Position numbers and translations under genes: made by a program. Of a DNA stretch of 51,143 nt, positions 1 through 51,143 are shown piece after piece. Under the pieces are notes generated by a model. That model had not been told where the DNA came from. It did no database searches and was given only the letters and a program-made list of their open reading frames with translations. Position 1 is the stretch's first letter. The number at the start of each line of letters is the position of its first letter. Source of the stretch: a virus; the IMG/VR virus record IMGVR_UViG_3300046660_000285, positions 1 through 51,143 of that record; one strand, written 5' to 3'.

Positions 1-73
1 ATGAGGCTTTGACGTAGATTTCCTGATCCTCGACGGTGCGCCGGTTGAAGGTGAACGTCAGTTCCTCGCTCAC
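1..73 (-). CDS. Small early protein, N-terminal part only (cut by window edge)
   Basis: First 24 codons of a small protein read leftward, starting with GTG at 73 and running off the window at 1. The complete version of the same gene is at 50301..50492 (63 aa); the 103 shared bases are identical. The GTG overlaps the TGA stop of the upstream HNH gene (GTGA), so it is probably translated by coupling. No domain is recognised. Confidence 0.7.
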   Translation of the reverse strand, partial: MSEELTFTFNRRTVEDQEIYVKAS

Positions 74-103
74 TTGCTCGCTTCCTTCTCTAGGTGGGTG
101 CGG
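1..103. repeat. Left copy of terminal duplication (identical to 50420..50522)
   Basis: Bases 1-103 match 50420-50522 exactly. Immediately after, the two copies diverge: the left copy enters an HNH-AP2 gene, the right copy a different small gene. Similarity returns at 719-757 versus 50680-50717 and, after a block of two genes present only on the left, at about 1163 onward versus 50714 onward. The window therefore begins and ends in two alleles of the same phage region. Confidence 0.9.
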
Positions 104-753
104 AAAATCGAAAATTCGCCATGCAGACGAAGCGAGGCATCCCTGTAAGCGGCGGCGGCGGACTCGATATCGTCGTGGAGCCCAAGGGCATGCGACTGTC
201 CGAAGCACCTAATCTGCGCTCGATATTTCTTGTCGCGCTCGCTCCATGACACACCGCGCGGCAAAGACCTGCCCTTGCGATTGTCGGAATGATTGTGGGC
301 TTGCTGGAAACAGTCCGCGATGCGCAGGTTAGAAATTCTATTGTCGCCGGGGATGCGATTGGCATGGTCGATCGTCAAGCTCGGCCATTCCCCATAGACG
401 TAGAGCCATGCGAGCCGATGAGCCTTGAATAGCTTGCCGTGGATCTGAATGCGGATATAGCCCAGCACGTCTGGCGAGCCGGCCAATTGCTGCTTTCTGC
501 GCCGCCAGCGGAAGACGCCCGTCTCCGGATCGTATGAAACGAGGCCGCGCAATTCGTCTGCGGTCAGTGCCGCTGCTCGATCCGCCAGCGTGTACCCACG
601 GACAGCCAAATTTGCATGCCTGGTGCACATACCGTTGCGCGACACTTGGCGACGGCAATTCCGCTTCACATAGCCGTCATAGGGATCGATCACCATGACG
701 CTGCAAACCTCAGCGCTTTCCAGCTTGGACGCTATGGTGGGTATGGAGGTCAT
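70..753 (-). CDS. HNH homing endonuclease with C-terminal AP2 DNA-binding domain
   Basis: About 227 aa. The middle carries an HNH_3-type nuclease signature (HRLAW, YGEWP, then TIDHANRIPGDNRISNLR and the N-x-H region). The C-terminus is an AP2-like domain (GVSWSERDKKYRAQI ... LGLHDDIESAAAAYRDA ... LHGEF). This pairing is typical of free-standing phage homing endonucleases. The ATG at 753 is chosen because it overlaps the upstream TGA (ATGA). Its first 11 residues (MTSIPTIASKL) and last 10 (RTHLEKEASK) are shared with the unrelated 74-aa protein at 50489..50713, so the endonuclease body appears spliced in frame into the shell of another gene. Confidence 0.88.
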   Translation of the reverse strand: MTSIPTIASKLESAEVCSVMVIDPYDGYVKRNCRRQVSRNGMCTRHANLAVRGYTLADRAAALTADELRGLVSYDPETGVFRWRRRKQQLAGSPDVLGYIRIQIHGKLFKAHRLAWLYVYGEWPSLTIDHANRIPGDNRISNLRIADCFQQAHNHSDNRKGRSLPRGVSWSERDKKYRAQIRCFGQSHALGLHDDIESAAAAYRDASLRLHGEFSIFRTHLEKEASK

Positions 754-944
754 GGGCGGGCGTCCTTGGGCCGGCGCGTGACTTCGGCTATGCGGACGGC
801 ACGACGGAGGTTGGTAACGATGTCGTCCATCGGCATACCGCCATCCCAGAGGCGCCGAGCCCAATTCGCCAGACCGTTGTCGTGGTGGTCGAGCGCGAGC
901 ATGAACTCTTTGTCGATCGCATCCTGATAATCTTCGTCGGTCAT
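750..944 (-). CDS. Small early protein of unknown function
   Basis: 64 aa, acidic N-terminus (MTDEDYQDAIDKEFMLALD), no cysteines and no recognised domain. The ATG at 944 overlaps the stop of the upstream gene and its own stop overlaps the HNH start, placing it inside the leftward operon. It is absent from the right-hand copy of this region, so it belongs to the variable segment. Confidence 0.65.
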   Translation of the reverse strand: MTDEDYQDAIDKEFMLALDHHDNGLANWARRLWDGGMPMDDIVTNLRRAVRIAEVTRRPKDARP

Positions 945-1162
945 GGCCGTGCTTTCTTATCCATATCAGGGGAAGGTGAAGGGGGTGTGGCGGCACGCTC
1001 GCGGCGCACGTCATCACCGCATGGGCAGCTACAGATCGCATACGTCGATCGCATCGCGTGTCCGGTCCAGAACCCGCCGTGGAATGTCTCGACAAAGCCG
1101 CTGTCGTCGCACTCGCGGCACGGCTCGTCAGCCAGGCTTCGTAGCGTTTCCCGGTTAGTCAT
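941..1162 (-). CDS. Small cysteine-rich protein, possible zinc-binding
   Basis: 73 aa. Cysteines CREC near residue 15 and CSCPC near residue 44 resemble a DnaJ-type zinc-binding pair (CxxC ... CxCxC), so a structural zinc site is plausible. The ATG at 1162 overlaps the stop of the methylase-like gene at 1159. It is absent from the right-hand variant, where the methylase-like gene is followed directly by the 74-aa gene. Function unknown. Confidence 0.65.
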   Translation of the reverse strand: MTNRETLRSLADEPCRECDDSGFVETFHGGFWTGHAMRSTYAICSCPCGDDVRRERAATPPSPSPDMDKKARP

Positions 1163-1824
1163 GCTGCGAGCCTCTGTACTTTCACCGATCGCGCCATGCC
1201 GATCAGCAGTTGCTTAAAGGGTTCGGGCGTCCCGATGCGGGGGCTGCTATCTGTGCCACCACCACGCGCACCGACTTCTCCAAGGCGCTTTGCCCGCTGG
1301 AGCCCCATGCGTTCGATGACAGCCGGATCGAGACGGGATTCGCCGATACCCCAATCCAGTTCAGGCAGATCGACGCCGGCCGCGTAAAGCAGCGTTGGCT
1401 TGCGGGCATAATGGCCATATCGCCCCTGCTCGACACAGCATGTCCAACCGCCCTCAAAGTCCGCGGCGATCCAACCTCCTTCGCGCGGAGGCGCGTTCAG
1501 GCCGAAGTGAGCCCATGCGTGCGATTGCCACGGATGCTCCAGGACGCCGCCCCACTTGCGGACGGCGGCGAGCGCTGCGGCAAAGCATCCGCCATCGTCG
1601 CCCTTGATCTTGCGAATGCCGGTGCGCTTGATGAAAAGCGGCTGGCCGGCCCACAGCTTGCCCCAGCGTTGGCAAGGTGGGTGGGCGACGACTGGATACG
1701 GGCCAGCATACAGCCGCGCATCACGTGCCTCATCCCATGGATCGATGCCGGGCAGATCGAAATACGTCCCGCCCGTTTCGACATAAAGGGCTGCTACACG
1801 CTCACCCACGCGCGCCTCCCTCAT
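1159..1824 (-). CDS. Phage methylase-like protein with HPPC motif
   Basis: About 221 aa from ATG 1824 (a GTG at 1809 is an alternative; the upstream gene ends at 1802 in another frame). The segment VVAHPPCQRWG resembles the Pro-Cys catalytic motif of C5 cytosine methyltransferases, but I do not see the rest of that family's motif set, so DNA methylation is only a suggestion. Other conserved-looking parts are DPWDEARDARLYAGP, GVLEHPWQSHAW and TLLYAAG. A diverged copy begins at the right window edge (50710..51143). Such proteins are common in early regions of proteobacterial prophages. Confidence 0.7.
   Translation of the reverse strand: MREARVGERVAALYVETGGTYFDLPGIDPWDEARDARLYAGPYPVVAHPPCQRWGKLWAGQPLFIKRTGIRKIKGDDGGCFAAALAAVRKWGGVLEHPWQSHAWAHFGLNAPPREGGWIAADFEGGWTCCVEQGRYGHYARKPTLLYAAGVDLPELDWGIGESRLDPAVIERMGLQRAKRLGEVGARGGGTDSSPRIGTPEPFKQLLIGMARSVKVQRLAA
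1466..1592. repeat. Internal copy of the right-end 127 bp (identical to 51017..51143)
   Basis: The last 127 bases of the window are identical to 1466-1592, inside the methylase-like gene. The base before (G1465 versus A51016) differs, and mismatches are scattered further back. An exact 127-base match ending at the sequence end equals a commonly used largest assembly k-mer, which hints that the end is an assembly-graph branch point. Confidence 0.85.
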
Positions 1825-2008
1825 TCGAGGGGTTGCGGAACGCCTGCGCTGTTTCGATCTGCGCGTCGGTGATCCAAGGGAACTCGCGCTTGAGCCAGTC
1901 GATGCCAGCGTCCGCGATGATGCGCTTGACCTGGACGACGGGCATGCGCGTGCCGGCGAGGCAGTAAGCACCGTCCATCGTGTCTGGGCGCCGCGTAATG
2001 CCGCTCAT
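1802..2008 (-). CDS. DUF433-like small protein
   Basis: 68 aa. The pattern CLAGTRMPVVQVKRIIADAG followed by an FPWITDAQIETAQAF segment fits the DUF433 family (I-x-GTR-x-PV, then yP-x-lt-x-x-x-v-x-x-A), which includes small antitoxin-like proteins. No partner toxin is obvious next door. The ATG at 2008 overlaps the stop of the PP-loop gene at 2005 (ATGA), so it is translated in the same leftward operon. Confidence 0.7.
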   Translation of the reverse strand: MSGITRRPDTMDGAYCLAGTRMPVVQVKRIIADAGIDWLKREFPWITDAQIETAQAFRNPSNEGGARG

Positions 2009-2844
2009 GACAGCCCCTCCCCATCATTCAGGGGGGTGGCGAGAACATTAGGGACGGCATTCTTGATGTTGCAGGTGTGGCAGAGCATTCCGCCGGCAGT
2101 GGGGCGTTTCCGGGCGCCGGGTGGCCGCGTTCCCCACTTGCAGTGAACGCCCGCATCTTTAGCTTCGTCCTGAAGGCTCATGATGACGGCAGCGGCAGTT
2201 GGATAGTGAAGCTCGATTTCGATAAGCTCTTCCTTCTTCGCGAAGGCGCCGCACAGGCACTCGCCAGACATGCAGAGATTGTCCGTCACGGGATTTCGCG
2301 GGATCGAATACCGGGACATGTACTCAAACTTGTCGTCATCATCCCAATGCAGGATGGGCGCGATCCATAGCTGGCAACCGTCGCGCTTGATCGGCTCGAC
2401 ATGACCCATGCGCCGCTCGCTCTCGGATAGCCGGACGCCGGTGATCAGTCCTACGCGATCGCGGCGACGGGTCTTGTGCTCGCGAACCAAGCGATCCACG
2501 CAGCGCTCTTTCAGGTTGATGTACATGTAGCTGTGGGCACCAGGGCCGGGGAACCCACGCTTCAGAATTAGCTCGCGATAACTGACCGGCGCGGTGTATT
2601 CCAGCAGGCGCCATTGGAAATCGCGGGCAACGGCCAGTGCGTGGTCGCGGCTCTCCTTGATGCCGATGGTCGTGTCGATGCGCACGGCTCGTGAAAAGCT
2701 TGGGTGCTGCGAAAGCAGATGGGTTGAGCAAGCGCTGTCGTTGCCGCCACTGAATAGCCCGAACATGTGGCTAGGCCCATGCTCCGCGATCGCGCCGTCA
2801 ATGATCTCCATCGACTGAGCGATTTTCCGGTCGAGGGCGCTCAT
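2005..2844 (-). CDS. PP-loop ATPase of the PAPS-reductase-like family
   Basis: 279 aa. A PP-loop FSGGNDS lies near residue 31 (SGGxDS binds ATP in PAPS reductase, thiolation and related enzymes). A C-terminal cysteine set LCMSGECLCG and LCHTCNI could bind a metal or carry sulfur. The family adenylates a substrate and often transfers sulfur; in phages the substrate is generally unknown, and nucleic-acid thiolation is only one option. A purine-rich SD-like stretch (GGGAGGGT) precedes ATG 2844, the first gene after the attachment region. Confidence 0.82.
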   Translation of the reverse strand: MSALDRKIAQSMEIIDGAIAEHGPSHMFGLFSGGNDSACSTHLLSQHPSFSRAVRIDTTIGIKESRDHALAVARDFQWRLLEYTAPVSYRELILKRGFPGPGAHSYMYINLKERCVDRLVREHKTRRRDRVGLITGVRLSESERRMGHVEPIKRDGCQLWIAPILHWDDDDKFEYMSRYSIPRNPVTDNLCMSGECLCGAFAKKEELIEIELHYPTAAAVIMSLQDEAKDAGVHCKWGTRPPGARKRPTAGGMLCHTCNIKNAVPNVLATPLNDGEGLS

Positions 2845-2885
2845 TCACACCCTCCCGCATTCAGGGTGTCTGGAATAGGGGAGGC

Positions 2886-2908
2886 TTGGGTCCGCAGTGG
2901 GTCCGCAA
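2886..2908. repeat. Integrase arm-type repeats, left pair
   Basis: Two direct copies of TGGGTCCGCA-type sequence, with GGG starting at 2888 and 2899, 11 bp apart, about one helical turn. A second pair with the same spacing lies on the other side of the tRNA fragment at 3107-3127. Paired, phased short repeats flanking a tRNA core are the usual layout of arm-binding sites of tyrosine integrases. Confidence 0.65.
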
Positions 2909-2986
2909 TTTGCCGCAGGTTCTTGCCCTGTTCCGGACCATTGCCCACGGAAACGAGGCGATTTACCTCACCGCGGACACCGGAAA

Positions 2987-3036
2987 CTGCAATCGCACTG
3001 CAGAGGTCAGGGGTTCGATTCCCCTCAGCTCCACCA
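2987..3036 (+). other. attP core: 3' part of a tRNA-Ala gene
   Basis: The anticodon stem CTGCA/TGCAG encloses a 7-nt loop with anticodon CGC. A T-arm AGGGG/CCCCT with TTCGATT loop follows, then the acceptor strand CAGCTCC, discriminator A and CCA. U70 in the acceptor strand would pair with G3, the tRNA-Ala identity element. There is no D-arm or 5' acceptor strand upstream, so this is not a working tRNA gene here. With the integrase 4 bp downstream it is the phage attachment core; integration would rebuild the host tRNA-Ala 3' end. Confidence 0.85.
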
Positions 3037-3039
3037 GCC

Positions 3040-4422
3040 CTAAATACTTGCATTGCCGTCACTTTCTAAAAACCGCCCTTGGCGGGCACCGGCCAAACTG
3101 ATCACTTTGGGTCCGTTTTGGGTCCGTAAGTGTACCGTCGTGTAGCGCTTCATCTCAGCCCAATAGTCCTCGATCGCGCCCATCAGTTCGGACAGATAAT
3201 CGGGGCGCAAGTGCCGGTAATTGCGCTTGTTCGTGCCCTCGCCGACGTGACCGGCGGCGGCCTCAATCTGCGCTTCGGCGACACCGCGAGCGTGCATTTC
3301 GGTGATGGCGGTGTGGCGCAGCGTGTTGGGCGTTCCCAGCCCGCGCAGTTTGGGGCGCGACTCGGTCTCGCCGATCTTGCGGCGCGGGGGCATCATCACC
3401 GGATCGCCGGCGTTGTCGAGAATGGGGCGCGTGATCCCGGCGGCGATCAAGCTGCCATCGAACGCCTTGCCGATGTCCTCGCAATCGCGCTCGATAAATT
3501 CCGGGACGCCGGGATTGCGCCAGTTCCGTTCGGCGATCGGCGCCCGGTAGCGAATCACCCTGCCCTCGATGCCATCCAACCAGGGCGCCAGCGTCGGCGC
3601 GATCGGCACGATAGTGCGCCGCTTGGCGGTCTGGTCGCGATCCGGGTCCAAATAGTAGATCAGCCCGCGGTCGATCTGGCGGTCGGCGTCGAGCTCAAGG
3701 ATGGCTTCGGAGCGTCCGAGCGTCGACAGGGCGATCAGCGTGTAAAGGAAGACGTGGAAGCGCTCGGGCGTCGCATAAGCCGCCTCAAGCAATGCCGCGA
3801 CCTGCGCCATCGAATAGGTGAGCTCGCGCGGCTTGGCTTTGTCGCGCGGATCTATGTCTGGCACGAACGGGGCCGATTCGATCAGTTCTTCGCGATAGGC
3901 ATGATTGAGCGCGCCGCGGAGTGCCGCGAGGTCGCGGCTGATCGTGGCACCGCCGACGCCTTCACGCTTCCGGAAATCGATGAACCGGCGCACGAACTTG
4001 GCATTGACGTCGGCAACAGTCACGCCGCCGGAAACCCGACCCCCGCGGCGCTCGGCGTCGAAGAACCTGAGCAAGTGCGTCACCGAATAGGCATATCGCT
4101 CGGGCGCCGCCTTCTTGGCGACATGATCGCGCTGCCAGATGGTCATCAGTTCGGCCACTACGGCGTCGCCTTTTGCCTGGGGCTCGGCCGGCCGGCTGGA
4201 TTCGAGATAGTGCCGTGCAAGTGCTTCGCGCGCGGCCTCGGGCGGCTCAATGCCCTCGCTTGCTCCAATGCCCGTGCTTCTGCGGCGCCGTGTACGTGCC
4301 TCGGGATCGTACCAGCAGATGCACCAGTCGTTTCTGTCGGCCCGGTAGTCGAGCCAGAATTGTCCGAGCTGGACCCGCGCTTGGGCTTCGGTCGCGTTTC
4401 GCTCTGATCGGCGTCGGCCCAT
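3040..4422 (-). CDS. int: Tyrosine recombinase / phage integrase
   Basis: 460 aa, catalysing site-specific integration at the neighbouring tRNA-Ala core. An N-terminal arm/core-binding region (about 1-200) precedes the catalytic domain: R237 in LGRSEA, K267, R369 and H370 in TLRHT (the usual first His of HxxR is N366), H392 in AAGHV, and Y402 in NYRHL. The stop at 3040 lies 4 bp from the tRNA CCA end, the normal position next to attP. The last 15 or so codons contain a terminator-like hairpin and one pair of arm-type repeats (3107-3127). Its 5' end overlaps the 137-aa ORF at 4158..4571. Confidence 0.95.
   Translation of the reverse strand: MGRRRSERNATEAQARVQLGQFWLDYRADRNDWCICWYDPEARTRRRRSTGIGASEGIEPPEAAREALARHYLESSRPAEPQAKGDAVVAELMTIWQRDHVAKKAAPERYAYSVTHLLRFFDAERRGGRVSGGVTVADVNAKFVRRFIDFRKREGVGGATISRDLAALRGALNHAYREELIESAPFVPDIDPRDKAKPRELTYSMAQVAALLEAAYATPERFHVFLYTLIALSTLGRSEAILELDADRQIDRGLIYYLDPDRDQTAKRRTIVPIAPTLAPWLDGIEGRVIRYRAPIAERNWRNPGVPEFIERDCEDIGKAFDGSLIAAGITRPILDNAGDPVMMPPRRKIGETESRPKLRGLGTPNTLRHTAITEMHARGVAEAQIEAAAGHVGEGTNKRNYRHLRPDYLSELMGAIEDYWAEMKRYTTVHLRTQNGPKVISLAGARQGRFLESDGNASI
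3068..3086 (-). terminator. Intrinsic terminator-like hairpin inside the integrase 3' end
   Basis: Read leftward: CCCGCC, loop AA, GGGCGG, then five T. This fits a rho-independent terminator for the leftward transcript. It lies within the last dozen or so codons of the integrase frame, before its stop at 3040, so a transcript ending here would lack the stop codon. Confidence 0.5.
3107..3127. repeat. Integrase arm-type repeats, right pair
   Basis: Two direct copies of TTGGGTCCGT, with GGG starting at 3109 and 3120, again 11 bp apart. They lie inside the integrase coding sequence (encoding RTQNGPK). With 2886-2908 they bracket the tRNA core as expected of an attP with P and P' arms. Confidence 0.65.
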
Positions 4423-4571
4423 GAGTCGACAAGCTCCTTGGTGGCGGCAGCGGTCAGCATCCGATATGCCGGGGATGCGATCAAGGCGCGCACCATCTCG
4501 GTCGTCAGATGCGCCCGCTGGTCATTGCGCGCGGCCTTTTCCAGGCATGCGGTCAGATCGGTGTAGATCAT
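4158..4571 (-). CDS. Hypothetical protein overlapping the integrase start
   Basis: Up to 137 aa. The ATG at 4571 overlaps the thermonuclease stop (ATGA), which supports the start. The first 50 residues look protein-like (MIYTDLTACLEKAARNDQRA ... LTAAATKELVDSWADA). The rest, rich in Arg, Pro and Ser, runs 265 nt into the integrase in another frame and looks like shadow coding. The real product may be shorter, or a frameshift may have extended it. The location just before int would suit an excisionase, but no HTH is visible. Confidence 0.45.
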   Translation of the reverse strand: MIYTDLTACLEKAARNDQRAHLTTEMVRALIASPAYRMLTAAATKELVDSWADADQSETRPKPKRGSSSDNSGSTTGPTETTGASAGTIPRHVHGAAEARALEQARALSRPRPRAKHLHGTISNPAGRPSPRQKATP

Positions 4572-4930
4572 TTATGCGGCCACTCGATCGCGAACCCGCC
4601 GGCGACCATATATTCGCCGACATCGACCCCGTTGATACTGCAACGCGCGACAATCCTGTGATCGCGGTCATAGGCAGACCCACCCCGCGGCGAAGCGCTA
4701 ACCGGCGTGCAATAGACATCCTTGTCGTAGATCAGCTCGATCAGAGCCGCTTTCGCCTCGAATGGGTTGCCTGGCGCGCAATGGCGCCCGGGACGACAGT
4801 GGCCGGGCATTTCCGGCGCATCGATGCGCGCGGGTCGGACAACGACGCCGTCGGCGCAATCCCAGGTATCGCCGTCACGGACATGGACGACGTGGCAGGT
4901 GAACGGGGGTGGGAGGTCTGAGAACATCAT
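4568..4930 (-). CDS. Staphylococcal-nuclease-like (thermonuclease) domain protein
   Basis: 120 aa. The fold's typical elements are seen: VVHVRDGDTWDC at the start of the barrel, VRPARIDAPEM, then NPFEAKAALIELI and DRDHRIVARCSINGVDVGEYMVAGGFAI. The family is a calcium-dependent, sugar-nonspecific nuclease; the length is that of a minimal SNase domain. There is no obvious signal peptide, so it is probably cytoplasmic. ATG 4930 is chosen for its ATGA overlap with the upstream stop at 4927. Confidence 0.85.
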   Translation of the reverse strand: MMFSDLPPPFTCHVVHVRDGDTWDCADGVVVRPARIDAPEMPGHCRPGRHCAPGNPFEAKAALIELIYDKDVYCTPVSASPRGGSAYDRDHRIVARCSINGVDVGEYMVAGGFAIEWPHK

Positions 4931-5184
4931 ATCGCTGCCGTTTTGACAGAGGTTGGAAGCTCGATCCAAGCGCGAACACCATCCGGCGTGAGGCCGATGC
5001 CTTCGTCGTCGCGATACAGCAATCCGCGGCTGATCAACGCCTTGACCGTCACATACGACGCGCGAGGTCGTCCCGCGACCAAGTCGGGCCATTGGCGACC
5101 GAACGTCCGCCCGGATCGATCCCAGCGCTCGACCGTGGAGCATCGCGCGATCACGTGCATCATTGCAGGCGACAGCTTGCTCAC
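4927..5184 (-). CDS. Small winged-helix-like protein
   Basis: 85 aa from GTG 5184, which overlaps the upstream stop (GTGA). The C-terminal part VTVKALISRGLLYRDDEGIGLTPDG has the recognition-helix plus wing pattern of small winged-helix proteins (compare the gene at 7935..8180), so DNA binding is plausible. An early-operon gene of otherwise unknown role. Confidence 0.6.
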   Translation of the reverse strand: MSKLSPAMMHVIARCSTVERWDRSGRTFGRQWPDLVAGRPRASYVTVKALISRGLLYRDDEGIGLTPDGVRAWIELPTSVKTAAI

Positions 5185-5330
5185 CCCCGCCCCCGCATCT
5201 GCACGACCCGCTGTTCGCCCGGCACGCGCTCGGCGGCCTGGTCGACGCGGTGAAGGATGACGTCGCCGGGCCGCTTCGTCGTGCGCTGGACCTGATGGGC
5301 GGGGCGGCAATAGTCGCGATAGGTGCGCAT
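5181..5330 (-). CDS. Small basic early protein
   Basis: 49 aa starting MRTYRDYCRPAHQVQRTTKR at ATG 5330, which shares bases with the upstream TAA (TAATG). Basic, with one Cys and no recognised domain. Supported mainly by tight coupling on both sides. Confidence 0.55.
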   Translation of the reverse strand: MRTYRDYCRPAHQVQRTTKRPGDVILHRVDQAAERVPGEQRVVQMRGRG

Positions 5331-5929
5331 TATGCGGCCTCCAACGACGCGCGAAGCTGCGCGAGCCATGCATTGCGCCCTTCCGTCCGGGCGCGCTCTT
5401 TGGCGTCCTCGACCGTGTGATATTCGATGTCCTTCTGGACTTTCTCGATTTGCGTCCGCCGCCAATCGGCACCGCTGAGAAGCTCGATGTCCTTCCAGTA
5501 TGTGAACGGCTCGGCGCAATCGAATTCACGACCGCGCTCTAGCTGCTCAAGTCCGAATTCCTTGATGCCTTCTGGAGCGCCCTGCCACTCTCGCACCTTG
5601 GCGATCATTGCGTCATAGCGTTCGCGCTGCGCTCGCTTGTCAGCGAAATACTTATCTCGCGCCGCGCAGTCCTCCTCGTATTCGACTAGTGCTGCCTTTT
5701 CGGCCTCGCTATCGGTCATTGCATAAAGGCGGTCGCGCTCAGCGCACGCTTCCGCAAGGCGATCGGCATTATAGGCCGACGGCTCGAACCGCTCCGGGAT
5801 CGGAGTATCCCAGGGTTCATCGCGCATCATGACGGTCGCACCCATCCCGCGCGCAAGCTGCATCGCGAAGGGGGTTAATTCTGTGATCGTGCCGTCTGCA
5901 ACGGCCGCGGTGTATCCTGTTGGCATCAC
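5330..5929 (-). CDS. Conserved phage protein of unknown function
   Basis: 199 aa from GTG 5929 (ATG 5926 follows directly). The start MPTGYTAAVADGTITELTPFAMQLARGMGA and then MRDEPWDTPIPERFEPS match a family I recognise from many prophage early regions without an assigned function. A long charged helical middle (residues about 60-110) suggests coiled coil. It lies next to the YqaJ exonuclease pair in the leftward operon. Confidence 0.75.
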   Translation of the reverse strand: MMPTGYTAAVADGTITELTPFAMQLARGMGATVMMRDEPWDTPIPERFEPSAYNADRLAEACAERDRLYAMTDSEAEKAALVEYEEDCAARDKYFADKRAQRERYDAMIAKVREWQGAPEGIKEFGLEQLERGREFDCAEPFTYWKDIELLSGADWRRTQIEKVQKDIEYHTVEDAKERARTEGRNAWLAQLRASLEAA

Positions 5930-6582
5930 TCGTCCCCACTCAAATCGCCCGCGACCGAGCCATCGCGCTGATCGCCGTGGTCGGCGTCGGCGCGGCCTTC
6001 GGGTTCGAACGAAAGCACGGACTTCTGCGCATCGAGGGCGTCCTTGAGTTCGTCGCGGAACGGAGCCATCGACTTGCGACGCCAGACCACTTCAAGCGCG
6101 GCCAGATCGGGCGCGGCTGCGATATCGGCGCGCGCCTGGTCGATCGTGAGTTCGGGGGTTTGCGCGATGCCGTTGTTTGCGGCCTGCGCATTGGCCAGCG
6201 GCTTGACGATGAACGGCGTACGTTTGCCCTTCGTCTCGGTCAGCGCCATCACCATCTCACGCTCGATGTTGCTGAGGTGGCTGATGCGAATCCCGCCGAC
6301 CTTCATGCCGCCCCACTTCACGTCGGGATCGCGGTAGATTGTCACCGACCTGCCGACATAGGCGGTCGCATCCGCACCCCAGGCATGGACGAGCACGCGG
6401 TTCATGCTCTTGCACGTTTTCCACGGCTTGTTGTTATCCCCGTCGAAATGGATCGACACCGGCTGTTCGGTGCCGGGCCGGATCGAGACGCCGGTGATGC
6501 GGATCGTGCGTGGGCCGCTGATCAGGTCATCGCTATTTAGCTGATCTGACTTCGGGACGATCACTGCGGTCATGTCGTTCAT
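5926..6582 (-). CDS. Conserved phage protein paired with YqaJ exonuclease
   Basis: 218 aa. Conserved-looking stretches are DLISGPRTIRITGVSIRPGTEQPVSI-type text, then KSMNRVL and YVGRSVTIYRDPDVKWGG. It sits immediately downstream of the YqaJ gene with ATGA overlap, the place where phages usually encode a single-strand annealing or ssDNA-binding partner. That role is inferred from position only; I see no RecT or SSB signature. The C-terminus is acidic (DLSGDE), as in many SSB-like proteins. Confidence 0.72.
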   Translation of the reverse strand: MNDMTAVIVPKSDQLNSDDLISGPRTIRITGVSIRPGTEQPVSIHFDGDNNKPWKTCKSMNRVLVHAWGADATAYVGRSVTIYRDPDVKWGGMKVGGIRISHLSNIEREMVMALTETKGKRTPFIVKPLANAQAANNGIAQTPELTIDQARADIAAAPDLAALEVVWRRKSMAPFRDELKDALDAQKSVLSFEPEGRADADHGDQRDGSVAGDLSGDE

Positions 6583-7277
6583 ACAAACATCTCCTGTTCC
6601 ACCCGGCGTTCGGTCGGGATGTGGCGAATGGCAGCAAGCGACGACCGGTAATCGGAGATCACGTCGGTCACCCGCTGCTCGAACTCGATTGCAGCCGCTC
6701 TGATCGCGGCTTGGTATTCGGGATCGGGCTCAACCCGGATGACCGCCATTGGCAGGCCACCGGAATAGCTGATGAAGTCGAACCACCGACGCTCTGTCAC
6801 GAACAACTCGGACTGCACCTGGATGATGAAATCGTCCGGCATCTCCTGGCTCGCGATCGTCTGCACCTGGAATTTCTGCCGGCGCGACTTGCACTCGATG
6901 CCGCCATCGTCGCCGACCAGTCCATCCGGCGAACAGCCGATGACGAACCCGAGCTTGTCGTTCGTGATGAAACCGACCTGCTCCACTGGCGCATAGTTCT
7001 GGCTGTAGAGCTCGCGCGCCTCGATCTCGTCATCGTGACCGCGGATCATGTCGTCGCCGACATAGTGCGGCTCGACATATTGCGTGATCCGCTGTGCTGC
7101 GATCTCAAAGACATGCGCGCGAGTCTTGTCGTTGTTCGCCAGCTTGAGCGTCGGGGTGAGGATCAGCTTCATCTCCGACGCTGTGAGCAAGCCGCAACGC
7201 TGCTGCAGCCATTCGTCCGAGCCCTGGATCAGATCGCGGTGATAGGTCACCGAGCCGAATTTCACCGGCGCGTTCAT
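6579..7277 (-). CDS. YqaJ-family viral exonuclease
   Basis: 232 aa. GSDEWLQQRCGLLTASEM is the N-terminal family signature. The PD-(D/E)xK core is visible as SPDGLVGDDGGIECKSR, followed by QVQSELFVTERRWFDFISY. The family contains lambda-exonuclease-like 5'-3' enzymes that feed single-strand annealing recombination. It is coupled to the gene at 5926..6582. Confidence 0.93.
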   Translation of the reverse strand: MNAPVKFGSVTYHRDLIQGSDEWLQQRCGLLTASEMKLILTPTLKLANNDKTRAHVFEIAAQRITQYVEPHYVGDDMIRGHDDEIEARELYSQNYAPVEQVGFITNDKLGFVIGCSPDGLVGDDGGIECKSRRQKFQVQTIASQEMPDDFIIQVQSELFVTERRWFDFISYSGGLPMAVIRVEPDPEYQAAIRAAAIEFEQRVTDVISDYRSSLAAIRHIPTERRVEQEMFV

Positions 7278-7801
7278 CGCCGCGCCCTTTCACGGCCAGC
7301 GAACCGGAACGACCGCGCAACAAGCATGGTCTGCCGCGCCTGATGTGCGGTCATCATCCCGATGTGGCATTCCTCGCGAGTGATCCCGAGTTGTCCAGCC
7401 AGCCAAGCGTAAGCGGCCGCCCGCCGCATCATTCCCGAACGCCAGATCGGGTCGAAAACTTCGTGCGCGTTCTTTCGGGCATGTCGCGTCTCCGCGCCAC
7501 ACGGGAAGCCGAGCGGTCGCGTCGTCACACCGTGGCAACCGCAATAGGCCCCGCACTCGCACAGCCAGAAATTGCGTGCGAATAGGTCCGCCCGATGCGG
7601 ATAGATCGCATCGCCTTTCACCAACCGCGCAACTTTGCCGCACTCCATGCAGCAAGGATCAGCCTCCGGCTCGGGGATGATCACATGCGGGATCGCAATG
7701 TCGTGCGCGTCGCGCTGGTGGTCGGAGAGCGCGGCGGCGGTTTTGAAACGGCGCGCGCAGACGTCACAGACGAAGCGCTTGAGATTGACGACGTTTGTCA
7801 C
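7274..7801 (-). CDS. Zinc-finger protein (C2H2 plus DUF3268-like)
   Basis: 175 aa from GTG 7801, overlapping the upstream stop (GTGA). The N-terminus is a C2H2 finger (FVCDVCARRFKTAAALSDHQRDAH). The middle has CCMECGK, then WLCECGAYCGCH and a GFPCGAETRHARKNAHEVFDPIW-type segment, as in DUF3268 zinc-finger proteins. Likely DNA binding or a structural zinc protein; the exact role is unknown. Confidence 0.8.
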   Translation of the reverse strand: MTNVVNLKRFVCDVCARRFKTAAALSDHQRDAHDIAIPHVIIPEPEADPCCMECGKVARLVKGDAIYPHRADLFARNFWLCECGAYCGCHGVTTRPLGFPCGAETRHARKNAHEVFDPIWRSGMMRRAAAYAWLAGQLGITREECHIGMMTAHQARQTMLVARSFRFAGRERARR

Positions 7802-7938
7802 GACACCCTCCCCTGCCCGCGCAACGCGGACCAGATCTTGCGGCGGTTCGGCCAGACGGTCGCGGCGATCGCGCCGAGGGATATGCCCAGGGCGGCAATT
7901 AGGATCGCGATGCTGGCGCCGTATAGGAGCGGATTCAT
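7798..7938 (-). CDS. Small single-pass membrane protein
   Basis: 46 aa. One hydrophobic segment (LLYGASIAILIAALGISLGA) is followed by a basic tail. ATG 7938 overlaps the upstream stop. Function unknown. Confidence 0.6.
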   Translation of the reverse strand: MNPLLYGASIAILIAALGISLGAIAATVWPNRRKIWSALRGQGRVS

Positions 7939-8180
7939 GCCGCCCTCCCCGCGTCCGTGAGGCGAAACCGGACGGATTTTCGCCCATTCTGATCGACGTA
8001 TTCCGCGAGGCCAGCGTCGATCAGGGCGCGGCATGTGGAAGGCAGGAACGGGGCCTGCTCGCCTTGGGCGAGAATATAGCGGCCGCCGCCATTGACGCGG
8101 ACAACTGCGGCATCCCCGCCGTGATCCTTCATCCATCGGATGGCGGCGCGCGATGCTGCGGTGGTTTCCTCCGCGCTCAT
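7935..8180 (-). CDS. Small winged-helix-like protein
   Basis: 81 aa from ATG 8180, overlapping the upstream stop at 8177. CRALIDAGLAEYVDQNG followed by VRFRLTDAGRAA gives a helix-wing pattern like the 85-aa protein at 4927..5184. DNA-binding potential is inferred. Confidence 0.62.
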   Translation of the reverse strand: MSAEETTAASRAAIRWMKDHGGDAAVVRVNGGGRYILAQGEQAPFLPSTCRALIDAGLAEYVDQNGRKSVRFRLTDAGRAA

Positions 8181-8395
8181 TCCGCACCTCCGTGCTCGGC
8201 GAACCAAGCATCGATCTCGGTGCGAACGGATTCGAGCGTCCGTCCGTACGCAATCTGCGCGCCCGGCGGATTGAAGAAGCCATCCTCGTCGTTGTAATCG
8301 GGCTCGTAGTCGGGACCCGTGGCCGTGAATTGGCCATAGTCCCAGCTGATCGACCAGCCGCGATAATCCAGCGTGCTGTGTGCGAGCTTGCTCAT
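8177..8395 (-). CDS. Small early protein of unknown function
   Basis: 72 aa, acidic, with WSISWDYGQFTATGPDYEPD and a C-terminal amphipathic helix (SVRTEIDAWFAEHGG). ATGA coupling at both ends. No family assigned. Confidence 0.65.
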   Translation of the reverse strand: MSKLAHSTLDYRGWSISWDYGQFTATGPDYEPDYNDEDGFFNPPGAQIAYGRTLESVRTEIDAWFAEHGGAE

Positions 8396-8751
8396 TCGAC
8401 CGCTCCCATCAGGTCATCCCAATCGACACCGAACACGGCGCGGACGCGGGCCTTCAATTCGGCGCGACAAGCCTCGACGCGCACATCCAAGCGGCTCGCC
8501 TCGTCCCAGCTTTCGTCGGACACGGGCTCGGCATTGGTCAGGTGGTGCGACCGTCCAGAGTCTCCGGCGATGGCGTAGACCAACTGCTCCGGAGTCAGAT
8601 CGCCCGGTTCGAAATCGTCGATCGTCTCGGCCACGAACTCATGATCACGGTCAGCCGAACGCGGGACGTCGCTCTTGAAGTGGAATTGCCGCTGGAGGCC
8701 GCAGACTGAGCAGCGGGCAAGCGAGTTCGTCGGAGCATAGATGGTGGCCAT
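8392..8751 (-). CDS. Early protein with single CxxC
   Basis: 119 aa. One CSVC motif near the N-terminus, then an acidic region and a C-terminal helix with VRAVFGVDWDDLMGAVE. Start at ATG 8751, four bases downstream of the next gene's end. Function not recognised. Confidence 0.65.
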   Translation of the reverse strand: MATIYAPTNSLARCSVCGLQRQFHFKSDVPRSADRDHEFVAETIDDFEPGDLTPEQLVYAIAGDSGRSHHLTNAEPVSDESWDEASRLDVRVEACRAELKARVRAVFGVDWDDLMGAVE

Positions 8752-8754
8752 CTC

Positions 8755-8964
8755 TTACCGCCCCATCGCTTGCCGATGGCGAGCCATCGATCGATAGTGA
8801 TCCGTGTAATTGTCCTCGTCGGCGTCTTCGCCGGACTTGTGATAATGCGGATACACCGGCTCGCCGCAGCGCGGGCAGCAGCGCTGGTAATCACAAATCG
8901 CCGTATCGCAGCACCGAGTGAAGTGCGTGCTGTTGGTCGGCGAGCAGTGGAATACGCCCGCCAT
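8755..8964 (-). CDS. Small cysteine/histidine-rich protein
   Basis: 69 aa from ATG 8964. Contains CC, CDYQRCCPRCGEP and several His, suggesting a zinc ribbon of the CPRCG type. The start overlaps the upstream TGA (TGATG). Function unknown. Confidence 0.65.
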   Translation of the reverse strand: MAGVFHCSPTNSTHFTRCCDTAICDYQRCCPRCGEPVYPHYHKSGEDADEDNYTDHYRSMARHRQAMGR

Positions 8965-9416
8965 CACCCCTCTCCCCGCCGAAAAGCAGCCCAAGCCGCA
9001 TCAACGGTGACCGCCGCGTCCTCGAGTTCCGTCTTGCGATCGAACCAGCGGTCGTCCCGCATGTCAGAGCGCAGACCTTCGACGGTCAGCCGCGCGGAAA
9101 TCCAGCGCGACCGGAGCGCGTCGAGTTCTTCCCAGATCGACGCGACCGCACCACTGGGACGCAACCGGTTCTGCCATTCGTTCACCCGCCCGGTCATTTC
9201 CGAGACGACGGTCAGCCCACCGATGTCGTCGCCGCAGCAGCGATTGATCGAAGGACGCGACGCCGACAGTTCGCGCAGGGTTTCGCCCACCGGCAGCAAT
9301 GCCGCGATTGCCGAGAACAGCGGCTTTACCGCGGCGTCATCGGTCCAGTTCTGTGCGTCGAGCAGGCGCTGCGTTTCGGGGTGCAGCGGCTGGGTATTGA
9401 GGGCGGCGGTTGCCAT
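8964..9416 (-). CDS. First gene of the leftward early operon, unknown function
   Basis: 150 aa, mostly helical, with no recognised domain (HPETQRLLDAQNWTDDA ... WEELDALRSRW). It is the first gene behind the leftward promoter at 9452-9480 and its two operators, so it should be repressed in the lysogen and expressed first after induction. Confidence 0.72.
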   Translation of the reverse strand: MATAALNTQPLHPETQRLLDAQNWTDDAAVKPLFSAIAALLPVGETLRELSASRPSINRCCGDDIGGLTVVSEMTGRVNEWQNRLRPSGAVASIWEELDALRSRWISARLTVEGLRSDMRDDRWFDRKTELEDAAVTVDAAWAAFRRGEG

Positions 9417-9451
9417 CGGTTGCTCCAGCGCCGGGGATCGGCGATGGGCGT

Positions 9452-9480
9452 TGTTTACGTTTTCCGTAACACCATGTCAA
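9452..9480 (-). promoter_or_regulatory. Leftward early promoter (pL-like)
   Basis: Read leftward: -35 TTGACA at 9480-9475, 17-nt spacer, -10 TAAACA at 9457-9452. Operator 9455-9469 covers the -10 and spacer, and operator 9480-9494 abuts the -35, so repressor binding would occlude RNA polymerase. It drives the long leftward operon beginning at 9416. Confidence 0.8.
9455..9469. promoter_or_regulatory. Repressor operator (left, inner)
   Basis: Perfect inverted repeat TTACG-N5-CGTAA overlapping the -10 and spacer of the leftward promoter. One of four sites of the same form around the immunity region. Confidence 0.8.
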
Positions 9481-9494
9481 TACGGTTTTCGTAA
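9480..9494. promoter_or_regulatory. Repressor operator (left, outer)
   Basis: ATACG-N5-CGTAA, one mismatch from the dyad consensus, 25 bp centre to centre from 9455-9469 and touching the -35 box of the leftward promoter. Confidence 0.75.
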
Positions 9495-9514
9495 CTATTT
9501 GTCCGGACGGACGG

Positions 9515-9724
9515 TCAGGCCGGGATGAATTTCGCTATGACCAATAGAATCAATATCGCCAGGATCGGAAGCGCGATCCAAAGGACGCACCCTGACACAG
9601 CGCATCCCGCAACATCGCCCGATGTGGTCCTGGGGTTGCGGCCGCGCTCAAAGTCGAAGCCACAATGCTTGCATACCCTCGCCGCGTCCTGAACTTCCTC
9701 GGCGCAATCTGGACACTGCTTCAT
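9515..9724 (-). CDS. Zinc-ribbon single-pass membrane protein in the immunity region
   Basis: 69 aa. An N-terminal zinc ribbon (CPDCAEEV then CKHCGFDF) and a C-terminal membrane segment (VLWIALPILAILILLVIA). It lies downstream of the repressor in the same direction, upstream of the leftward promoter, the place where lambda carries rexAB. Expression in the lysogen and a role in superinfection exclusion are inferences from position only. Confidence 0.72.
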   Translation of the reverse strand: MKQCPDCAEEVQDAARVCKHCGFDFERGRNPRTTSGDVAGCAVSGCVLWIALPILAILILLVIAKFIPA

Positions 9725-9825
9725 GGTGCTTTCCCCTGCCCGGCGATCCTATGGATCGTTCGTAACGCCCGCAACCTCACCTGCGGGATCCTCTAGGAAA
9801 ATTCCTATGGATGTTGGAAATTCTA

Positions 9826-9840
9826 GAACATAAATAGAAC
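9826..9840. promoter_or_regulatory. LexA (SOS) box directly before an ORF antisense to the repressor
   Basis: GAAC-ATAAATA-GAAC matches the alphaproteobacterial LexA consensus (GTTC-N7-GTTC on the other strand) exactly and ends one base before ATG 9841. An inverted repeat with arms TAGGAA/TTCCTA sits at 9794-9807 just upstream. The site predicts SOS control of rightward transcription into the 3' half of the repressor gene. Confidence 0.7.
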
Positions 9841-10152
9841 ATGACCGACGCGACTCGCCGAGTTGAGCTGCCGAACCCCGAGTGCAACGAGGGCTGTTCG
9901 CCCTGCTATTTGGACTGCGCCATGTGCAGAATGGTTATGCAGAACCGACTTCGCGATATCGAAACACTGCTGCGCGAGCGGCCGCCGCAAGGTCACTCTC
10001 GGATGGGTCAGTGGCGGCGGGATCTGGAAGAGTCGCAAGCCCATGTCGCAGAGCTACAGCTAACGCTGAAGCGGCTCGGTCCGAAAGGTCGTCAGTCTTC
10101 GGCATCGATGGGAACAGCGCCTGCAACAGGCGGCCGATCGACTCTTCACTAG
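9841..10152 (+). CDS. Possible SOS-induced antirepressor-like ORF, antisense to repressor
   Basis: 103 aa. Cys-rich N-terminus (CNEGCSPCYLDCAMCRM), then a charged helical region (LRDIETLLRERPP ... RRDLEESQAHVAELQLTLKRL). The ATG follows a perfect LexA box with no room for a Shine-Dalgarno, so translation could be leaderless or weak. The last 218 nt run antisense to the repressor 3' end. Function could lie in the protein (antirepressor) or in the antisense transcript. The coding status is uncertain; the SOS box is the main support. Confidence 0.45.
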   Translation: MTDATRRVELPNPECNEGCSPCYLDCAMCRMVMQNRLRDIETLLRERPPQGHSRMGQWRRDLEESQAHVAELQLTLKRLGPKGRQSSASMGTAPATGGRSTLH

Positions 10153-10408
10153 GCAGCGGCGGCACCGGTGTCGCCTCATCAACCATTCCGAGCAATTCCG
10201 CTACCGGCTTCATTTCATCCGGCTGGATGCGCCTGGCGCGGTTCTTGATCTCTGAAACCCTGGGAGCCGGCTGACCGATCGCGCGCGCGACGTCCACGGC
10301 CTTGATCCGGCCGGACGCGAGTTGAGCGATCAGCTCGTCGAGAATCTCATCGTGGGTAAACACCCCCACGTTCTGCGGAATTCGCAGAGCGAGCGCCATT
10401 ACGGTCAT
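9935..10408 (-). CDS. Phage repressor with HTH
   Basis: 157 aa. The HTH is around residues 35-56 (AVDVARAIGQPAPRVSEIKNRA); the C-terminal part is Ala-rich helical. There is no S24 peptidase Ser/Lys dyad visible and the chain is shorter than cleavable CI repressors, so RecA-stimulated self-cleavage is unlikely. ATG 10408 has AGGAA about nine bases upstream and lies inside operator 10399-10413, pointing to autoregulation. It probably binds the TTACG-N5-CGTAA sites on both sides. Confidence 0.8.
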   Translation of the reverse strand: MTVMALALRIPQNVGVFTHDEILDELIAQLASGRIKAVDVARAIGQPAPRVSEIKNRARRIQPDEMKPVAELLGMVDEATPVPPLPSEESIGRLLQALFPSMPKTDDLSDRAASALAVALRHGLATLPDPAATDPSESDLAAAARAAVFRYREVGSA

Positions 10409-10413
10409 CGTAA
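10399..10413. promoter_or_regulatory. Repressor operator (right, over repressor start)
   Basis: Perfect TTACG-N5-CGTAA covering the repressor start codons (ATG at 10408 and 10399). Binding here would block repressor expression. Confidence 0.78.
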
Positions 10414-10421
10414 CATTCCTC

Positions 10422-10450
10422 TTGCGCGGATGTTACGAAAAGCGTATCTC
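10422..10450 (+). promoter_or_regulatory. Rightward early promoter (pR-like)
   Basis: -35 TTGCGC at 10422-10427, 17-nt spacer, -10 TATCTC at 10445-10450. Operator 10433-10447 overlaps spacer and -10. A start about seven bases after the -10 falls on the A of ATG 10457, so the first message may be leaderless. Confidence 0.6.
10433..10447. promoter_or_regulatory. Repressor operator (right, over rightward promoter)
   Basis: TTACG-N5-CGTAT, one mismatch from the dyad, 34 bp centre to centre from 10399-10413. It covers the predicted -10 of the rightward promoter. Confidence 0.75.
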
Positions 10451-10456
10451 GCCGAA

Positions 10457-10672
10457 ATGCGCACTGTCCCCGACATCATCGACGAGGTGCTGGAAGGCCC
10501 AACGGTCATCTCTAACGAGACCGGCATCCCCCTTACCACCGTCCATAGTTGGAAGCGCGCCGGATTTGTCCCGGCTTGGCGCGTGCCGACGCTGGTCGAT
10601 CTAGCCGCGCGAAAGGGCAAGGGCCTTACCGCCGCGGACTTCCCGACGAAGCGTCCGCAGGTCGCGGCATGA
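10457..10672 (+). CDS. Cro-like HTH protein
   Basis: 71 aa from ATG 10457 (ATG 10430 is possible but lies upstream of the predicted transcription start). PTVISNETGIPLTTVHSWKR is an HTH, followed by AGFVPAWRVPTLVDLAARKG, a pattern I know from prophage Cro/YdaS-type regulators. It is divergent from the repressor across a shared operator pair, the lambda-like cI/cro arrangement. Likely shuts down repressor synthesis after induction. Confidence 0.82.
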   Translation: MRTVPDIIDEVLEGPTVISNETGIPLTTVHSWKRAGFVPAWRVPTLVDLAARKGKGLTAADFPTKRPQVAA

Positions 10673-10686
10673 TCGGCGCCGAACAC

Positions 10687-11181
10687 TTAGGCCGCCTCAC
10701 CGGGCCATTGGGGTCGGGAGCGCCAATGTGTGGTGATTTTGGTTTTGCAGACCGGGCAGGCCCAAATCCCTTCTCCACTACCCTTCACCGCCTCGCCTTG
10801 GGGCTGGAGAATCGAGCGCTTCGCATCGCCGAAGCAATTCGTACAATACCAGTGGGGCGGCTCGGTGCCGCGCTTACCCGGCTTCGCCATGTAAACGACG
10901 GCGCCACCCTGTATTCGCGTCAGTTCATAATAGATCCGCTCTCCTTCCCAGTCCTTCAGGCGAGCGATTTCGGCTTCAAGGTCTTTGATGCGCGCCACGT
11001 TGTCGGCTTCGGCTTGTTGTGCCGCAAAGAGCGCCTGTTGCGCCTCAAGGAGTTTATCCAGGAGCTCCAATTTGATCTCCTGCGTGATCACCGCCTTTCG
11101 GGTCGCATCAAGTCCCTGAACCAAGCCCTTGATCACGTTCAGGCTACTCAGACCGGCGCTGATCTCGGCAATACCTACCAT
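10687..11181 (-). CDS. Coiled-coil plus zinc-ribbon protein, opposite to the early operon
   Basis: 164 aa from ATG 11181, preceded by a GGGGGAC Shine-Dalgarno. Residues about 20-75 form a long helix/coiled coil (LLDKLLEAQQALFAAQQAEA). The C-terminus has a four-Cys zinc site (YCTNCFGD ... ACPVCKTK). It points against the flanking rightward genes, so it is probably transcribed on its own, perhaps in the lysogen. Function unknown. Confidence 0.78.
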   Translation of the reverse strand: MVGIAEISAGLSSLNVIKGLVQGLDATRKAVITQEIKLELLDKLLEAQQALFAAQQAEADNVARIKDLEAEIARLKDWEGERIYYELTRIQGGAVVYMAKPGKRGTEPPHWYCTNCFGDAKRSILQPQGEAVKGSGEGIWACPVCKTKITTHWRSRPQWPGEAA

Positions 11182-11237
11182 GCTACGTCCCCCTCCGACT
11201 CGAAGGCTTGTTTCATAGCACGCCCGAGGGCCGCGGC

Positions 11238-11411
11238 ATGATCGACACCCAGTCCGAACCCGGCGCATGGCAACGCGCCCTCGACCGCGGATGCCTCACC
11301 GACACAATCGCGCGCTGCAAGGCCTGCGACGAACCGGTCTGCGGCCATCCCGATCCCGTTTTTGCGGGTGTCGTTCCCGCCACTCACCCCACACCGCCGG
11401 AGACGCGCTGA
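11238..11411 (+). CDS. Small early protein with CxxC and CGH
   Basis: 57 aa from ATG 11238. Contains CKACDEPVCGHPD, a probable small zinc site. Its TGA overlaps the next ATG (TGATG). First gene of a coupled rightward early operon that runs to 17189. No function assigned. Confidence 0.6.
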   Translation: MIDTQSEPGAWQRALDRGCLTDTIARCKACDEPVCGHPDPVFAGVVPATHPTPPETR

Positions 11412-11584
11412 TGTTCTGGATCGGTTTCGCATGCGGCGTTGCCGCGTGGTTCGCCCTCGCGATCGTCGCGGTCATCGGCTTTGTCTGGCTCACCCGCAAC
11501 GGAGATCCGTTCGACGATGGCGTTGACGAGCACGCCGATGCGCTTGGGATTGGGGCTACTCATTTCGGAGGCGTCTCTAAATGA
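11411..11584 (+). CDS. Small single-pass membrane protein
   Basis: 57 aa. Hydrophobic segment FWIGFACGVAAWFALAIVAV followed by an acidic tail (PFDDGVDEHADALG). The start overlaps the previous stop, and its stop overlaps the next ATG at 11581. Unknown function. Confidence 0.62.
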   Translation: MFWIGFACGVAAWFALAIVAVIGFVWLTRNGDPFDDGVDEHADALGIGATHFGGVSK

Positions 11585-12054
11585 CGCAGCGCACAACAGT
11601 CGTCGGTCAAAAGCGCCCGCTAACCAAAGGCGAGTTGCATGCCAAGCTGATGGTGGGCTGGGCGCGTGCGATCGCGACATGCGGCGGAAAGGCCGCGTTC
11701 GCCGAGCGCATGGACATGACCGGCGAGGCTCTGCGCCGCCAGATCAACGGCAGCTTTCCTGGCCTCGATATGATCGATCGGGCATTCGATATCGACGAAA
11801 CGATCCTCGACGACTGGCTGAAGCATAAGGGCAAGCGCGTCGTCGACGAGCAGGCCGTCTGCGATACCGATGACGCTTCGGTTCTCATCGCGCGACTCAT
11901 GCTCTGGCTGCAGGAAGCCCAGCACCCCGAAAGCCCCGGCGGTCGCAGCATCGTGCATACCGAATTGATCGGGGCGGAGGCTCTGATCCGGCAGTTGCAT
12001 GGCGCGACCGGGAACTGGCTCGCGCGGATCTCGGACTTGAGGGCTGCGGCGTGA
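11581..12054 (+). CDS. Putative CII-like or HTH regulator
   Basis: 157 aa. GGKAAFAERMDMTGEALRRQINGSFPGLDMIDRAF reads as an HTH similar to CII-type proteins that bind as tetramers; the rest is helical. Its position behind cro, before the replication/modification genes, is that of cII in lambdoid phages. A role in promoting lysogeny is an inference. Its stop overlaps the methylase GTG. Confidence 0.65.
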   Translation: MTQRTTVVGQKRPLTKGELHAKLMVGWARAIATCGGKAAFAERMDMTGEALRRQINGSFPGLDMIDRAFDIDETILDDWLKHKGKRVVDEQAVCDTDDASVLIARLMLWLQEAQHPESPGGRSIVHTELIGAEALIRQLHGATGNWLARISDLRAAA

Positions 12055-13265
12055 GCGTCGAAATACTCATCGGCGACGTGCGCGAGCAGCTGGCGACGCT
12101 GCCCGATAATTCCGTCGATTTGTGCGTGACGTCCCCGCCCTATTGGATGTTCCGCAATTACGACGTCGAAGGGCAAATCGGCATGGAGCCGACGCTAGCC
12201 GAGCACCTCGAGGGGCTTGTTGCGGTCTTCGAGGATGTGCGCCGCGTTCTCAAGCCGCATGGCAGCCTCTTTCTGAACTATGGCGATTGCTATGCCACCA
12301 CGCCGAACGGTCGATCCGCCGCCGACTCCAAGGAATTGAGTGGCGACGATCGCACGTTCCGGGACAAGCCCGGCAGCACCATCGGTGGCGGCATCAAGCC
12401 CAAGGATCTGTTGATGATCCCGAACCGGCTCGCGATAGCGCTGCAGGAAGCCGGGTGGTGGGTTCGCGCCGAGATCATCTGGGGCAAGACCAACCCCATG
12501 CCCGACTCGTCGGGCTCGCAGCGCCCCGCGACCGCGCACGAAAAGATATTCTGGCTGGCGAAGTCCGATGACGCGCCGATCTGGCGTGCCCGTGATACCG
12601 GCGAGTTGTCGTTTGCGCCGGACCTGTCACAGCGCTGTCCGCTGATTACTGACCCGGACCGCGTTGGCGCCCGGTGGTTGAATATCGGCACGTTCTACGA
12701 CGCCAACGCGGTCCTGCAGGGCCGGACTTCAGTCCAAGAAACGCGAGGACGGGAAACAAGCGGGCGCCACACGTTGGGCGAAGCGATCCCGGAAGCGCAG
12801 CGCCGCCGCATCAAAGCCCCCGATGGGTGGGATACTGGCCCCGGCGGCCCCGGCTCGCACCATCGACAGGGTAGAGAAAAGGGTAAGACGCGCACCGTCG
12901 ACCCTCGGCATGTCGACCACATCAATCACACCGGAATTGCGAACACGCCGCGCGGCGAAGGTCGGTACCTGCGTAACTACGAGCCCGCCGCGCTTGATGT
13001 TTGGGAAATGGCGATCGAGCCGTTCCGGGATGCGCATTTCGCAACCTTTCCGACCGAGCTGGCGCGCCGCGCGATCCTCGCCGGTTGCCCCGTCGGCGGA
13101 ACGGTCCTTGATCCCTTCCTTGGTGCCGGCACGACCGCGATGGTCGCTGACCGCCTGCAGCGGAACTGCATCGGGATCGAGTTGAACCCAGCATACGCGG
13201 ACATCGCTCGCCGTCGCATCGATGGCGACCGCGGCGGTCTGCTCGACGCGATGGAGGCAGCATGA
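12051..13265 (+). CDS. Site-specific DNA methyltransferase (amino-methylase, SPPY type)
   Basis: 404 aa from GTG 12051. Catalytic motif TSPPYW near residue 27 and SAM-binding motif FLGAGTTAMVADRLQRNCIGIE near residue 355 are in the order typical of beta-class N6-adenine/N4-cytosine methylases. It probably modifies phage DNA against host restriction. No cognate restriction enzyme is adjacent. Recognition sequence unknown; the central region (about 200-300) is the likely target-recognition part. Confidence 0.93.
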   Translation: MSVEILIGDVREQLATLPDNSVDLCVTSPPYWMFRNYDVEGQIGMEPTLAEHLEGLVAVFEDVRRVLKPHGSLFLNYGDCYATTPNGRSAADSKELSGDDRTFRDKPGSTIGGGIKPKDLLMIPNRLAIALQEAGWWVRAEIIWGKTNPMPDSSGSQRPATAHEKIFWLAKSDDAPIWRARDTGELSFAPDLSQRCPLITDPDRVGARWLNIGTFYDANAVLQGRTSVQETRGRETSGRHTLGEAIPEAQRRRIKAPDGWDTGPGGPGSHHRQGREKGKTRTVDPRHVDHINHTGIANTPRGEGRYLRNYEPAALDVWEMAIEPFRDAHFATFPTELARRAILAGCPVGGTVLDPFLGAGTTAMVADRLQRNCIGIELNPAYADIARRRIDGDRGGLLDAMEAA

Positions 13266-13501
13266 CCGCCCGCGCTGCGAAAGGCAGCTTTCCCTATCCG
13301 CATCGGACGGTGGCGGAGGTTGATGACGCCGAAACCAGCATGATCGGCTGGGGTCGTGGCCCCGGCGCGCTGGACCGGTTCATAGGCCTTGGCTTCGACC
13401 ATGGCGCGAGCGGTCTCCAGGTCCGATCCAGGCTTCCCGACGTGCCATGCGGTCGTTGCGGTGCGCGCGGCATGTGCGATCATCGGAGGGTGGCGGCGTG
13501 A
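13262..13501 (+). CDS. Small zinc-binding-like protein
   Basis: 79 aa with a C-terminal CGRCGARGMCDH cluster. A family often found near phage antitermination or replication genes uses similar CxxC...C patterns, but I cannot assign this one. Coupled to the methylase (ATGA) and to the helicase (GTGA). Confidence 0.6.
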   Translation: MTARAAKGSFPYPHRTVAEVDDAETSMIGWGRGPGALDRFIGLGFDHGASGLQVRSRLPDVPCGRCGARGMCDHRRVAA

Positions 13502-14868
13502 CCGTCACCCTACGCCCCTATCAGGAAACCATCGTCGCTGACTGCCGCACCGCGTTCCGTGAAGGCGAGCGCAAGGTCGTGGTCCAACTCGCCACCGGCG
13601 GTGGCAAAACCGTCCTCGGCAGCTTCATGGTCAACGGCTCGCAGCTGCGCGGCAAGGTGTGCTGGTGGCTGGTGCACCGCCGCGAGCTTATCCGCCAGGC
13701 TTCCAAAACCTTCTACGACATGGGCATCCCGCACGGGATCATTGCCGGCGGGCACGCGTCCGACCCGAACGCGCTGGTCCAGGTCGCCAGCATCCAGACG
13801 ATCGCGCGTCGCCTCGACCATCTTCCGCCGCCCGACATGATCGTGTTCGACGAGACGCATCACATCGGCGCCGCGCAATGGTCCGAGATTTTTGCCCGCT
13901 TCCCGAACGCATACGTCCTTGGCCTGACCGCGACCCCTTGGCGCCTCGATGGGCGTGGCCTTGGTGGCTGGTATGGCCGCATGGTCCAAGGCCCGACCGT
14001 CGGCGACCTCATCGAGTCCGGATCGCTGTCGAATTACCGGCTGTTCGCGCCGTCACAGCCTGACCTGTCCGGCGTCGAGACGCAGGCGGGCGATTATAAG
14101 CAGCGCTCACTCGCCTCCGTCATGGACAAGCCATCGATCACCGGCGACGCGGTCCAGCATTATTCCCGGTTCTGCCCGGGCAAGCGCGCCGTCGCTTTCG
14201 GCGTATCGATCGAGCACAGTCAGCACATCGCCACGCAATTCAATGCGTCTGGCATCCCCGCCGAGCATGTCGATGGCCAGATGGATCATGGCAACCGCGA
14301 TGCCGCCGTCGCCCGCTTCGTTGCTGGCGAAACGCTGATCCTCTGCAATGCCGACCTGTTCGGCGAAGGGTTCGACGTTCCCGCGATCGAGGCCGCGATC
14401 CTGTTACGCCCCACCCAATCCCTTTCGCTCTACCTGCAACAGGTCGGGCGCGCGCTTCGTCCGTCACCTGGCAAAGATCGCGCGGTCATCCTCGACCATG
14501 CCGGCAACAGCCTGCGCCACGGCTTGCCCGATGACGAGCGCGAATGGACGCTTGAGGATCGTGAGAAGAAGCGCCGCGGTGAGAAATCGGAATCGCCCGT
14601 CCGGCAGTGTCTGAAATGCTTCCGCGTCTACCGGCCGTCGAAGGAATGCCCGGGGTGCGGCACCCCGGCACCGGTTCAGGCCCGCGAGGTCGAACAGGTC
14701 GAGGGGGCGCTTGTCGAGGTTGATGCTTCGGCAGCGAAACGCGCCCGCTGGCTCGAGGAACGGGACTGCCACACGCTCGACGACTGGCAGCGGCTCGCCG
14801 TCGCGCGTGGGTACAAAGCCGGCTGGGCAATGGTCCGGTATCAGGCCCGGCAACGGAGGGCCGCATGA
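13498..14868 (+). CDS. SF2 DEAD/DEAH-box helicase
   Basis: 456 aa from GTG 13498. LRPYQ (Q-motif region), Walker A ATGGGKT near residue 35, Walker B/DEAH VFDETHHIG near 118, motif III LTATPWR, and motif VI QVGRALRP near 320. The C-terminus has a zinc ribbon (CLKCFRVYRPSKECPGCG). Type III-restriction-like SF2 helicases of this size are common in phage replication regions and may unwind DNA for replication or recombination. Confidence 0.93.
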   Translation: MTVTLRPYQETIVADCRTAFREGERKVVVQLATGGGKTVLGSFMVNGSQLRGKVCWWLVHRRELIRQASKTFYDMGIPHGIIAGGHASDPNALVQVASIQTIARRLDHLPPPDMIVFDETHHIGAAQWSEIFARFPNAYVLGLTATPWRLDGRGLGGWYGRMVQGPTVGDLIESGSLSNYRLFAPSQPDLSGVETQAGDYKQRSLASVMDKPSITGDAVQHYSRFCPGKRAVAFGVSIEHSQHIATQFNASGIPAEHVDGQMDHGNRDAAVARFVAGETLILCNADLFGEGFDVPAIEAAILLRPTQSLSLYLQQVGRALRPSPGKDRAVILDHAGNSLRHGLPDDEREWTLEDREKKRRGEKSESPVRQCLKCFRVYRPSKECPGCGTPAPVQAREVEQVEGALVEVDASAAKRARWLEERDCHTLDDWQRLAVARGYKAGWAMVRYQARQRRAA

Positions 14869-15011
14869 GGCGACCCGACGTCCGCACCCAGCCCGCCAAG
14901 GCTTGGAAACCCGCGACCTGTGCCGACTGCGGCGTTCATCATCCTGCGTTCAGCCGCAACGGTATCGCCGGACCCTGGCGCTGCTCACCTTGCGATCGGA
15001 AAGCGGCATGA
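14865..15011 (+). CDS. 48-aa zinc-finger microprotein
   Basis: 48 aa, MRRPDVRTQPAKAW, then CADCGVHH and WRCSPCD, a four-Cys zinc site. ATG 14865 overlaps the helicase TGA and its own stop overlaps the VRR-NUC ATG at 15008 (ATGA), so both ends are coupled. Likely structural or nucleic-acid binding. Confidence 0.75.
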   Translation: MRRPDVRTQPAKAWKPATCADCGVHHPAFSRNGIAGPWRCSPCDRKAA

Positions 15012-15319
15012 CCCACGGCGACCTCGTCCGCGACATCCTCGTCACCGTCAGCCCGCTCGGCATGGCGTGGAGCAACAATACAGGGGTGCTGCGCGATAAG
15101 ACCGATCGTCCCGTTCGCTACGGCCTACCCGGCAGCTCGGATGTCATCGCGATCATCAAGGGCCGCTTCGTGGGCATCGAGGCCAAGGTCGGCAAGGATC
15201 GCCAGCGCGAGAATCAGGCCAACTTCGCGGCAGCCGTTCGCGCGGCCGGCGGCGTCTACATCCTCGCCCGATCGGTCGACGACGTGCGCAACACCCTCAA
15301 GCTTGAAGGTCTCGCATGA
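15008..15319 (+). CDS. VRR-NUC domain nuclease
   Basis: 103 aa, the size of a stand-alone VRR-NUC. The PD-(D/E)xK core is seen as GSSDVIAIIKGRFVGIEAKVGKDRQRENQ, followed by FAAAVRAAGGVYILARSV. Stand-alone phage members act as structure-specific (Holliday-junction type) nucleases. It is flanked by helicase and VapE genes. Confidence 0.92.
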   Translation: MTHGDLVRDILVTVSPLGMAWSNNTGVLRDKTDRPVRYGLPGSSDVIAIIKGRFVGIEAKVGKDRQRENQANFAAAVRAAGGVYILARSVDDVRNTLKLEGLA

Positions 15320-15978
15320 TCGACCTTAAGCCTGTCGCCGACAGCTATCGCGCACTTGTCGCGGGCATCGACGCGCATCTCGATGACCATAGTCCGGGAG
15401 CAATCTGGCGCCGGGCAGAGCGCGCTACCCGCGCCAATCTTCCGAAGGCGAGGCGCTGGAAAGCCCGCGCGATAAATCTCAATCCGGAGCCGCTTCATAA
15501 TGCGATCGCCCTATCCGGATTTGCCCCCATCATGTGGGAGGATCGCTGGCATCTCGGCGTTGCCTTGCCGCAACCGCGGCCGCTCGGCGACCTTCTCGAC
15601 AGGGTCGATGAAGTTGTGCTGATCGATCCTGAAACGAACACGGCGCACGTCATGGGCGACGATCGCGCCGCCCATGTATCCCCGCGCCTGCATCGCGAAC
15701 ACATTGCGGTGACTACTGACCCCAAAGCCTGGGCACGGGAAATCGCGCTGCACCGCTTGGAATGGTGGCATCTGCGCGCCGATCGCCGCCGCAACCTTCA
15801 AGCCGAGCCGACCTGGACAGGCGATATTCCTACTGGGCTTATTCTCGGAGACCCGAAGAAAGTCCGTTGGGCTGATTTCGATGCCAAGGTGATTGCCGTA
15901 CCCGTCGATATGCAGCGCGTCGTCAATCGCGCCGTGCTCGCCCAGGCACGCCTCCCCCGTGTCGAGGGCCGCGCATGA
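15316..15978 (+). CDS. Replication-region protein of unknown function
   Basis: 220 aa. No clear motif; contains WEDRWHLGVALPQPRPLGDLLDRVDEVVLID-type text and a basic helical N-terminus. Coupled by ATGA to VRR-NUC before and VapE after. Position suggests a replication accessory or primase-like partner of the ATPase, but no primase residues can be pointed to. Confidence 0.7.
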   Translation: MIDLKPVADSYRALVAGIDAHLDDHSPGAIWRRAERATRANLPKARRWKARAINLNPEPLHNAIALSGFAPIMWEDRWHLGVALPQPRPLGDLLDRVDEVVLIDPETNTAHVMGDDRAAHVSPRLHREHIAVTTDPKAWAREIALHRLEWWHLRADRRRNLQAEPTWTGDIPTGLILGDPKKVRWADFDAKVIAVPVDMQRVVNRAVLAQARLPRVEGRA

Positions 15979-17189
15979 TGGCCGAACTCTATGAACTGAA
16001 CGCGTGGAAGCAACAGCTTCAGATGGGCGATCGTGGCCCAAAGCGGAACCTCACCAATCTCATTCTGCATCTCCGCAACCTCGACGGCCTCGGCAAGGCG
16101 CTGCGCTTCAACGAATTGACGCAGCAGACAGAATGGAACGGCCGGTCGATCGAGGATCCGGACTATATCGACATCCGGCTGCTCATCGAGCGTGTCGGAT
16201 TCCAACCCACCGACCGTGACGTGCGGCCGGCCGTCGATCGCGTCGCCCGCGAGAACCGCTTCAACCCGGTGGTCGAATATCTCACGACCCTGAACTGGGA
16301 TGGCACGCCGCGCCTGGATCGCTGGATGCACAAGCTGCTCGGCGCGCCGGACACGCCGTTCGTTCGTACCATTTCGGCCAAGGTGCTGATCAGTGCCGTC
16401 GCCCGCGCGCTCGAGCCCGGTTGCCAGGTCGATACCGTTCTCGTGCTCGAGGGCGAACAGGGCATCCGCAAATCGTCGGCGATCGCCGCGATGTTCGGCC
16501 GCGACTACACCCGGGAATCGGTCAGCCTGTTCGACAGTCACCAGCGCATGGTCATGAACATGATGGGCGCCTGGGTCATCGAGCTCGCTGAGTTCGTAGC
16601 CATCGCCCGCAGCCATCACAACGGCGTGAAGGGCCTGATCTCGATGCGCCACGACACCGTGGTGCTGCCCTACGCGAAGTCGTCCGTCACGCTGCCGCGG
16701 CGATGCATCATGATCGCGTCGGTCAATCCCGAAGGCGACGGCTACCTGACCGACAACACCGGCAACCGCCGATATTGGCCGGTCCAGGTCACCAAGGTTG
16801 ATCTCGACGGGATCAACGCCCGTCGTGACCAGATTTGGGCTGAGGCTCTCCACCGCTACCGCGAAGGCGAGCGTTGGTGGCTCGAGGGCGACGAGAACAA
16901 TGTCGCCGGCGCCGAACAGGATGACCGCGGCGAAACGGAAGCCTGGACCGAGCCGCTCGGCAAGAAGATCGACGAGGAATCGGCCCGACGCGGCGTCGCG
17001 ATCACCTGGATCACCAACGACGAGGCGATGACGCTGCTCGGCATCCCGCATGAGCGCAAGGACAAGAAGGCTCAAATGCGCATCGGTAACGCGCTCAAGG
17101 AGCTGGGTTTCACCCGTGACAAGCAGCGTCCCGACGCGCTCCCCGGCGAACGAAAAGGCAAACCAAAATCAGGGTGGAAGCGACAATGA
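15975..17189 (+). CDS. VapE-type (virulence-associated E) P-loop ATPase
   Basis: 404 aa (ATG 15978 is an alternative). Residues about 100-330 match the VapE domain: Walker A GEQGIRKSS near 159, then VSLFDSHQRMVMNMMGAWVIELAEF and a SVNPEGDGYLTDNTGNRRYWPV-type segment. The family groups with SF3/D5-like helicase ATPases and probably serves as the phage or satellite replication helicase. Last gene of the coupled early block before a 229-bp gene-free stretch. Confidence 0.92.
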   Translation: MMAELYELNAWKQQLQMGDRGPKRNLTNLILHLRNLDGLGKALRFNELTQQTEWNGRSIEDPDYIDIRLLIERVGFQPTDRDVRPAVDRVARENRFNPVVEYLTTLNWDGTPRLDRWMHKLLGAPDTPFVRTISAKVLISAVARALEPGCQVDTVLVLEGEQGIRKSSAIAAMFGRDYTRESVSLFDSHQRMVMNMMGAWVIELAEFVAIARSHHNGVKGLISMRHDTVVLPYAKSSVTLPRRCIMIASVNPEGDGYLTDNTGNRRYWPVQVTKVDLDGINARRDQIWAEALHRYREGERWWLEGDENNVAGAEQDDRGETEAWTEPLGKKIDEESARRGVAITWITNDEAMTLLGIPHERKDKKAQMRIGNALKELGFTRDKQRPDALPGERKGKPKSGWKRQ

Positions 17190-17418
17190 TCTGTTCCCGA
17201 CCAACCGCAATTGACGCCGTGTTCCCACCTCAAGGTGGGAACAGCCGCGACCTTTTGCGTTCCCACTGTTCCGTTACCACCGCGTTCCTGCCCCGATTTC
17301 GTGGTGCGAACAGAGGTGGGAACGCGCGGATTTCTGCGGCTTTCAGCCCTTTTGTTCTCACCTTTAGCTCTAAAGGAAAAGAAATAGGGAGAAGGCAAAG
17401 CTATAGGGTTTCGCGCGT
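17190..17418. other. Gene-free stretch between early and packaging blocks, rich in GTTCCCAC/GTGGGAAC repeats
   Basis: No convincing gene. A perfect hairpin of 10-bp arms (GTTCCCACCT and AGGTGGGAAC, 2-nt loop) occupies 17221-17242. A second GTTCCCACTGTT at 17259-17270 faces an AGGTGGGAAC at 17314-17323. The spaced GGGAAC words may be protein-binding sites, an origin element, an RNA structure, or the remnant of a VPT/WEQ repeat-coding linker of the preceding ATPase gene. Confidence 0.6.
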
Positions 17419-18021
17419 GTGTCAGAACAGGGGAACGCGGGAACACTGCCCCCTCTCGATGCAGCAGGCCCGCCCATGAACGCCCTCACCCCTCCCGGCC
17501 AATTCGCCCTCGCCCTCCCCCACACCGAGACCTTCGATGACTGGTCCAGTCTCGGTCGTCGCCTCTGTGCCAGCTCCCGCGTCATCAACTGGCTGATCGG
17601 AGACTGGCTGATCGAGGGATCGGAGCGGTTCGGGGATAAGGCCCGCGATGAAGCCAACGCGATCTTCCGGTCAGACGTCGATAGGTTCGCGCCGATCGTC
17701 GACACCTGCCGGCGCTTTCCCGAGACAAAGCGTCACCAGGCGCTGACGTTCGGGCATCATCTCGCGGTCATGGCGATCGCGGACGACGACCAGGCGGAAC
17801 AACTGCTGTCCAAGGCGGAGACCGAGCGGCTCACAACCGCGGCCCTCAAGGCTGAGGTGAAGGTCATCCGGTCGCAGGATCGGTTGCCGCTGGTCGATGA
17901 TGATCCCGTCGACACAGCCATGCGGCGCATCGTCCAGGCCTGGAACCTCGCCGGTCGTCAGGCTCGCGAGGAATTCATCGAACTGGCGAAGGAATCTCAC
18001 ATGGGCGTGATCGAGCTATGA
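17419..18021 (+). CDS. Conserved phage protein of the replication/packaging junction
   Basis: 200 aa from GTG 17419 (ATG 17476, beginning MNALTPPGQF, is also possible). Conserved-looking: VINWLIGDWLIEGSERFGDKA, then RRFPETKRHQALTFGHHLAVMAI and a helix (EQLLSKAETERLTTAALKAEV). I recognise similar proteins from actinobacterial and proteobacterial phages without a firm function; the layout recalls ParB/DNA-binding helical proteins. Its stop overlaps the next ATG. Confidence 0.72.
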   Translation: MSEQGNAGTLPPLDAAGPPMNALTPPGQFALALPHTETFDDWSSLGRRLCASSRVINWLIGDWLIEGSERFGDKARDEANAIFRSDVDRFAPIVDTCRRFPETKRHQALTFGHHLAVMAIADDDQAEQLLSKAETERLTTAALKAEVKVIRSQDRLPLVDDDPVDTAMRRIVQAWNLAGRQAREEFIELAKESHMGVIEL

Positions 18022-18204
18022 GTGCTCGCCAACTAACCGGGGCCACCATGGTCGCACTATTTGCCGGCGGCCTATTGGCGATCATGGCCTCTGCCGTGGG
18101 CATCGTCATGGCGATCGCCATTGTTGCCGGCTCACTGGCCGCCACCGCATTTCTAATCGTCGCCATAAATCTTCTGATCGAATGAGGGAGTGATCGAGCT
18201 ATGA
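18007..18204. repeat. 15-bp direct repeats bracketing a small membrane gene
   Basis: The 15-mer GTGATCGAGCTATGA occurs exactly at 18007-18021 and 18190-18204. Each copy contains an ATG start (18018, 18201). Removing the segment between them would join the stop of the 200-aa gene directly to the ATG at 18201 as ATGA, so the repeat looks like the scar of a cassette insertion at a stop/start junction. Confidence 0.8.
18018..18185 (+). CDS. 55-aa small membrane protein
   Basis: 55 aa, MSARQLTGATMVALFAGG then LLAIMASAVGIVMAIAIVAG and AATAFLIVAINLLIE: nearly all hydrophobic, probably two membrane segments. ATG 18018 overlaps the previous TGA. Flanked by the 15-bp repeat described above. Function unknown; position before terminase does not suggest a holin. 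Confidence 0.65.
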   Translation: MSARQLTGATMVALFAGGLLAIMASAVGIVMAIAIVAGSLAATAFLIVAINLLIE

Positions 18205-18404
18205 ACGGGGCTGCAATCCTAGACACCGACCCGGGCGAGATCCGGGCGTTGTTCCTCAAGGGTGGGCATAGGGCACTGGAACGCTGCTATGGGCGCTCGA
18301 ACGATGTGACGCGGCAGCTGATCGCCAAGGCTGGCGGGGCTGCGTTGTTGGCGGAGCGGCGGTTGGTTCAGCGTTGTGGACGTCGGGCTGGGGGGCGGAC
18401 GTGA
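18201..18404 (+). CDS. Small protein preceding terminase
   Basis: 67 aa, MNGAAILDTDPGEIRALFLKG, with basic C-terminus. SD-like GGAGTG lies upstream and its TGA overlaps the terminase small-subunit GTG (GTGA). No family recognised. Confidence 0.6.
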   Translation: MNGAAILDTDPGEIRALFLKGGHRALERCYGRSNDVTRQLIAKAGGAALLAERRLVQRCGRRAGGRT

Positions 18405-19021
18405 CCCCGAAGCAGCAGCGGTTCGTGGAAGAGTATCTGATCGACCTGAATGGTGCCCGTGCTTACCGTGCGGCTGGCTATGCGGGCGATGACAACGTCT
18501 GCGCCGTCGAAGCCCATAGGCTCCTAAGCAATCCTAATGTGGCCGCGGCCGTCGCTGAGGCCCAGTCAAAGCGGTCAGCCCGCACTGAAATTACGGCCGA
18601 TCTGGTACTAAAAGAGCTGGCCAAGATCGGGTTCGCTGACATGCGGAAACTGCTCAAGTGGACCGGCAACCTGCCCCGCATGGACATCGAGCGGGCGGAG
18701 GAAACCGGCGAGGTCGAGATCAGCGCGGCGAATTTCGTCCGCCTGTTCGACAGCGACGAGCTCGACGACGATATCGTCGGGGCGATATCGGAAATCAGCC
18801 AGACCAAGGACGGAGCGCTCAAGGTCAAGCTGCACGACAAGCAGGCCGCGCTCGTCAACATCGGCAAGCACCTGGGCATGTTCACCACCAAGATCGAACA
18901 CAGCGGCGCCGTCGACATAAACCACAAGGTCCAGGAAGATGCAGATGCTTTCACCCGCTCAATTGCTGGCATCGCTGCCAGAGTCGGAGCGGGAAGCGGA
19001 ACTGGCGAAACTCAGCATTGA
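18401..19021 (+). CDS. terS: Terminase small subunit
   Basis: 206 aa from GTG 18401. VTPKQQRFVEEYLIDLNGARAYRAAGY is the classic HTH start of Terminase_2-type small subunits. It recognises phage DNA and starts packaging with the large subunit. GTG 18401 is preferred over 18374 because of the GTGA overlap with the previous stop. The 3' end overlaps the large subunit by about 77 nt. Confidence 0.93.
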   Translation: MTPKQQRFVEEYLIDLNGARAYRAAGYAGDDNVCAVEAHRLLSNPNVAAAVAEAQSKRSARTEITADLVLKELAKIGFADMRKLLKWTGNLPRMDIERAEETGEVEISAANFVRLFDSDELDDDIVGAISEISQTKDGALKVKLHDKQAALVNIGKHLGMFTTKIEHSGAVDINHKVQEDADAFTRSIAGIAARVGAGSGTGETQH

Positions 19022-20234
19022 GACACGGGCTGCGCTTCGTTTCCATTGGCCGTTCTGGGCGCGTCCCAACCAACTTGCGCCCGACGGTGATTGGAGGACA
19101 TGGTTGGCGCTCGCGGGGCGTGGCTTCGGCAAGACAGAGGCCGGCGCGCAATGGATCCGGCAGCGGGTCAAGGATGGTGCACGCAGCATCGCGCTGGTGG
19201 CCGAGACGCAAAAGGACCTCGAGGAGGTCATGGTCTCTCGGCTGCTCACGATCAGCCCGCCCGACGAAGCACCACGGGTTCGATATAAGCCCGTCCGCCT
19301 GACCTGGCCAAACGGGGCGACCGCGTTCGGGTACAACGGCACCGAGCCGGACCAGCTTCGCGGGCCGGAGTTCGACACCGCGTGGATCGATGAGCTGGCG
19401 AAATACCGCTATGCCCGCGAGACATGGGACATGCTGCAATTCACGATGCGCAGCGGTGACGACCCACGCGTATTCGTGACGACAACGCCGCGGCCGATTC
19501 CAGTTCTCAAGGACATCATCGCCGACGAAGGGACGATCATCACCAAGGGCTCGACGATGGACAACGCGGCAAACCTGGCGCCGTCGTTCATGAAGGCGAT
19601 CGTCGCGCGATATGCCGGCACCCGACTTGGTCGCCAGGAATTGAACGCCGAATTGCTCGACGACGTGCCGGGAGCGCTGTGGACCCGCGATATGCTCGAC
19701 GCCAACCGGATCAAGGAAGCACCGGAGCTGCAGCGCGTCGTTGTCGCGGTCGATCCGTCCGGCACCAAGGGCAACGGCGCCGGCGACGACATTGGCATTG
19801 TTGCCGCGGGGCTGGGAATCGACGGGCGTGGCTACGTCCTCGGCGACTGGACATGCCAGCTATCGCCCGAAGGCTGGGGCAGGCGAGTTGTCGAGTGCGC
19901 CGCATTCTTCGGCGCGGACAGGATCGTCGGCGAGCGCAATTTCGGCGGCGCGATGGTCGAACACGTCATTCGCACCGTCGACAAGAACGCGAGCTACAAG
20001 GAGGTCGTTGCCAGCCGCGGCAAGGTAGCACGCGCCGAGCCAATCGCCGCGTTGGACGAACAGGGTCGGATTTCGCACGTCGGAAGCTTTCCGGACATGG
20101 AAGATCAGATGTGTTCGATCACCGCGTCAGGCTACATCGGCGAAGGATCACCCGACCGCGCCGACGCCCGAGTTTGGGCGCTGACCGAGTTGATGCTCGG
20201 CGGCACCTACGCACCGGATTATGGGGCGCTCTGA
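18945..20234 (+). CDS. terL: Terminase large subunit
   Basis: 429 aa from ATG 18945, with AGGAAG seven to eight bases upstream (ATG 18939 is too close to it). Walker A GRGFGKTEAG near residue 57, Walker B TAWIDEL near 147, and the nuclease domain starting VVVAVDPSGTKG near 266 with DDIGIV. It drives DNA translocation and cutting at the portal. Packaging mode cannot be read from the sequence. Confidence 0.95.
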   Translation: MLSPAQLLASLPESEREAELAKLSIETRAALRFHWPFWARPNQLAPDGDWRTWLALAGRGFGKTEAGAQWIRQRVKDGARSIALVAETQKDLEEVMVSRLLTISPPDEAPRVRYKPVRLTWPNGATAFGYNGTEPDQLRGPEFDTAWIDELAKYRYARETWDMLQFTMRSGDDPRVFVTTTPRPIPVLKDIIADEGTIITKGSTMDNAANLAPSFMKAIVARYAGTRLGRQELNAELLDDVPGALWTRDMLDANRIKEAPELQRVVVAVDPSGTKGNGAGDDIGIVAAGLGIDGRGYVLGDWTCQLSPEGWGRRVVECAAFFGADRIVGERNFGGAMVEHVIRTVDKNASYKEVVASRGKVARAEPIAALDEQGRISHVGSFPDMEDQMCSITASGYIGEGSPDRADARVWALTELMLGGTYAPDYGAL

Positions 20235-20238
20235 TCGG

Positions 20239-20379
20239 TCACCCCTTTTTCACCTCTTGCAACTCCAACATCTTCGCCATGATCTCCGCGATCGTGGTCA
20301 AAGCATCTGCCGATCGCCGCGATTGGTCGCGGATTTGTTGGAGGTGTCCCATAATGGTGATCGCCGTATTGTCCTGCAT
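20239..20379 (-). CDS. 46-aa antisense-strand microprotein between terminase and portal
   Basis: 46 aa, MQDNTAITIMGHLQQIRDQS, continuing as one amphipathic helix to MLELQEVKKG. A perfect GGAGG lies six bases before ATG 20379 on the minus strand. It faces the late genes and its stop lies just after the terminase stop. No homolog recognised. The strong ribosome site and clean helix argue for a real gene. Confidence 0.65.
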   Translation of the reverse strand: MQDNTAITIMGHLQQIRDQSRRSADALTTIAEIMAKMLELQEVKKG

Positions 20380-20433
20380 CGCGTCCTCCAGTGTGTTTGG
20401 GCACCTGCATATCGCAACCGGTTCGCCGAACTA

Positions 20434-20466
20434 GCCGTAATCGTGTCCAACCTGGGTGGACATACC
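20434..20466 (+). promoter_or_regulatory. Late-unit motif, copy 1 (before portal)
   Basis: AGCCGTAATC with GCCGTAAT at 20434-20441, second box CATACC at 20461-20466. The portal ATG lies 41 bp after the G of the first box. One of six intergenic copies. Confidence 0.65.
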
Positions 20467-20474
20467 TCCCCGCC

Positions 20475-22469
20475 ATGTCCGGCCGCATCCGACCCGAGAG
20501 TGTCCGCCTGAAGGATGCGAGCAACGTCGTGCCGATCCGCGACGGGCTGATCTCGATGCTCACCGGCATGGGCACCACCACAGACCAGCGCAGCTACAGC
20601 CGCTATTTCGCGCGCTTCATGACCGACTACGAGATCGATCAGGCCTATCGCGGGTCATGGGTCATGCGCAAAGCGATCGACAAGCCCGCGACCGAGATGG
20701 TGCGGGAATGGCGCGACTGGCAGGCCGACAGCGACGTCATCGCCAAGCTCGAGGCCGAGGAAAAGCGGTTGGACCTCCGCAACAAGGTCCGACGCGCCGA
20801 ATGCCTGCGCGGGCTCGGTGGGGCCGGCATGGTTCTCTACGTGGGCGGGTCCGACGATGAACAGATCAATCCGCTCGATCCACAGAAGCTGCGCGCCGGC
20901 GACCTGAAGGCGATCCACGTCTGGCATCGGTCGCGCTTCGCACTGGGCGAGATGATCACCAACTGGGGCGACCCGTGGTTTGGGCATCCGTCTTATTACG
21001 AGATCCAGCTGCAAGGGACCTCGACCAGCAAGCCCATCCGCTTCCACCCCTCCCGCGTCGTCGCGTTCAAAGGTGAGCCGGTTGCCGATATCGTCGGCGT
21101 CGACTGGCGGTCCGCATTCTGGGGTCAGGCCAAGGTTCAGACGATCATGGACGCGATCCAGAACGTCGACACCGCGGATACGGGGTTTGCGGCGCTGATC
21201 AGCCAGGCCAGACTACGGCGCATCTACATCCCCAAGCTGCTCGACCTGATCAACGGTGCTGACGGCGAGGCAAAGTTGGCCAAGCGTTTGCAGGCCTTCG
21301 CGTTGGGCGAAAGCAACAACTCGGTGTCCTGGCTCGATGGCGGTGACGGCGCGACCGGCGCCGAGAGGATCGACGACAAGCAGGTCACGTGGACCGGCAT
21401 GCCCGACATCATGGCGGCGTATCGTACCGCGGCAGCAGCAGCCGCCGACATGCCCGCGACCGTGCTGTGGGGCATCTCGCCGCAGGGCATGAACGCGACC
21501 GGCGATTCCGATATCCAGCTGTGGCACAAGACGATCAAGGGCCGGCAAGACCTCGACCTACGCCCGTGCATGACGCAGATCGACGCGGCACTGGTCCCTT
21601 CGGCGCTCGGCAAGGTCGATGATGCCATCTGGTACGATTGGGCGCCGCTGTCGTCGCAGTCCGAGAAGGACGAGGCGACCACGTTCTTCACGTTTATGCA
21701 GGGCGTGGAGAAGCTGCAGGCGACCAATGCGTTGCCGACGATCGCGTTCGAGAAGGCGCTGCAGAACACGCTTGAGGAGCGGTCGTGGCTTCCCGGATTG
21801 GGCGATGCACTCGCCGAGATCGCGGAAGACGAGCGTTTCCCGTCGCTGAGCGAGCCCGATGTCGACGCGAACGGTAACCCGATCGATCCGAATGCACTGC
21901 AAGCGGAAGGAGGTGATCAGACCACCGGCGCCGAGAAGCCGCCCGTTCGCCGCGTCGCCAACGATGGGGAGGTGGACGACCAGTCGGGCCTCCCTTTCTG
22001 TGACATCTACAACCCGGATCAACCCCGGAACGAACATGGCGAATGGACCGCGACCGGAGCAATCACGCTCCACGTCAGCCGCGCGATGCAATCTCCGAAA
22101 GAGAAATCCACGACCTCCCTTGGAAAGGTGAGTAGCGCAAATGCCGCCGCCGTGCTGGAGAAGACCGGCGTGCATATCGCTGGGTTCGAGCGCGAGATCC
22201 GCAGCGACGATATCCGCCATGTGATGAAGTCGCACGGCGACCCGGCACGGGAAGCGGCGCGCGGCCAAATCGCGATACGCAAAGCCGATTTCGAGCAGAT
22301 TCCGATGATCGTCGAGAATGCCCACTCCATTAAGAAGGAAGGTGATGCTCGCAGCGCCAAGGGGTTGCGGCTCGAATATACCGCCAGCCTCGGCGGCCAC
22401 GAATATAGCTACGTCGAGACGGTCAGCGGCGGCAAAGTCGTCGCGCTGAAGTCGATGAGGAAGAAGTGA
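20475..22469 (+). CDS. Portal protein (DUF1073-like) fused to a C-terminal PBECR-like nuclease domain
   Basis: 664 aa from ATG 20475. Residues about 1-510 fit DUF1073-type portal proteins (IDKPATEMVREW ... DMPATVLWGISPQGMNATGDSD), which form the dodecameric DNA gate of the head. After a linker with DQPRNEHGEWTATG, residues about 564-664 (TGVHIAGFEREIRSDDIRHV then HGDPAREAARGQIAI, ADFEQIPMIVENA, GHEYSYVETV) resemble the phage Barnase-EndoU-ColicinE5/D-RelE-like family usually found at MuF C-termini. That part could act as an RNase/toxin released or injected with DNA. The fusion partner call is moderate. Confidence 0.88.
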   Translation: MSGRIRPESVRLKDASNVVPIRDGLISMLTGMGTTTDQRSYSRYFARFMTDYEIDQAYRGSWVMRKAIDKPATEMVREWRDWQADSDVIAKLEAEEKRLDLRNKVRRAECLRGLGGAGMVLYVGGSDDEQINPLDPQKLRAGDLKAIHVWHRSRFALGEMITNWGDPWFGHPSYYEIQLQGTSTSKPIRFHPSRVVAFKGEPVADIVGVDWRSAFWGQAKVQTIMDAIQNVDTADTGFAALISQARLRRIYIPKLLDLINGADGEAKLAKRLQAFALGESNNSVSWLDGGDGATGAERIDDKQVTWTGMPDIMAAYRTAAAAAADMPATVLWGISPQGMNATGDSDIQLWHKTIKGRQDLDLRPCMTQIDAALVPSALGKVDDAIWYDWAPLSSQSEKDEATTFFTFMQGVEKLQATNALPTIAFEKALQNTLEERSWLPGLGDALAEIAEDERFPSLSEPDVDANGNPIDPNALQAEGGDQTTGAEKPPVRRVANDGEVDDQSGLPFCDIYNPDQPRNEHGEWTATGAITLHVSRAMQSPKEKSTTSLGKVSSANAAAVLEKTGVHIAGFEREIRSDDIRHVMKSHGDPAREAARGQIAIRKADFEQIPMIVENAHSIKKEGDARSAKGLRLEYTASLGGHEYSYVETVSGGKVVALKSMRKK

Positions 22470-22564
22470 AGTGGAAGCCGCCGGGTCAACATGCCCTGCC
22501 AGTGGCAGTCCCGTGACCGTACACGTCCGAAACACCGCGGCTTCCGCCATGGACATAGCGGACA
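22470..22564. other. Short gap after portal, no supported gene
   Basis: About 95 bp. Only two very short GTG-initiated frames (16 and 19 codons) exist, coupled by GTGA; neither is convincing. No hairpin with T-run seen. Confidence 0.5.
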
Positions 22565-22729
22565 ATGCCTGAACAATCAACGAACGGATTGCCGCGCTGC
22601 CGGATCACCAAGGCCCCGGCCAACGTCTGGACCGATGTTGGTCCTCCGACGCGCAGGCGTGTGCATAATAGGGAAGTCGACGGCGATTCCGCAATGATCC
22701 CGGCCTCATTTCTAGCCGGAGCTTCCTGA
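22565..22729 (+). CDS. Possible 54-aa protein
   Basis: 54 aa, MPEQSTNGLPRCRITKAPAN and ending in SFLAGAS. It fills the gap between portal and the next gene, whose ATG follows its stop by one base. No Shine-Dalgarno stands out and no homolog is recognised, so coding status is uncertain. Confidence 0.4.
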   Translation: MPEQSTNGLPRCRITKAPANVWTDVGPPTRRRVHNREVDGDSAMIPASFLAGAS

Positions 22730-22730
22730 C

Positions 22731-22967
22731 ATGGCCAACCTGATCGCCATCGACCCCGAGCCCATCAGCGCATCCATCGTCGATTATCTCGAAAACCTCA
22801 TCGAGCGTGCCCGCGCCGGTCAGTTCTCAGCAGTCGCAGCCGCCTACGTCTATCGCGATGGATCGACTGGCAGCGGCTATTCCGATCAGCACAATCTCGC
22901 GACGATGGTTGGGTCGGTCGAAGCGCTCAAGGTAAAGCTGGTGCGGGATACGACCGATGGCGACTAA
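22731..22967 (+). CDS. Small conserved phage protein
   Basis: 78 aa: MANLIAIDPEPISASIVDYL, then ERARAGQFSAVAAAYVYRDGS and a short C-terminal helix. I recognise the pattern (short helix, AVAAA-type strand, RDGS) from small proteins near head genes of several siphophages; no function is assigned. It overlaps the MuF gene by 11 bp. Confidence 0.7.
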   Translation: MANLIAIDPEPISASIVDYLENLIERARAGQFSAVAAAYVYRDGSTGSGYSDQHNLATMVGSVEALKVKLVRDTTDGD

Positions 22968-23805
22968 GCCTGACGACGATCGCACGGCAGAGAAGATCAT
23001 CGCCGCCGCGTTGCTGGTCGGCGCCCTCTACAGCCTGCCAGCTATGATCGCGCGCGCCAGGGTCCGTCCGCGGCCGTTCCGACAGATCAAGCCGACGGAG
23101 GGCCTGCGCTCGTCCATGGCCGCGCCGTTCGTGCTGATCGTGCGAGCTTGGCAGGCTGAGCGCGCCGCGATCATGGGCGCATACGAGACCGCTCGCGCCA
23201 CCGGTGATGCGAGCACGCTTCTCCGCGCGATCGACGCAGCTGGCGAGCGGATTGCGGTTGCGGTGACGACTGCTCAAGCCCGCCTGCCGGATGCCGCAGC
23301 CCACGTAGAGCAATGGCACCGCGGACAATGGATACAGCGGATCAAGGCCGCGACCGGACTAGACGTGTCGCACCTCACCGGCGCGCGTGAGGTCCGCAAC
23401 GACATCGAGGATACCGTCGCATGGGCCCGCCGTCTCGCGGACGACGTGAGCCGCAAGGTCAAGAACGACCTGACGTCGGGATTGCTTGGCGACCTGGCAG
23501 CACGGAAACCGGCCACGTCCGCCAGCTCGACCGCAACCGACGTGCTGGCCAAAGCCAAGCGCCGCAGTCTCGGCATCGGCGTTGACCAGACCGACAAGCT
23601 GGTGACCGCGATGGGTCGATCACGGCGTCGCGCCGCCGGCATCGATCGCTTCCGATGGCATCACACACCCCATCTCCGCTTCCCGCGTCCGGATCACGTC
23701 GCCCGCGACAATCGGGTCTACAGCGAGCGCAACGCCCCGAACGATCGCGCCGGCACGCTGTGGGGTTGCCAGTGCTGGGAAGAGCCCCTGTTCGATCAGC
23801 CGTAA
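22957..23805 (+). CDS. MuF-like head morphogenesis protein
   Basis: 282 aa. The C-terminal segment FRWHHTPHLRFPRPDHVARD followed by PNDRAGTLWGCQCWEEPLF has the HxxH/C-x-C layout of the Mu F/SPP1 gp7 head morphogenesis domain; the N-terminal 190 residues are helical. Such minor head proteins bind the portal and can be ejected. The late motif copy 2 overlaps its stop codon. Confidence 0.85.
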   Translation: MATKPDDDRTAEKIIAAALLVGALYSLPAMIARARVRPRPFRQIKPTEGLRSSMAAPFVLIVRAWQAERAAIMGAYETARATGDASTLLRAIDAAGERIAVAVTTAQARLPDAAAHVEQWHRGQWIQRIKAATGLDVSHLTGAREVRNDIEDTVAWARRLADDVSRKVKNDLTSGLLGDLAARKPATSASSTATDVLAKAKRRSLGIGVDQTDKLVTAMGRSRRRAAGIDRFRWHHTPHLRFPRPDHVARDNRVYSERNAPNDRAGTLWGCQCWEEPLFDQP

Positions 23806-23831
23806 TCGGCCAACCTGTCGCGCCGTATCCC
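23799..23831 (+). promoter_or_regulatory. Late-unit motif, copy 2 (before tail tube gene)
   Basis: GATCAGCCGTAATC with GCCGTAAT at 23799-23806, second box TATCCC at 23826-23831. It overlaps the MuF stop codon and lies 61 bp before the tail tube ATG. Confidence 0.65.
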
Positions 23832-23859
23832 TCCGCCCGTTTCCCGGAGGAATGCAGAC

Positions 23860-24594
23860 ATGACCGTTCCGAGCACTGTCAAAGGTGGATATTTCGATGT
23901 GGCGGTCGACGTCACGACCCTTGGCCTGCTCGATGGTGGCGGCAGTCCGATCACCGGCTATGTCATCATTTGCGGGCTGAATACCCGCAACCTGACGCAC
24001 CAGGTCAACACGACCGACGAAGCGGTCCCGAACTGCCAGGATCCCGAGGAAGTGCCGTGGGTGTCGCGCAATGCGAACAGCCAGGAAAAGAACATGTCCG
24101 GCACGGGTCTGCACAACCGCGCGCAGACCAACGTCATCCGCGCTGTTTACGGTCGCACGTTGCCTTATCGCTTCATCGAAGGCGAGCCCGGCAATGACCT
24201 CGTCAGCCAGGGCTATTGGGAAGGCCCGTTCCTGTTCCAGCAGTGGCAGGAAGGCGCGACCGATAAGCAGAACGTGACCAGCCAGTTCACCTGGCAGAGC
24301 GATGGTATGGTCGATTGGGTGTCGACCACGGCGCCGACGCTGGCCACGCTCACCGCGACTCCGCTGACTGGCACCGCGGCGACCCCGTGGTCGGGCGTGG
24401 TGTCCGGCCGCCACGCAGGCTCGGAAATCAGCATCGTTGCGACCGGCGCGACCGCAGTCAGCTACGACGACGCGACCAACACGATCCATGCGACGTGGGC
24501 GACCGCGGGCAGCAAGTCGGTGAAGGTGACCGAGACGTTCGCCGAAGCCACCAACTCGCCGAAGCTGACGACGCTCACCGTCGTTATCTCGTAA
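23860..24594 (+). CDS. Major tail (tube) protein
   Basis: 244 aa with a CGGAGG Shine-Dalgarno. The N-terminal 155 residues form a beta-rich tube-type domain; about 160-244 (APTLATLTATPL ... GSKSVKVTETF) look like an Ig-like decoration domain (Big_2-type). Its place before the frameshifted chaperone and tape measure supports the tail tube role. The subunit polymerises around the tape measure. Confidence 0.82.
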   Translation: MTVPSTVKGGYFDVAVDVTTLGLLDGGGSPITGYVIICGLNTRNLTHQVNTTDEAVPNCQDPEEVPWVSRNANSQEKNMSGTGLHNRAQTNVIRAVYGRTLPYRFIEGEPGNDLVSQGYWEGPFLFQQWQEGATDKQNVTSQFTWQSDGMVDWVSTTAPTLATLTATPLTGTAATPWSGVVSGRHAGSEISIVATGATAVSYDDATNTIHATWATAGSKSVKVTETFAEATNSPKLTTLTVVIS

Positions 24595-24598
24595 CGCC

Positions 24599-25075
24599 GT
24601 GCAGACGTGGGTCGACATCGCTTTCGCTGACGGCGTCTACACGTTCAAGCTTGGCATGGGGCAGATCGCCGAGATCGAGCAGAAATGTGGGTCGGGCATC
24701 GGCGCGATCTATGCGCGGACGATCAAGGGGCGGTACGGCTACAAGAACGGGGAAATCTATCCCGACTTAGCGGAATACAAATTCGCCGAGCTGGTCGAGG
24801 TCGTCCGGCAAGGGCTGATCGGCGGTGGCTCCGGTGAAGTCGACGGCAAGCCCGTCGCCGTGTCGCCGGTGCGCGCCAACGATCTCGTCGAGCGGTACGT
24901 TCTGACCGCGTCGGACCAGCGTATGGCGATGACGCAGGTCTGGTCCCTCGCCTTCGCGATCCTTGCCGCGCTCATCGAGGGGTACACCCCGCCAAAAAAA
25001 GACGAGCCGGCGCCGAGCCGGCCAACCCGCAGGAAACAATCGACTGGGCAGGAGTCCTCACCAACTGCGCAATGA
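24599..25075 (+). CDS. Tail assembly chaperone, short form (gpG-like)
   Basis: 158 aa from GTG 24599. WVDIAFADGVYTFKLGMGQIAEIEQKCGSG is typical of the GTA gp10-like tail chaperones. It ends shortly after an A7 run at 24994-25000, where a -1 shift extends translation into 25000..25254 (long form). Such pairs guide tape-measure and tube assembly. Confidence 0.85.
   Translation: MQTWVDIAFADGVYTFKLGMGQIAEIEQKCGSGIGAIYARTIKGRYGYKNGEIYPDLAEYKFAELVEVVRQGLIGGGSGEVDGKPVAVSPVRANDLVERYVLTASDQRMAMTQVWSLAFAILAALIEGYTPPKKDEPAPSRPTRRKQSTGQESSPTAQ
24994..25000 (+). promoter_or_regulatory. Programmed -1 frameshift site (A AAA AAA)
   Basis: In the chaperone frame the heptamer reads A-AAA-AAA, a perfect X-XXY-YYZ slip site. 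The -1 frame is open from here through the downstream chaperone part to 25254. Confidence 0.85.
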
Positions 25076-25254
25076 TGGGTGTCCAGCCGTCGGAAGCGCG
25101 CAAACTGACGTGGTGGGAATATCAAGGCATGCTCTGGACCTGGAACGATCGCCACAGCACTGAGCGGGAGCCAGTCGAGGCACCTGAGGCCGCATTCGTC
25201 GAGCGCCGGCAGCAGCGTCTGGCCGATGCTGGCATAGCGAAGACTCTGCACTGA
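25000..25254 (+). CDS. Tail assembly chaperone, frameshift extension (gpT-like)
   Basis: Read in -1 frame from the A7 site: KRAGAEPANPQETIDWAGVL then NCAMMGVQPSEARKLTWWEY and GMLWTWNDRH. The DWAGVLTNCA ... LGVxPxExxxLTWxE pattern is the usual second chaperone part. A separate start at ATG 25072 exists but lacks the W-A-G-V-L segment, so the fusion is the better reading. The stop overlaps the tape measure ATG (TGATG). Confidence 0.82.
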   Translation, partial: RRAGAEPANPQETIDWAGVLTNCAMMGVQPSEARKLTWWEYQGMLWTWNDRHSTEREPVEAPEAAFVERRQQRLADAGIAKTLH

Positions 25255-28200
25255 TGGCCGAGGTTGTCGACGCCATCATCGCGGACCTCATCGTCCGGAA
25301 CCTCGACAAGTACGAGGCCGACTTCAATCGCGCGACCGCCGCGCACGACAAATTCGCTCGCTCGACCGATAAGCTCAAGGCACAGACCTTCGACCTGCAA
25401 GCCGAGGGGCAGAAGTACAAGGCCGGCACGAACGCAATTGGCGCGGCAGAGGAGGGCCTGACCCAGCGCGTCACCCGCACCCGCAAGGCGCGCGCGGATA
25501 CCGCCGTTGCCCAATCGAACCGCGAGACTGCCGCTGCAAAGAAGGCCGCCAAGGAGCAGGCCGACGCCGCGATTGCCGAGGCCCAGCGCGAGGAAGCTGC
25601 TGTCCGGCGCATCCGCAACATGGTCGCGCAATCGACTAGCAGCGGCGGCGTCCGCCGTGGCTCCGGCCGCATCGCCAGCACGTCGGTTCCGGGTGAACGC
25701 ACCGGCCAGGGCGCGATCCCGCTATCCGTGCTCAATGGCGGCGATGCGGCCGGAGCAGAAGCCGAAATCAACCACATGCTGGCCGATCGCGCCAAGCTGC
25801 AGGCCGCTCTCACCTTCGCGAGCAAGGAAGACGCCGCGGTCATCCGCGACAAGCTCGCCGAACTGCGCCTGATCAATCAGTTGCAGCGCGCCGGTTTGGG
25901 CGATGCCGAGATTGCGGTCGAGCTGGAAAAGCGCGCGCTGGCGGTGGAGATCGAGCGGGCGGCGGTAGCGGCCGGCAAGAGCAAGGGGTCGCTCGGGAAA
26001 GACGCGGAGCAGTTCGCGCGCGGGTCTGGATTCTACGCGGCAACCGGCGGCACGGCCGCGGTTGCCGGCATCGCAACCGCCGCATCGCTTGCGGCTGTCG
26101 TCGCTGTCACGAAGGAGGTAATCACCAGCGGGCTCGCCTATGCCGAGACGCTGAAGCAGGAGAGCGAGCAGCTGGGTATTTCCGCCCATGCGCTGCAGAT
26201 CTGGCGGGTCGTTGCCGAAGACGCCGGCGTGAAGACCGAGCAGCTGAAGGAGGGGTTCGGGCAACTCGCGTCCAACATCGGCAAGGCCCAAGAAGGGTCT
26301 CAGGAGCAGTCTAAGATCTTCAAGGCGCTGGGGATCGGCCTCGGCAATGCGAAGGATGGCTATAAGTCGCTCAACGATATCCTGCCGGTGTTCATGGACA
26401 AGCTGTCGAAGATTCCCGACCAGGCGCGGCGGTTGGCACTCGAAACCGCGCTTGGTGGCGAGCAATTGCGTAAGCTCGACCCGATCCTGTCGAAGGGTTC
26501 TGGCTCGTTCAACGAGATGGCTGAGGCAATCGACGCCACGGGCACCGCGCTCAGCAATCGCGAGATCCAGCGGGCAGCACAAACCGCGGCGCATCTCCGA
26601 CAGTTGAATGATCAGCTGCAGCGCCAACTTGCCGGATTCGTCGCCACGAATGCGAGCGCGATTGACCAGCTGGCCACGTCGTTCTTCCGGCTGGCGAGCA
26701 GCGCGATATCTGCGCTCGCGGCCCTGCAGCGCTTTGGCGCGCGTCGCGTGCTCCAAAGCGACATGGCTTCCGACGACCAGAAGGCGGCGGCGATCGACTT
26801 GCTAAACTCGACGCCGCAGGGACGGTTCGAAAATTCGCAGAGCATTGCCCGCGGCGCGAAGACCCTGGCCACGGCGGGCCGAACGATGGGGTATGGCGGG
26901 CAGATTTATGTCGACGGTCTTGGCTATGTTGACAACACCAAGGAGGGCCGCGCCAACGCCCTCGCAACGCTGAAACAGCGGTTCCAGGGCGTGAAGGGTG
27001 CTGCGGCGCTCGATGCAGAAAGCAATGATACCGCTCCCGCCGGTGGCGGACCCGACCTGAGCAAGATTTTCGCGCCGAAGGGTCCAAGGGGACCGAAGGA
27101 CAAGACGGACGAGCAAGCGAAGCGCTTCACGGATGAGATGGCGCGCCTGCAGGACGAGCAGTTGCGGGCCGTGGCCGATCAGACGCAGGATGAGCTTGCA
27201 CGTCTGGAGATCAAGGAGCAGCAGCTCAACACCGACACGGCGCGGCAGAAAGCCGACATCGAGCTGCAGGTTAAGCAGAAGCAACTCACACGCGCCCAGG
27301 CGGACGCGCTGGAACGCCAGCTCAACGATACGCACAACGCCCAGCTGACCGCAATCGAGCGCGACAAGGTGCTCGAGGCGATGAGGCGCACATACGATGC
27401 TGCGATCGCCGAGTTGGACGCGCAGGAGGATATCCTGCGCGACAAGGAATCTCTGGCGAAGACCGTCAAAGAGCGCGCCGCCCTGGAAAAGCAGATCCTT
27501 GAGATCGAACGACAGAAGGAAACGCTCGGCGCGAACTACACCATCGACCGCGCTGCGAACGACGACTCTTCCGTGTCGACCAGCGATCTCAACGCAGCCA
27601 ACCGCACCCTGAAAACGCAGGACAAGCGGTTTGCCGGGAGGTCCGCGACGATCGATGCCCAGAACCGCGGCCCATTGGCCGATTACCTGTCGTCGCTGCC
27701 GAACACGATGGGCCAGGTCAACGAAGCCATGGAGCACGCCGCTGCGTCCGGGCTGCAGAGGCTTGACGACGGGCTGACCAGCGCGGTCGCGAAGTTCCTG
27801 CACCTGCACGGGATCGCCGGCGAATTCCTCCAGGACCTGATCAAGATCGGCATCGAGCGCGAACTTCTGATCCCGCTCGCGAACATGCTTTTTCCGCAAC
27901 AGGGTGCATCGGCTGGGCTTGGCGGAGGTGGCGGCGGATTCGGCAGCATCCTGTCCTCGCTCGGTAGTCTGTTCGGCGGCGGCGGCAGTGGAAGCGCCCT
28001 AGCCGGCAACCTTGGCGCCGATTGGGGCGGTGGCGGCTCGGCGTTCAGCCCGAGTTCGGCTGCCAGCCTGTTGCAGTTCCTGCCGGCATTCGCGACCGGT
28101 GGCAGCGGCATCATCGGCGGCAACTACGGTACCGACAGAAACGTCCTCTCGCTGAACGGCCAGCCCTTCGCGCGCGTGAATCGTGGCGAGCCATTCGCGA

Positions 28201-28433
28201 TCGGACCGAACATTGGGGCGGCGAATGGGCGGGTGAACAGTCAGCCGTCGCAGGTTCTCGTCGTCCAACCGATTCATGCCGACTTCACCGGCGCGCGCAC
28301 CGATGAGCAGACCATGCGGCAGTTCATGCAGTACGCCGATGCGCGGTCACGGCAGGCTTATGAGGCGGCGGTCAGCACTGCGGCGGGGCAAGCGCCCGGC
28401 GTCATCGCACAGGCTCAGACGTTGAAGGGGTGA
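25254..28433 (+). CDS. Tail tape measure protein
   Basis: 1059 aa, the longest gene. Long alpha-helical, Ala/Gln/Lys-rich regions (residues 30-130, 620-760), a hydrophobic segment near 262-292 (TAAVAGIATAASLAAVVAV), and a Gly-rich C-terminal region. Its length should set tail length, giving a long-tailed siphovirus. Placed directly behind the frameshifted chaperone, as usual. Confidence 0.92.
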   Translation: MAEVVDAIIADLIVRNLDKYEADFNRATAAHDKFARSTDKLKAQTFDLQAEGQKYKAGTNAIGAAEEGLTQRVTRTRKARADTAVAQSNRETAAAKKAAKEQADAAIAEAQREEAAVRRIRNMVAQSTSSGGVRRGSGRIASTSVPGERTGQGAIPLSVLNGGDAAGAEAEINHMLADRAKLQAALTFASKEDAAVIRDKLAELRLINQLQRAGLGDAEIAVELEKRALAVEIERAAVAAGKSKGSLGKDAEQFARGSGFYAATGGTAAVAGIATAASLAAVVAVTKEVITSGLAYAETLKQESEQLGISAHALQIWRVVAEDAGVKTEQLKEGFGQLASNIGKAQEGSQEQSKIFKALGIGLGNAKDGYKSLNDILPVFMDKLSKIPDQARRLALETALGGEQLRKLDPILSKGSGSFNEMAEAIDATGTALSNREIQRAAQTAAHLRQLNDQLQRQLAGFVATNASAIDQLATSFFRLASSAISALAALQRFGARRVLQSDMASDDQKAAAIDLLNSTPQGRFENSQSIARGAKTLATAGRTMGYGGQIYVDGLGYVDNTKEGRANALATLKQRFQGVKGAAALDAESNDTAPAGGGPDLSKIFAPKGPRGPKDKTDEQAKRFTDEMARLQDEQLRAVADQTQDELARLEIKEQQLNTDTARQKADIELQVKQKQLTRAQADALERQLNDTHNAQLTAIERDKVLEAMRRTYDAAIAELDAQEDILRDKESLAKTVKERAALEKQILEIERQKETLGANYTIDRAANDDSSVSTSDLNAANRTLKTQDKRFAGRSATIDAQNRGPLADYLSSLPNTMGQVNEAMEHAAASGLQRLDDGLTSAVAKFLHLHGIAGEFLQDLIKIGIERELLIPLANMLFPQQGASAGLGGGGGGFGSILSSLGSLFGGGGSGSALAGNLGADWGGGGSAFSPSSAASLLQFLPAFATGGSGIIGGNYGTDRNVLSLNGQPFARVNRGEPFAIGPNIGAANGRVNSQPSQVLVVQPIHADFTGARTDEQTMRQFMQYADARSRQAYEAAVSTAAGQAPGVIAQAQTLKG

Positions 28434-28507
28434 GCGTGCCGTACGGCAATCGTTTGATGTTTCAGGCCGCGGACGCAAGATCGGACTGTACGACAGTTGA
28501 CCGATAG
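28430..28507 (+). pseudogene. Truncated start of a gene interrupted by the leftward cassette
   Basis: 25 codons from GTG 28430, overlapping the tape-measure TGA (GTGA): MSVPYGNRLMFQAADARSDC and a stop at 28505. A coupled start of this sort is normally followed by a full tail gene, but here the reading frame meets the 3' end of the leftward cassette. A perfect 12-bp palindrome TGCCGTACGGCA (28437-28448) sits at the junction. Reading it as a truncated gene is an inference. Confidence 0.45.
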
Positions 28508-28929
28508 TAGAGGTCCCGTGCAGACTTGGAAGTCATCGGCTTTATTATTTCGCCATGATACGGATTTGCGGTGGCCGAAGCGGTGTTCAAGAGCGGTTCC
28601 GCAGGCTTCGGCGTCCATGCAACTCCACCAGCGCACCTTCTGGCATCATCCGCGGTCACTGCCAGCATAGCGAAAGTGTTTGGCATGGCGCGGTACCGGT
28701 AGGTGGTGGGCAAACCCTGATTCAGCAAAAGCTGTTCGAGGTCCACGGACAGTCCAGGCTCCGAAGGCTTCATTTTGAACGCCTGGTCAGAAATCTTACG
28801 GCCATTGATTTCGCAAGGAACAATCTGCACCGGGCTCCTGCAATGGCGCAGCAGACGCTCTTTGGCTGTAATTGCCAAGTCGTCGGTTCGCGACAGCCCA
28901 AAGTAGTCCTGAATGATCAGGCAGACCAT
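28462..28929 (-). CDS. Cassette gene 3: uncharacterised protein
   Basis: 155 aa. After MVCLIIQDYFGLSRTDDLAI comes the stretch RSPVQIVPCEINGRKISDQAF followed by LSVDLEQLL. I recognise a G-R-x-x-S-x-A-F ... S-V-D pattern from uncharacterised proteins encoded near TIGR04255 genes. Start ATG 28929 overlaps the previous TAA (TAATG), so it is translated with the two genes upstream. The direction is opposite to all flanking late genes. No catalytic motif can be named. Confidence 0.75.
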   Translation of the reverse strand: MVCLIIQDYFGLSRTDDLAITAKERLLRHCRSPVQIVPCEINGRKISDQAFKMKPSEPGLSVDLEQLLLNQGLPTTYRYRAMPNTFAMLAVTADDARRCAGGVAWTPKPAEPLLNTASATANPYHGEIIKPMTSKSARDLYYRSTVVQSDLASAA

Positions 28930-29423
28930 TACCGGAAGTCTGTCCTCGCAATGCTGCGAAACAATTCGACCGCCTGTAAGCCCGTCGCTTCCACCTCGTC
29001 ACTGCTTCCCGCCTGCCGGACCCAGCACGAGACAGCTCCGCCTTCTTCCACGAGAAGACCAATCGAAAGCGCCTTAAGATGCCATTCCGCCTGCACAGAA
29101 CCATCGGCACCAGGGACAAGTGCGCCGACCTTACCTCCCTCGGGTAGCGCTAGCTTCAGATACTGCAGGATCTGATCAAGAGTTGACGGCTTGATAGGGT
29201 CAGCGCCGTACCCATCCCAATTCGGCGTTAATGCGCGGATCGCTGCAGCATGTGCGTCAACCCACGACTGCGCCGCGCTCGCCTTGCGCCCTTCCGGTCC
29301 GGTGCCACCGAGAAAGTTCGATAGACTTCCGATATTCGCGGCCTGTGCACTGATGCCGGTCGTAGAGAAGACGAACGCCGTCGCTGCTGTGGCAGCTTTA
29401 TATGCAAGGGATTGCTGCATCAT
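28929..29423 (-). CDS. Cassette gene 2: NWDGYGA-type protein with hydrophobic N-terminus
   Basis: 164 aa. The N-terminus (AYKAATAATAFVFSTTGISA) looks like a signal or membrane segment. The body carries LTPNWDGYGADPIKPSTLDQ, then GALVPGADGSVQAEWH and SIGLLVEEGGAVSCW, a motif arrangement seen in small uncharacterised proteins of sporadic distribution. Coupled to gene 1 by ATGA (29420-29423) and to gene 3 by TAATG. Function unknown. Confidence 0.75.
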   Translation of the reverse strand: MMQQSLAYKAATAATAFVFSTTGISAQAANIGSLSNFLGGTGPEGRKASAAQSWVDAHAAAIRALTPNWDGYGADPIKPSTLDQILQYLKLALPEGGKVGALVPGADGSVQAEWHLKALSIGLLVEEGGAVSCWVRQAGSSDEVEATGLQAVELFRSIARTDFR

Positions 29424-30235
29424 CCGTCCTCGAATTCGGCGAGTATCTCGTCGGTCAAAAGCGACTTGAAGCGCTCGCTTATGTGGTCATGTGCCTTGAG
29501 AGCAAAAGAGCGAAGGGTTTCCCACGCCACGGTGCCAGTTACGGCGTTGAAAGCCAATTTCAACACCGGCCGCGGTTCTGGGTGGTTCGGTTCGATCGTA
29601 GCCCCCAAAGCCATTGTGATCGCGACTACGGATCGATCCTCTGAATTCTCAGGGTTCATTGGCTCGAGCCAATTGACGTTCCAGCCGATTGCCGGGCGCG
29701 GCTCCAACGACCTCCAATGCCTGAATACAGTTTCGACCCGCCTCTGCTCGCCCCCGTCTGGTTTCATAATGATCATATTATCGTAGAAAACTTGCGCTGA
29801 GGTCAGCGAAGGCACTTCCTGATCATGCTCCAGCTGAAAGTCAGAAATCGTTCGAAAGTATTCGGAGGCGCCGTCGAGCGCCTTTTCAAAGCCCGGATAC
29901 GAAGTCGCTCGCGCGCGCCGTCGCCAGTTCCAACCGAGGAATCGCTCCTGCGCCTGCAACAATCGCTCGCCACTCTCTTCGATGAACCACCAGCGCGGTG
30001 GCGCGCCGAGATCGCCGGGAAGCATAATCGGCGGTGCGCCGACAAATTCTGAATTGTCCATGCCCACCACAGGCATTTGGCGCTCAACGACGGGAAATTC
30101 GTCTGCAAAGCGCCGGTGCAGTTCGCTAATGCGGAACGGATCGACGAGCTGGCCCGTCGAGAACACAGAGATGCCCATCTCATTGATCGGCGCGGCCGGC
30201 AAAAGCACGCGCCGAGCATCGTCAGTCCCACCCAT
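29420..30235 (-). CDS. Cassette gene 1: TIGR04255 family protein
   Basis: 271 aa from ATG 30235 with AGGAA eight bases upstream. Family signature: LLPAAPINEMGISVF near the start, then WWFIEESGERLLQAQERFLG and NWRRRARATSYPGFEKAL, and AQVFYDNMIIM. TIGR04255 proteins are sporadically distributed, often on mobile DNA, without an assigned role. It leads a three-gene operon inserted antisense between tape measure and capsid genes. Sequence here looks less GC-rich than its surroundings, consistent with a separate origin. Confidence 0.85.
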   Translation of the reverse strand: MGGTDDARRVLLPAAPINEMGISVFSTGQLVDPFRISELHRRFADEFPVVERQMPVVGMDNSEFVGAPPIMLPGDLGAPPRWWFIEESGERLLQAQERFLGWNWRRRARATSYPGFEKALDGASEYFRTISDFQLEHDQEVPSLTSAQVFYDNMIIMKPDGGEQRRVETVFRHWRSLEPRPAIGWNVNWLEPMNPENSEDRSVVAITMALGATIEPNHPEPRPVLKLAFNAVTGTVAWETLRSFALKAHDHISERFKSLLTDEILAEFEDG

Positions 30236-30256
30236 TGGAGAATTCCTATCGCTAGC

Positions 30257-30271
30257 GAACGGAAATGCAAC
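30257..30271. promoter_or_regulatory. Imperfect LexA-like box before the three-gene cassette
   Basis: GAAC-GGAAATG-CAAC, one mismatch from GAAC-N7-GAAC, 22 bp upstream of the cassette ATG. Alone it is weak evidence; it may be chance. Confidence 0.25.
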
Positions 30272-30333
30272 TACCCCTCGAGAAGGATTACGTCCAATCC
30301 GGAGCAATCTTCATCAAAGAGATGCTTCCACCC

Positions 30334-30365
30334 GCCGTAATCGGTCCGCACGCGCACATATAACC
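30334..30365 (+). promoter_or_regulatory. Late-unit motif, copy 3 (before capsid protease)
   Basis: GCCGTAATC at 30334-30342, second box TAACC at 30361-30365. The next ATG is 41 bp from the first G, the same distance as at the portal. Confidence 0.62.
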
Positions 30366-30374
30366 GGTGCGGCC

Positions 30375-31526
30375 ATGCTCATGGCCGATCGCCTCACGCT
30401 CGATACGCCCCGTCGCACTGCCGACGGATATATGGCCGTTCGTGCGCGCGCGGCTCGGACGGGCGTATATCAATATTCCGGCTCCGAGATCGACCCCGAT
30501 AACTCGCATGGCCTTCGCGACCAAGCATCGGTCAATGTGCTGCGCGACGAAAACACGGTGTTCGACACCAAGGCGGCGCACAGTTTCATCGGCAAGCCGA
30601 TCACCGACGACCATCCGCACGAAGCGGTGACAGCCAGCAATTGGCGCGACCATGCGCGCGGCGTGATTATGGGCGCGATGCGCGACGGCGACCACCTGTC
30701 GTTTGATCTGCTGATCACCGATGCCGCCATGATTGCCAAGGTCGAGGCCGGGAAGGTCGAGATTTCCAACGGCTACCAGAGCGCGCTCCAATTCGGCGAC
30801 TTCAAGGCGCCCGACGGCACAGTCTGTCAGGCCCGCCAAGAGAACATCGCCGGCAACCATTCCGCCATCGTTGACCGCGGTCGTGCCGGCCCGACGTGCG
30901 CAATCCCGATCGCAGCGCGCTGCGATTCCGCCCCCCAATCCTTTCTCGATTCCCTGAAGACGGAGAAGCCCGTGATTACCATGCTCATCGACGGGCTGAC
31001 CGTCGACGTGTCCAACGCCGACACGGCGAAGGCGACGATCACCACCATCCTGGCCGCGCGCGATGGCGCGCTGTCCAAGGTTTCCGGCCTCGAAACGCAG
31101 GTCGCCACCCTGACGACCGACAAGGCGACGCTCGAAGCGGAAAAGGTCACCCTGACCCAGCAGCTCGCCGACGCGTCGAGCCCCGCCAAGCTGCGCGATG
31201 CCGCCAAAGCCTATGCGCTGATCGCGGACAAGGCGAAGGCGCTCGGCGTCACCGTCACCGACGCGATGGACCAGTCCGCGATCATCAAGGCGGTGGTCGA
31301 CGGCAAGATCGACGGGAGCCTACGCGAAGGCTGGACCGACGCGCAGTACGCCGCGTCGTTCGCCTCGCTGACCAAGGACGTGAAGGCCACCGATGTCGCG
31401 CCGGGGATCGCCGGGTCGCCGGTCGTGCTCGGCGATGCGCAGACCGAATACGCCGCCGCCCGCGACAAGCGGAAGACATCCCTTTCCGATGCGTGGAAGG
31501 CCCCCTCCACCGCGACCGCCCAGTAA
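30375..31526 (+). CDS. Capsid maturation protease/scaffold-like protein (DUF2213)
   Basis: 383 aa from ATG 30375. The N-terminal 190 residues fit DUF2213 (GYMAVRARAARTGVYQYSG, FIGKPITDDHPHEAV, KVEISNGYQS, and GNHSAIVDRGRAG). The rest is a helical, scaffold-like region with coiled coil (LETQVATLTTDKATLEAEK). Probably a protease fused to scaffold, acting during prohead assembly with the cement and major capsid genes that follow. Confidence 0.85.
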   Translation: MLMADRLTLDTPRRTADGYMAVRARAARTGVYQYSGSEIDPDNSHGLRDQASVNVLRDENTVFDTKAAHSFIGKPITDDHPHEAVTASNWRDHARGVIMGAMRDGDHLSFDLLITDAAMIAKVEAGKVEISNGYQSALQFGDFKAPDGTVCQARQENIAGNHSAIVDRGRAGPTCAIPIAARCDSAPQSFLDSLKTEKPVITMLIDGLTVDVSNADTAKATITTILAARDGALSKVSGLETQVATLTTDKATLEAEKVTLTQQLADASSPAKLRDAAKAYALIADKAKALGVTVTDAMDQSAIIKAVVDGKIDGSLREGWTDAQYAASFASLTKDVKATDVAPGIAGSPVVLGDAQTEYAAARDKRKTSLSDAWKAPSTATAQ

Positions 31527-31538
31527 GGATCCACTGAC

Positions 31539-32003
31539 ATGTCGATCACCATTCAGAGCACTTATCTGACCGACTATGCCCGCGGTTTCGCCGGCATGGT
31601 GGCGGACGGCGAGACGTCGAACCGCATCAGCCGCACCGTCGAGGATGCCGCGGGCATCGCGTTCGGCAAGGCCGCGTGGCGCGGATCGGGTGACCATGGC
31701 GTCACCGCGACCCCCGCGACCGGCACCTTCATGGGCGTCACGATCGCCGACGCCGGTGTCATGCCCAACGGCGTGACTGCGGCGGACATCTATCCCCAGT
31801 ATTCGACGGCCGGGCTGCTCAACGAAGGCGTTATCTTCGTCATCCCGAGCGTGAACGTGGCCGACGGCGACGCCGCCTATGTCACGCCCGCGGGGCTGTG
31901 GACCAACGTCAGCAACTCGGGCGCCAACTTCCTCGTCCCGGCGAAATACGACGAGACCATTGTGAGCGGGAGCCCAGTGCGCCTCCGCGTTACCCGTTCG
32001 TAA
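31539..32003 (+). CDS. Capsid cement/decoration-like protein
   Basis: 154 aa, beta-rich with Gly/Ala/Thr-rich strands (GFAGMVADGETSNRISRTVE ... FVIPSVNVADGDAAYVTP). Size, composition and position between protease and major capsid fit the structural cement proteins found with DUF2184 capsids. Upstream SD AAGGAT-like. Confidence 0.78.
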   Translation: MSITIQSTYLTDYARGFAGMVADGETSNRISRTVEDAAGIAFGKAAWRGSGDHGVTATPATGTFMGVTIADAGVMPNGVTAADIYPQYSTAGLLNEGVIFVIPSVNVADGDAAYVTPAGLWTNVSNSGANFLVPAKYDETIVSGSPVRLRVTRS

Positions 32004-32017
32004 GGGGGAATAGACAG

Positions 32018-32944
32018 ATGACCGGCACCATTTTTCAGGACGCCCAGCAGGCCGCCGGATTCGTCCAGGCGCCCTTGCTGCGGATGCACACCGCCGTCCT
32101 CGAGCAGAAGTACCCATCGTTCGACTATGCCGGCCTGGTGCCCGTCAATACCGACGGTGACATGTGGGACATCGGCACGATCGTGACGTCGGGCGACGTC
32201 GCCGGCGTTGCCGACTACATCTCGGGCAAGGGCTTCGATATCCCGAACGTTGGGGTTAGCTTCTCGCAGGGCACCAGCGCATTCTTCCTGGCGGGCGCCG
32301 GCTATGAGCTCAGCCTGCAGGAAGTGAACCGCGTCTCGCGGCTTGGTATCCCGCTCAGCCCACGCAAAGCCTCGGCCGCGCACATGGTTGCGGACAAGTT
32401 CGTCTACGACCGGGTCATTCGCGGCTCGACCGAAAAGAACTTCACCGGCATGATCAACAATGCGTCGGTTCCAACGGCGAATGCGCCGACCGGTACATGG
32501 GGCACTGCAACGCCGGCGCAGATGCTCGCCGACGTGAATGCCGCGCTCAACGATGTGATCGTCAACTCGAAAGAGACGGCGATGCCGAACGCGCTGCTGC
32601 TGCCGACATCTGCCTTCCTAGTCGCCAACAACACCCAGTTGACCAATGTCGGCGAGTCGGTGCTGACCTACCTGAAGGCGAACAACAGCTACACGGCGAT
32701 GACCGGCCAGGCACTCGACATCCGGCCGAGCCGCGAGCTCGAAACCGCCGGCGCGGGCAGCACGCGGCGCATGGTCGCCTACGAGAAGAGCCCCGACAAC
32801 ATGGAGTTCTTCCTGCCCGGCCTTTACGAGTTCCTGCCGCAGTTCCCCATCTCGTCGATGGCGTGGCGGATCGACGGCATCATGAATGTCGGCCAGCTCG
32901 AGATCTATCGTCCCAAGACGATGTCTTATCGCGACAACATCTGA
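32018..32944 (+). CDS. Major capsid protein (DUF2184-like)
   Basis: 308 aa from ATG 32018, with AAGGGGGA just upstream. Typical elements: QAPLLRMHTAVLEQKYPS near the start, YELSLQEVNRVSRLGIPL, and C-terminal YEFLPQFPISSMAWRIDGIM then VGQLEIYRPKTM. HK97-type fold expected from the family. No fusion or frameshift is seen. Confidence 0.88.
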   Translation: MTGTIFQDAQQAAGFVQAPLLRMHTAVLEQKYPSFDYAGLVPVNTDGDMWDIGTIVTSGDVAGVADYISGKGFDIPNVGVSFSQGTSAFFLAGAGYELSLQEVNRVSRLGIPLSPRKASAAHMVADKFVYDRVIRGSTEKNFTGMINNASVPTANAPTGTWGTATPAQMLADVNAALNDVIVNSKETAMPNALLLPTSAFLVANNTQLTNVGESVLTYLKANNSYTAMTGQALDIRPSRELETAGAGSTRRMVAYEKSPDNMEFFLPGLYEFLPQFPISSMAWRIDGIMNVGQLEIYRPKTMSYRDNI

Positions 32945-32955
32945 GGATCGGCACC

Positions 32956-33240
32956 ATGAAGACATTCACGAACCACACCGCTGGGCCTCGGGGCATCAAT
33001 GTCCAGGGCGGCGTCACCCGCTGGATCGAGCCCGGCCAATCGGTCGAGATCGATCCCAAGACGATCGTCGGCGACGTGCCCGATCTCGGCAAGGCCGGAG
33101 ATACGACGTCTGCGGACGACACCGAGTTGGTCGAATCCGTCCAGGCCGAAAACGCCGCGCTGAAGGAGCAGGTCGACACGCTGACCAAGGCCAACGCCGA
33201 CCTGACCACCAAGCTCGAAGCGGCGACCAAGAAGGCCTGA
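32956..33240 (+). CDS. Small head-associated protein with C-terminal coiled coil
   Basis: 94 aa. N-terminal 40 residues beta-like (NHTAGPRGINVQGGVTRWIE), then a charged helix with heptad pattern (ENAALKEQVDTLTKANADLT). Resembles small proteins found between capsid and head-completion genes; exact role not known. Confidence 0.7.
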   Translation: MKTFTNHTAGPRGINVQGGVTRWIEPGQSVEIDPKTIVGDVPDLGKAGDTTSADDTELVESVQAENAALKEQVDTLTKANADLTTKLEAATKKA

Positions 33241-33258
33241 ACCAATTTCGTCGCGGGG

Positions 33259-33293
33259 AAAGGGGCCGCTCCGCTCGCGTGGGGCGGCCCTTT
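33259..33293 (+). terminator. GC-rich hairpin between capsid and head-completion genes
   Basis: Stem GGGCCGC (33263-33269) with GCGGCCC (33284-33290), extended by AAA/TTT, loop about 14 nt, followed by only three T. May be a weak terminator or an RNA-processing site that sets the high capsid message apart. Confidence 0.4.
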
Positions 33294-33306
33294 GCATGAG
33301 GTAGAA

Positions 33307-33762
33307 ATGCCGTACACCGAACCGACTGCCGCCGACCTCAAGGCGCGCTACCCAGCGTTTGCCGCGGTGGACGATGCGACGATCGACTACTGGCTGACGG
33401 ACGCGCATCGCTACGTCGATCAGACCTGGACCGAGGGGGATTACGCGCCTGCCCTGATCGCTGCGGCGGCGCACAACATGACCAGGGCAGGCGTGGTCGG
33501 CATCGTCGGCAGCGACGTTTCCGGGTTCGCCGCGGCGGGCGTGACGTCCTTCAAATCGGGCACATTCCAGGCGCAGTTCAGCGAGGAAGCGATCAAGGCG
33601 CAGGTCGCCGGCGGATGGGAATCGACCACCTATGGGCAGGAGTACCTGGCCCTGCTGCGCCGCAATGTGTCGAGCATGGGCGTGACCGCCCCCGGTGTCG
33701 TGCCGTGCGGATATGGCTTCAACGGCTACGCCGGTCCGCTGCCGCCTTGGGTCTGCTGGTGA
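33307..33762 (+). CDS. Head-tail connector (DUF4054-like)
   Basis: 151 aa: AADLKARYPAFAAVDDATID, then YWLTDAHRYVDQTWTEGDYA and TRAGVVGIVGSD, as in DUF4054 adaptor proteins that attach below the portal. GTGA overlap with the next gene. Confidence 0.85.
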   Translation: MPYTEPTAADLKARYPAFAAVDDATIDYWLTDAHRYVDQTWTEGDYAPALIAAAAHNMTRAGVVGIVGSDVSGFAAAGVTSFKSGTFQAQFSEEAIKAQVAGGWESTTYGQEYLALLRRNVSSMGVTAPGVVPCGYGFNGYAGPLPPWVCW

Positions 33763-34148
33763 ACCTCCCTGGCGCCTTCGCATCGCTTGCCAAGATGGCA
33801 TCTGCCGCGATGGGCGCGCCGTTCTATGATGGCGTTGTGCTGATCACCGGCACGCCGGGCGGGCATGATGACGACGGCAACTTCATCCCCGGTCTGCCGC
33901 CGGCGCAGATCGCATGCACGGTCCAGATCGACGCCATGGACGAACGCTCCCGGCCCGAGGGTTGGACCGACAAGGATTACCGCTTCATCATCCTGTCGGG
34001 CAGCTTCGATGGTGCAATCGATGCCGACGCGCGTGTCAGGGTGACGGACGCAAGGGCGCCGACGGATTTTCGCGTCGAATGGCTCGTCAGCGCCCTGCAG
34101 CGCGATCCGGCCGCGATCGGCTGGGTTGGTAAAGGTCGGCGGGCATGA
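33759..34148 (+). CDS. Head-tail joining protein-like
   Basis: 129 aa from GTG 33759. Beta-rich (ASAAMGAPFYDGVVLITGTP ... QIACTVQIDAM), with RFIILSGSFDG and a C-terminal VEWLVSALQRDPAAIGWVGK. Fits the small head-closure/stopper class by size and place; no specific family confirmed. Confidence 0.65.
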   Translation: MNLPGAFASLAKMASAAMGAPFYDGVVLITGTPGGHDDDGNFIPGLPPAQIACTVQIDAMDERSRPEGWTDKDYRFIILSGSFDGAIDADARVRVTDARAPTDFRVEWLVSALQRDPAAIGWVGKGRRA

Positions 34149-34555
34149 TCCGCTTCACCGACAATCATAGCGCCAGGCTAGCGAGATTGGCACGTCATCG
34201 CGTCGTGCCGGCGCTTGGCGATGTCATTGAGGCCGGCGCACAGGCAATCGCTGAGGACGCGGCGAACAGCATCCGCGCCGACAGCATCTCAGGGCCCGGG
34301 CATATCCCATCTGCACCAGGCCAGCCGCCGAATGCCGACAGCCACGATCTCGACCAGTCAATCCATGCTACGGAGTTGATTGAACTGAGCGACTCGATCC
34401 GAGCTAGCGTGAGTGCCGACAGCGAGCACGCATGGATTGAGAAAGGCGGAGCGAATGTCGAACCCCGCCCCTACATGGAACCGGCGGTCGAGCGCGCGCG
34501 CCACGACGTCGTCGCCGAACTGGGCAAGCGCTTCGTGGCCGAGGTCAACGGCTGA
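34145..34555 (+). CDS. HK97 gp10-like tail/head-tail protein
   Basis: 136 aa. The C-terminal part with SADSEHAWIEKGGANVEPRP then YMEPAVERARHDV is the recognisable HK97 gp10-like ending ("HA..vE.GG..... pRPFm.pA"). These proteins join head to tail. Coupled on both sides. Confidence 0.8.
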   Translation: MIRFTDNHSARLARLARHRVVPALGDVIEAGAQAIAEDAANSIRADSISGPGHIPSAPGQPPNADSHDLDQSIHATELIELSDSIRASVSADSEHAWIEKGGANVEPRPYMEPAVERARHDVVAELGKRFVAEVNG

Positions 34556-34992
34556 TGGCGGTATCAAAGCTCAAGGTCCGGGCGGCGATGATGGCGGCGC
34601 TGAAGGCGAACGATGGCGTTACCGCGCTGATCGACAAGGCCGCGATCTATCCCGGCACCGTTCCCGCGACACGACCAACCGAATTCGCGCGGTTTGGTAC
34701 CTTCATCGCGTCTCCGTTCGCATTGTCCGGACTGCGATCGGCAAGCTACCGGGTCTCCGTACAGGCATTCTCACACGACCTGGTCGACGGCGCCGGCACA
34801 GTCATCAAGCCGGCCGAGGACAACGTCCACGATATGGGCGCCGCCATCGAAACTGCGCTTGACGGCACGACGCTGGATCTTGGCGATCTAAAACTGCGCC
34901 TCGAATGGCTGCAGACGCTGGCCACGTCCGACCCAACCGAGGCGTCGGCCTGGATGGTCACGACCACCTTCAACGGCGAGGTCGCGGGCTGA
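34555..34992 (+). CDS. Tail terminator/completion protein (DUF3168-like)
   Basis: 145 aa: KVRAAMMAALKANDGVTALI, IYPGTVPATRPTEFAR and LKLRLEWLQTLATSDP fit small tail-terminator proteins (DUF3168/gpU-like). Caps the tail tube to join the head connector. The late motif copy 4 follows its stop directly. Confidence 0.78.
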   Translation: MAVSKLKVRAAMMAALKANDGVTALIDKAAIYPGTVPATRPTEFARFGTFIASPFALSGLRSASYRVSVQAFSHDLVDGAGTVIKPAEDNVHDMGAAIETALDGTTLDLGDLKLRLEWLQTLATSDPTEASAWMVTTTFNGEVAG

Positions 34993-34995
34993 TCA

Positions 34996-35028
34996 GCCGT
35001 AATTCTGGCCCCGCGCGCGGGCGTATCG
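34996..35028 (+). promoter_or_regulatory. Late-unit motif, copy 4 (before tail-tip genes)
   Basis: TGATCAGCCGTAATT with GCCGTAAT at 34996-35003, second box TATCG at 35024-35028. The following GTG start lies 40 bp after the first G. Confidence 0.62.
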
Positions 35029-35035
35029 CACAGCG

Positions 35036-35704
35036 GTGCGCACTCTCCACCTCTGTCAGTTCGGCTTCCGCACGACGAACATCCGCCGCGTCGGACATGT
35101 TCTCGACGGTGGGACGGCGCTCAGCGGCATAATTGACCAGGTCGAACCCGATGGCGGCGGATATCTGCAAGCCGATTTCAGTAATGGGACGGCGCGCACG
35201 AAGGTTGCGGGCAACGCCTGGCGCGTCATCAGCGATGCCGATGCCGGGGAGGCGTTCATCGTCCTGCTGTGCGCTGAGCGTCGGTTCCAGCCCGTTGGCG
35301 CCGTCGCGACCGTCACGCACAGCGATGACACACCGTTTGACGACGACACGCCCTACGAAAGCGGTAGCGCGGACTATGAGACGACGGTGGACGCGGCATT
35401 GCGCGCGACAACGCTGCAGATATCGGGAACGTCGACGACGCCGCTGATCGGCGGTGAATTGTTCTCAATCCAGCACGCGAACTGGGGATGGCGCGCCTAT
35501 CGCGTCAGGTCGATCGACGGCGACACGATCACCTTTCGGCCGCCCCTGCGTGAAGCGGTCGCCGCGGGAACGGCGCTCGAGTTCGACACCCCGCGCTGCC
35601 AGATGATGCTGACCGGCGCAACGGCGGACAACACCACCGATATGGGCCGGTTCACCTCCTGCGCCGCCAGCTTCACCGAGGATATGCGGCCGCCGGAGTC
35701 ATGA
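35036..35704 (+). CDS. Tail-tip (distal tail-like) protein
   Basis: 222 aa from GTG 35036. Beta-rich with FRPPLREAVAAGTALEFDTP and RCQMMLTG near the C-terminus, the ending often seen in phage tail-tip proteins before the J-like protein. No catalytic site seen. First of four coupled tail-tip genes. Confidence 0.72.
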   Translation: MRTLHLCQFGFRTTNIRRVGHVLDGGTALSGIIDQVEPDGGGYLQADFSNGTARTKVAGNAWRVISDADAGEAFIVLLCAERRFQPVGAVATVTHSDDTPFDDDTPYESGSADYETTVDAALRATTLQISGTSTTPLIGGELFSIQHANWGWRAYRVRSIDGDTITFRPPLREAVAAGTALEFDTPRCQMMLTGATADNTTDMGRFTSCAASFTEDMRPPES

Positions 35705-36243
35705 GGCAGTCGGTGTTATTCCGCATCGCGTCCGATCCGGTTGCGCGAATCTGGTCCGGCGTCGGCGATCTCGTCATCCCAGCCGACATCGTAGAGCTTG
35801 CCCCAGCCACTTACCTAGGCGGCGGCGCGCTGGTGAACATCCCCGAGCTCGACCAGGGCATCAACGGCACCGCATCGCGCCTCGACATCACGGTGTCGGG
35901 TGTCAGTGCCGCAACCCTCGCGCTCGCTATCGAGGAAGCGCCGTCGGTCAAGGGCGCCAAGGTCCATATCGGCAACGTCTATTTCGATGACGACTGGCAG
36001 ATCTCCGACGTCGAATGGATCGCGGTTCTACGCGCCGATACGCTGACGACGGCACGGCAGGGCACGACGCGGTCGATCACCCTCTCGATCGGCACCGACT
36101 TTACCGATCGGTCGCGGGCGCCGGTCTCGTTTTGGACTGATAGCGACCAGCGGAGGCGATCGCCGACCGACCGGTTTTTCGATCACATCGCGGGAATCTC
36201 GTCGGGGACGAGTCGACGCTTCGGGCCGAGCGACAGCAAATGA
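35701..36243 (+). CDS. Minor tail/tail-tip protein
   Basis: 180 aa. MRQSVLFRIASDPVARIWSG, LVNIPELDQGINGTASRLDI and DFTDRSRAPVSFWTDSDQRR, then DRFFDHIAG: a family commonly encoded just before the NlpC/DUF6950-like gene in siphophage tail modules. Structural role inferred. Confidence 0.72.
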   Translation: MRQSVLFRIASDPVARIWSGVGDLVIPADIVELAPATYLGGGALVNIPELDQGINGTASRLDITVSGVSAATLALAIEEAPSVKGAKVHIGNVYFDDDWQISDVEWIAVLRADTLTTARQGTTRSITLSIGTDFTDRSRAPVSFWTDSDQRRRSPTDRFFDHIAGISSGTSRRFGPSDSK

Positions 36244-36635
36244 CCGATCTCGGCGCCTATCTCCAATCGGCGATCTCGCGGACCTGGGCATGGGGTCGTT
36301 GGGATTGCTGCCGGTTCGCCGCGGAATGGTGCATCCGCCGCGGTCGCGGCGATCCCATGGACTTCCTGCGACCGCTCTACACGTCGGAATTTGCTGCCCT
36401 GCGCACCATCCGAGAGGGCGGCGGGCTCGTTGCGCTGTGGTCGCGCGGGATGGCTGATATCGACGCACCTGAGGTAGAAAACGCCGCGCTCGGCGATGTC
36501 GGCATCGTCAACGAGTTTACTGATCACGGCGACGAGCAGGTCTGCGCGATCTACACGGGCAAGCGCTGGGCTATGCTCGGCATTCATGGACTGGTCTGCG
36601 TGCCCGCCGAGCCGATCAAGGTCTGGCGGCCATGA
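36240..36635 (+). CDS. DUF6950-like tail protein (NlpC/P60-like fold)
   Basis: 131 aa. TWAWGRWDCCRFAAEW matches the W-x-x-G-x-x-DC pattern with a catalytic-type Cys; a GDVGIVNEF region and GLVCVPAEPIKVWRP follow. May act as a tail-tip peptidoglycan hydrolase during entry, or be structural. Coupled to the J-like gene. Confidence 0.78.
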   Translation: MTDLGAYLQSAISRTWAWGRWDCCRFAAEWCIRRGRGDPMDFLRPLYTSEFAALRTIREGGGLVALWSRGMADIDAPEVENAALGDVGIVNEFTDHGDEQVCAIYTGKRWAMLGIHGLVCVPAEPIKVWRP

Positions 36636-39600
36636 GCAAGGTCGTGGGCAGCATTCTAAAAATATGGTTCGGCATCAACGCGCTGGTAGTCGGCGCGGTC
36701 ACCGGCAATTTCGCACTGGCGGCAACTGGGCTCGGCCTGCTGGTGGGCGGCATCACCGGGCTCACCCAGCATGCCCCGAAGCCGGACCTGACCGAAACCG
36801 CGCTCAAATCACCGACCCCTGCCCGGGTGTCCGGCTACGGACTGGGCCGCCATTACATGGCCTATGCCCTCTACGTCACCAACAAGGACGGCGTCGCGGT
36901 CGACGTCGGGGCCTTCCATGACGGTCGGGTCAACGCGATCACCGGCCATTACCTGGCCGACATCAAGATCGTCGTGCTTCCCGACGGTCGCGTTCAGGCC
37001 GGCGAGGCCGGGCAGTTCGGTGAAGACAGCGATATCGTCAAAGTTTTCACCCGGCTCGGCGAGGATGCCGAAACCGCCTATAGCCAGGTCATCGCGAAGG
37101 TTCCGGACCAGTGGACCAGCGATCACCGCGGCGACGGCGTCTGCACTGGGGCGGTGCTGACGAACCCGACCAAAGCCAAATATTTCCAGATGATATTTCC
37201 GAGCGGCGGGCCGAACAACATGCCGCTGTCGCTGGTACTGGAGCGTCAGCTTTGCTTCGATTGGCGCGACCCCAGCCAGTCCGTCACCGATCGCTCGACG
37301 TGGAAATACACCGAGAACGCCATCCTTCATCTCGCGCATTACGAGCTGGTCCGAGACAACAAGGATTGGGAGACGCATTTTGTGCCGACGTTGGCACATT
37401 GGACTGCGGCAGCTGATGTCTGCGATGAAGCGGTGCCGCTCAAGGGCGTGCAGACCATCCTCGCTGAGAAAGCCGACGATGGTAGCGATCATATCACGGT
37501 CACCACGGCGAACGGCCTGACGACCGGCATGACGATCGTCATCTCGGCAACCGGTGACACCTCGCTGACCGAGACGCGCACGGTGACGTCGATTACCGGG
37601 CTGGTGCTTGGTCTGAGTAGTCCGCTGTCGCACGATCACCCTGTCGGCTCGCAAGTCGCATGGTCATCGTCGGAGGGGTCGCCAGCTACGGAGCCGCGCT
37701 ATCGGTCCTGTCTCGCCCACAAGCACACCGACGAACATAAGTCGGTCGTCGGCGGGTTACTGGCCTGTTGCGACGGCTGGCTGGCACCGCGCTCGGATGG
37801 CGCACTGGTCGTCTATGCCGGGCACTATTACGAGCCGACGGTCACGATCGGGCCGGATCTCATCGTCGGCTATTCGTTGCAGGATGGCGTCGACGAGGAA
37901 TCGGCGATCAACTCGATCTCGGTCACCTACGTCTCGGCCAATCACGATTTCAACGTCGTCGACACCGATCCATGGGTGGACGAGGACGACATCGCCGAGC
38001 GCGGCAAGGTGCTGGCGACGCAAATTGCGAACCAGGTGCCGACGCATTCCCAAGCCCGTCGACTGGCCAAGCCTGCAATGGCACGCACCAATGCGGCCAA
38101 ACGCGGCACGATCACGACCACCTCGGGTGGCAAGGTCGCACTCGGCCAACGCTATATCCACCTGACGATCGAGGAAGCTGGAACGACGTTCCTCGACGCC
38201 GCGGTCGAGATCGTGGCGCCGGTCAAGCGCAACCCCATCACGGGCGGAATCACCTTCAACTGGGTGCTGGCGGACCCGAACATGTACGCATGGAACCCGG
38301 CGACAGAGGAAGGCGACCCGGCGCCGGTGGGCAACCGGCTCGCGCCGGCGCCACTCGACGCGCCGATCATCACGTCGGCTGCGGCGGATTTCTCGGCGGT
38401 TTCCGACGACGGTACCGGCGTGCGCGTCACGATCGACGTCACGGCGCCTGACCGCGACGACCTGACCTGGTACGCGCGCTGGCGGGTAGTCGGCGACACC
38501 AGCTGGAACGAGGCGCAATATTCCGACGTCGATCCCGGCACGTCGGTGACACTGCAGACCGGATTCGTGCCGGCGCATCAGACCGTCGAGGTTGAGGCCG
38601 CCTATCAGGTCGGTGACGGGCGGATTTCTCCGTTCTCGTCGCCGGCAACAGAGGTCGGCACCGCGACCGACGCGACGCCACCCGACGCGGCATCCGCAAT
38701 CACACTGATAAGCTGGTCGGACGCGCTCAACCTGACCACGGCCCGCATTGCTCGAGCATCCTCCTATCGCTGGCGGTTCTACGATCCTGGCGATTTGACG
38801 ACGCCCATCCGCACGATCGTCACATCAACGCCGACTGTTGCCTACACCTCTCTACAGGCGACGTCGGACGGCATTCGCCGAGACTATGTCGCGACGGTCG
38901 CTGGCGTGAACGGCGCTGGTGCAGGAACGGCGGCGTCGACCACCACTCTGACACTAGCAGCCCCAGCCGCTATCACCTCCTTCGCTGCGGCTGACGGCAC
39001 GACCGAATCCGCGGTGACGTTCGATCTCTCCACCGAGCCGGGCGTAGTCGGATACGTCATCGCCACCTCGACCGTCTCAGGCTTCGACCCGATGACACAG
39101 GGATCACTATTCTACTTCAAGGGCACGCCGGCCTATCTGCAGAACCTTGCCGCTGGCACATTCTATGCCATCGGGGCGGCCTACGACGCATGGACTACGC
39201 GGCCGGATCTTTTGAATTTCTCGTCGCAGGACAGCTTCACGATCTCGACCGGTGGCGGTGGTGTCGGCGGCGGCGGTGGCGGTGGCGGTGGTGGCTATTG
39301 CGTCGCCGTCGAGGTCCCGATCCTACTCGCAAATGAAGCGCACGACGGCGCCGGCGCGGAAATCCGTGCCGAGCTGCTGACGATCGGTCATTGGGTCTGG
39401 ACGCGGCCCGAACTTGACGACGGCTCGCTTGGCGACTGGGGCGCGTATCAGGTCGCGGCGGTGACGTTCGTAGACGAGCCGGTGCTGGCCCTCGACATCG
39501 GGACCGGTGTGCTGCGTGCAACGGCGGCCCATCGGATCTGGATCGGCGACAGCTGGGTGCGCATGGATGCGCTCGGATCGCCTGATGGTAGCGCCATGGT

Positions 39601-39685
39601 CGCCAAGATCACCGTCGACACTGCCCACACCTATGTCAGCGGCGGCGTGATCAGCCACAACCTCAAGCAGGATTCCCCAGAGTGA
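36632..39685 (+). CDS. J-like tail tip protein with C-terminal Hint domain
   Basis: 1017 aa. N-terminal hydrophobic segment, a central J-like/phage tail-III region to about 560, then FN3-like repeats (about 575-870). After a Gly-rich linker comes a Hint-type domain: Cys890 (GGYCVAVEVPILL), block-B-like TAAHRIWIGDSWV and final ISHN (His1009-Asn1010). The residue after Asn1010 is Leu, not Cys/Ser/Thr, so splicing is unlikely but C-terminal or N-terminal self-cleavage is possible. Likely determines host recognition at the tail tip. Confidence 0.88.
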   Translation: MSKVVGSILKIWFGINALVVGAVTGNFALAATGLGLLVGGITGLTQHAPKPDLTETALKSPTPARVSGYGLGRHYMAYALYVTNKDGVAVDVGAFHDGRVNAITGHYLADIKIVVLPDGRVQAGEAGQFGEDSDIVKVFTRLGEDAETAYSQVIAKVPDQWTSDHRGDGVCTGAVLTNPTKAKYFQMIFPSGGPNNMPLSLVLERQLCFDWRDPSQSVTDRSTWKYTENAILHLAHYELVRDNKDWETHFVPTLAHWTAAADVCDEAVPLKGVQTILAEKADDGSDHITVTTANGLTTGMTIVISATGDTSLTETRTVTSITGLVLGLSSPLSHDHPVGSQVAWSSSEGSPATEPRYRSCLAHKHTDEHKSVVGGLLACCDGWLAPRSDGALVVYAGHYYEPTVTIGPDLIVGYSLQDGVDEESAINSISVTYVSANHDFNVVDTDPWVDEDDIAERGKVLATQIANQVPTHSQARRLAKPAMARTNAAKRGTITTTSGGKVALGQRYIHLTIEEAGTTFLDAAVEIVAPVKRNPITGGITFNWVLADPNMYAWNPATEEGDPAPVGNRLAPAPLDAPIITSAAADFSAVSDDGTGVRVTIDVTAPDRDDLTWYARWRVVGDTSWNEAQYSDVDPGTSVTLQTGFVPAHQTVEVEAAYQVGDGRISPFSSPATEVGTATDATPPDAASAITLISWSDALNLTTARIARASSYRWRFYDPGDLTTPIRTIVTSTPTVAYTSLQATSDGIRRDYVATVAGVNGAGAGTAASTTTLTLAAPAAITSFAAADGTTESAVTFDLSTEPGVVGYVIATSTVSGFDPMTQGSLFYFKGTPAYLQNLAAGTFYAIGAAYDAWTTRPDLLNFSSQDSFTISTGGGGVGGGGGGGGGGYCVAVEVPILLANEAHDGAGAEIRAELLTIGHWVWTRPELDDGSLGDWGAYQVAAVTFVDEPVLALDIGTGVLRATAAHRIWIGDSWVRMDALGSPDGSAMVAKITVDTAHTYVSGGVISHNLKQDSPE

Positions 39686-39688
39686 TCA

Positions 39689-39721
39689 GCCGTAATTGAT
39701 CTGGGGTCGCCAGCCTAACCG
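39689..39721 (+). promoter_or_regulatory. Late-unit motif, copy 5 (before tail fibre)
   Basis: TGATCAGCCGTAATT with GCCGTAAT at 39689-39696, second box TAACCG at 39716-39721. Tail fibre ATG lies 60 bp after the first G. Directly follows the J-like stop. Confidence 0.65.
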
Positions 39722-39748
39722 TTCCCCTATTTCACGGTCGGGACAGTC

Positions 39749-42667
39749 ATGGGCACGATAGCGGATAAATTCGGCGAAGCGTTCCGCGACTTTGAGACTG
39801 ACGGCGTCCCGGCATCTGGTGCTCACAAGCCGGTAAAGCATGAAATTCAGGCGCTGGGGACGGCGATCGATACGGCGCTCGCGGGCGCGGTTTCAGGGAT
39901 CGCTCAATACGCGACGGCTGCAGCCTTGCCGACCTCGCCGGCGCCAGCGGAAGGCAAGCAGGCGCGCGTCTATGACGACCCGACGCCCGCAAACAACACC
40001 TATTGGATCTACCAAAGCGGAGCCTGGGCGATCGACGTCGACTTCGCGGCGAATCTCAAGGGCCCAACAGGCGCAACTGGTGCAACGGGCGCAACCGGTC
40101 CGACTGGAGCCACCGGCGCAACCGGTGCGACAGGGCCGGCCGGAGCCGACGGGCATGCCACTTCCACCATCGATGGCTATGGCTCCCCGCCGTCGTCCAT
40201 CGGGGTCACTGGGGACTATTACCGCGACCTCAAAGCGGGCGTTCGCTACGGCCCGAAGACGGCCGCGGGATGGCCGGCGACCGGGGAACCGTACACTCTT
40301 GCGTCGTCCTCGATTCCGTCCACGCGCGTGCGACGCGACCTGCGGATTGCCGGCGCGGTCTTCCCGACCGACCATTGGACGTTCACGCGGGGCAGCACCT
40401 CGACCGATCTGCTCGAAACCGACCCCTATACCTATGCATATTCGTCGTTCGCCAACGACGTACCAGTGATACGCGTCGGCAAGGGCCTTCTCTCCTACAT
40501 GCGGGCGCAGCAGTATCTGTCCAACCCGACCGCGCCGGCCACCCACACGACCGCGGGCAATGTTGCGGTCGGCACGGCCATCCTGCTTGTTTGGGGGCCA
40601 GTTGGCGCGAGTGTTACCGTAGCCGCGGGAACGGCCGTTGGATCGGGCTTCGCGACCGCCAATTGCAACGGTACGGGGGCCGCGAAGATCGTCCTTACGA
40701 TCACGACGGCAGGCACGATCGCGGTTACCGTCTCGGGGTCGGTTACCTATTTCAACCTGCAGCAAAACCCATCGTCGCCGACCGCAACCGAGGCTGTACC
40801 GTTTATCGCGACGACTGGTATCCGCGAGCCGGACAAGGCTGTCGCAACGTCCACCATGATCGCGCTGCTCAACACGACAGCCGGCTACATGCTGATGGGT
40901 GTGTCGAATGTCACCGGGCGAAGCTACGCACGCTCGCCATGCTTTTGGGGGCTCAATAACGTCACCGCGGGATACGCCGCCAGTGACACGCAATTCACTG
41001 TCTATGACCCGGCAAATCAGACGTCGCTCACGACGATCGGCTCGGACACCTTCAGTGCCGGCGCGACCATCGGTCGGACTTGGGACGCTACCTCCACCAT
41101 GGATTTCGGCGGGGGCAATCGCGTCGAGTCGTCGCACCCATATCGCTACAACAACGGCGCTGCGGTCACGGCCGCCACACTCGGCCACCCGTCGACCACG
41201 AACACCTCGGGCGCGAACCAGCTCAACGGCATCGTTGGCTGGTACGAGATCGACACGGGCGGCCGTATCACTGCGGAGGCGCTCTACGAAAAGTACACCT
41301 CCATGCCCTCGCCGGCGCTGGACACGCTGCTCAAGAATTATGTCGGCTCGACCCAGTTTCCGCACGTCCTCAGTCAGGAGCGTTTGCTGCAGGCTGGCGT
41401 CATCGATCACGTCCCGTACGGCGTAGCCGGTCCATCGCACGAGGGCGGTGTCGCGACCGGCACCAACATTCGCGCGGTTGCGTGGATGACGCAGATGGTC
41501 GCGGACTTGGAGAGCCAGGGCTATGCGGTAACCGACGATGCAATCGTAAGCCAAAACAGCTCGGTCTATTCTGCCGGAACCAATGCGTATGATCCACGCG
41601 ACACCTATACCGGCACTGCACCAACGCTCGGCGGCGTGACGTTCGGCGGAGAGTACATCGCTGTCCCGACGGGGACGGTCATCACCTTCACGCCATCGTC
41701 GCGGCAGACCTCGCGCTTTCATCTCGCGATCTATACTAACGCGAGCTACGGCAATGCCGAAGTGTCGATCGATGGCGGGACGACGCCCATCGCCTGTAAC
41801 GAGAACGCAGCGACCAGCATCCCCAGCACCGTCTCGACCTTCACGGCGTCGATTGCTGATGACCTGATGACTGTTACCGGTAGCGTAACGGGCACCGCGC
41901 TCGCGCCGGGCGACATCATCAGCGGTGGCACCGCGGTGAGCGGCACGCGTATCACTGCTCAAGTTTCGGGGACGACGGGCGGCGCTGGTGTCTACCGCGT
42001 CCATATCGGCAAGCAGACGGTCGCAAGTGCCACGATGACGGTCATCATCCGGTGCCGGACGTTCGATGCCGCGCTGGGCATGAAGGCTTGGTCCACCAAG
42101 GCAACGGGATCCGCGATCCATATCGCCTATCGCTACGCTCGGAACCCTGCGATCGCACAGCGCGTGTTCTTCAACGGCGGACGCAATGGCTTCAACGTCA
42201 CCAATTTGGCGCAGGACAGCTCACCGGAGTCGAGCTATCTGATGCTGATCCGCGCGCTCGGTTTCGCCGCGGTGATTGGCGGCGTCGACCAAACGAACGA
42301 CATGGCGGGGTCCGGCACCGACTTCGCGTCCATCTACGATCCGAAGAGTTATGCCATTATTCAGGCGATCCGCGCCACCGCCGATCCGATCGGCCTCACC
42401 GACCCGCCCACTTCGCCGGCGGTCTACACGCTGGCCGTCCAGGACAAGGTCGTGAACCAGGCGCGCGCGGTCTACGGGAAATACGGCGTCCCCTATTACG
42501 ATCTGTACGGCTGGAAAACGGTCCAGGGTGTGACGTCGGGATACACCGCCATTTTCCCGAGCGGCCTTTATGGCAGCGACACGATCCACCTCGCCAAGGT
42601 CGGGCACAAGCGCCTCAAGGCCAATCAGATTGGTTCCCTTCTCAAGCGCCTATGGGCTGCTGCTTAA
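39749..42667 (+). CDS. Collagen-like tail fibre with SGNH-hydrolase-like C-terminus
   Basis: 972 aa. N-terminal attachment region, then a short collagen-like run of G-x-T/A triplets (about 105-134; GPTGATGATG), a large beta-rich body, and a C-terminal hydrolase-like part. Near the end DTIHLAKVGHKRLK fits the catalytic D-x-x-H block of SGNH/GDSL esterases; the nucleophile block is not clear. Likely receptor-binding fibre, possibly deacetylating host polysaccharide. Confidence 0.82.
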   Translation: MGTIADKFGEAFRDFETDGVPASGAHKPVKHEIQALGTAIDTALAGAVSGIAQYATAAALPTSPAPAEGKQARVYDDPTPANNTYWIYQSGAWAIDVDFAANLKGPTGATGATGATGPTGATGATGATGPAGADGHATSTIDGYGSPPSSIGVTGDYYRDLKAGVRYGPKTAAGWPATGEPYTLASSSIPSTRVRRDLRIAGAVFPTDHWTFTRGSTSTDLLETDPYTYAYSSFANDVPVIRVGKGLLSYMRAQQYLSNPTAPATHTTAGNVAVGTAILLVWGPVGASVTVAAGTAVGSGFATANCNGTGAAKIVLTITTAGTIAVTVSGSVTYFNLQQNPSSPTATEAVPFIATTGIREPDKAVATSTMIALLNTTAGYMLMGVSNVTGRSYARSPCFWGLNNVTAGYAASDTQFTVYDPANQTSLTTIGSDTFSAGATIGRTWDATSTMDFGGGNRVESSHPYRYNNGAAVTAATLGHPSTTNTSGANQLNGIVGWYEIDTGGRITAEALYEKYTSMPSPALDTLLKNYVGSTQFPHVLSQERLLQAGVIDHVPYGVAGPSHEGGVATGTNIRAVAWMTQMVADLESQGYAVTDDAIVSQNSSVYSAGTNAYDPRDTYTGTAPTLGGVTFGGEYIAVPTGTVITFTPSSRQTSRFHLAIYTNASYGNAEVSIDGGTTPIACNENAATSIPSTVSTFTASIADDLMTVTGSVTGTALAPGDIISGGTAVSGTRITAQVSGTTGGAGVYRVHIGKQTVASATMTVIIRCRTFDAALGMKAWSTKATGSAIHIAYRYARNPAIAQRVFFNGGRNGFNVTNLAQDSSPESSYLMLIRALGFAAVIGGVDQTNDMAGSGTDFASIYDPKSYAIIQAIRATADPIGLTDPPTSPAVYTLAVQDKVVNQARAVYGKYGVPYYDLYGWKTVQGVTSGYTAIFPSGLYGSDTIHLAKVGHKRLKANQIGSLLKRLWAAA

Positions 42668-42680
42668 TTGGAGAACGACG

Positions 42681-42908
42681 ATGACGAAATCGCCTACATT
42701 GCTGCAACAGGCCTATCTCGATTCCGCCGCCGCGCTGGATGGTTTCGGCGAGATGGGTGAAGCCGCTACAGCCGCCGACGTGCAGCGGGCCCACGACCTT
42801 TGGGCGTCGATCCCTGAAGAGGACCGCCACCTGGTAACGTTGTGTTTTCACCAGTTCGACGCGCAGAGAGACCTGTTCAATGCGGCCCCCGAGCCCATCG
42901 ATCGCTAA
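42681..42908 (+). CDS. Small protein after tail fibre
   Basis: 75 aa, acidic helical (LLQQAYLDSAAALDGFGEMG ... VTLCFHQFDAQRD). SD-like GGAGAA upstream. Could be a tail-fibre chaperone from its place, but no family is recognised. Its TAA overlaps the stop of the opposite-strand gene 42905..43078. Confidence 0.6.
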   Translation: MTKSPTLLQQAYLDSAAALDGFGEMGEAATAADVQRAHDLWASIPEEDRHLVTLCFHQFDAQRDLFNAAPEPIDR

Positions 42909-43078
42909 AGATCCTCATCGCTCTCAGGGTTGCGGGAGCGTGGGAGAAGCTGCGCCACCAAAAACCCCAGGGCAATGATTGCCAGAGACGCAATGCCCGC
43001 ATGGCCGGTAACATTGTACGAGACGACTTGGGCAGTCTCGCTCATCCAGCCAGTCGCATCTGGGACATGGTTTACCAT
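42905..43078 (-). CDS. 57-aa leftward single-pass membrane protein
   Basis: 57 aa, MVNHVPDATGWMSETAQVVS, then membrane segment AGIASLAIIALGFLVAQLLP and an acidic tail. AAGGAG six bases before ATG 43078 on the minus strand. It lies antisense between fibre and lysis modules, so it is not expressed with the late genes. Superinfection or lysis-control role is speculative. Confidence 0.68.
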   Translation of the reverse strand: MVNHVPDATGWMSETAQVVSYNVTGHAGIASLAIIALGFLVAQLLPRSRNPESDEDL

Positions 43079-43143
43079 CGCCGCTCCTTATCGCTTTCCA
43101 GCCTCGCAAACAATCGAGGGAATGCAGCAACGGGCGACCGGGC

Positions 43144-43305
43144 CTAGTGCGGGCCGTCGCCTTTCGATCGATCCAGCTTCCATCCGCCGGGTGTCCATCT
43201 CATCGGCGCGCCGCAATTCTGGCAAACCGACGTGTACCGACCTTCGCCGATATGCCGCGCCTCAGGGTCGCGGCGATGGTAGCCGAGTAAACACAAAATA
43301 TTCAC
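43144..43305 (-). CDS. 53-aa leftward zinc-binding-like protein
   Basis: 53 aa from GTG 43305 with GGGGGA upstream: MNILCLLGYHRRDPEARHIG, then SVCQNCGAPMRW and GGWKL. The C-x-x-x-x-H ... C-x-x-C spacing suggests a zinc site like in small phage CLLGHHxR proteins. Same strand as 42905..43078 and probably transcribed with it. Confidence 0.65.
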   Translation of the reverse strand: MNILCLLGYHRRDPEARHIGEGRYTSVCQNCGAPMRWTPGGWKLDRSKGDGPH

Positions 43306-43379
43306 GACATCCCCCGATCGTCATCCCGCCCCATTAGCAGAAACGCGATCGAACGCCGATAATCATTGCCACCGAAACA

Positions 43380-43413
43380 GCCGTAATTCCCCACCCTCCC
43401 CAGCAGCATACCC
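43380..43413 (+). promoter_or_regulatory. Late-unit motif, copy 6 (before lysis module)
   Basis: CAGCCGTAATT with GCCGTAAT at 43380-43387, second box CATACCC at 43407-43413. The next supported start is ATG 43497. Confidence 0.6.
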
Positions 43414-43496
43414 GGCCCCACCCATTGCGGCGAGCCGATGTCCAATCACGCCCACATTCCAGAAGTTTCGCGGGCCGTCTCGAGCGGGGCGCCTGC

Positions 43497-43805
43497 ATGA
43501 CCGAACCACTCGACACGACGGGGATGATGTTGGGCGAGCTCAAGGGGCAGATGCGCGAACTCATCCACAACGTGAACAACATGTCGATGAAGCTCGATGG
43601 CCTCACGCGCGAGGTCGTCGGCGCACAGGAAATCCCTGGCAAAGTTGCCGAACTCGATCGCCGGGTGACGGACCTCGAGACCGACAAAAATCGCCGGGAC
43701 GGCGCGATGGGGTTCGGCGGCTGGCTGCTGAACTCTCCGCTGGTCGGCTGGCTCGTCGGGGCGGCGATAGCGGTGTGGGCGCTGTTCAAGGGGAAAGTCG
43801 GGTGA
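43497..43805 (+). CDS. Membrane-anchored coiled-coil protein, possible holin
   Basis: 102 aa from ATG 43497. Coiled coil at residues about 15-65 (LKGQMRELIHNVNNMSMKLD, VAELDRRVTDLETDK) and one C-terminal membrane segment (WLVGAAIAVWALF). First gene of the lysis block, coupled by GTGA to the endolysin. The topology resembles hemolysin XhlA-type holins; assignment is tentative. Confidence 0.72.
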   Translation: MTEPLDTTGMMLGELKGQMRELIHNVNNMSMKLDGLTREVVGAQEIPGKVAELDRRVTDLETDKNRRDGAMGFGGWLLNSPLVGWLVGAAIAVWALFKGKVG

Positions 43806-44347
43806 CCCTTGCGATCGACCAAGTGATCGAAGGCGTGCTGGCCAACGAAGGCGGATACGTCAACGACGCGCGCGATGCCGGCGGGGAGACGAATTACGGT
43901 ATCACCGTCGCAACCGCTCGACAGCAGGGATACCAGGGCGCCATGCGCGACATGCCGCGCGACTTCGCTATTGAGGTCTATCGGCGCCAGTATGTCGTGG
44001 CGCCGGGCTTCGACAAGATCGCAGCGCTCGATTCCGATATCGGGGCAGAGCTCGTCGATACGGGCGTCAACATGGGGCCGCCGGTCGCGGCAACGTTTCT
44101 ACAGCGCGCGCTCAATGGGCTGAATAACCAGGGCCGTGACTATGCGGACCTGCTGGTCGATGGTGTAGCCGGAAATGCCACCAGGGCCGCCCTCAGTGCG
44201 TTTCTGGCAAAGCGCGGGCCGGAAGGACGTCGCCGACTCCTTGCTCTCCTGAACGCGCTCCAGGGCGCGCGCTATCTCAGCTTGGCGGAGGGTCGGGCGG
44301 CCAACGAGGCCTTCCTTTATGGCTGGCTGGGGAGGATCGCGGCATGA
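43802..44347 (+). CDS. Endolysin (GH108 N-acetylmuramidase)
   Basis: 181 aa from GTG 43802. ANEGGYVNDARDAGGETNYG with catalytic Glu16 is the GH108 signature (E-GGYxNxxxDxGGxTxxGIT); the C-terminal half is the companion peptidoglycan-binding part (ELVDTGVNMGPPVAATFLQR). No signal peptide, so it needs a holin. Cleaves peptidoglycan at lysis. Confidence 0.93.
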   Translation: MTLAIDQVIEGVLANEGGYVNDARDAGGETNYGITVATARQQGYQGAMRDMPRDFAIEVYRRQYVVAPGFDKIAALDSDIGAELVDTGVNMGPPVAATFLQRALNGLNNQGRDYADLLVDGVAGNATRAALSAFLAKRGPEGRRRLLALLNALQGARYLSLAEGRAANEAFLYGWLGRIAA

Positions 44348-44760
44348 AGCGGCTCAACTGGACCTCCGTCGCGATCATGATCGGCCTGCCCGGCCTTCTC
44401 GGGTTCGTGGCCTGGCTGATCTACATCCTGTCATCGCCCGAGCGTTGGTGCGGCGTTCAGGTCACCGGCACCAAGATGGCCAGCCGACCGATCGCTGATT
44501 GCTCCGCGATCGTGCTGCAGCTGATCCATTGGCTGGGCTGGTACGGCGTTACGCTGATCGGCTGCATCTGCATCGCCTTCCTGACGATCGTGGCGCGGGA
44601 TCTGCGAGCTTATCTGGATGTGTCGGGGCCGAACGGTTGGGGCGCGAAGGTTGGCGGTGACAACGCGGCGTCCGGCGCGGCGGCGGTGGCAGACGCCGCT
44701 GTCGAAAAGGCGGCCGATATTGCGGAAGCGCCGCCACCTCCTCCCGCTAATCGAGGTTGA
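44344..44760 (+). CDS. Two-pass membrane protein, holin-like
   Basis: 138 aa. Two membrane segments (VAIMIGLPGLLGFVAWLIYI and WYGVTLIGCICIAFLTIV), then an Ala-rich tail ending in a Pro-run. Position between endolysin and spanins suits a holin or antiholin. Start overlaps the endolysin stop and the stop overlaps the spanin ATG (TGATG). Confidence 0.7.
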   Translation: MKRLNWTSVAIMIGLPGLLGFVAWLIYILSSPERWCGVQVTGTKMASRPIADCSAIVLQLIHWLGWYGVTLIGCICIAFLTIVARDLRAYLDVSGPNGWGAKVGGDNAASGAAAVADAAVEKAADIAEAPPPPPANRG

Positions 44761-45110
44761 TGAGAATGCCCCCTATCGTCGAGCGCAATCTTGTCCGCAT
44801 CCTGGTCGCCCTGGTGTTCGTGCTGCTGATCGCGGGGTTCGTGACGCTTCGGTCGTGCCAGGCCGAGCGCACAGCCAAAACCGAAACCCGGCTGTCGAAG
44901 GGCCAAGCCGACGCTGCGGTCAAATCCGGAAGCGACGCCGTGGAGACTGTCGGCAACCGCATGGCGGCCGATCGCAGGGGCGATCAGACCGTCCAGGAGA
45001 CGAAAGATGCGATCAACAATGCGAGCGATGCTGTTGGCGTCGATGCTGCTGGCCGTGCCGGGCTGTGCCGGCTCGCCGGTTATTCTCGCAGGCCCGAGTG
45101 CGTGCGCTGA
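44760..45110 (+). CDS. Inner-membrane spanin (Rz-like)
   Basis: 116 aa from ATG 44760. N-terminal membrane anchor (ILVALVFVLLIAGFVTL) followed by a periplasmic helical region. The lipoprotein gene starting inside it at 45007 in another frame is the typical Rz/Rz1 overlap, which supports the call. Acts with the o-spanin to fuse inner and outer membranes at lysis. Confidence 0.8.
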   Translation: MRMPPIVERNLVRILVALVFVLLIAGFVTLRSCQAERTAKTETRLSKGQADAAVKSGSDAVETVGNRMAADRRGDQTVQETKDAINNASDAVGVDAAGRAGLCRLAGYSRRPECVR

Positions 45111-45381
45111 TCTGATTCCGGCCGAATGGTCGAAGGGTGTGCCCGGCGCCGAACCGCCGGCACCGATTCCCGACCTGCCGGTGACCGCGCCGATCGCCGA
45201 TCAGTTGAAGCAGGCACTTGCCGGCATGAAGAGCTGGACGTCGTTCGGTGTCGACCAGTCCAACCGGCTCGATCAGGCGAACGGCCGGACGGCGGATGCG
45301 ATCGGCATATTGCGACGCTGCGAGGAACGCGATCGGGCCGCGGTCAAGAAAGCCAAGCCCAAGGTGCTGGGAATCTTCTAA
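45007..45381 (+). CDS. Outer-membrane spanin lipoprotein (Rz1-like)
   Basis: 124 aa from ATG 45007. Signal peptide MRAMLLASMLLAVPGC with lipobox AVPGC; mature part begins at Cys20. Contains a Pro-rich segment (EPPAPIPDLPV). Overlaps the i-spanin by 104 nt in a different frame. Its TAA overlaps the stop of the convergent gene 45378..45845. Confidence 0.82.
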   Translation: MRSTMRAMLLASMLLAVPGCAGSPVILAGPSACADLIPAEWSKGVPGAEPPAPIPDLPVTAPIADQLKQALAGMKSWTSFGVDQSNRLDQANGRTADAIGILRRCEERDRAAVKKAKPKVLGIF

Positions 45382-45845
45382 AGATACCCGCAATCCTTGG
45401 TCTTCTCCCGCCGCTCTCGTCGCTCGCGAGCCTGCTTCTCCCATTCGGCGACGCATTTTGCCTCCTCCGCCTTGGCCTCGCGAAACACCTGGTCGGCATT
45501 GCCCAGTGACCGCGCGGCGTTGATCATTCGGTCCGGTACCCCTGGACACTTCCACCGCGGCACGGCGTTCATGATGCCGTTGAGCGCCGTCCTCGCGTTC
45601 GTGGCTCGCTGATACCGCCCACGATCAGGGTGATATGCCCCCTCCTGCGGATCCTGCACCTCGTTCCAGAAATCGGTGAAGCACCGGACCTCGCCGTTGC
45701 TCTGGCTGTATAGGAACGCCAGCGCGAAGCGGAGCCCGAACGTCGGCTTCAGCGGCCCCTCATATGAGGCATCCGCATATTCGCTCAGCGCGCACAGCGC
45801 TTTGAAGATCATCAGGTCGCGGTCGAATCGCATGCGACAGACCAT
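45378..45845 (-). CDS. Hypothetical protein next to SOS promoter
   Basis: 155 aa from ATG 45845 (ATG 45833 is an alternative). Charged C-terminal helix (AEEAKCVAEWEKQARERRER). N-terminal half contains ALAFLYSQSNGEVRCFTDFW. No family assigned. Divergent from 45918..46334, sharing the region with a LexA box, so SOS control of this gene is also possible. Confidence 0.7.
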   Translation of the reverse strand: MVCRMRFDRDLMIFKALCALSEYADASYEGPLKPTFGLRFALAFLYSQSNGEVRCFTDFWNEVQDPQEGAYHPDRGRYQRATNARTALNGIMNAVPRWKCPGVPDRMINAARSLGNADQVFREAKAEEAKCVAEWEKQARERRERREKTKDCGYL

Positions 45846-45852
45846 ACGCCAT

Positions 45853-45881
45853 TTGCGAACAAAAGCGGAACATAGTATATC
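45853..45881 (+). promoter_or_regulatory. SOS-controlled promoter with LexA box
   Basis: -35 TTGCGA (45853-45858), 17-nt spacer, -10 TATATC (45876-45881). A perfect GAAC-N7-GAAC LexA box at 45857-45871 covers the -35 edge and spacer. Predicts DNA-damage induction of the gene at 45918. Confidence 0.75.
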
Positions 45882-45917
45882 GGCTCTCCCCCGATTCGGA
45901 CCCAGGAGATGCAGGCG

Positions 45918-46334
45918 ATGGAACAGTTACGCGCTGACAAGGTGGCGATCCCAATGGCCAATCTGCGCGAGGACGTGATGACGTTCTCCGCGGCAACCCG
46001 GCCTATCGATCACGCCAAGATGGAAGGTCAGTGGCTCTTGATCGAGGGAGAAGAAGACCCCGAGATCAACCGTGTGGTCGAACTGCGCGACGGGTCGATC
46101 TTCCGCAATCGCGAGATCGTCGGCCGCTATCTCGTATTCGAACGCCATGTCGAGCTGTGGCAGGACGATGCGCCGCTGATCATGTTCTGGGGCTGCTCGG
46201 ACGATCTGCTCGTCGGTGCCCAGGACTACCTGTTCGGTGAGGAAGAGCCTTACCGGGTGAAGATGTTACTGGACCGCGTGAAAGACGGCCGTGCGCGCGG
46301 CGTGGAGCCTACGCTAGCCCTCGCGCTGGCCTAG
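45918..46334 (+). CDS. SOS-regulated protein of unknown function
   Basis: 138 aa from ATG 45918 (ATG 45909 lies too close to the GGAG). Acidic, beta-rich (GQWLLIEGEEDPEINRVVEL, FWGCSDDLLVGAQDY). Driven by the LexA-boxed promoter. Its 3' end overlaps the convergent SRAP gene by 26 nt. Not recognised; a DNA-damage or induction-linked role is inferred only from the promoter. Confidence 0.75.
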   Translation: MEQLRADKVAIPMANLREDVMTFSAATRPIDHAKMEGQWLLIEGEEDPEINRVVELRDGSIFRNREIVGRYLVFERHVELWQDDAPLIMFWGCSDDLLVGAQDYLFGEEEPYRVKMLLDRVKDGRARGVEPTLALALA

Positions 46335-46968
46335 GGTCGCGGATGCCGCGGGTCGGGAAGTCCGGCCCGCGCACCGTCATCTTCTGCGCCGGATACGGCC
46401 GCTGCAGGGTCAGCGCCTCATCATAGTCGCAGGTCAGCCAGCGGTCGTGATGCTCGGGATCGACGATCGTCACCATGGCCTTGGGATGGATTGGCGCGAC
46501 GAGCTCGTTGGCATCGCAAGTCACCATCGCGAAGAAGCGCTCGCCGACGATCTCCTGCCAGAAGCCGGCGATGGCGAACACGGGTTGGTCCGGCACGTCG
46601 AACCACATCTCGCCCTTGATCGGCTTCTTGCCGTCGCCGAGATCGACAGGTCCCGGCGTCCATTCTGCGAACTCCGTGACCGGGATCAGGCAGCGCTTCT
46701 TCGGATCGCTGGCAAGCGCCTTCCACTGGGGCAGGCGAAGGTTGCGGACGTTGGTCATCGGCCAGGCAGCGGCACCGCTCAGCACATCCCAACCCATGAC
46801 ATCGACGCCCCTGCCCCGCTCATCCTCGCGGATTACGTGCGCGCGCGACTTCGGGACGAGCTCGGCGGGGTTGAACCTGTTGTCCATCGGACGCGGCGTC
46901 GCCCAGTTCAGGCGAAACTGAGAGAACAGGAAATCGGCGTCGCCGGGAGCCCTCGCGCGGTTACACAT
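46309..46968 (-). CDS. SRAP (SOS response-associated peptidase / HMCES-YedK) protein
   Basis: 219 aa. Catalytic Cys2 (MCNRA), Asn (RFNPAE), Glu (EFAEW) and His (IHPKAMV) are in family order. These proteins crosslink to abasic sites in ssDNA to protect it. Phage copies could protect replicating DNA. Expression together with the small gene upstream (46961..47098). Confidence 0.92.
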   Translation of the reverse strand: MCNRARAPGDADFLFSQFRLNWATPRPMDNRFNPAELVPKSRAHVIREDERGRGVDVMGWDVLSGAAAWPMTNVRNLRLPQWKALASDPKKRCLIPVTEFAEWTPGPVDLGDGKKPIKGEMWFDVPDQPVFAIAGFWQEIVGERFFAMVTCDANELVAPIHPKAMVTIVDPEHHDRWLTCDYDEALTLQRPYPAQKMTVRGPDFPTRGIRDPRPARGLA

Positions 46969-47098
46969 CCAGACCCCGTCTCTGGATCTCGGCTAGCAAC
47001 GCCTCAGCGACTTCATCGCCGGGCTCGCCGCTGGTGCGCTCGTATGCTTCGACAAGCTCGTCATCGGTCAGCGTAGCGGGGTCGAGTGAGTCGGCCAT
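46961..47098 (-). CDS. 45-aa acidic protein before SRAP
   Basis: 45 aa, MADSLDPATLTDDELVEAYE, then GDEVAEALLAEIQRRGLDV: acidic helical. Overlaps the SRAP start by 8 bp, so translated together. Unknown function. Confidence 0.62.
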   Translation of the reverse strand: MADSLDPATLTDDELVEAYERTSGEPGDEVAEALLAEIQRRGLDV

Positions 47099-47156
47099 AG
47101 CGGCAGACTAGGCCTGTAGCGGTCGCGCGCAACCATAGCCGTATTGAGCGAAAGTT

Positions 47157-47519
47157 ATGCAGCCGTCGCACCGATTTGCTACATTCGGCATCATGGCCGC
47201 GCTCGACAATCTGCAAGGCGACTGGTGGTGGTCGTTCCTCGAGGAACCTAGCGCAGGCCAGCGCTGGCGCATCGAAGGCGACCGGATCACGCATAGGGAC
47301 CACGTTCTAGCCTGGTCCGCGACGCCGGACGGCATCCGCGTCGAGCAGCCGAACGACACGTTCATCCTAATCGAGCCGTCAACGGACGACTTTCATCCCG
47401 CCAACCTCTACCTTGCAGATCTCGGCCTGGAAGTATTCGAGGAAGCCGGCTCACTCGTGCCCTTTGCTGAAGCTGAAGCGAGCGGCTGGACGACGCGCCA
47501 TTCGCCCGGAGATCCGTGA
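47157..47519 (+). CDS. Hypothetical protein
   Basis: 120 aa from ATG 47157; ATG 47193 (MAALDNLQGDWWWSFLEEPS) is an alternative, more natural start. Trp-rich N-terminus and beta-like body, acidic. No family. A degenerate AGCCGTATT lies at 47137-47145 without the second box. Confidence 0.55.
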   Translation: MQPSHRFATFGIMAALDNLQGDWWWSFLEEPSAGQRWRIEGDRITHRDHVLAWSATPDGIRVEQPNDTFILIEPSTDDFHPANLYLADLGLEVFEEAGSLVPFAEAEASGWTTRHSPGDP

Positions 47520-47537
47520 CCCCGGGCTCATGTCAGC

Positions 47538-47729
47538 TCAGGCCGGTTTCGCGCCCGGCGTCCCGCACTTCACGAATTTACCGCCAGCACCACGGCATTT
47601 CTTCGCCGGCGCCGCCTTGGGTGGCGGGCACTTGATGAACTTGCCTTTGGCGTCGCGGCAGCGATTTGCGGCCATCGTCGGGCTCGCGACCATAGCGACA
47701 GCGGCAAGAGCGAGGGCAAAGCGGAACAT
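47538..47729 (-). CDS. Secreted protein with two CR-x-A-x-GKF-x-KC repeats
   Basis: 63 aa. Signal peptide MFRFALALAAVAMVASPTMA, then two cysteine repeats: CRDAKGKFIKC and CRGAGGKFVKC, separated by a Pro-Lys linker. Small periplasmic proteins with this motif are known to me from sphingomonads, which supports the host guess. Lysogenic-conversion or cell-envelope role possible. Confidence 0.75.
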   Translation of the reverse strand: MFRFALALAAVAMVASPTMAANRCRDAKGKFIKCPPPKAAPAKKCRGAGGKFVKCGTPGAKPA

Positions 47730-47762
47730 CGGCGAATCCTCCCTTGTGGAGCGGGGAGATTG

Positions 47763-47867
47763 CTACCGATTGCGCCGGGCCGCAAGGCAACGGATCAAGT
47801 GGATCGCGATGCCCGCGAGGCTGAGCGCGACGACGCAAAGGCCAATCTCGGCGATCGTTGGTCCCAC
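47763..47867 (-). CDS. Possible 34-aa membrane peptide
   Basis: 34 aa from GTG 47867: MGPTIAEIGLCVVALSLAGI then a basic end (LAARRNR). AGGG about nine bases upstream. Topology of a single membrane helix with positive-inside tail; short, so uncertain. Confidence 0.35.
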   Translation of the reverse strand: MGPTIAEIGLCVVALSLAGIAIHLIRCLAARRNR

Positions 47868-47919
47868 TGCCGCGTACCCTACCCGCCCAGCTTCGGTAGG
47901 GAGACGGAGCGTTGATGCG

Positions 47920-48153
47920 TCAGCGTCGATGCTTGATCACTCTCCGCGTTACTTTCGTGCTCGTCTTTGTCTTGACGGATGTCGATGTCTTCGCGGTCGA
48001 GCATGGGGTCATACAATCAGAATTGTAGCCTGACGCATAGCCGCTCTTGCAGCCCAGTCCGGGAATATTGTGATAGCAGTTAGCTTGAGCAACGCCTACC
48101 GGCATTGTTGCGAACCCAAGCAAAAGCGCTGTCGAAACGATCACACCTCTCAT
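47920..48153 (-). CDS. Secreted small Cys-rich protein
   Basis: 77 aa. Signal peptide MRGVIVSTALLLGFATMPVG with VAQA cleavage; mature part has four Cys (NCYHNIPGLGC ... DCMTPC) followed by a Lys/Thr/Ser tail. Strong SD (AAAGGGAG). No family; similar location to the other secreted gene suggests a shared envelope-related role. Confidence 0.7.
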   Translation of the reverse strand: MRGVIVSTALLLGFATMPVGVAQANCYHNIPGLGCKSGYASGYNSDCMTPCSTAKTSTSVKTKTSTKVTRRVIKHRR

Positions 48154-48284
48154 GATCCATCTCCCTTTAGCGACGGCTATTGCGTCGCGGCGCGATGTGG
48201 TGCCTTAAAACGAGACATCGTCAAATGGAGAACGATCCGATTTGAACTAATAGACGGTTCCGCGCAGCGAAAAACGCCCGAACA
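48154..48284. other. Gap of 131 bp before secreted gene, no gene seen
   Basis: Contains AT-richer sequence around 48205-48260 and presumably the promoter of 47920..48153; no confident -35/-10 pair found. Ends at the stop of 48285..48566. Confidence 0.4.
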
Positions 48285-48566
48285 TCACCGCCCACCGATC
48301 GGAAGGGAACGGATAGCAGCGGCACACGCCATGGCGCCTCCCGTGTTGGCCGCTCCGTGGTCATCATCCTGTTGCTGCTCGACCCGATCGCACACCTTCG
48401 CACAAGCCTCTCTGACCCTCTCGGCTTCGGATGCACGATGGCGGGCAATCAGGTTGGCGATCTCCTCTTCCTTGGCCGGCCATCCGCTCTGTCGAAACTC
48501 TCCGACAATGCGCCGCGCAAGATCTCGAATCTCGCTCGTCACCTCCACTATAGATAGATCAGACAT
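48285..48566 (-). CDS. Hypothetical early protein
   Basis: 93 aa: MSDLSIVEVTSEIRDLARRI, helical, with REACAKVCDRVEQQQ near the middle. Overlaps the upstream gene by 8 bp. Part of the leftward accessory operon 50713 to 48285. Unknown. Confidence 0.65.
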   Translation of the reverse strand: MSDLSIVEVTSEIRDLARRIVGEFRQSGWPAKEEEIANLIARHRASEAERVREACAKVCDRVEQQQDDDHGAANTGGAMACAAAIRSLPIGGR

Positions 48567-48963
48567 TGGCGGGGTCCTTAGTGCTTATATCCTCACGCCG
48601 GACCCATTGAGAGCCATCTGCTTCTGTATACACGTCGAGTGCGGCTAATCTTTTCAACTCGGATAGCGTCTCACCAATCAAGATTGCCGCTTCGACAACA
48701 GAGTTTCCGAGAGCAACATTTCCCAGCGACGAAAGCCTTTCTGCGGCGTCATCAAGCCGCTCCAGAAGCGGGATGCGATCAACCCGGACAGGATCGAATA
48801 TAGCGCGTTGGAGCCGATCGCGAATAGCATTGGCGTGTCGCTCAGTGTCAGCCCAAGAGCGCATCGATATCGCGGCGTGAAGCGGATTGATGTGATGCCT
48901 GGCAATAATCTCGGCGGCTAAGGATATGCGCTCCCGACGCATCTTAAGTTGTTCGTCGTCCAT
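48559..48963 (-). CDS. Hypothetical early protein
   Basis: 134 aa from ATG 48963 (TGATG overlap). Helical throughout (MDDEQLKMRRERISLAAEII ... DTERHANAIRDRLQRAIF). No family. Confidence 0.68.
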   Translation of the reverse strand: MDDEQLKMRRERISLAAEIIARHHINPLHAAISMRSWADTERHANAIRDRLQRAIFDPVRVDRIPLLERLDDAAERLSSLGNVALGNSVVEAAILIGETLSELKRLAALDVYTEADGSQWVRREDISTKDPANV

Positions 48964-49307
48964 CACTCTTCCCCTGGTATCGGCGCTACGTCGAGCATGG
49001 CGGACCAGACAATTTGCGCTTCTCCCGCATCGGCGCCGAGCAACCGTCGAGCGCGGTCCAGCCACACCTCCGGACAGATCTTCGGCACAAGTCTCCACCC
49101 CTCTGGCTGCTGTGCAAAGGCGATCATGGCACGGATTATCCGACTGTCGCCGCCGCCATTACGAACGTCGTTAGCGTTGCTGCGCAAGACGCTCGCAGCG
49201 GCCTCATTTCGCAGCCTTCCTCCTGCGCCAGCGGTGATGGCGTCGGCGTCGCGCTCCATTTCCCGCGCTAGACACTCCCGCGCTCGTTCCATCTCATCAT
49301 CCTTCAT
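48963..49307 (-). CDS. Hypothetical early protein
   Basis: 114 aa from ATG 49307, overlapping the Lar-like gene by 11 bp. Charged N-terminus (MKDDEMERARECLAREMERD), Trp-containing C-terminus (EVWLDRARRLLGADAGEAQI). No family. Confidence 0.65.
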   Translation of the reverse strand: MKDDEMERARECLAREMERDADAITAGAGGRLRNEAAASVLRSNANDVRNGGGDSRIIRAMIAFAQQPEGWRLVPKICPEVWLDRARRLLGADAGEAQIVWSAMLDVAPIPGEE

Positions 49308-50304
49308 GGGAGGAGTCCTTGAGGGTGGCGATGGCGGTGCGGATGGCAGCACGCGGGTCGTCGCGATCTTCCTCGGCGATGACGCGTTCTTCCGGCTCGC
49401 TCTGGTAGTGCCCGATCACACGCCAGCCCACGTCGGCGTCACCGCCACCGGTCGGAATGTCGAAGCAACGCAAATCCCAGCTTTGGTCGCGCAATGCGTC
49501 GAGTAACTTGGCGTCCTCATCCCCCTGCGCGGCTACGGGGGTGGAGAGGGCGGTAAGATCCGAGCGCACGTACCTGACCCATGGCAGACCGCATTCATCG
49601 CATTTGCGATCCGGTGCGGGATTCGCCCACGTTCTGCCGTCGTTGGTTTCGCATCGCGGAGATAGCCAAATCGCTTCCGGGTTATTGCGCAATTCGTCCG
49701 TGATCTCCCCCGCCCCTTCAACGGGGGTCAGCGCGAGGGTGGCGGGCTTAGCGTCAGCCTGCATCGTGCGCAGATATTCGCGCCGCTTCTCGACCGCTTC
49801 ATAGACGGGGCTTTCGTCGGTGTCCTGGCAACCCATGACGCCCATCACTTCATTCAGCGCGTCCAGGCCCCCTTGCGCATAGGCGGTGTCATAGCTTGCC
49901 GCTTCCCGCCGCCCTTCCTCTACTACGGGAGGCGGGGATTGCAGGGCGGCTCGCTGTTTAGCGAGCAGGAAGGCGGTGTTGTTTACAAGCGCAAGATCGC
50001 CGCTCGACGCAAAAAGGGTCGCATTCTGATACGAAGTCCAGCCGTGATGAATTGCAGCAGCGTCGCGCTCCCCCACCACCGGTTTGGCGTGGAAGGCTTC
50101 TAGTCTGTCTGCGCGCCTGTTCCATGCGGCGACGGCTTGCGGCAATGTGTCTGCTACGACCATCGCATAGCAATTGTCAGTGTGACACTCGACAACGCCG
50201 CACGGACGCTCCCGAATGATGCGCGGATACGCAGCCGAAAGACCATGGCACCCGCAAAACGGGCACGGCTTCAGGTCCGCAAGCGCTCGATCATCTGTGT
50301 TCAT
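49297..50304 (-). CDS. Lar-like restriction-alleviation domain protein
   Basis: 335 aa from ATG 50304 (ATGA overlap with the upstream gene). Residues about 10-70 match the Lar/Eaa-type domain: LKPCPFCGCHG, CHTDNCYAMV and AVAAWNRRAD. Lar modulates host type I restriction in Rac; here the rest of the chain (Ea22-like, with a second zinc site CDECGLPWV) is of unknown role. Probable anti-restriction accessory gene. Confidence 0.82.
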   Translation of the reverse strand: MNTDDRALADLKPCPFCGCHGLSAAYPRIIRERPCGVVECHTDNCYAMVVADTLPQAVAAWNRRADRLEAFHAKPVVGERDAAAIHHGWTSYQNATLFASSGDLALVNNTAFLLAKQRAALQSPPPVVEEGRREAASYDTAYAQGGLDALNEVMGVMGCQDTDESPVYEAVEKRREYLRTMQADAKPATLALTPVEGAGEITDELRNNPEAIWLSPRCETNDGRTWANPAPDRKCDECGLPWVRYVRSDLTALSTPVAAQGDEDAKLLDALRDQSWDLRCFDIPTGGGDADVGWRVIGHYQSEPEERVIAEEDRDDPRAAIRTAIATLKDSSHEG

Positions 50305-50492
50305 GGCTGGGGGCTTTCGAGAGAGGGAGAGAGCAGGCGATAGGTGGTCTTGATGATGGTCGAATCGCAGGTGTCGTAGGCGTCGTCTGCGCGCGCCTTT
50401 TTCCATGCCTCCGCTAGCGATGAGGCTTTGACGTAGATTTCCTGATCCTCGACGGTGCGCCGGTTGAAGGTGAACGTCAGTTCCTCGCTCAC
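50301..50492 (-). CDS. 63-aa small early protein (full copy)
   Basis: 63 aa from GTG 50492, MSEELTFTFNRRTVEDQEIY then SSLAEAWKKARADD. The GTGA overlap couples it to the 74-aa gene upstream. Its first 24 codons recur identically at the left edge (1..73). Function unknown. Confidence 0.7.
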   Translation of the reverse strand: MSEELTFTFNRRTVEDQEIYVKASSLAEAWKKARADDAYDTCDSTIIKTTYRLLSPSLESPQP

Positions 50493-50522
50493 TTGCTCGC
50501 TTCCTTCTCTAGGTGGGTGCGG
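50420..50522. repeat. Right copy of terminal duplication (identical to 1..103)
   Basis: Exact match to 1-103. The right copy then enters the 74-aa gene rather than the HNH gene. Confidence 0.9.
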
Positions 50523-50713
50523 CCTCGGATGACCTCCAAGCACCGTTGCGCATGCCGGCTGGCGGCAAGCTGGGTTGACCCGCACGATTGCCTTGCAAGC
50601 TCGTCCCAATAGGCGAGTTCGGCCCGAAGCTCGGAGAGCGGAAGGTCCGCCATCTTGCCGAACGACAGACCCTCTCTCGTCAGCTTGGACGCTATGGTGG
50701 GCATGGAGGTCAT
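50489..50713 (-). CDS. 74-aa small early protein sharing both ends with the HNH gene
   Basis: 74 aa: MTSMPTIASKL, central ADLPLSELRAELAYWDELAR, end RTHLEKEASK. Its first 11 and last 10 residues equal the ends of the 227-aa HNH-AP2 protein at 70..753, but the centre is unrelated and shorter. Start overlaps the stop of the methylase-like gene. Probably the ancestral, uninterrupted allele. Confidence 0.75.
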   Translation of the reverse strand: MTSMPTIASKLTREGLSFGKMADLPLSELRAELAYWDELARQSCGSTQLAASRHAQRCLEVIRGRTHLEKEASK

Positions 50714-51143
50714 GCTGCCAGCCTTTCTGATTTCACCGATCGAGCCATGCCGATCAGCAGTTGCTTGAAGGGTTCGGGTGTGCCGATGCGCGGGCTGCTG
50801 TCGGTGCCGCCGCCGCGCGCACCGACCTCTCCAAGACGCTTTGCCCGCTGGAGCCCCATGCGTTCGATGACAGCCGGATCAAGCCGGGATTCCCCGATGC
50901 CCCAATCCAGTTCTGGAAGATCGACACCGACCGCGTAGAGTAGCGTCGGCTTGCGGGCATAGTGCCCATAGCGGCCTTGCTCGACACAGCATGTCCAGCC
51001 GCCTTCAAAGTCAGCAGCGATCCAACCTCCTTCGCGCGGAGGCGCGTTCAGGCCGAAGTGAGCCCATGCGTGCGATTGCCACGGATGCTCCAGGACGCCG
51101 CCCCACTTGCGGACGGCGGCGAGCGCTGCGGCAAAGCATCCGC
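50710..51143 (-). CDS. Methylase-like protein, diverged second copy (cut by window edge)
   Basis: C-terminal 140 or so codons of a gene homologous to 1159..1824, continuing beyond the window. Same HPW and LLYA segments; scattered base differences in the 3' part and 127 identical bases at the edge. Downstream neighbour differs from the left copy. Confidence 0.8.
   Translation of the reverse strand, partial: GCFAAALAAVRKWGGVLEHPWQSHAWAHFGLNAPPREGGWIAADFEGGWTCCVEQGRYGHYARKPTLLYAVGVDLPELDWGIGESRLDPAVIERMGLQRAKRLGEVGARGGGTDSSPRIGTPEPFKQLLIGMARSVKSERLAA
51017..51143. repeat. Right-end 127 bp identical to 1466..1592
   Basis: See 1466..1592. The match begins right after a mismatch and stops only because the window ends. 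Confidence 0.85.

Follow-up and report, generated by a model that had tools for sequence, protein, structure and literature searches.

The locus studied here raises the question of what three small overlapping genes, headed by a member of the TIGR04255 family, do on the opposite strand amid the virion genes of a phage. The DNA analyzed, referred to as the window, is an IMG/VR virus record of 51,143 bp. Its (-) strand encodes a TIGR04255 family protein (gene 1, 30235-29420, 271 aa from the ATG; a TTG at 30307 is a possible alternative start that would give 295 aa), a protein with an NWDG...QAEW domain behind a variable N-terminal part (gene 2, 29423-28929, 164 aa) and a protein related by intermediates to PDC-M32B (gene 3, 28929-28462, 155 aa). 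Genes 1 and 2 overlap by 4 nt in an ATGA junction (-4), and genes 2 and 3 by 1 nt in a TAATG junction (-1). The trio is flanked by the tape-measure ORF (25254-28433) and by a DUF2213-like head gene that starts at 30375, both on the (+) strand, and runs antisense to them. An earlier note on this DNA had described three leftward ORFs of these lengths with the same junctions and had placed them inside the virion genes, and both descriptions hold. Tape measure, DUF2213-like, portal, integrase and the other names given to phage genes were assigned by inspection and not by family search.

The stop codons of the tape-measure ORF and gene 3 converge with a gap of 28 bp (28434-28461), which leaves no room for a separate terminator. 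Upstream of gene 1 lies a divergent intergenic region of 139 bp (30236-30374), in which the operon promoter must sit; a search of this region for a sigma-70 promoter gave nothing above chance. The near-LexA box to which the earlier note had drawn attention is found at 30257-30271 with one mismatch, but it is at the level of chance, with 40 matches to GTTC-N7-GTTC (at most one mismatch) in the window versus 37.7 expected. There is no E. coli-type LexA box (CTGT-N8-ACAG) near the trio. Gene 1 is also preceded by an imperfect 22-bp palindrome, which was rejected as a chance occurrence because 15% of random phage windows equal it.

As the earlier note had suspected, the trio is less GC-rich than its flanks. 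Its G+C content is 0.576 versus 0.630 for the window, a value as low as which is reached by only 0.5% of windows of the same size, and the GC3 of its genes is 0.60-0.67 versus 0.77-0.85 for the other phage genes. The phage itself is probably temperate since a large ORF (3040-4422, (-) strand) reads as an integrase by inspection. Two related viral contigs (L065 and L066) encode DUF2213-like proteins that are 67% and 62% identical to that of the window, and both have the gene order portal, MuF-like, DUF2213-like, decoration and capsid. The MuF-like and DUF2213-like genes are separated by about 245 bp in L066 and by one small gene (HNH-like by eye) in L065, whereas in the window this interval holds the trio and, in addition, the tail-tube, chaperone and tape-measure genes. 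The trio thus sits at a junction of variable gene content. Its location between virion genes would be explained if the three products were late structural or ejected virion proteins that happen to be encoded on the opposite strand. We give this explanation almost no weight: these two contigs, the nearest relatives that share the head genes, lack the trio, its G+C content is lower, other phages carry it elsewhere, and it is also carried by bacteria and plasmids. The tail-tube, chaperone and tape-measure genes (23860-28433) give the window an unusual tail-before-capsid order between the MuF-like and the DUF2213-like/capsid genes; the corresponding head genes are almost adjacent in L065 and L066.

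The trio is a real unit, and it recurs in phages, a plasmid and bacteria. Viral contigs were searched with each protein and with each small alignment, and both searches gave the same two contigs with complete trios, L003 (276, 169 and 159 aa) and L004 (265, 179 and 158 aa). In both, the order is that of the window, every junction overlaps and the identity to the window is 32-47%, which makes it certain that the trio is coding. An integrase gene abuts the trio in L004, while the trio of L003 shares its region with a SIR2-like gene and a CI-like repressor. As these contexts differ from each other and from that of the window, three phages carry the trio at three different places. Closer relatives of the trio were found only in IMG/VR contigs, and the annotated phage and plasmid collections gave no direct tblastn match to either gene 1 or gene 3. 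The SIR2-like gene of L003 (2684-3679, (+) strand; PDB SIR2 proteins, 6e-5) lies about 1.3 kb from the trio, with the CI-like repressor on the other side, and the region is possibly a small defense island in a prophage control region.

A first scan of genome contigs with gene 3 revealed no relative; when genomes were scanned with the gene 2 alignment, a bacterial trio (L012) turned up in a MAG titled Deltaproteobacteria, with a TIGR04255 score of 128 bits. On a Mycobacterium paragordonae plasmid (L043) the trio adjoins mobF, and its gene 3, which is outside the gene-3 model, matches that model at 4e-9. Overall, this gene order is shared by the trios of two other phages, of the Mycobacterium plasmid and of at least 12 bacterial loci, and in ten out of ten tabulated loci the order is fixed and the junctions overlap. 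The genes are therefore co-inherited as one three-gene unit, as had been proposed. The earlier note had named a failure of genes 2 and 3 to co-occur with TIGR04255 elsewhere as the result that would count against its proposal, and this test came out in its favor.

We also analyzed a sample of 395 genomes from one phylum, around the L012 MAG, and the following figures hold for this sample. TIGR04255 is present in 32 genomes, the gene-3 profile identifies 21 places in 17 genomes and the gene-2 profile 19 places in 16 genomes. The gene-2 domain is located directly upstream at 19 of the 21 gene-3 places; of the two others, one is cut by a contig end (L053) and one is a fragment (L056). At 12 of the 21, TIGR04255 in turn precedes gene 2. 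Eighteen of the 19 gene-2 places read as true members, comprising TIGR04255 trios, pairs with other first genes and PDC-M32A fusions. For the most divergent group (L040/L050, L052, L054, L061), matches to gene 2 are weak (7.5e-5 to 0.0036), and the assignment is partly positional. L086 was rejected as a gene-2 member, being an unrelated long ORF.

The earlier assignment of gene 1 to TIGR04255 is confirmed by a match of 39.8 bits (4.4e-10; curated cut-off 30 bits) that covers the full model (positions 2-252 of 252). Homologues of gene 1 are found in L003, L004, L012 and L043, and a profile comparison links gene 1 to strong TIGR04255 members at 8.7e-16. To our knowledge no role has ever been assigned to TIGR04255, and a library of 5.39 million papers contains no mention of it. 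The TIGR04255 profile gave no match to PDB sequences at E-values up to 10. The AF2 model of gene 1 is of moderate confidence (pLDDT 69.9, pTM 0.74) and consists of two sheet-plus-helix halves. Its top Foldseek matches are McsB/guanidino kinases, START and TATA-binding proteins with TM-scores of about 0.3 or below, and no PDB structure matches below 1e-3; a weak resemblance to TATA-binding-protein-like folds was found in the viral library (E-value 3.5e-4, TM about 0.27). A SecB-like fold, suggested by the order of strands and helices in the model, was dropped because Foldseek does not support it, with SecB absent among the 50 best matches of this moderate-confidence model.

Gene 2 has no Pfam, NCBIfam or PHROG family. 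Its domain, the detection of which was assessed on held-out loci with shuffled decoys, contains two invariant residues (W69, G71) and four nearly invariant ones (D70, G108, E113, W114), and the N-terminal part in front of it differs from locus to locus. The hydrophobic N-terminus ascribed to gene 2 in the earlier note proved weak: the best 19-residue Kyte-Doolittle mean is 1.04, with values of 0.0 to 1.5 in homologues, and membrane anchoring was rejected since hydropathy is both weak and inconsistent. This bears directly on the possibility that the lysogen expresses the trio for a membrane-type superinfection exclusion. That the trio is placed as a moron in a phage that also has an integrase gene, and that the N-terminus is weakly hydrophobic, would fit such a role, but there is no consistent membrane segment and homologues also occur outside phages, in chromosomes and plasmids, and we consider this role, which the earlier note had raised, very unlikely. 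A lone 125-aa NWDG-domain protein related to gene 2 is encoded in the viral contig L009 (IMGVR_UViG_3300050821_002270, 5956-6333). It matches the C-terminal domain of PDC-M32A at 4.8e-6, has no gene-3 relative nearby and is possibly an orphan antitoxin that serves counter-defense.

Gene 3 likewise has no Pfam, NCBIfam or PHROG family and no match among PDB sequences, no known toxin fold or family was recognized, and its AF2 model is of low confidence (pLDDT 39). Across 18 divergent relatives, most of which are 14-25% identical to the reference row, S61 and H125 (window numbering) are invariant and R28 is at least 90% conserved. These are almost the sole conserved residues, a pattern as expected of an active site, and gene 3 probably encodes an enzyme.

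Genes 2 and 3 are both related to PDC-M32, a PADLOC candidate. Gene 2 matches PDC-M32A at an E-value of 1.9e-5, although over profile positions 259-329 of 375 only, corresponding to the C-terminal domain. Gene 3 of the window has no direct match to PDC-M32B at E-values up to 1, and the relation runs through intermediates. The gene-3 profile finds L058, L059 and L085, of which L058 and L059 match PDC-M32B. The L058 pair matches both PDC-M32A (1e-147) and PDC-M32B (8e-54), gene 3 of the intermediate L059 matches PDC-M32B at 5.7e-7, and hhalign links gene 3 and PDC-M32B at 9.3e-5 with a probability of 59%. Through these intermediates the gene-2 domain can be equated with the C-terminal part of PDC-M32A, and gene 3 probably belongs with PDC-M32B; the two genes are adjacent in both systems and their order is identical. 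The differences are that gene 2 lacks the N-terminal two thirds of PDC-M32A (about 375 positions at full length) and that a separate TIGR04255 gene precedes the pair in the window. TIGR04255 takes the position that the N-terminal domain has in PDC-M32A. Judged from these comparisons, the core formed by genes 2 and 3 is a divergent relative of PDC-M32 and not a member by PADLOC's own models. The earlier suggestion of an undescribed system has to be qualified accordingly, the core not being wholly new. PDC-M32 has been named as a PADLOC match in a Sinorhizobium prophage (PMC12429752). It is itself only a candidate, and our literature search found no published test of it.

Two-way exchange of modules points to the function of the trio. 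Three-gene operons of this layout, headed by TIGR04255, also occur at other loci, where an unrelated small gene comes second and the third gene varies. The third gene encodes a PIN toxin in L015 (1e-11) and L032 (5.6e-7), PemK/MazF in L018 (2e-13), a HEPN protein in L024 (1.5e-6) and L013 (4e-3), a Zeta toxin on the Vibrio plasmid CP063527 (3e-12) and DUF7689 in L017 (1.4e-40), along with a weak HicA match (0.07) in L038. Several TIGR04255 genes in the genome sample have no recognizable toxin partner. The gene 2-gene 3 pair, for its part, is also found behind other first genes. DUF6941 heads the pair in phage contig L002 (3.5e-4, below Pfam's cut-off), and further first-gene families are found in L055/L057/L083, in L059/L064/L082, in L060 and in L081. 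In L058, L085 and L089, a single protein combines the first part with the gene-2 domain. The alternative first genes have no profile match to TIGR04255 or to one another (best E-value 0.05, with small alignments), compared to 8.7e-16 between two TIGR04255 subgroups.

Some of these loci are worth describing separately. In L002 (4433-5652) DUF6941 takes the place of TIGR04255 and may be another exchangeable first component. DUF7689 (L017, 593-1033, (-) strand) recurs in third position in TIGR04255 operons, with similar genes in L020 and L033, and is a candidate for an unrecognized toxin family; operons of this type have a conserved second gene with the motif MGP..IPLIL.EL....HWFWAL. On the Thermus brockianus plasmid pTB1, which also carries cas6, a VapC toxin gene is located just upstream of a TIGR04255 gene (L069, 2096-3717).

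Toxin-antitoxin-like modules are often used by bacteria and prophages to block competing phages. We favor, with somewhat better than an even chance of being right, the reading that the trio was acquired horizontally as a cargo operon (moron) by a probably temperate phage and forms a phage-defensive, tripartite toxin-antitoxin-like module with gene 1 as its trigger. A moron-borne three-part system, as the earlier note had envisaged, fits a phage with an integrase gene, and the mobile contexts of the related trios (integrase in L004, CI-like repressor and SIR2-like gene in L003, mobF in L043) are supportive. The defense part of the earlier proposal is plausible given the PDC-M32A domain of gene 2, the tie of gene 3 to the PDC-M32A partner and the TIGR04255 operons that end in toxins; superinfection exclusion is not supported. 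By operon position and analogy, we propose gene 3 as the effector or toxin, gene 2 as the antitoxin and gene 1 as an exchangeable third component, either a sensor or an antitoxin stabilizer. The conserved NWDG/QAEW domain of gene 2 would restrain gene 3, presumably an enzyme, while the variable N-terminal part of gene 2 would serve as the docking region for gene 1, which in turn would stabilize or license the antitoxin. A competing phage that interferes with gene 1, or pulls it away from gene 2, would cause the antitoxin to fail, and the freed gene 3 would stop growth before the invader matures (abortive infection).

The closest analogy is provided by the toxin-antitoxin-chaperone (TAC) systems, in which the third component is a SecB-like chaperone. 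In CmdTAC the antitoxin is shielded by the chaperone; once a phage capsid protein draws the chaperone away, degradation of the antitoxin sets the toxin free (PMC11618068). Dependence on a chaperone can be transferred from one toxin-antitoxin pair to another by grafting (PMC5105189). Like M. tuberculosis TAC and CmdTAC, the operons described here have three genes and one type of third component that serves several unrelated toxin-antitoxin pairs (PMC5105189, PMC11618068), their proposed antitoxins bear variable extra segments, and release on a phage trigger would be a natural mechanism. The TIGR04255 protein (about 250-270 aa) has, however, no detected sequence or fold similarity to SecB, and gene 2 varies in its N-terminal part, in contrast to the C-terminal ChAD segments of TAC antitoxins; TIGR04255 could fill the chaperone part with a different fold. 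Among the TIGR04255 operons themselves (PIN, PemK/MazF, HEPN, Zeta, DUF7689), the first-gene family and the layout are shared with the trio, but genes 2 and 3 belong to unrelated families in each class. The hyperpromiscuous Panacea antitoxins (NetFlax network) also show one domain paired with many unrelated toxins (PMC8832971, PMC10440598); there the promiscuous part is an antitoxin domain, while in the present case a separate gene has that role and a different toxin comes with a different antitoxin. Type II toxin-antitoxin systems have small, adjacent and co-transcribed genes, and the layout of the trio, with overlapping genes in all ten loci compared, would fit such a system; a known toxin family is found in related TIGR04255 operons, while gene 3 has no family match.

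Toxin-antitoxin modules are also classic stabilization devices, and the same tripartite biochemistry could serve addiction, i.e., retention of the prophage or plasmid, instead of defense. The occurrence of the trio or of TIGR04255 operons on plasmids, beside mobF or an integrase, speaks for such a purpose. We nevertheless regard it as distinctly the less probable purpose, though one to be taken seriously, because addiction does not need an exchangeable third component, the third component of CmdTAC senses phage (PMC11618068) and the L003 copy is near a SIR2-like gene. A three-part signaling or regulatory complex of undefined output, in which the toxin-like position of gene 3 is coincidental, would be in line with the missing toxin fold of gene 3 and with the pairing of TIGR04255 with DUF7689, which has no stated function. 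This we hold to be improbable, given that four established toxin classes fill the same slot in other TIGR04255 operons and that genes 2 and 3 have a defense candidate among their relatives.

A broader claim can be made only tentatively, at a little below an even chance: TIGR04255 may represent a new, non-SecB class of shared third components, acting as a plug-in infection sensor or antitoxin stabilizer that serves five or more unrelated effectors, in the present case a new family of enzyme toxins (gene 3, PDC-M32B-like). The pairing of TIGR04255 with unrelated toxins, and of the gene 2-gene 3 core with apparently unrelated first genes, suggests that sensors and killers are built from interchangeable parts. 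If true, this would suggest a mechanism for PDC-M32 and explain its split form, and one small operon suffices to make the role of TIGR04255 testable.

Three further phage ORFs are of note for their termini or repeats. The last ~150 codons of a portal-like ORF (20391-22469, (+) strand) resemble, by eye, a PBECR (phage Barnase/RelE-type) nuclease domain; a PDB sequence search with this C-terminal extension gave no match. A tail-tip-like ORF (36632-39685) has a C-terminus (39224-39682, (+) strand) composed of a glycine run followed by a Hint/intein-like segment (by eye) that ends in HN; PDB matches to this C-terminus are dominated by the low-complexity glycine linker. The tail-fiber-like ORF (39749-42667, (+) strand) contains a collagen-like GPTGATGATG repeat near its N-terminus.
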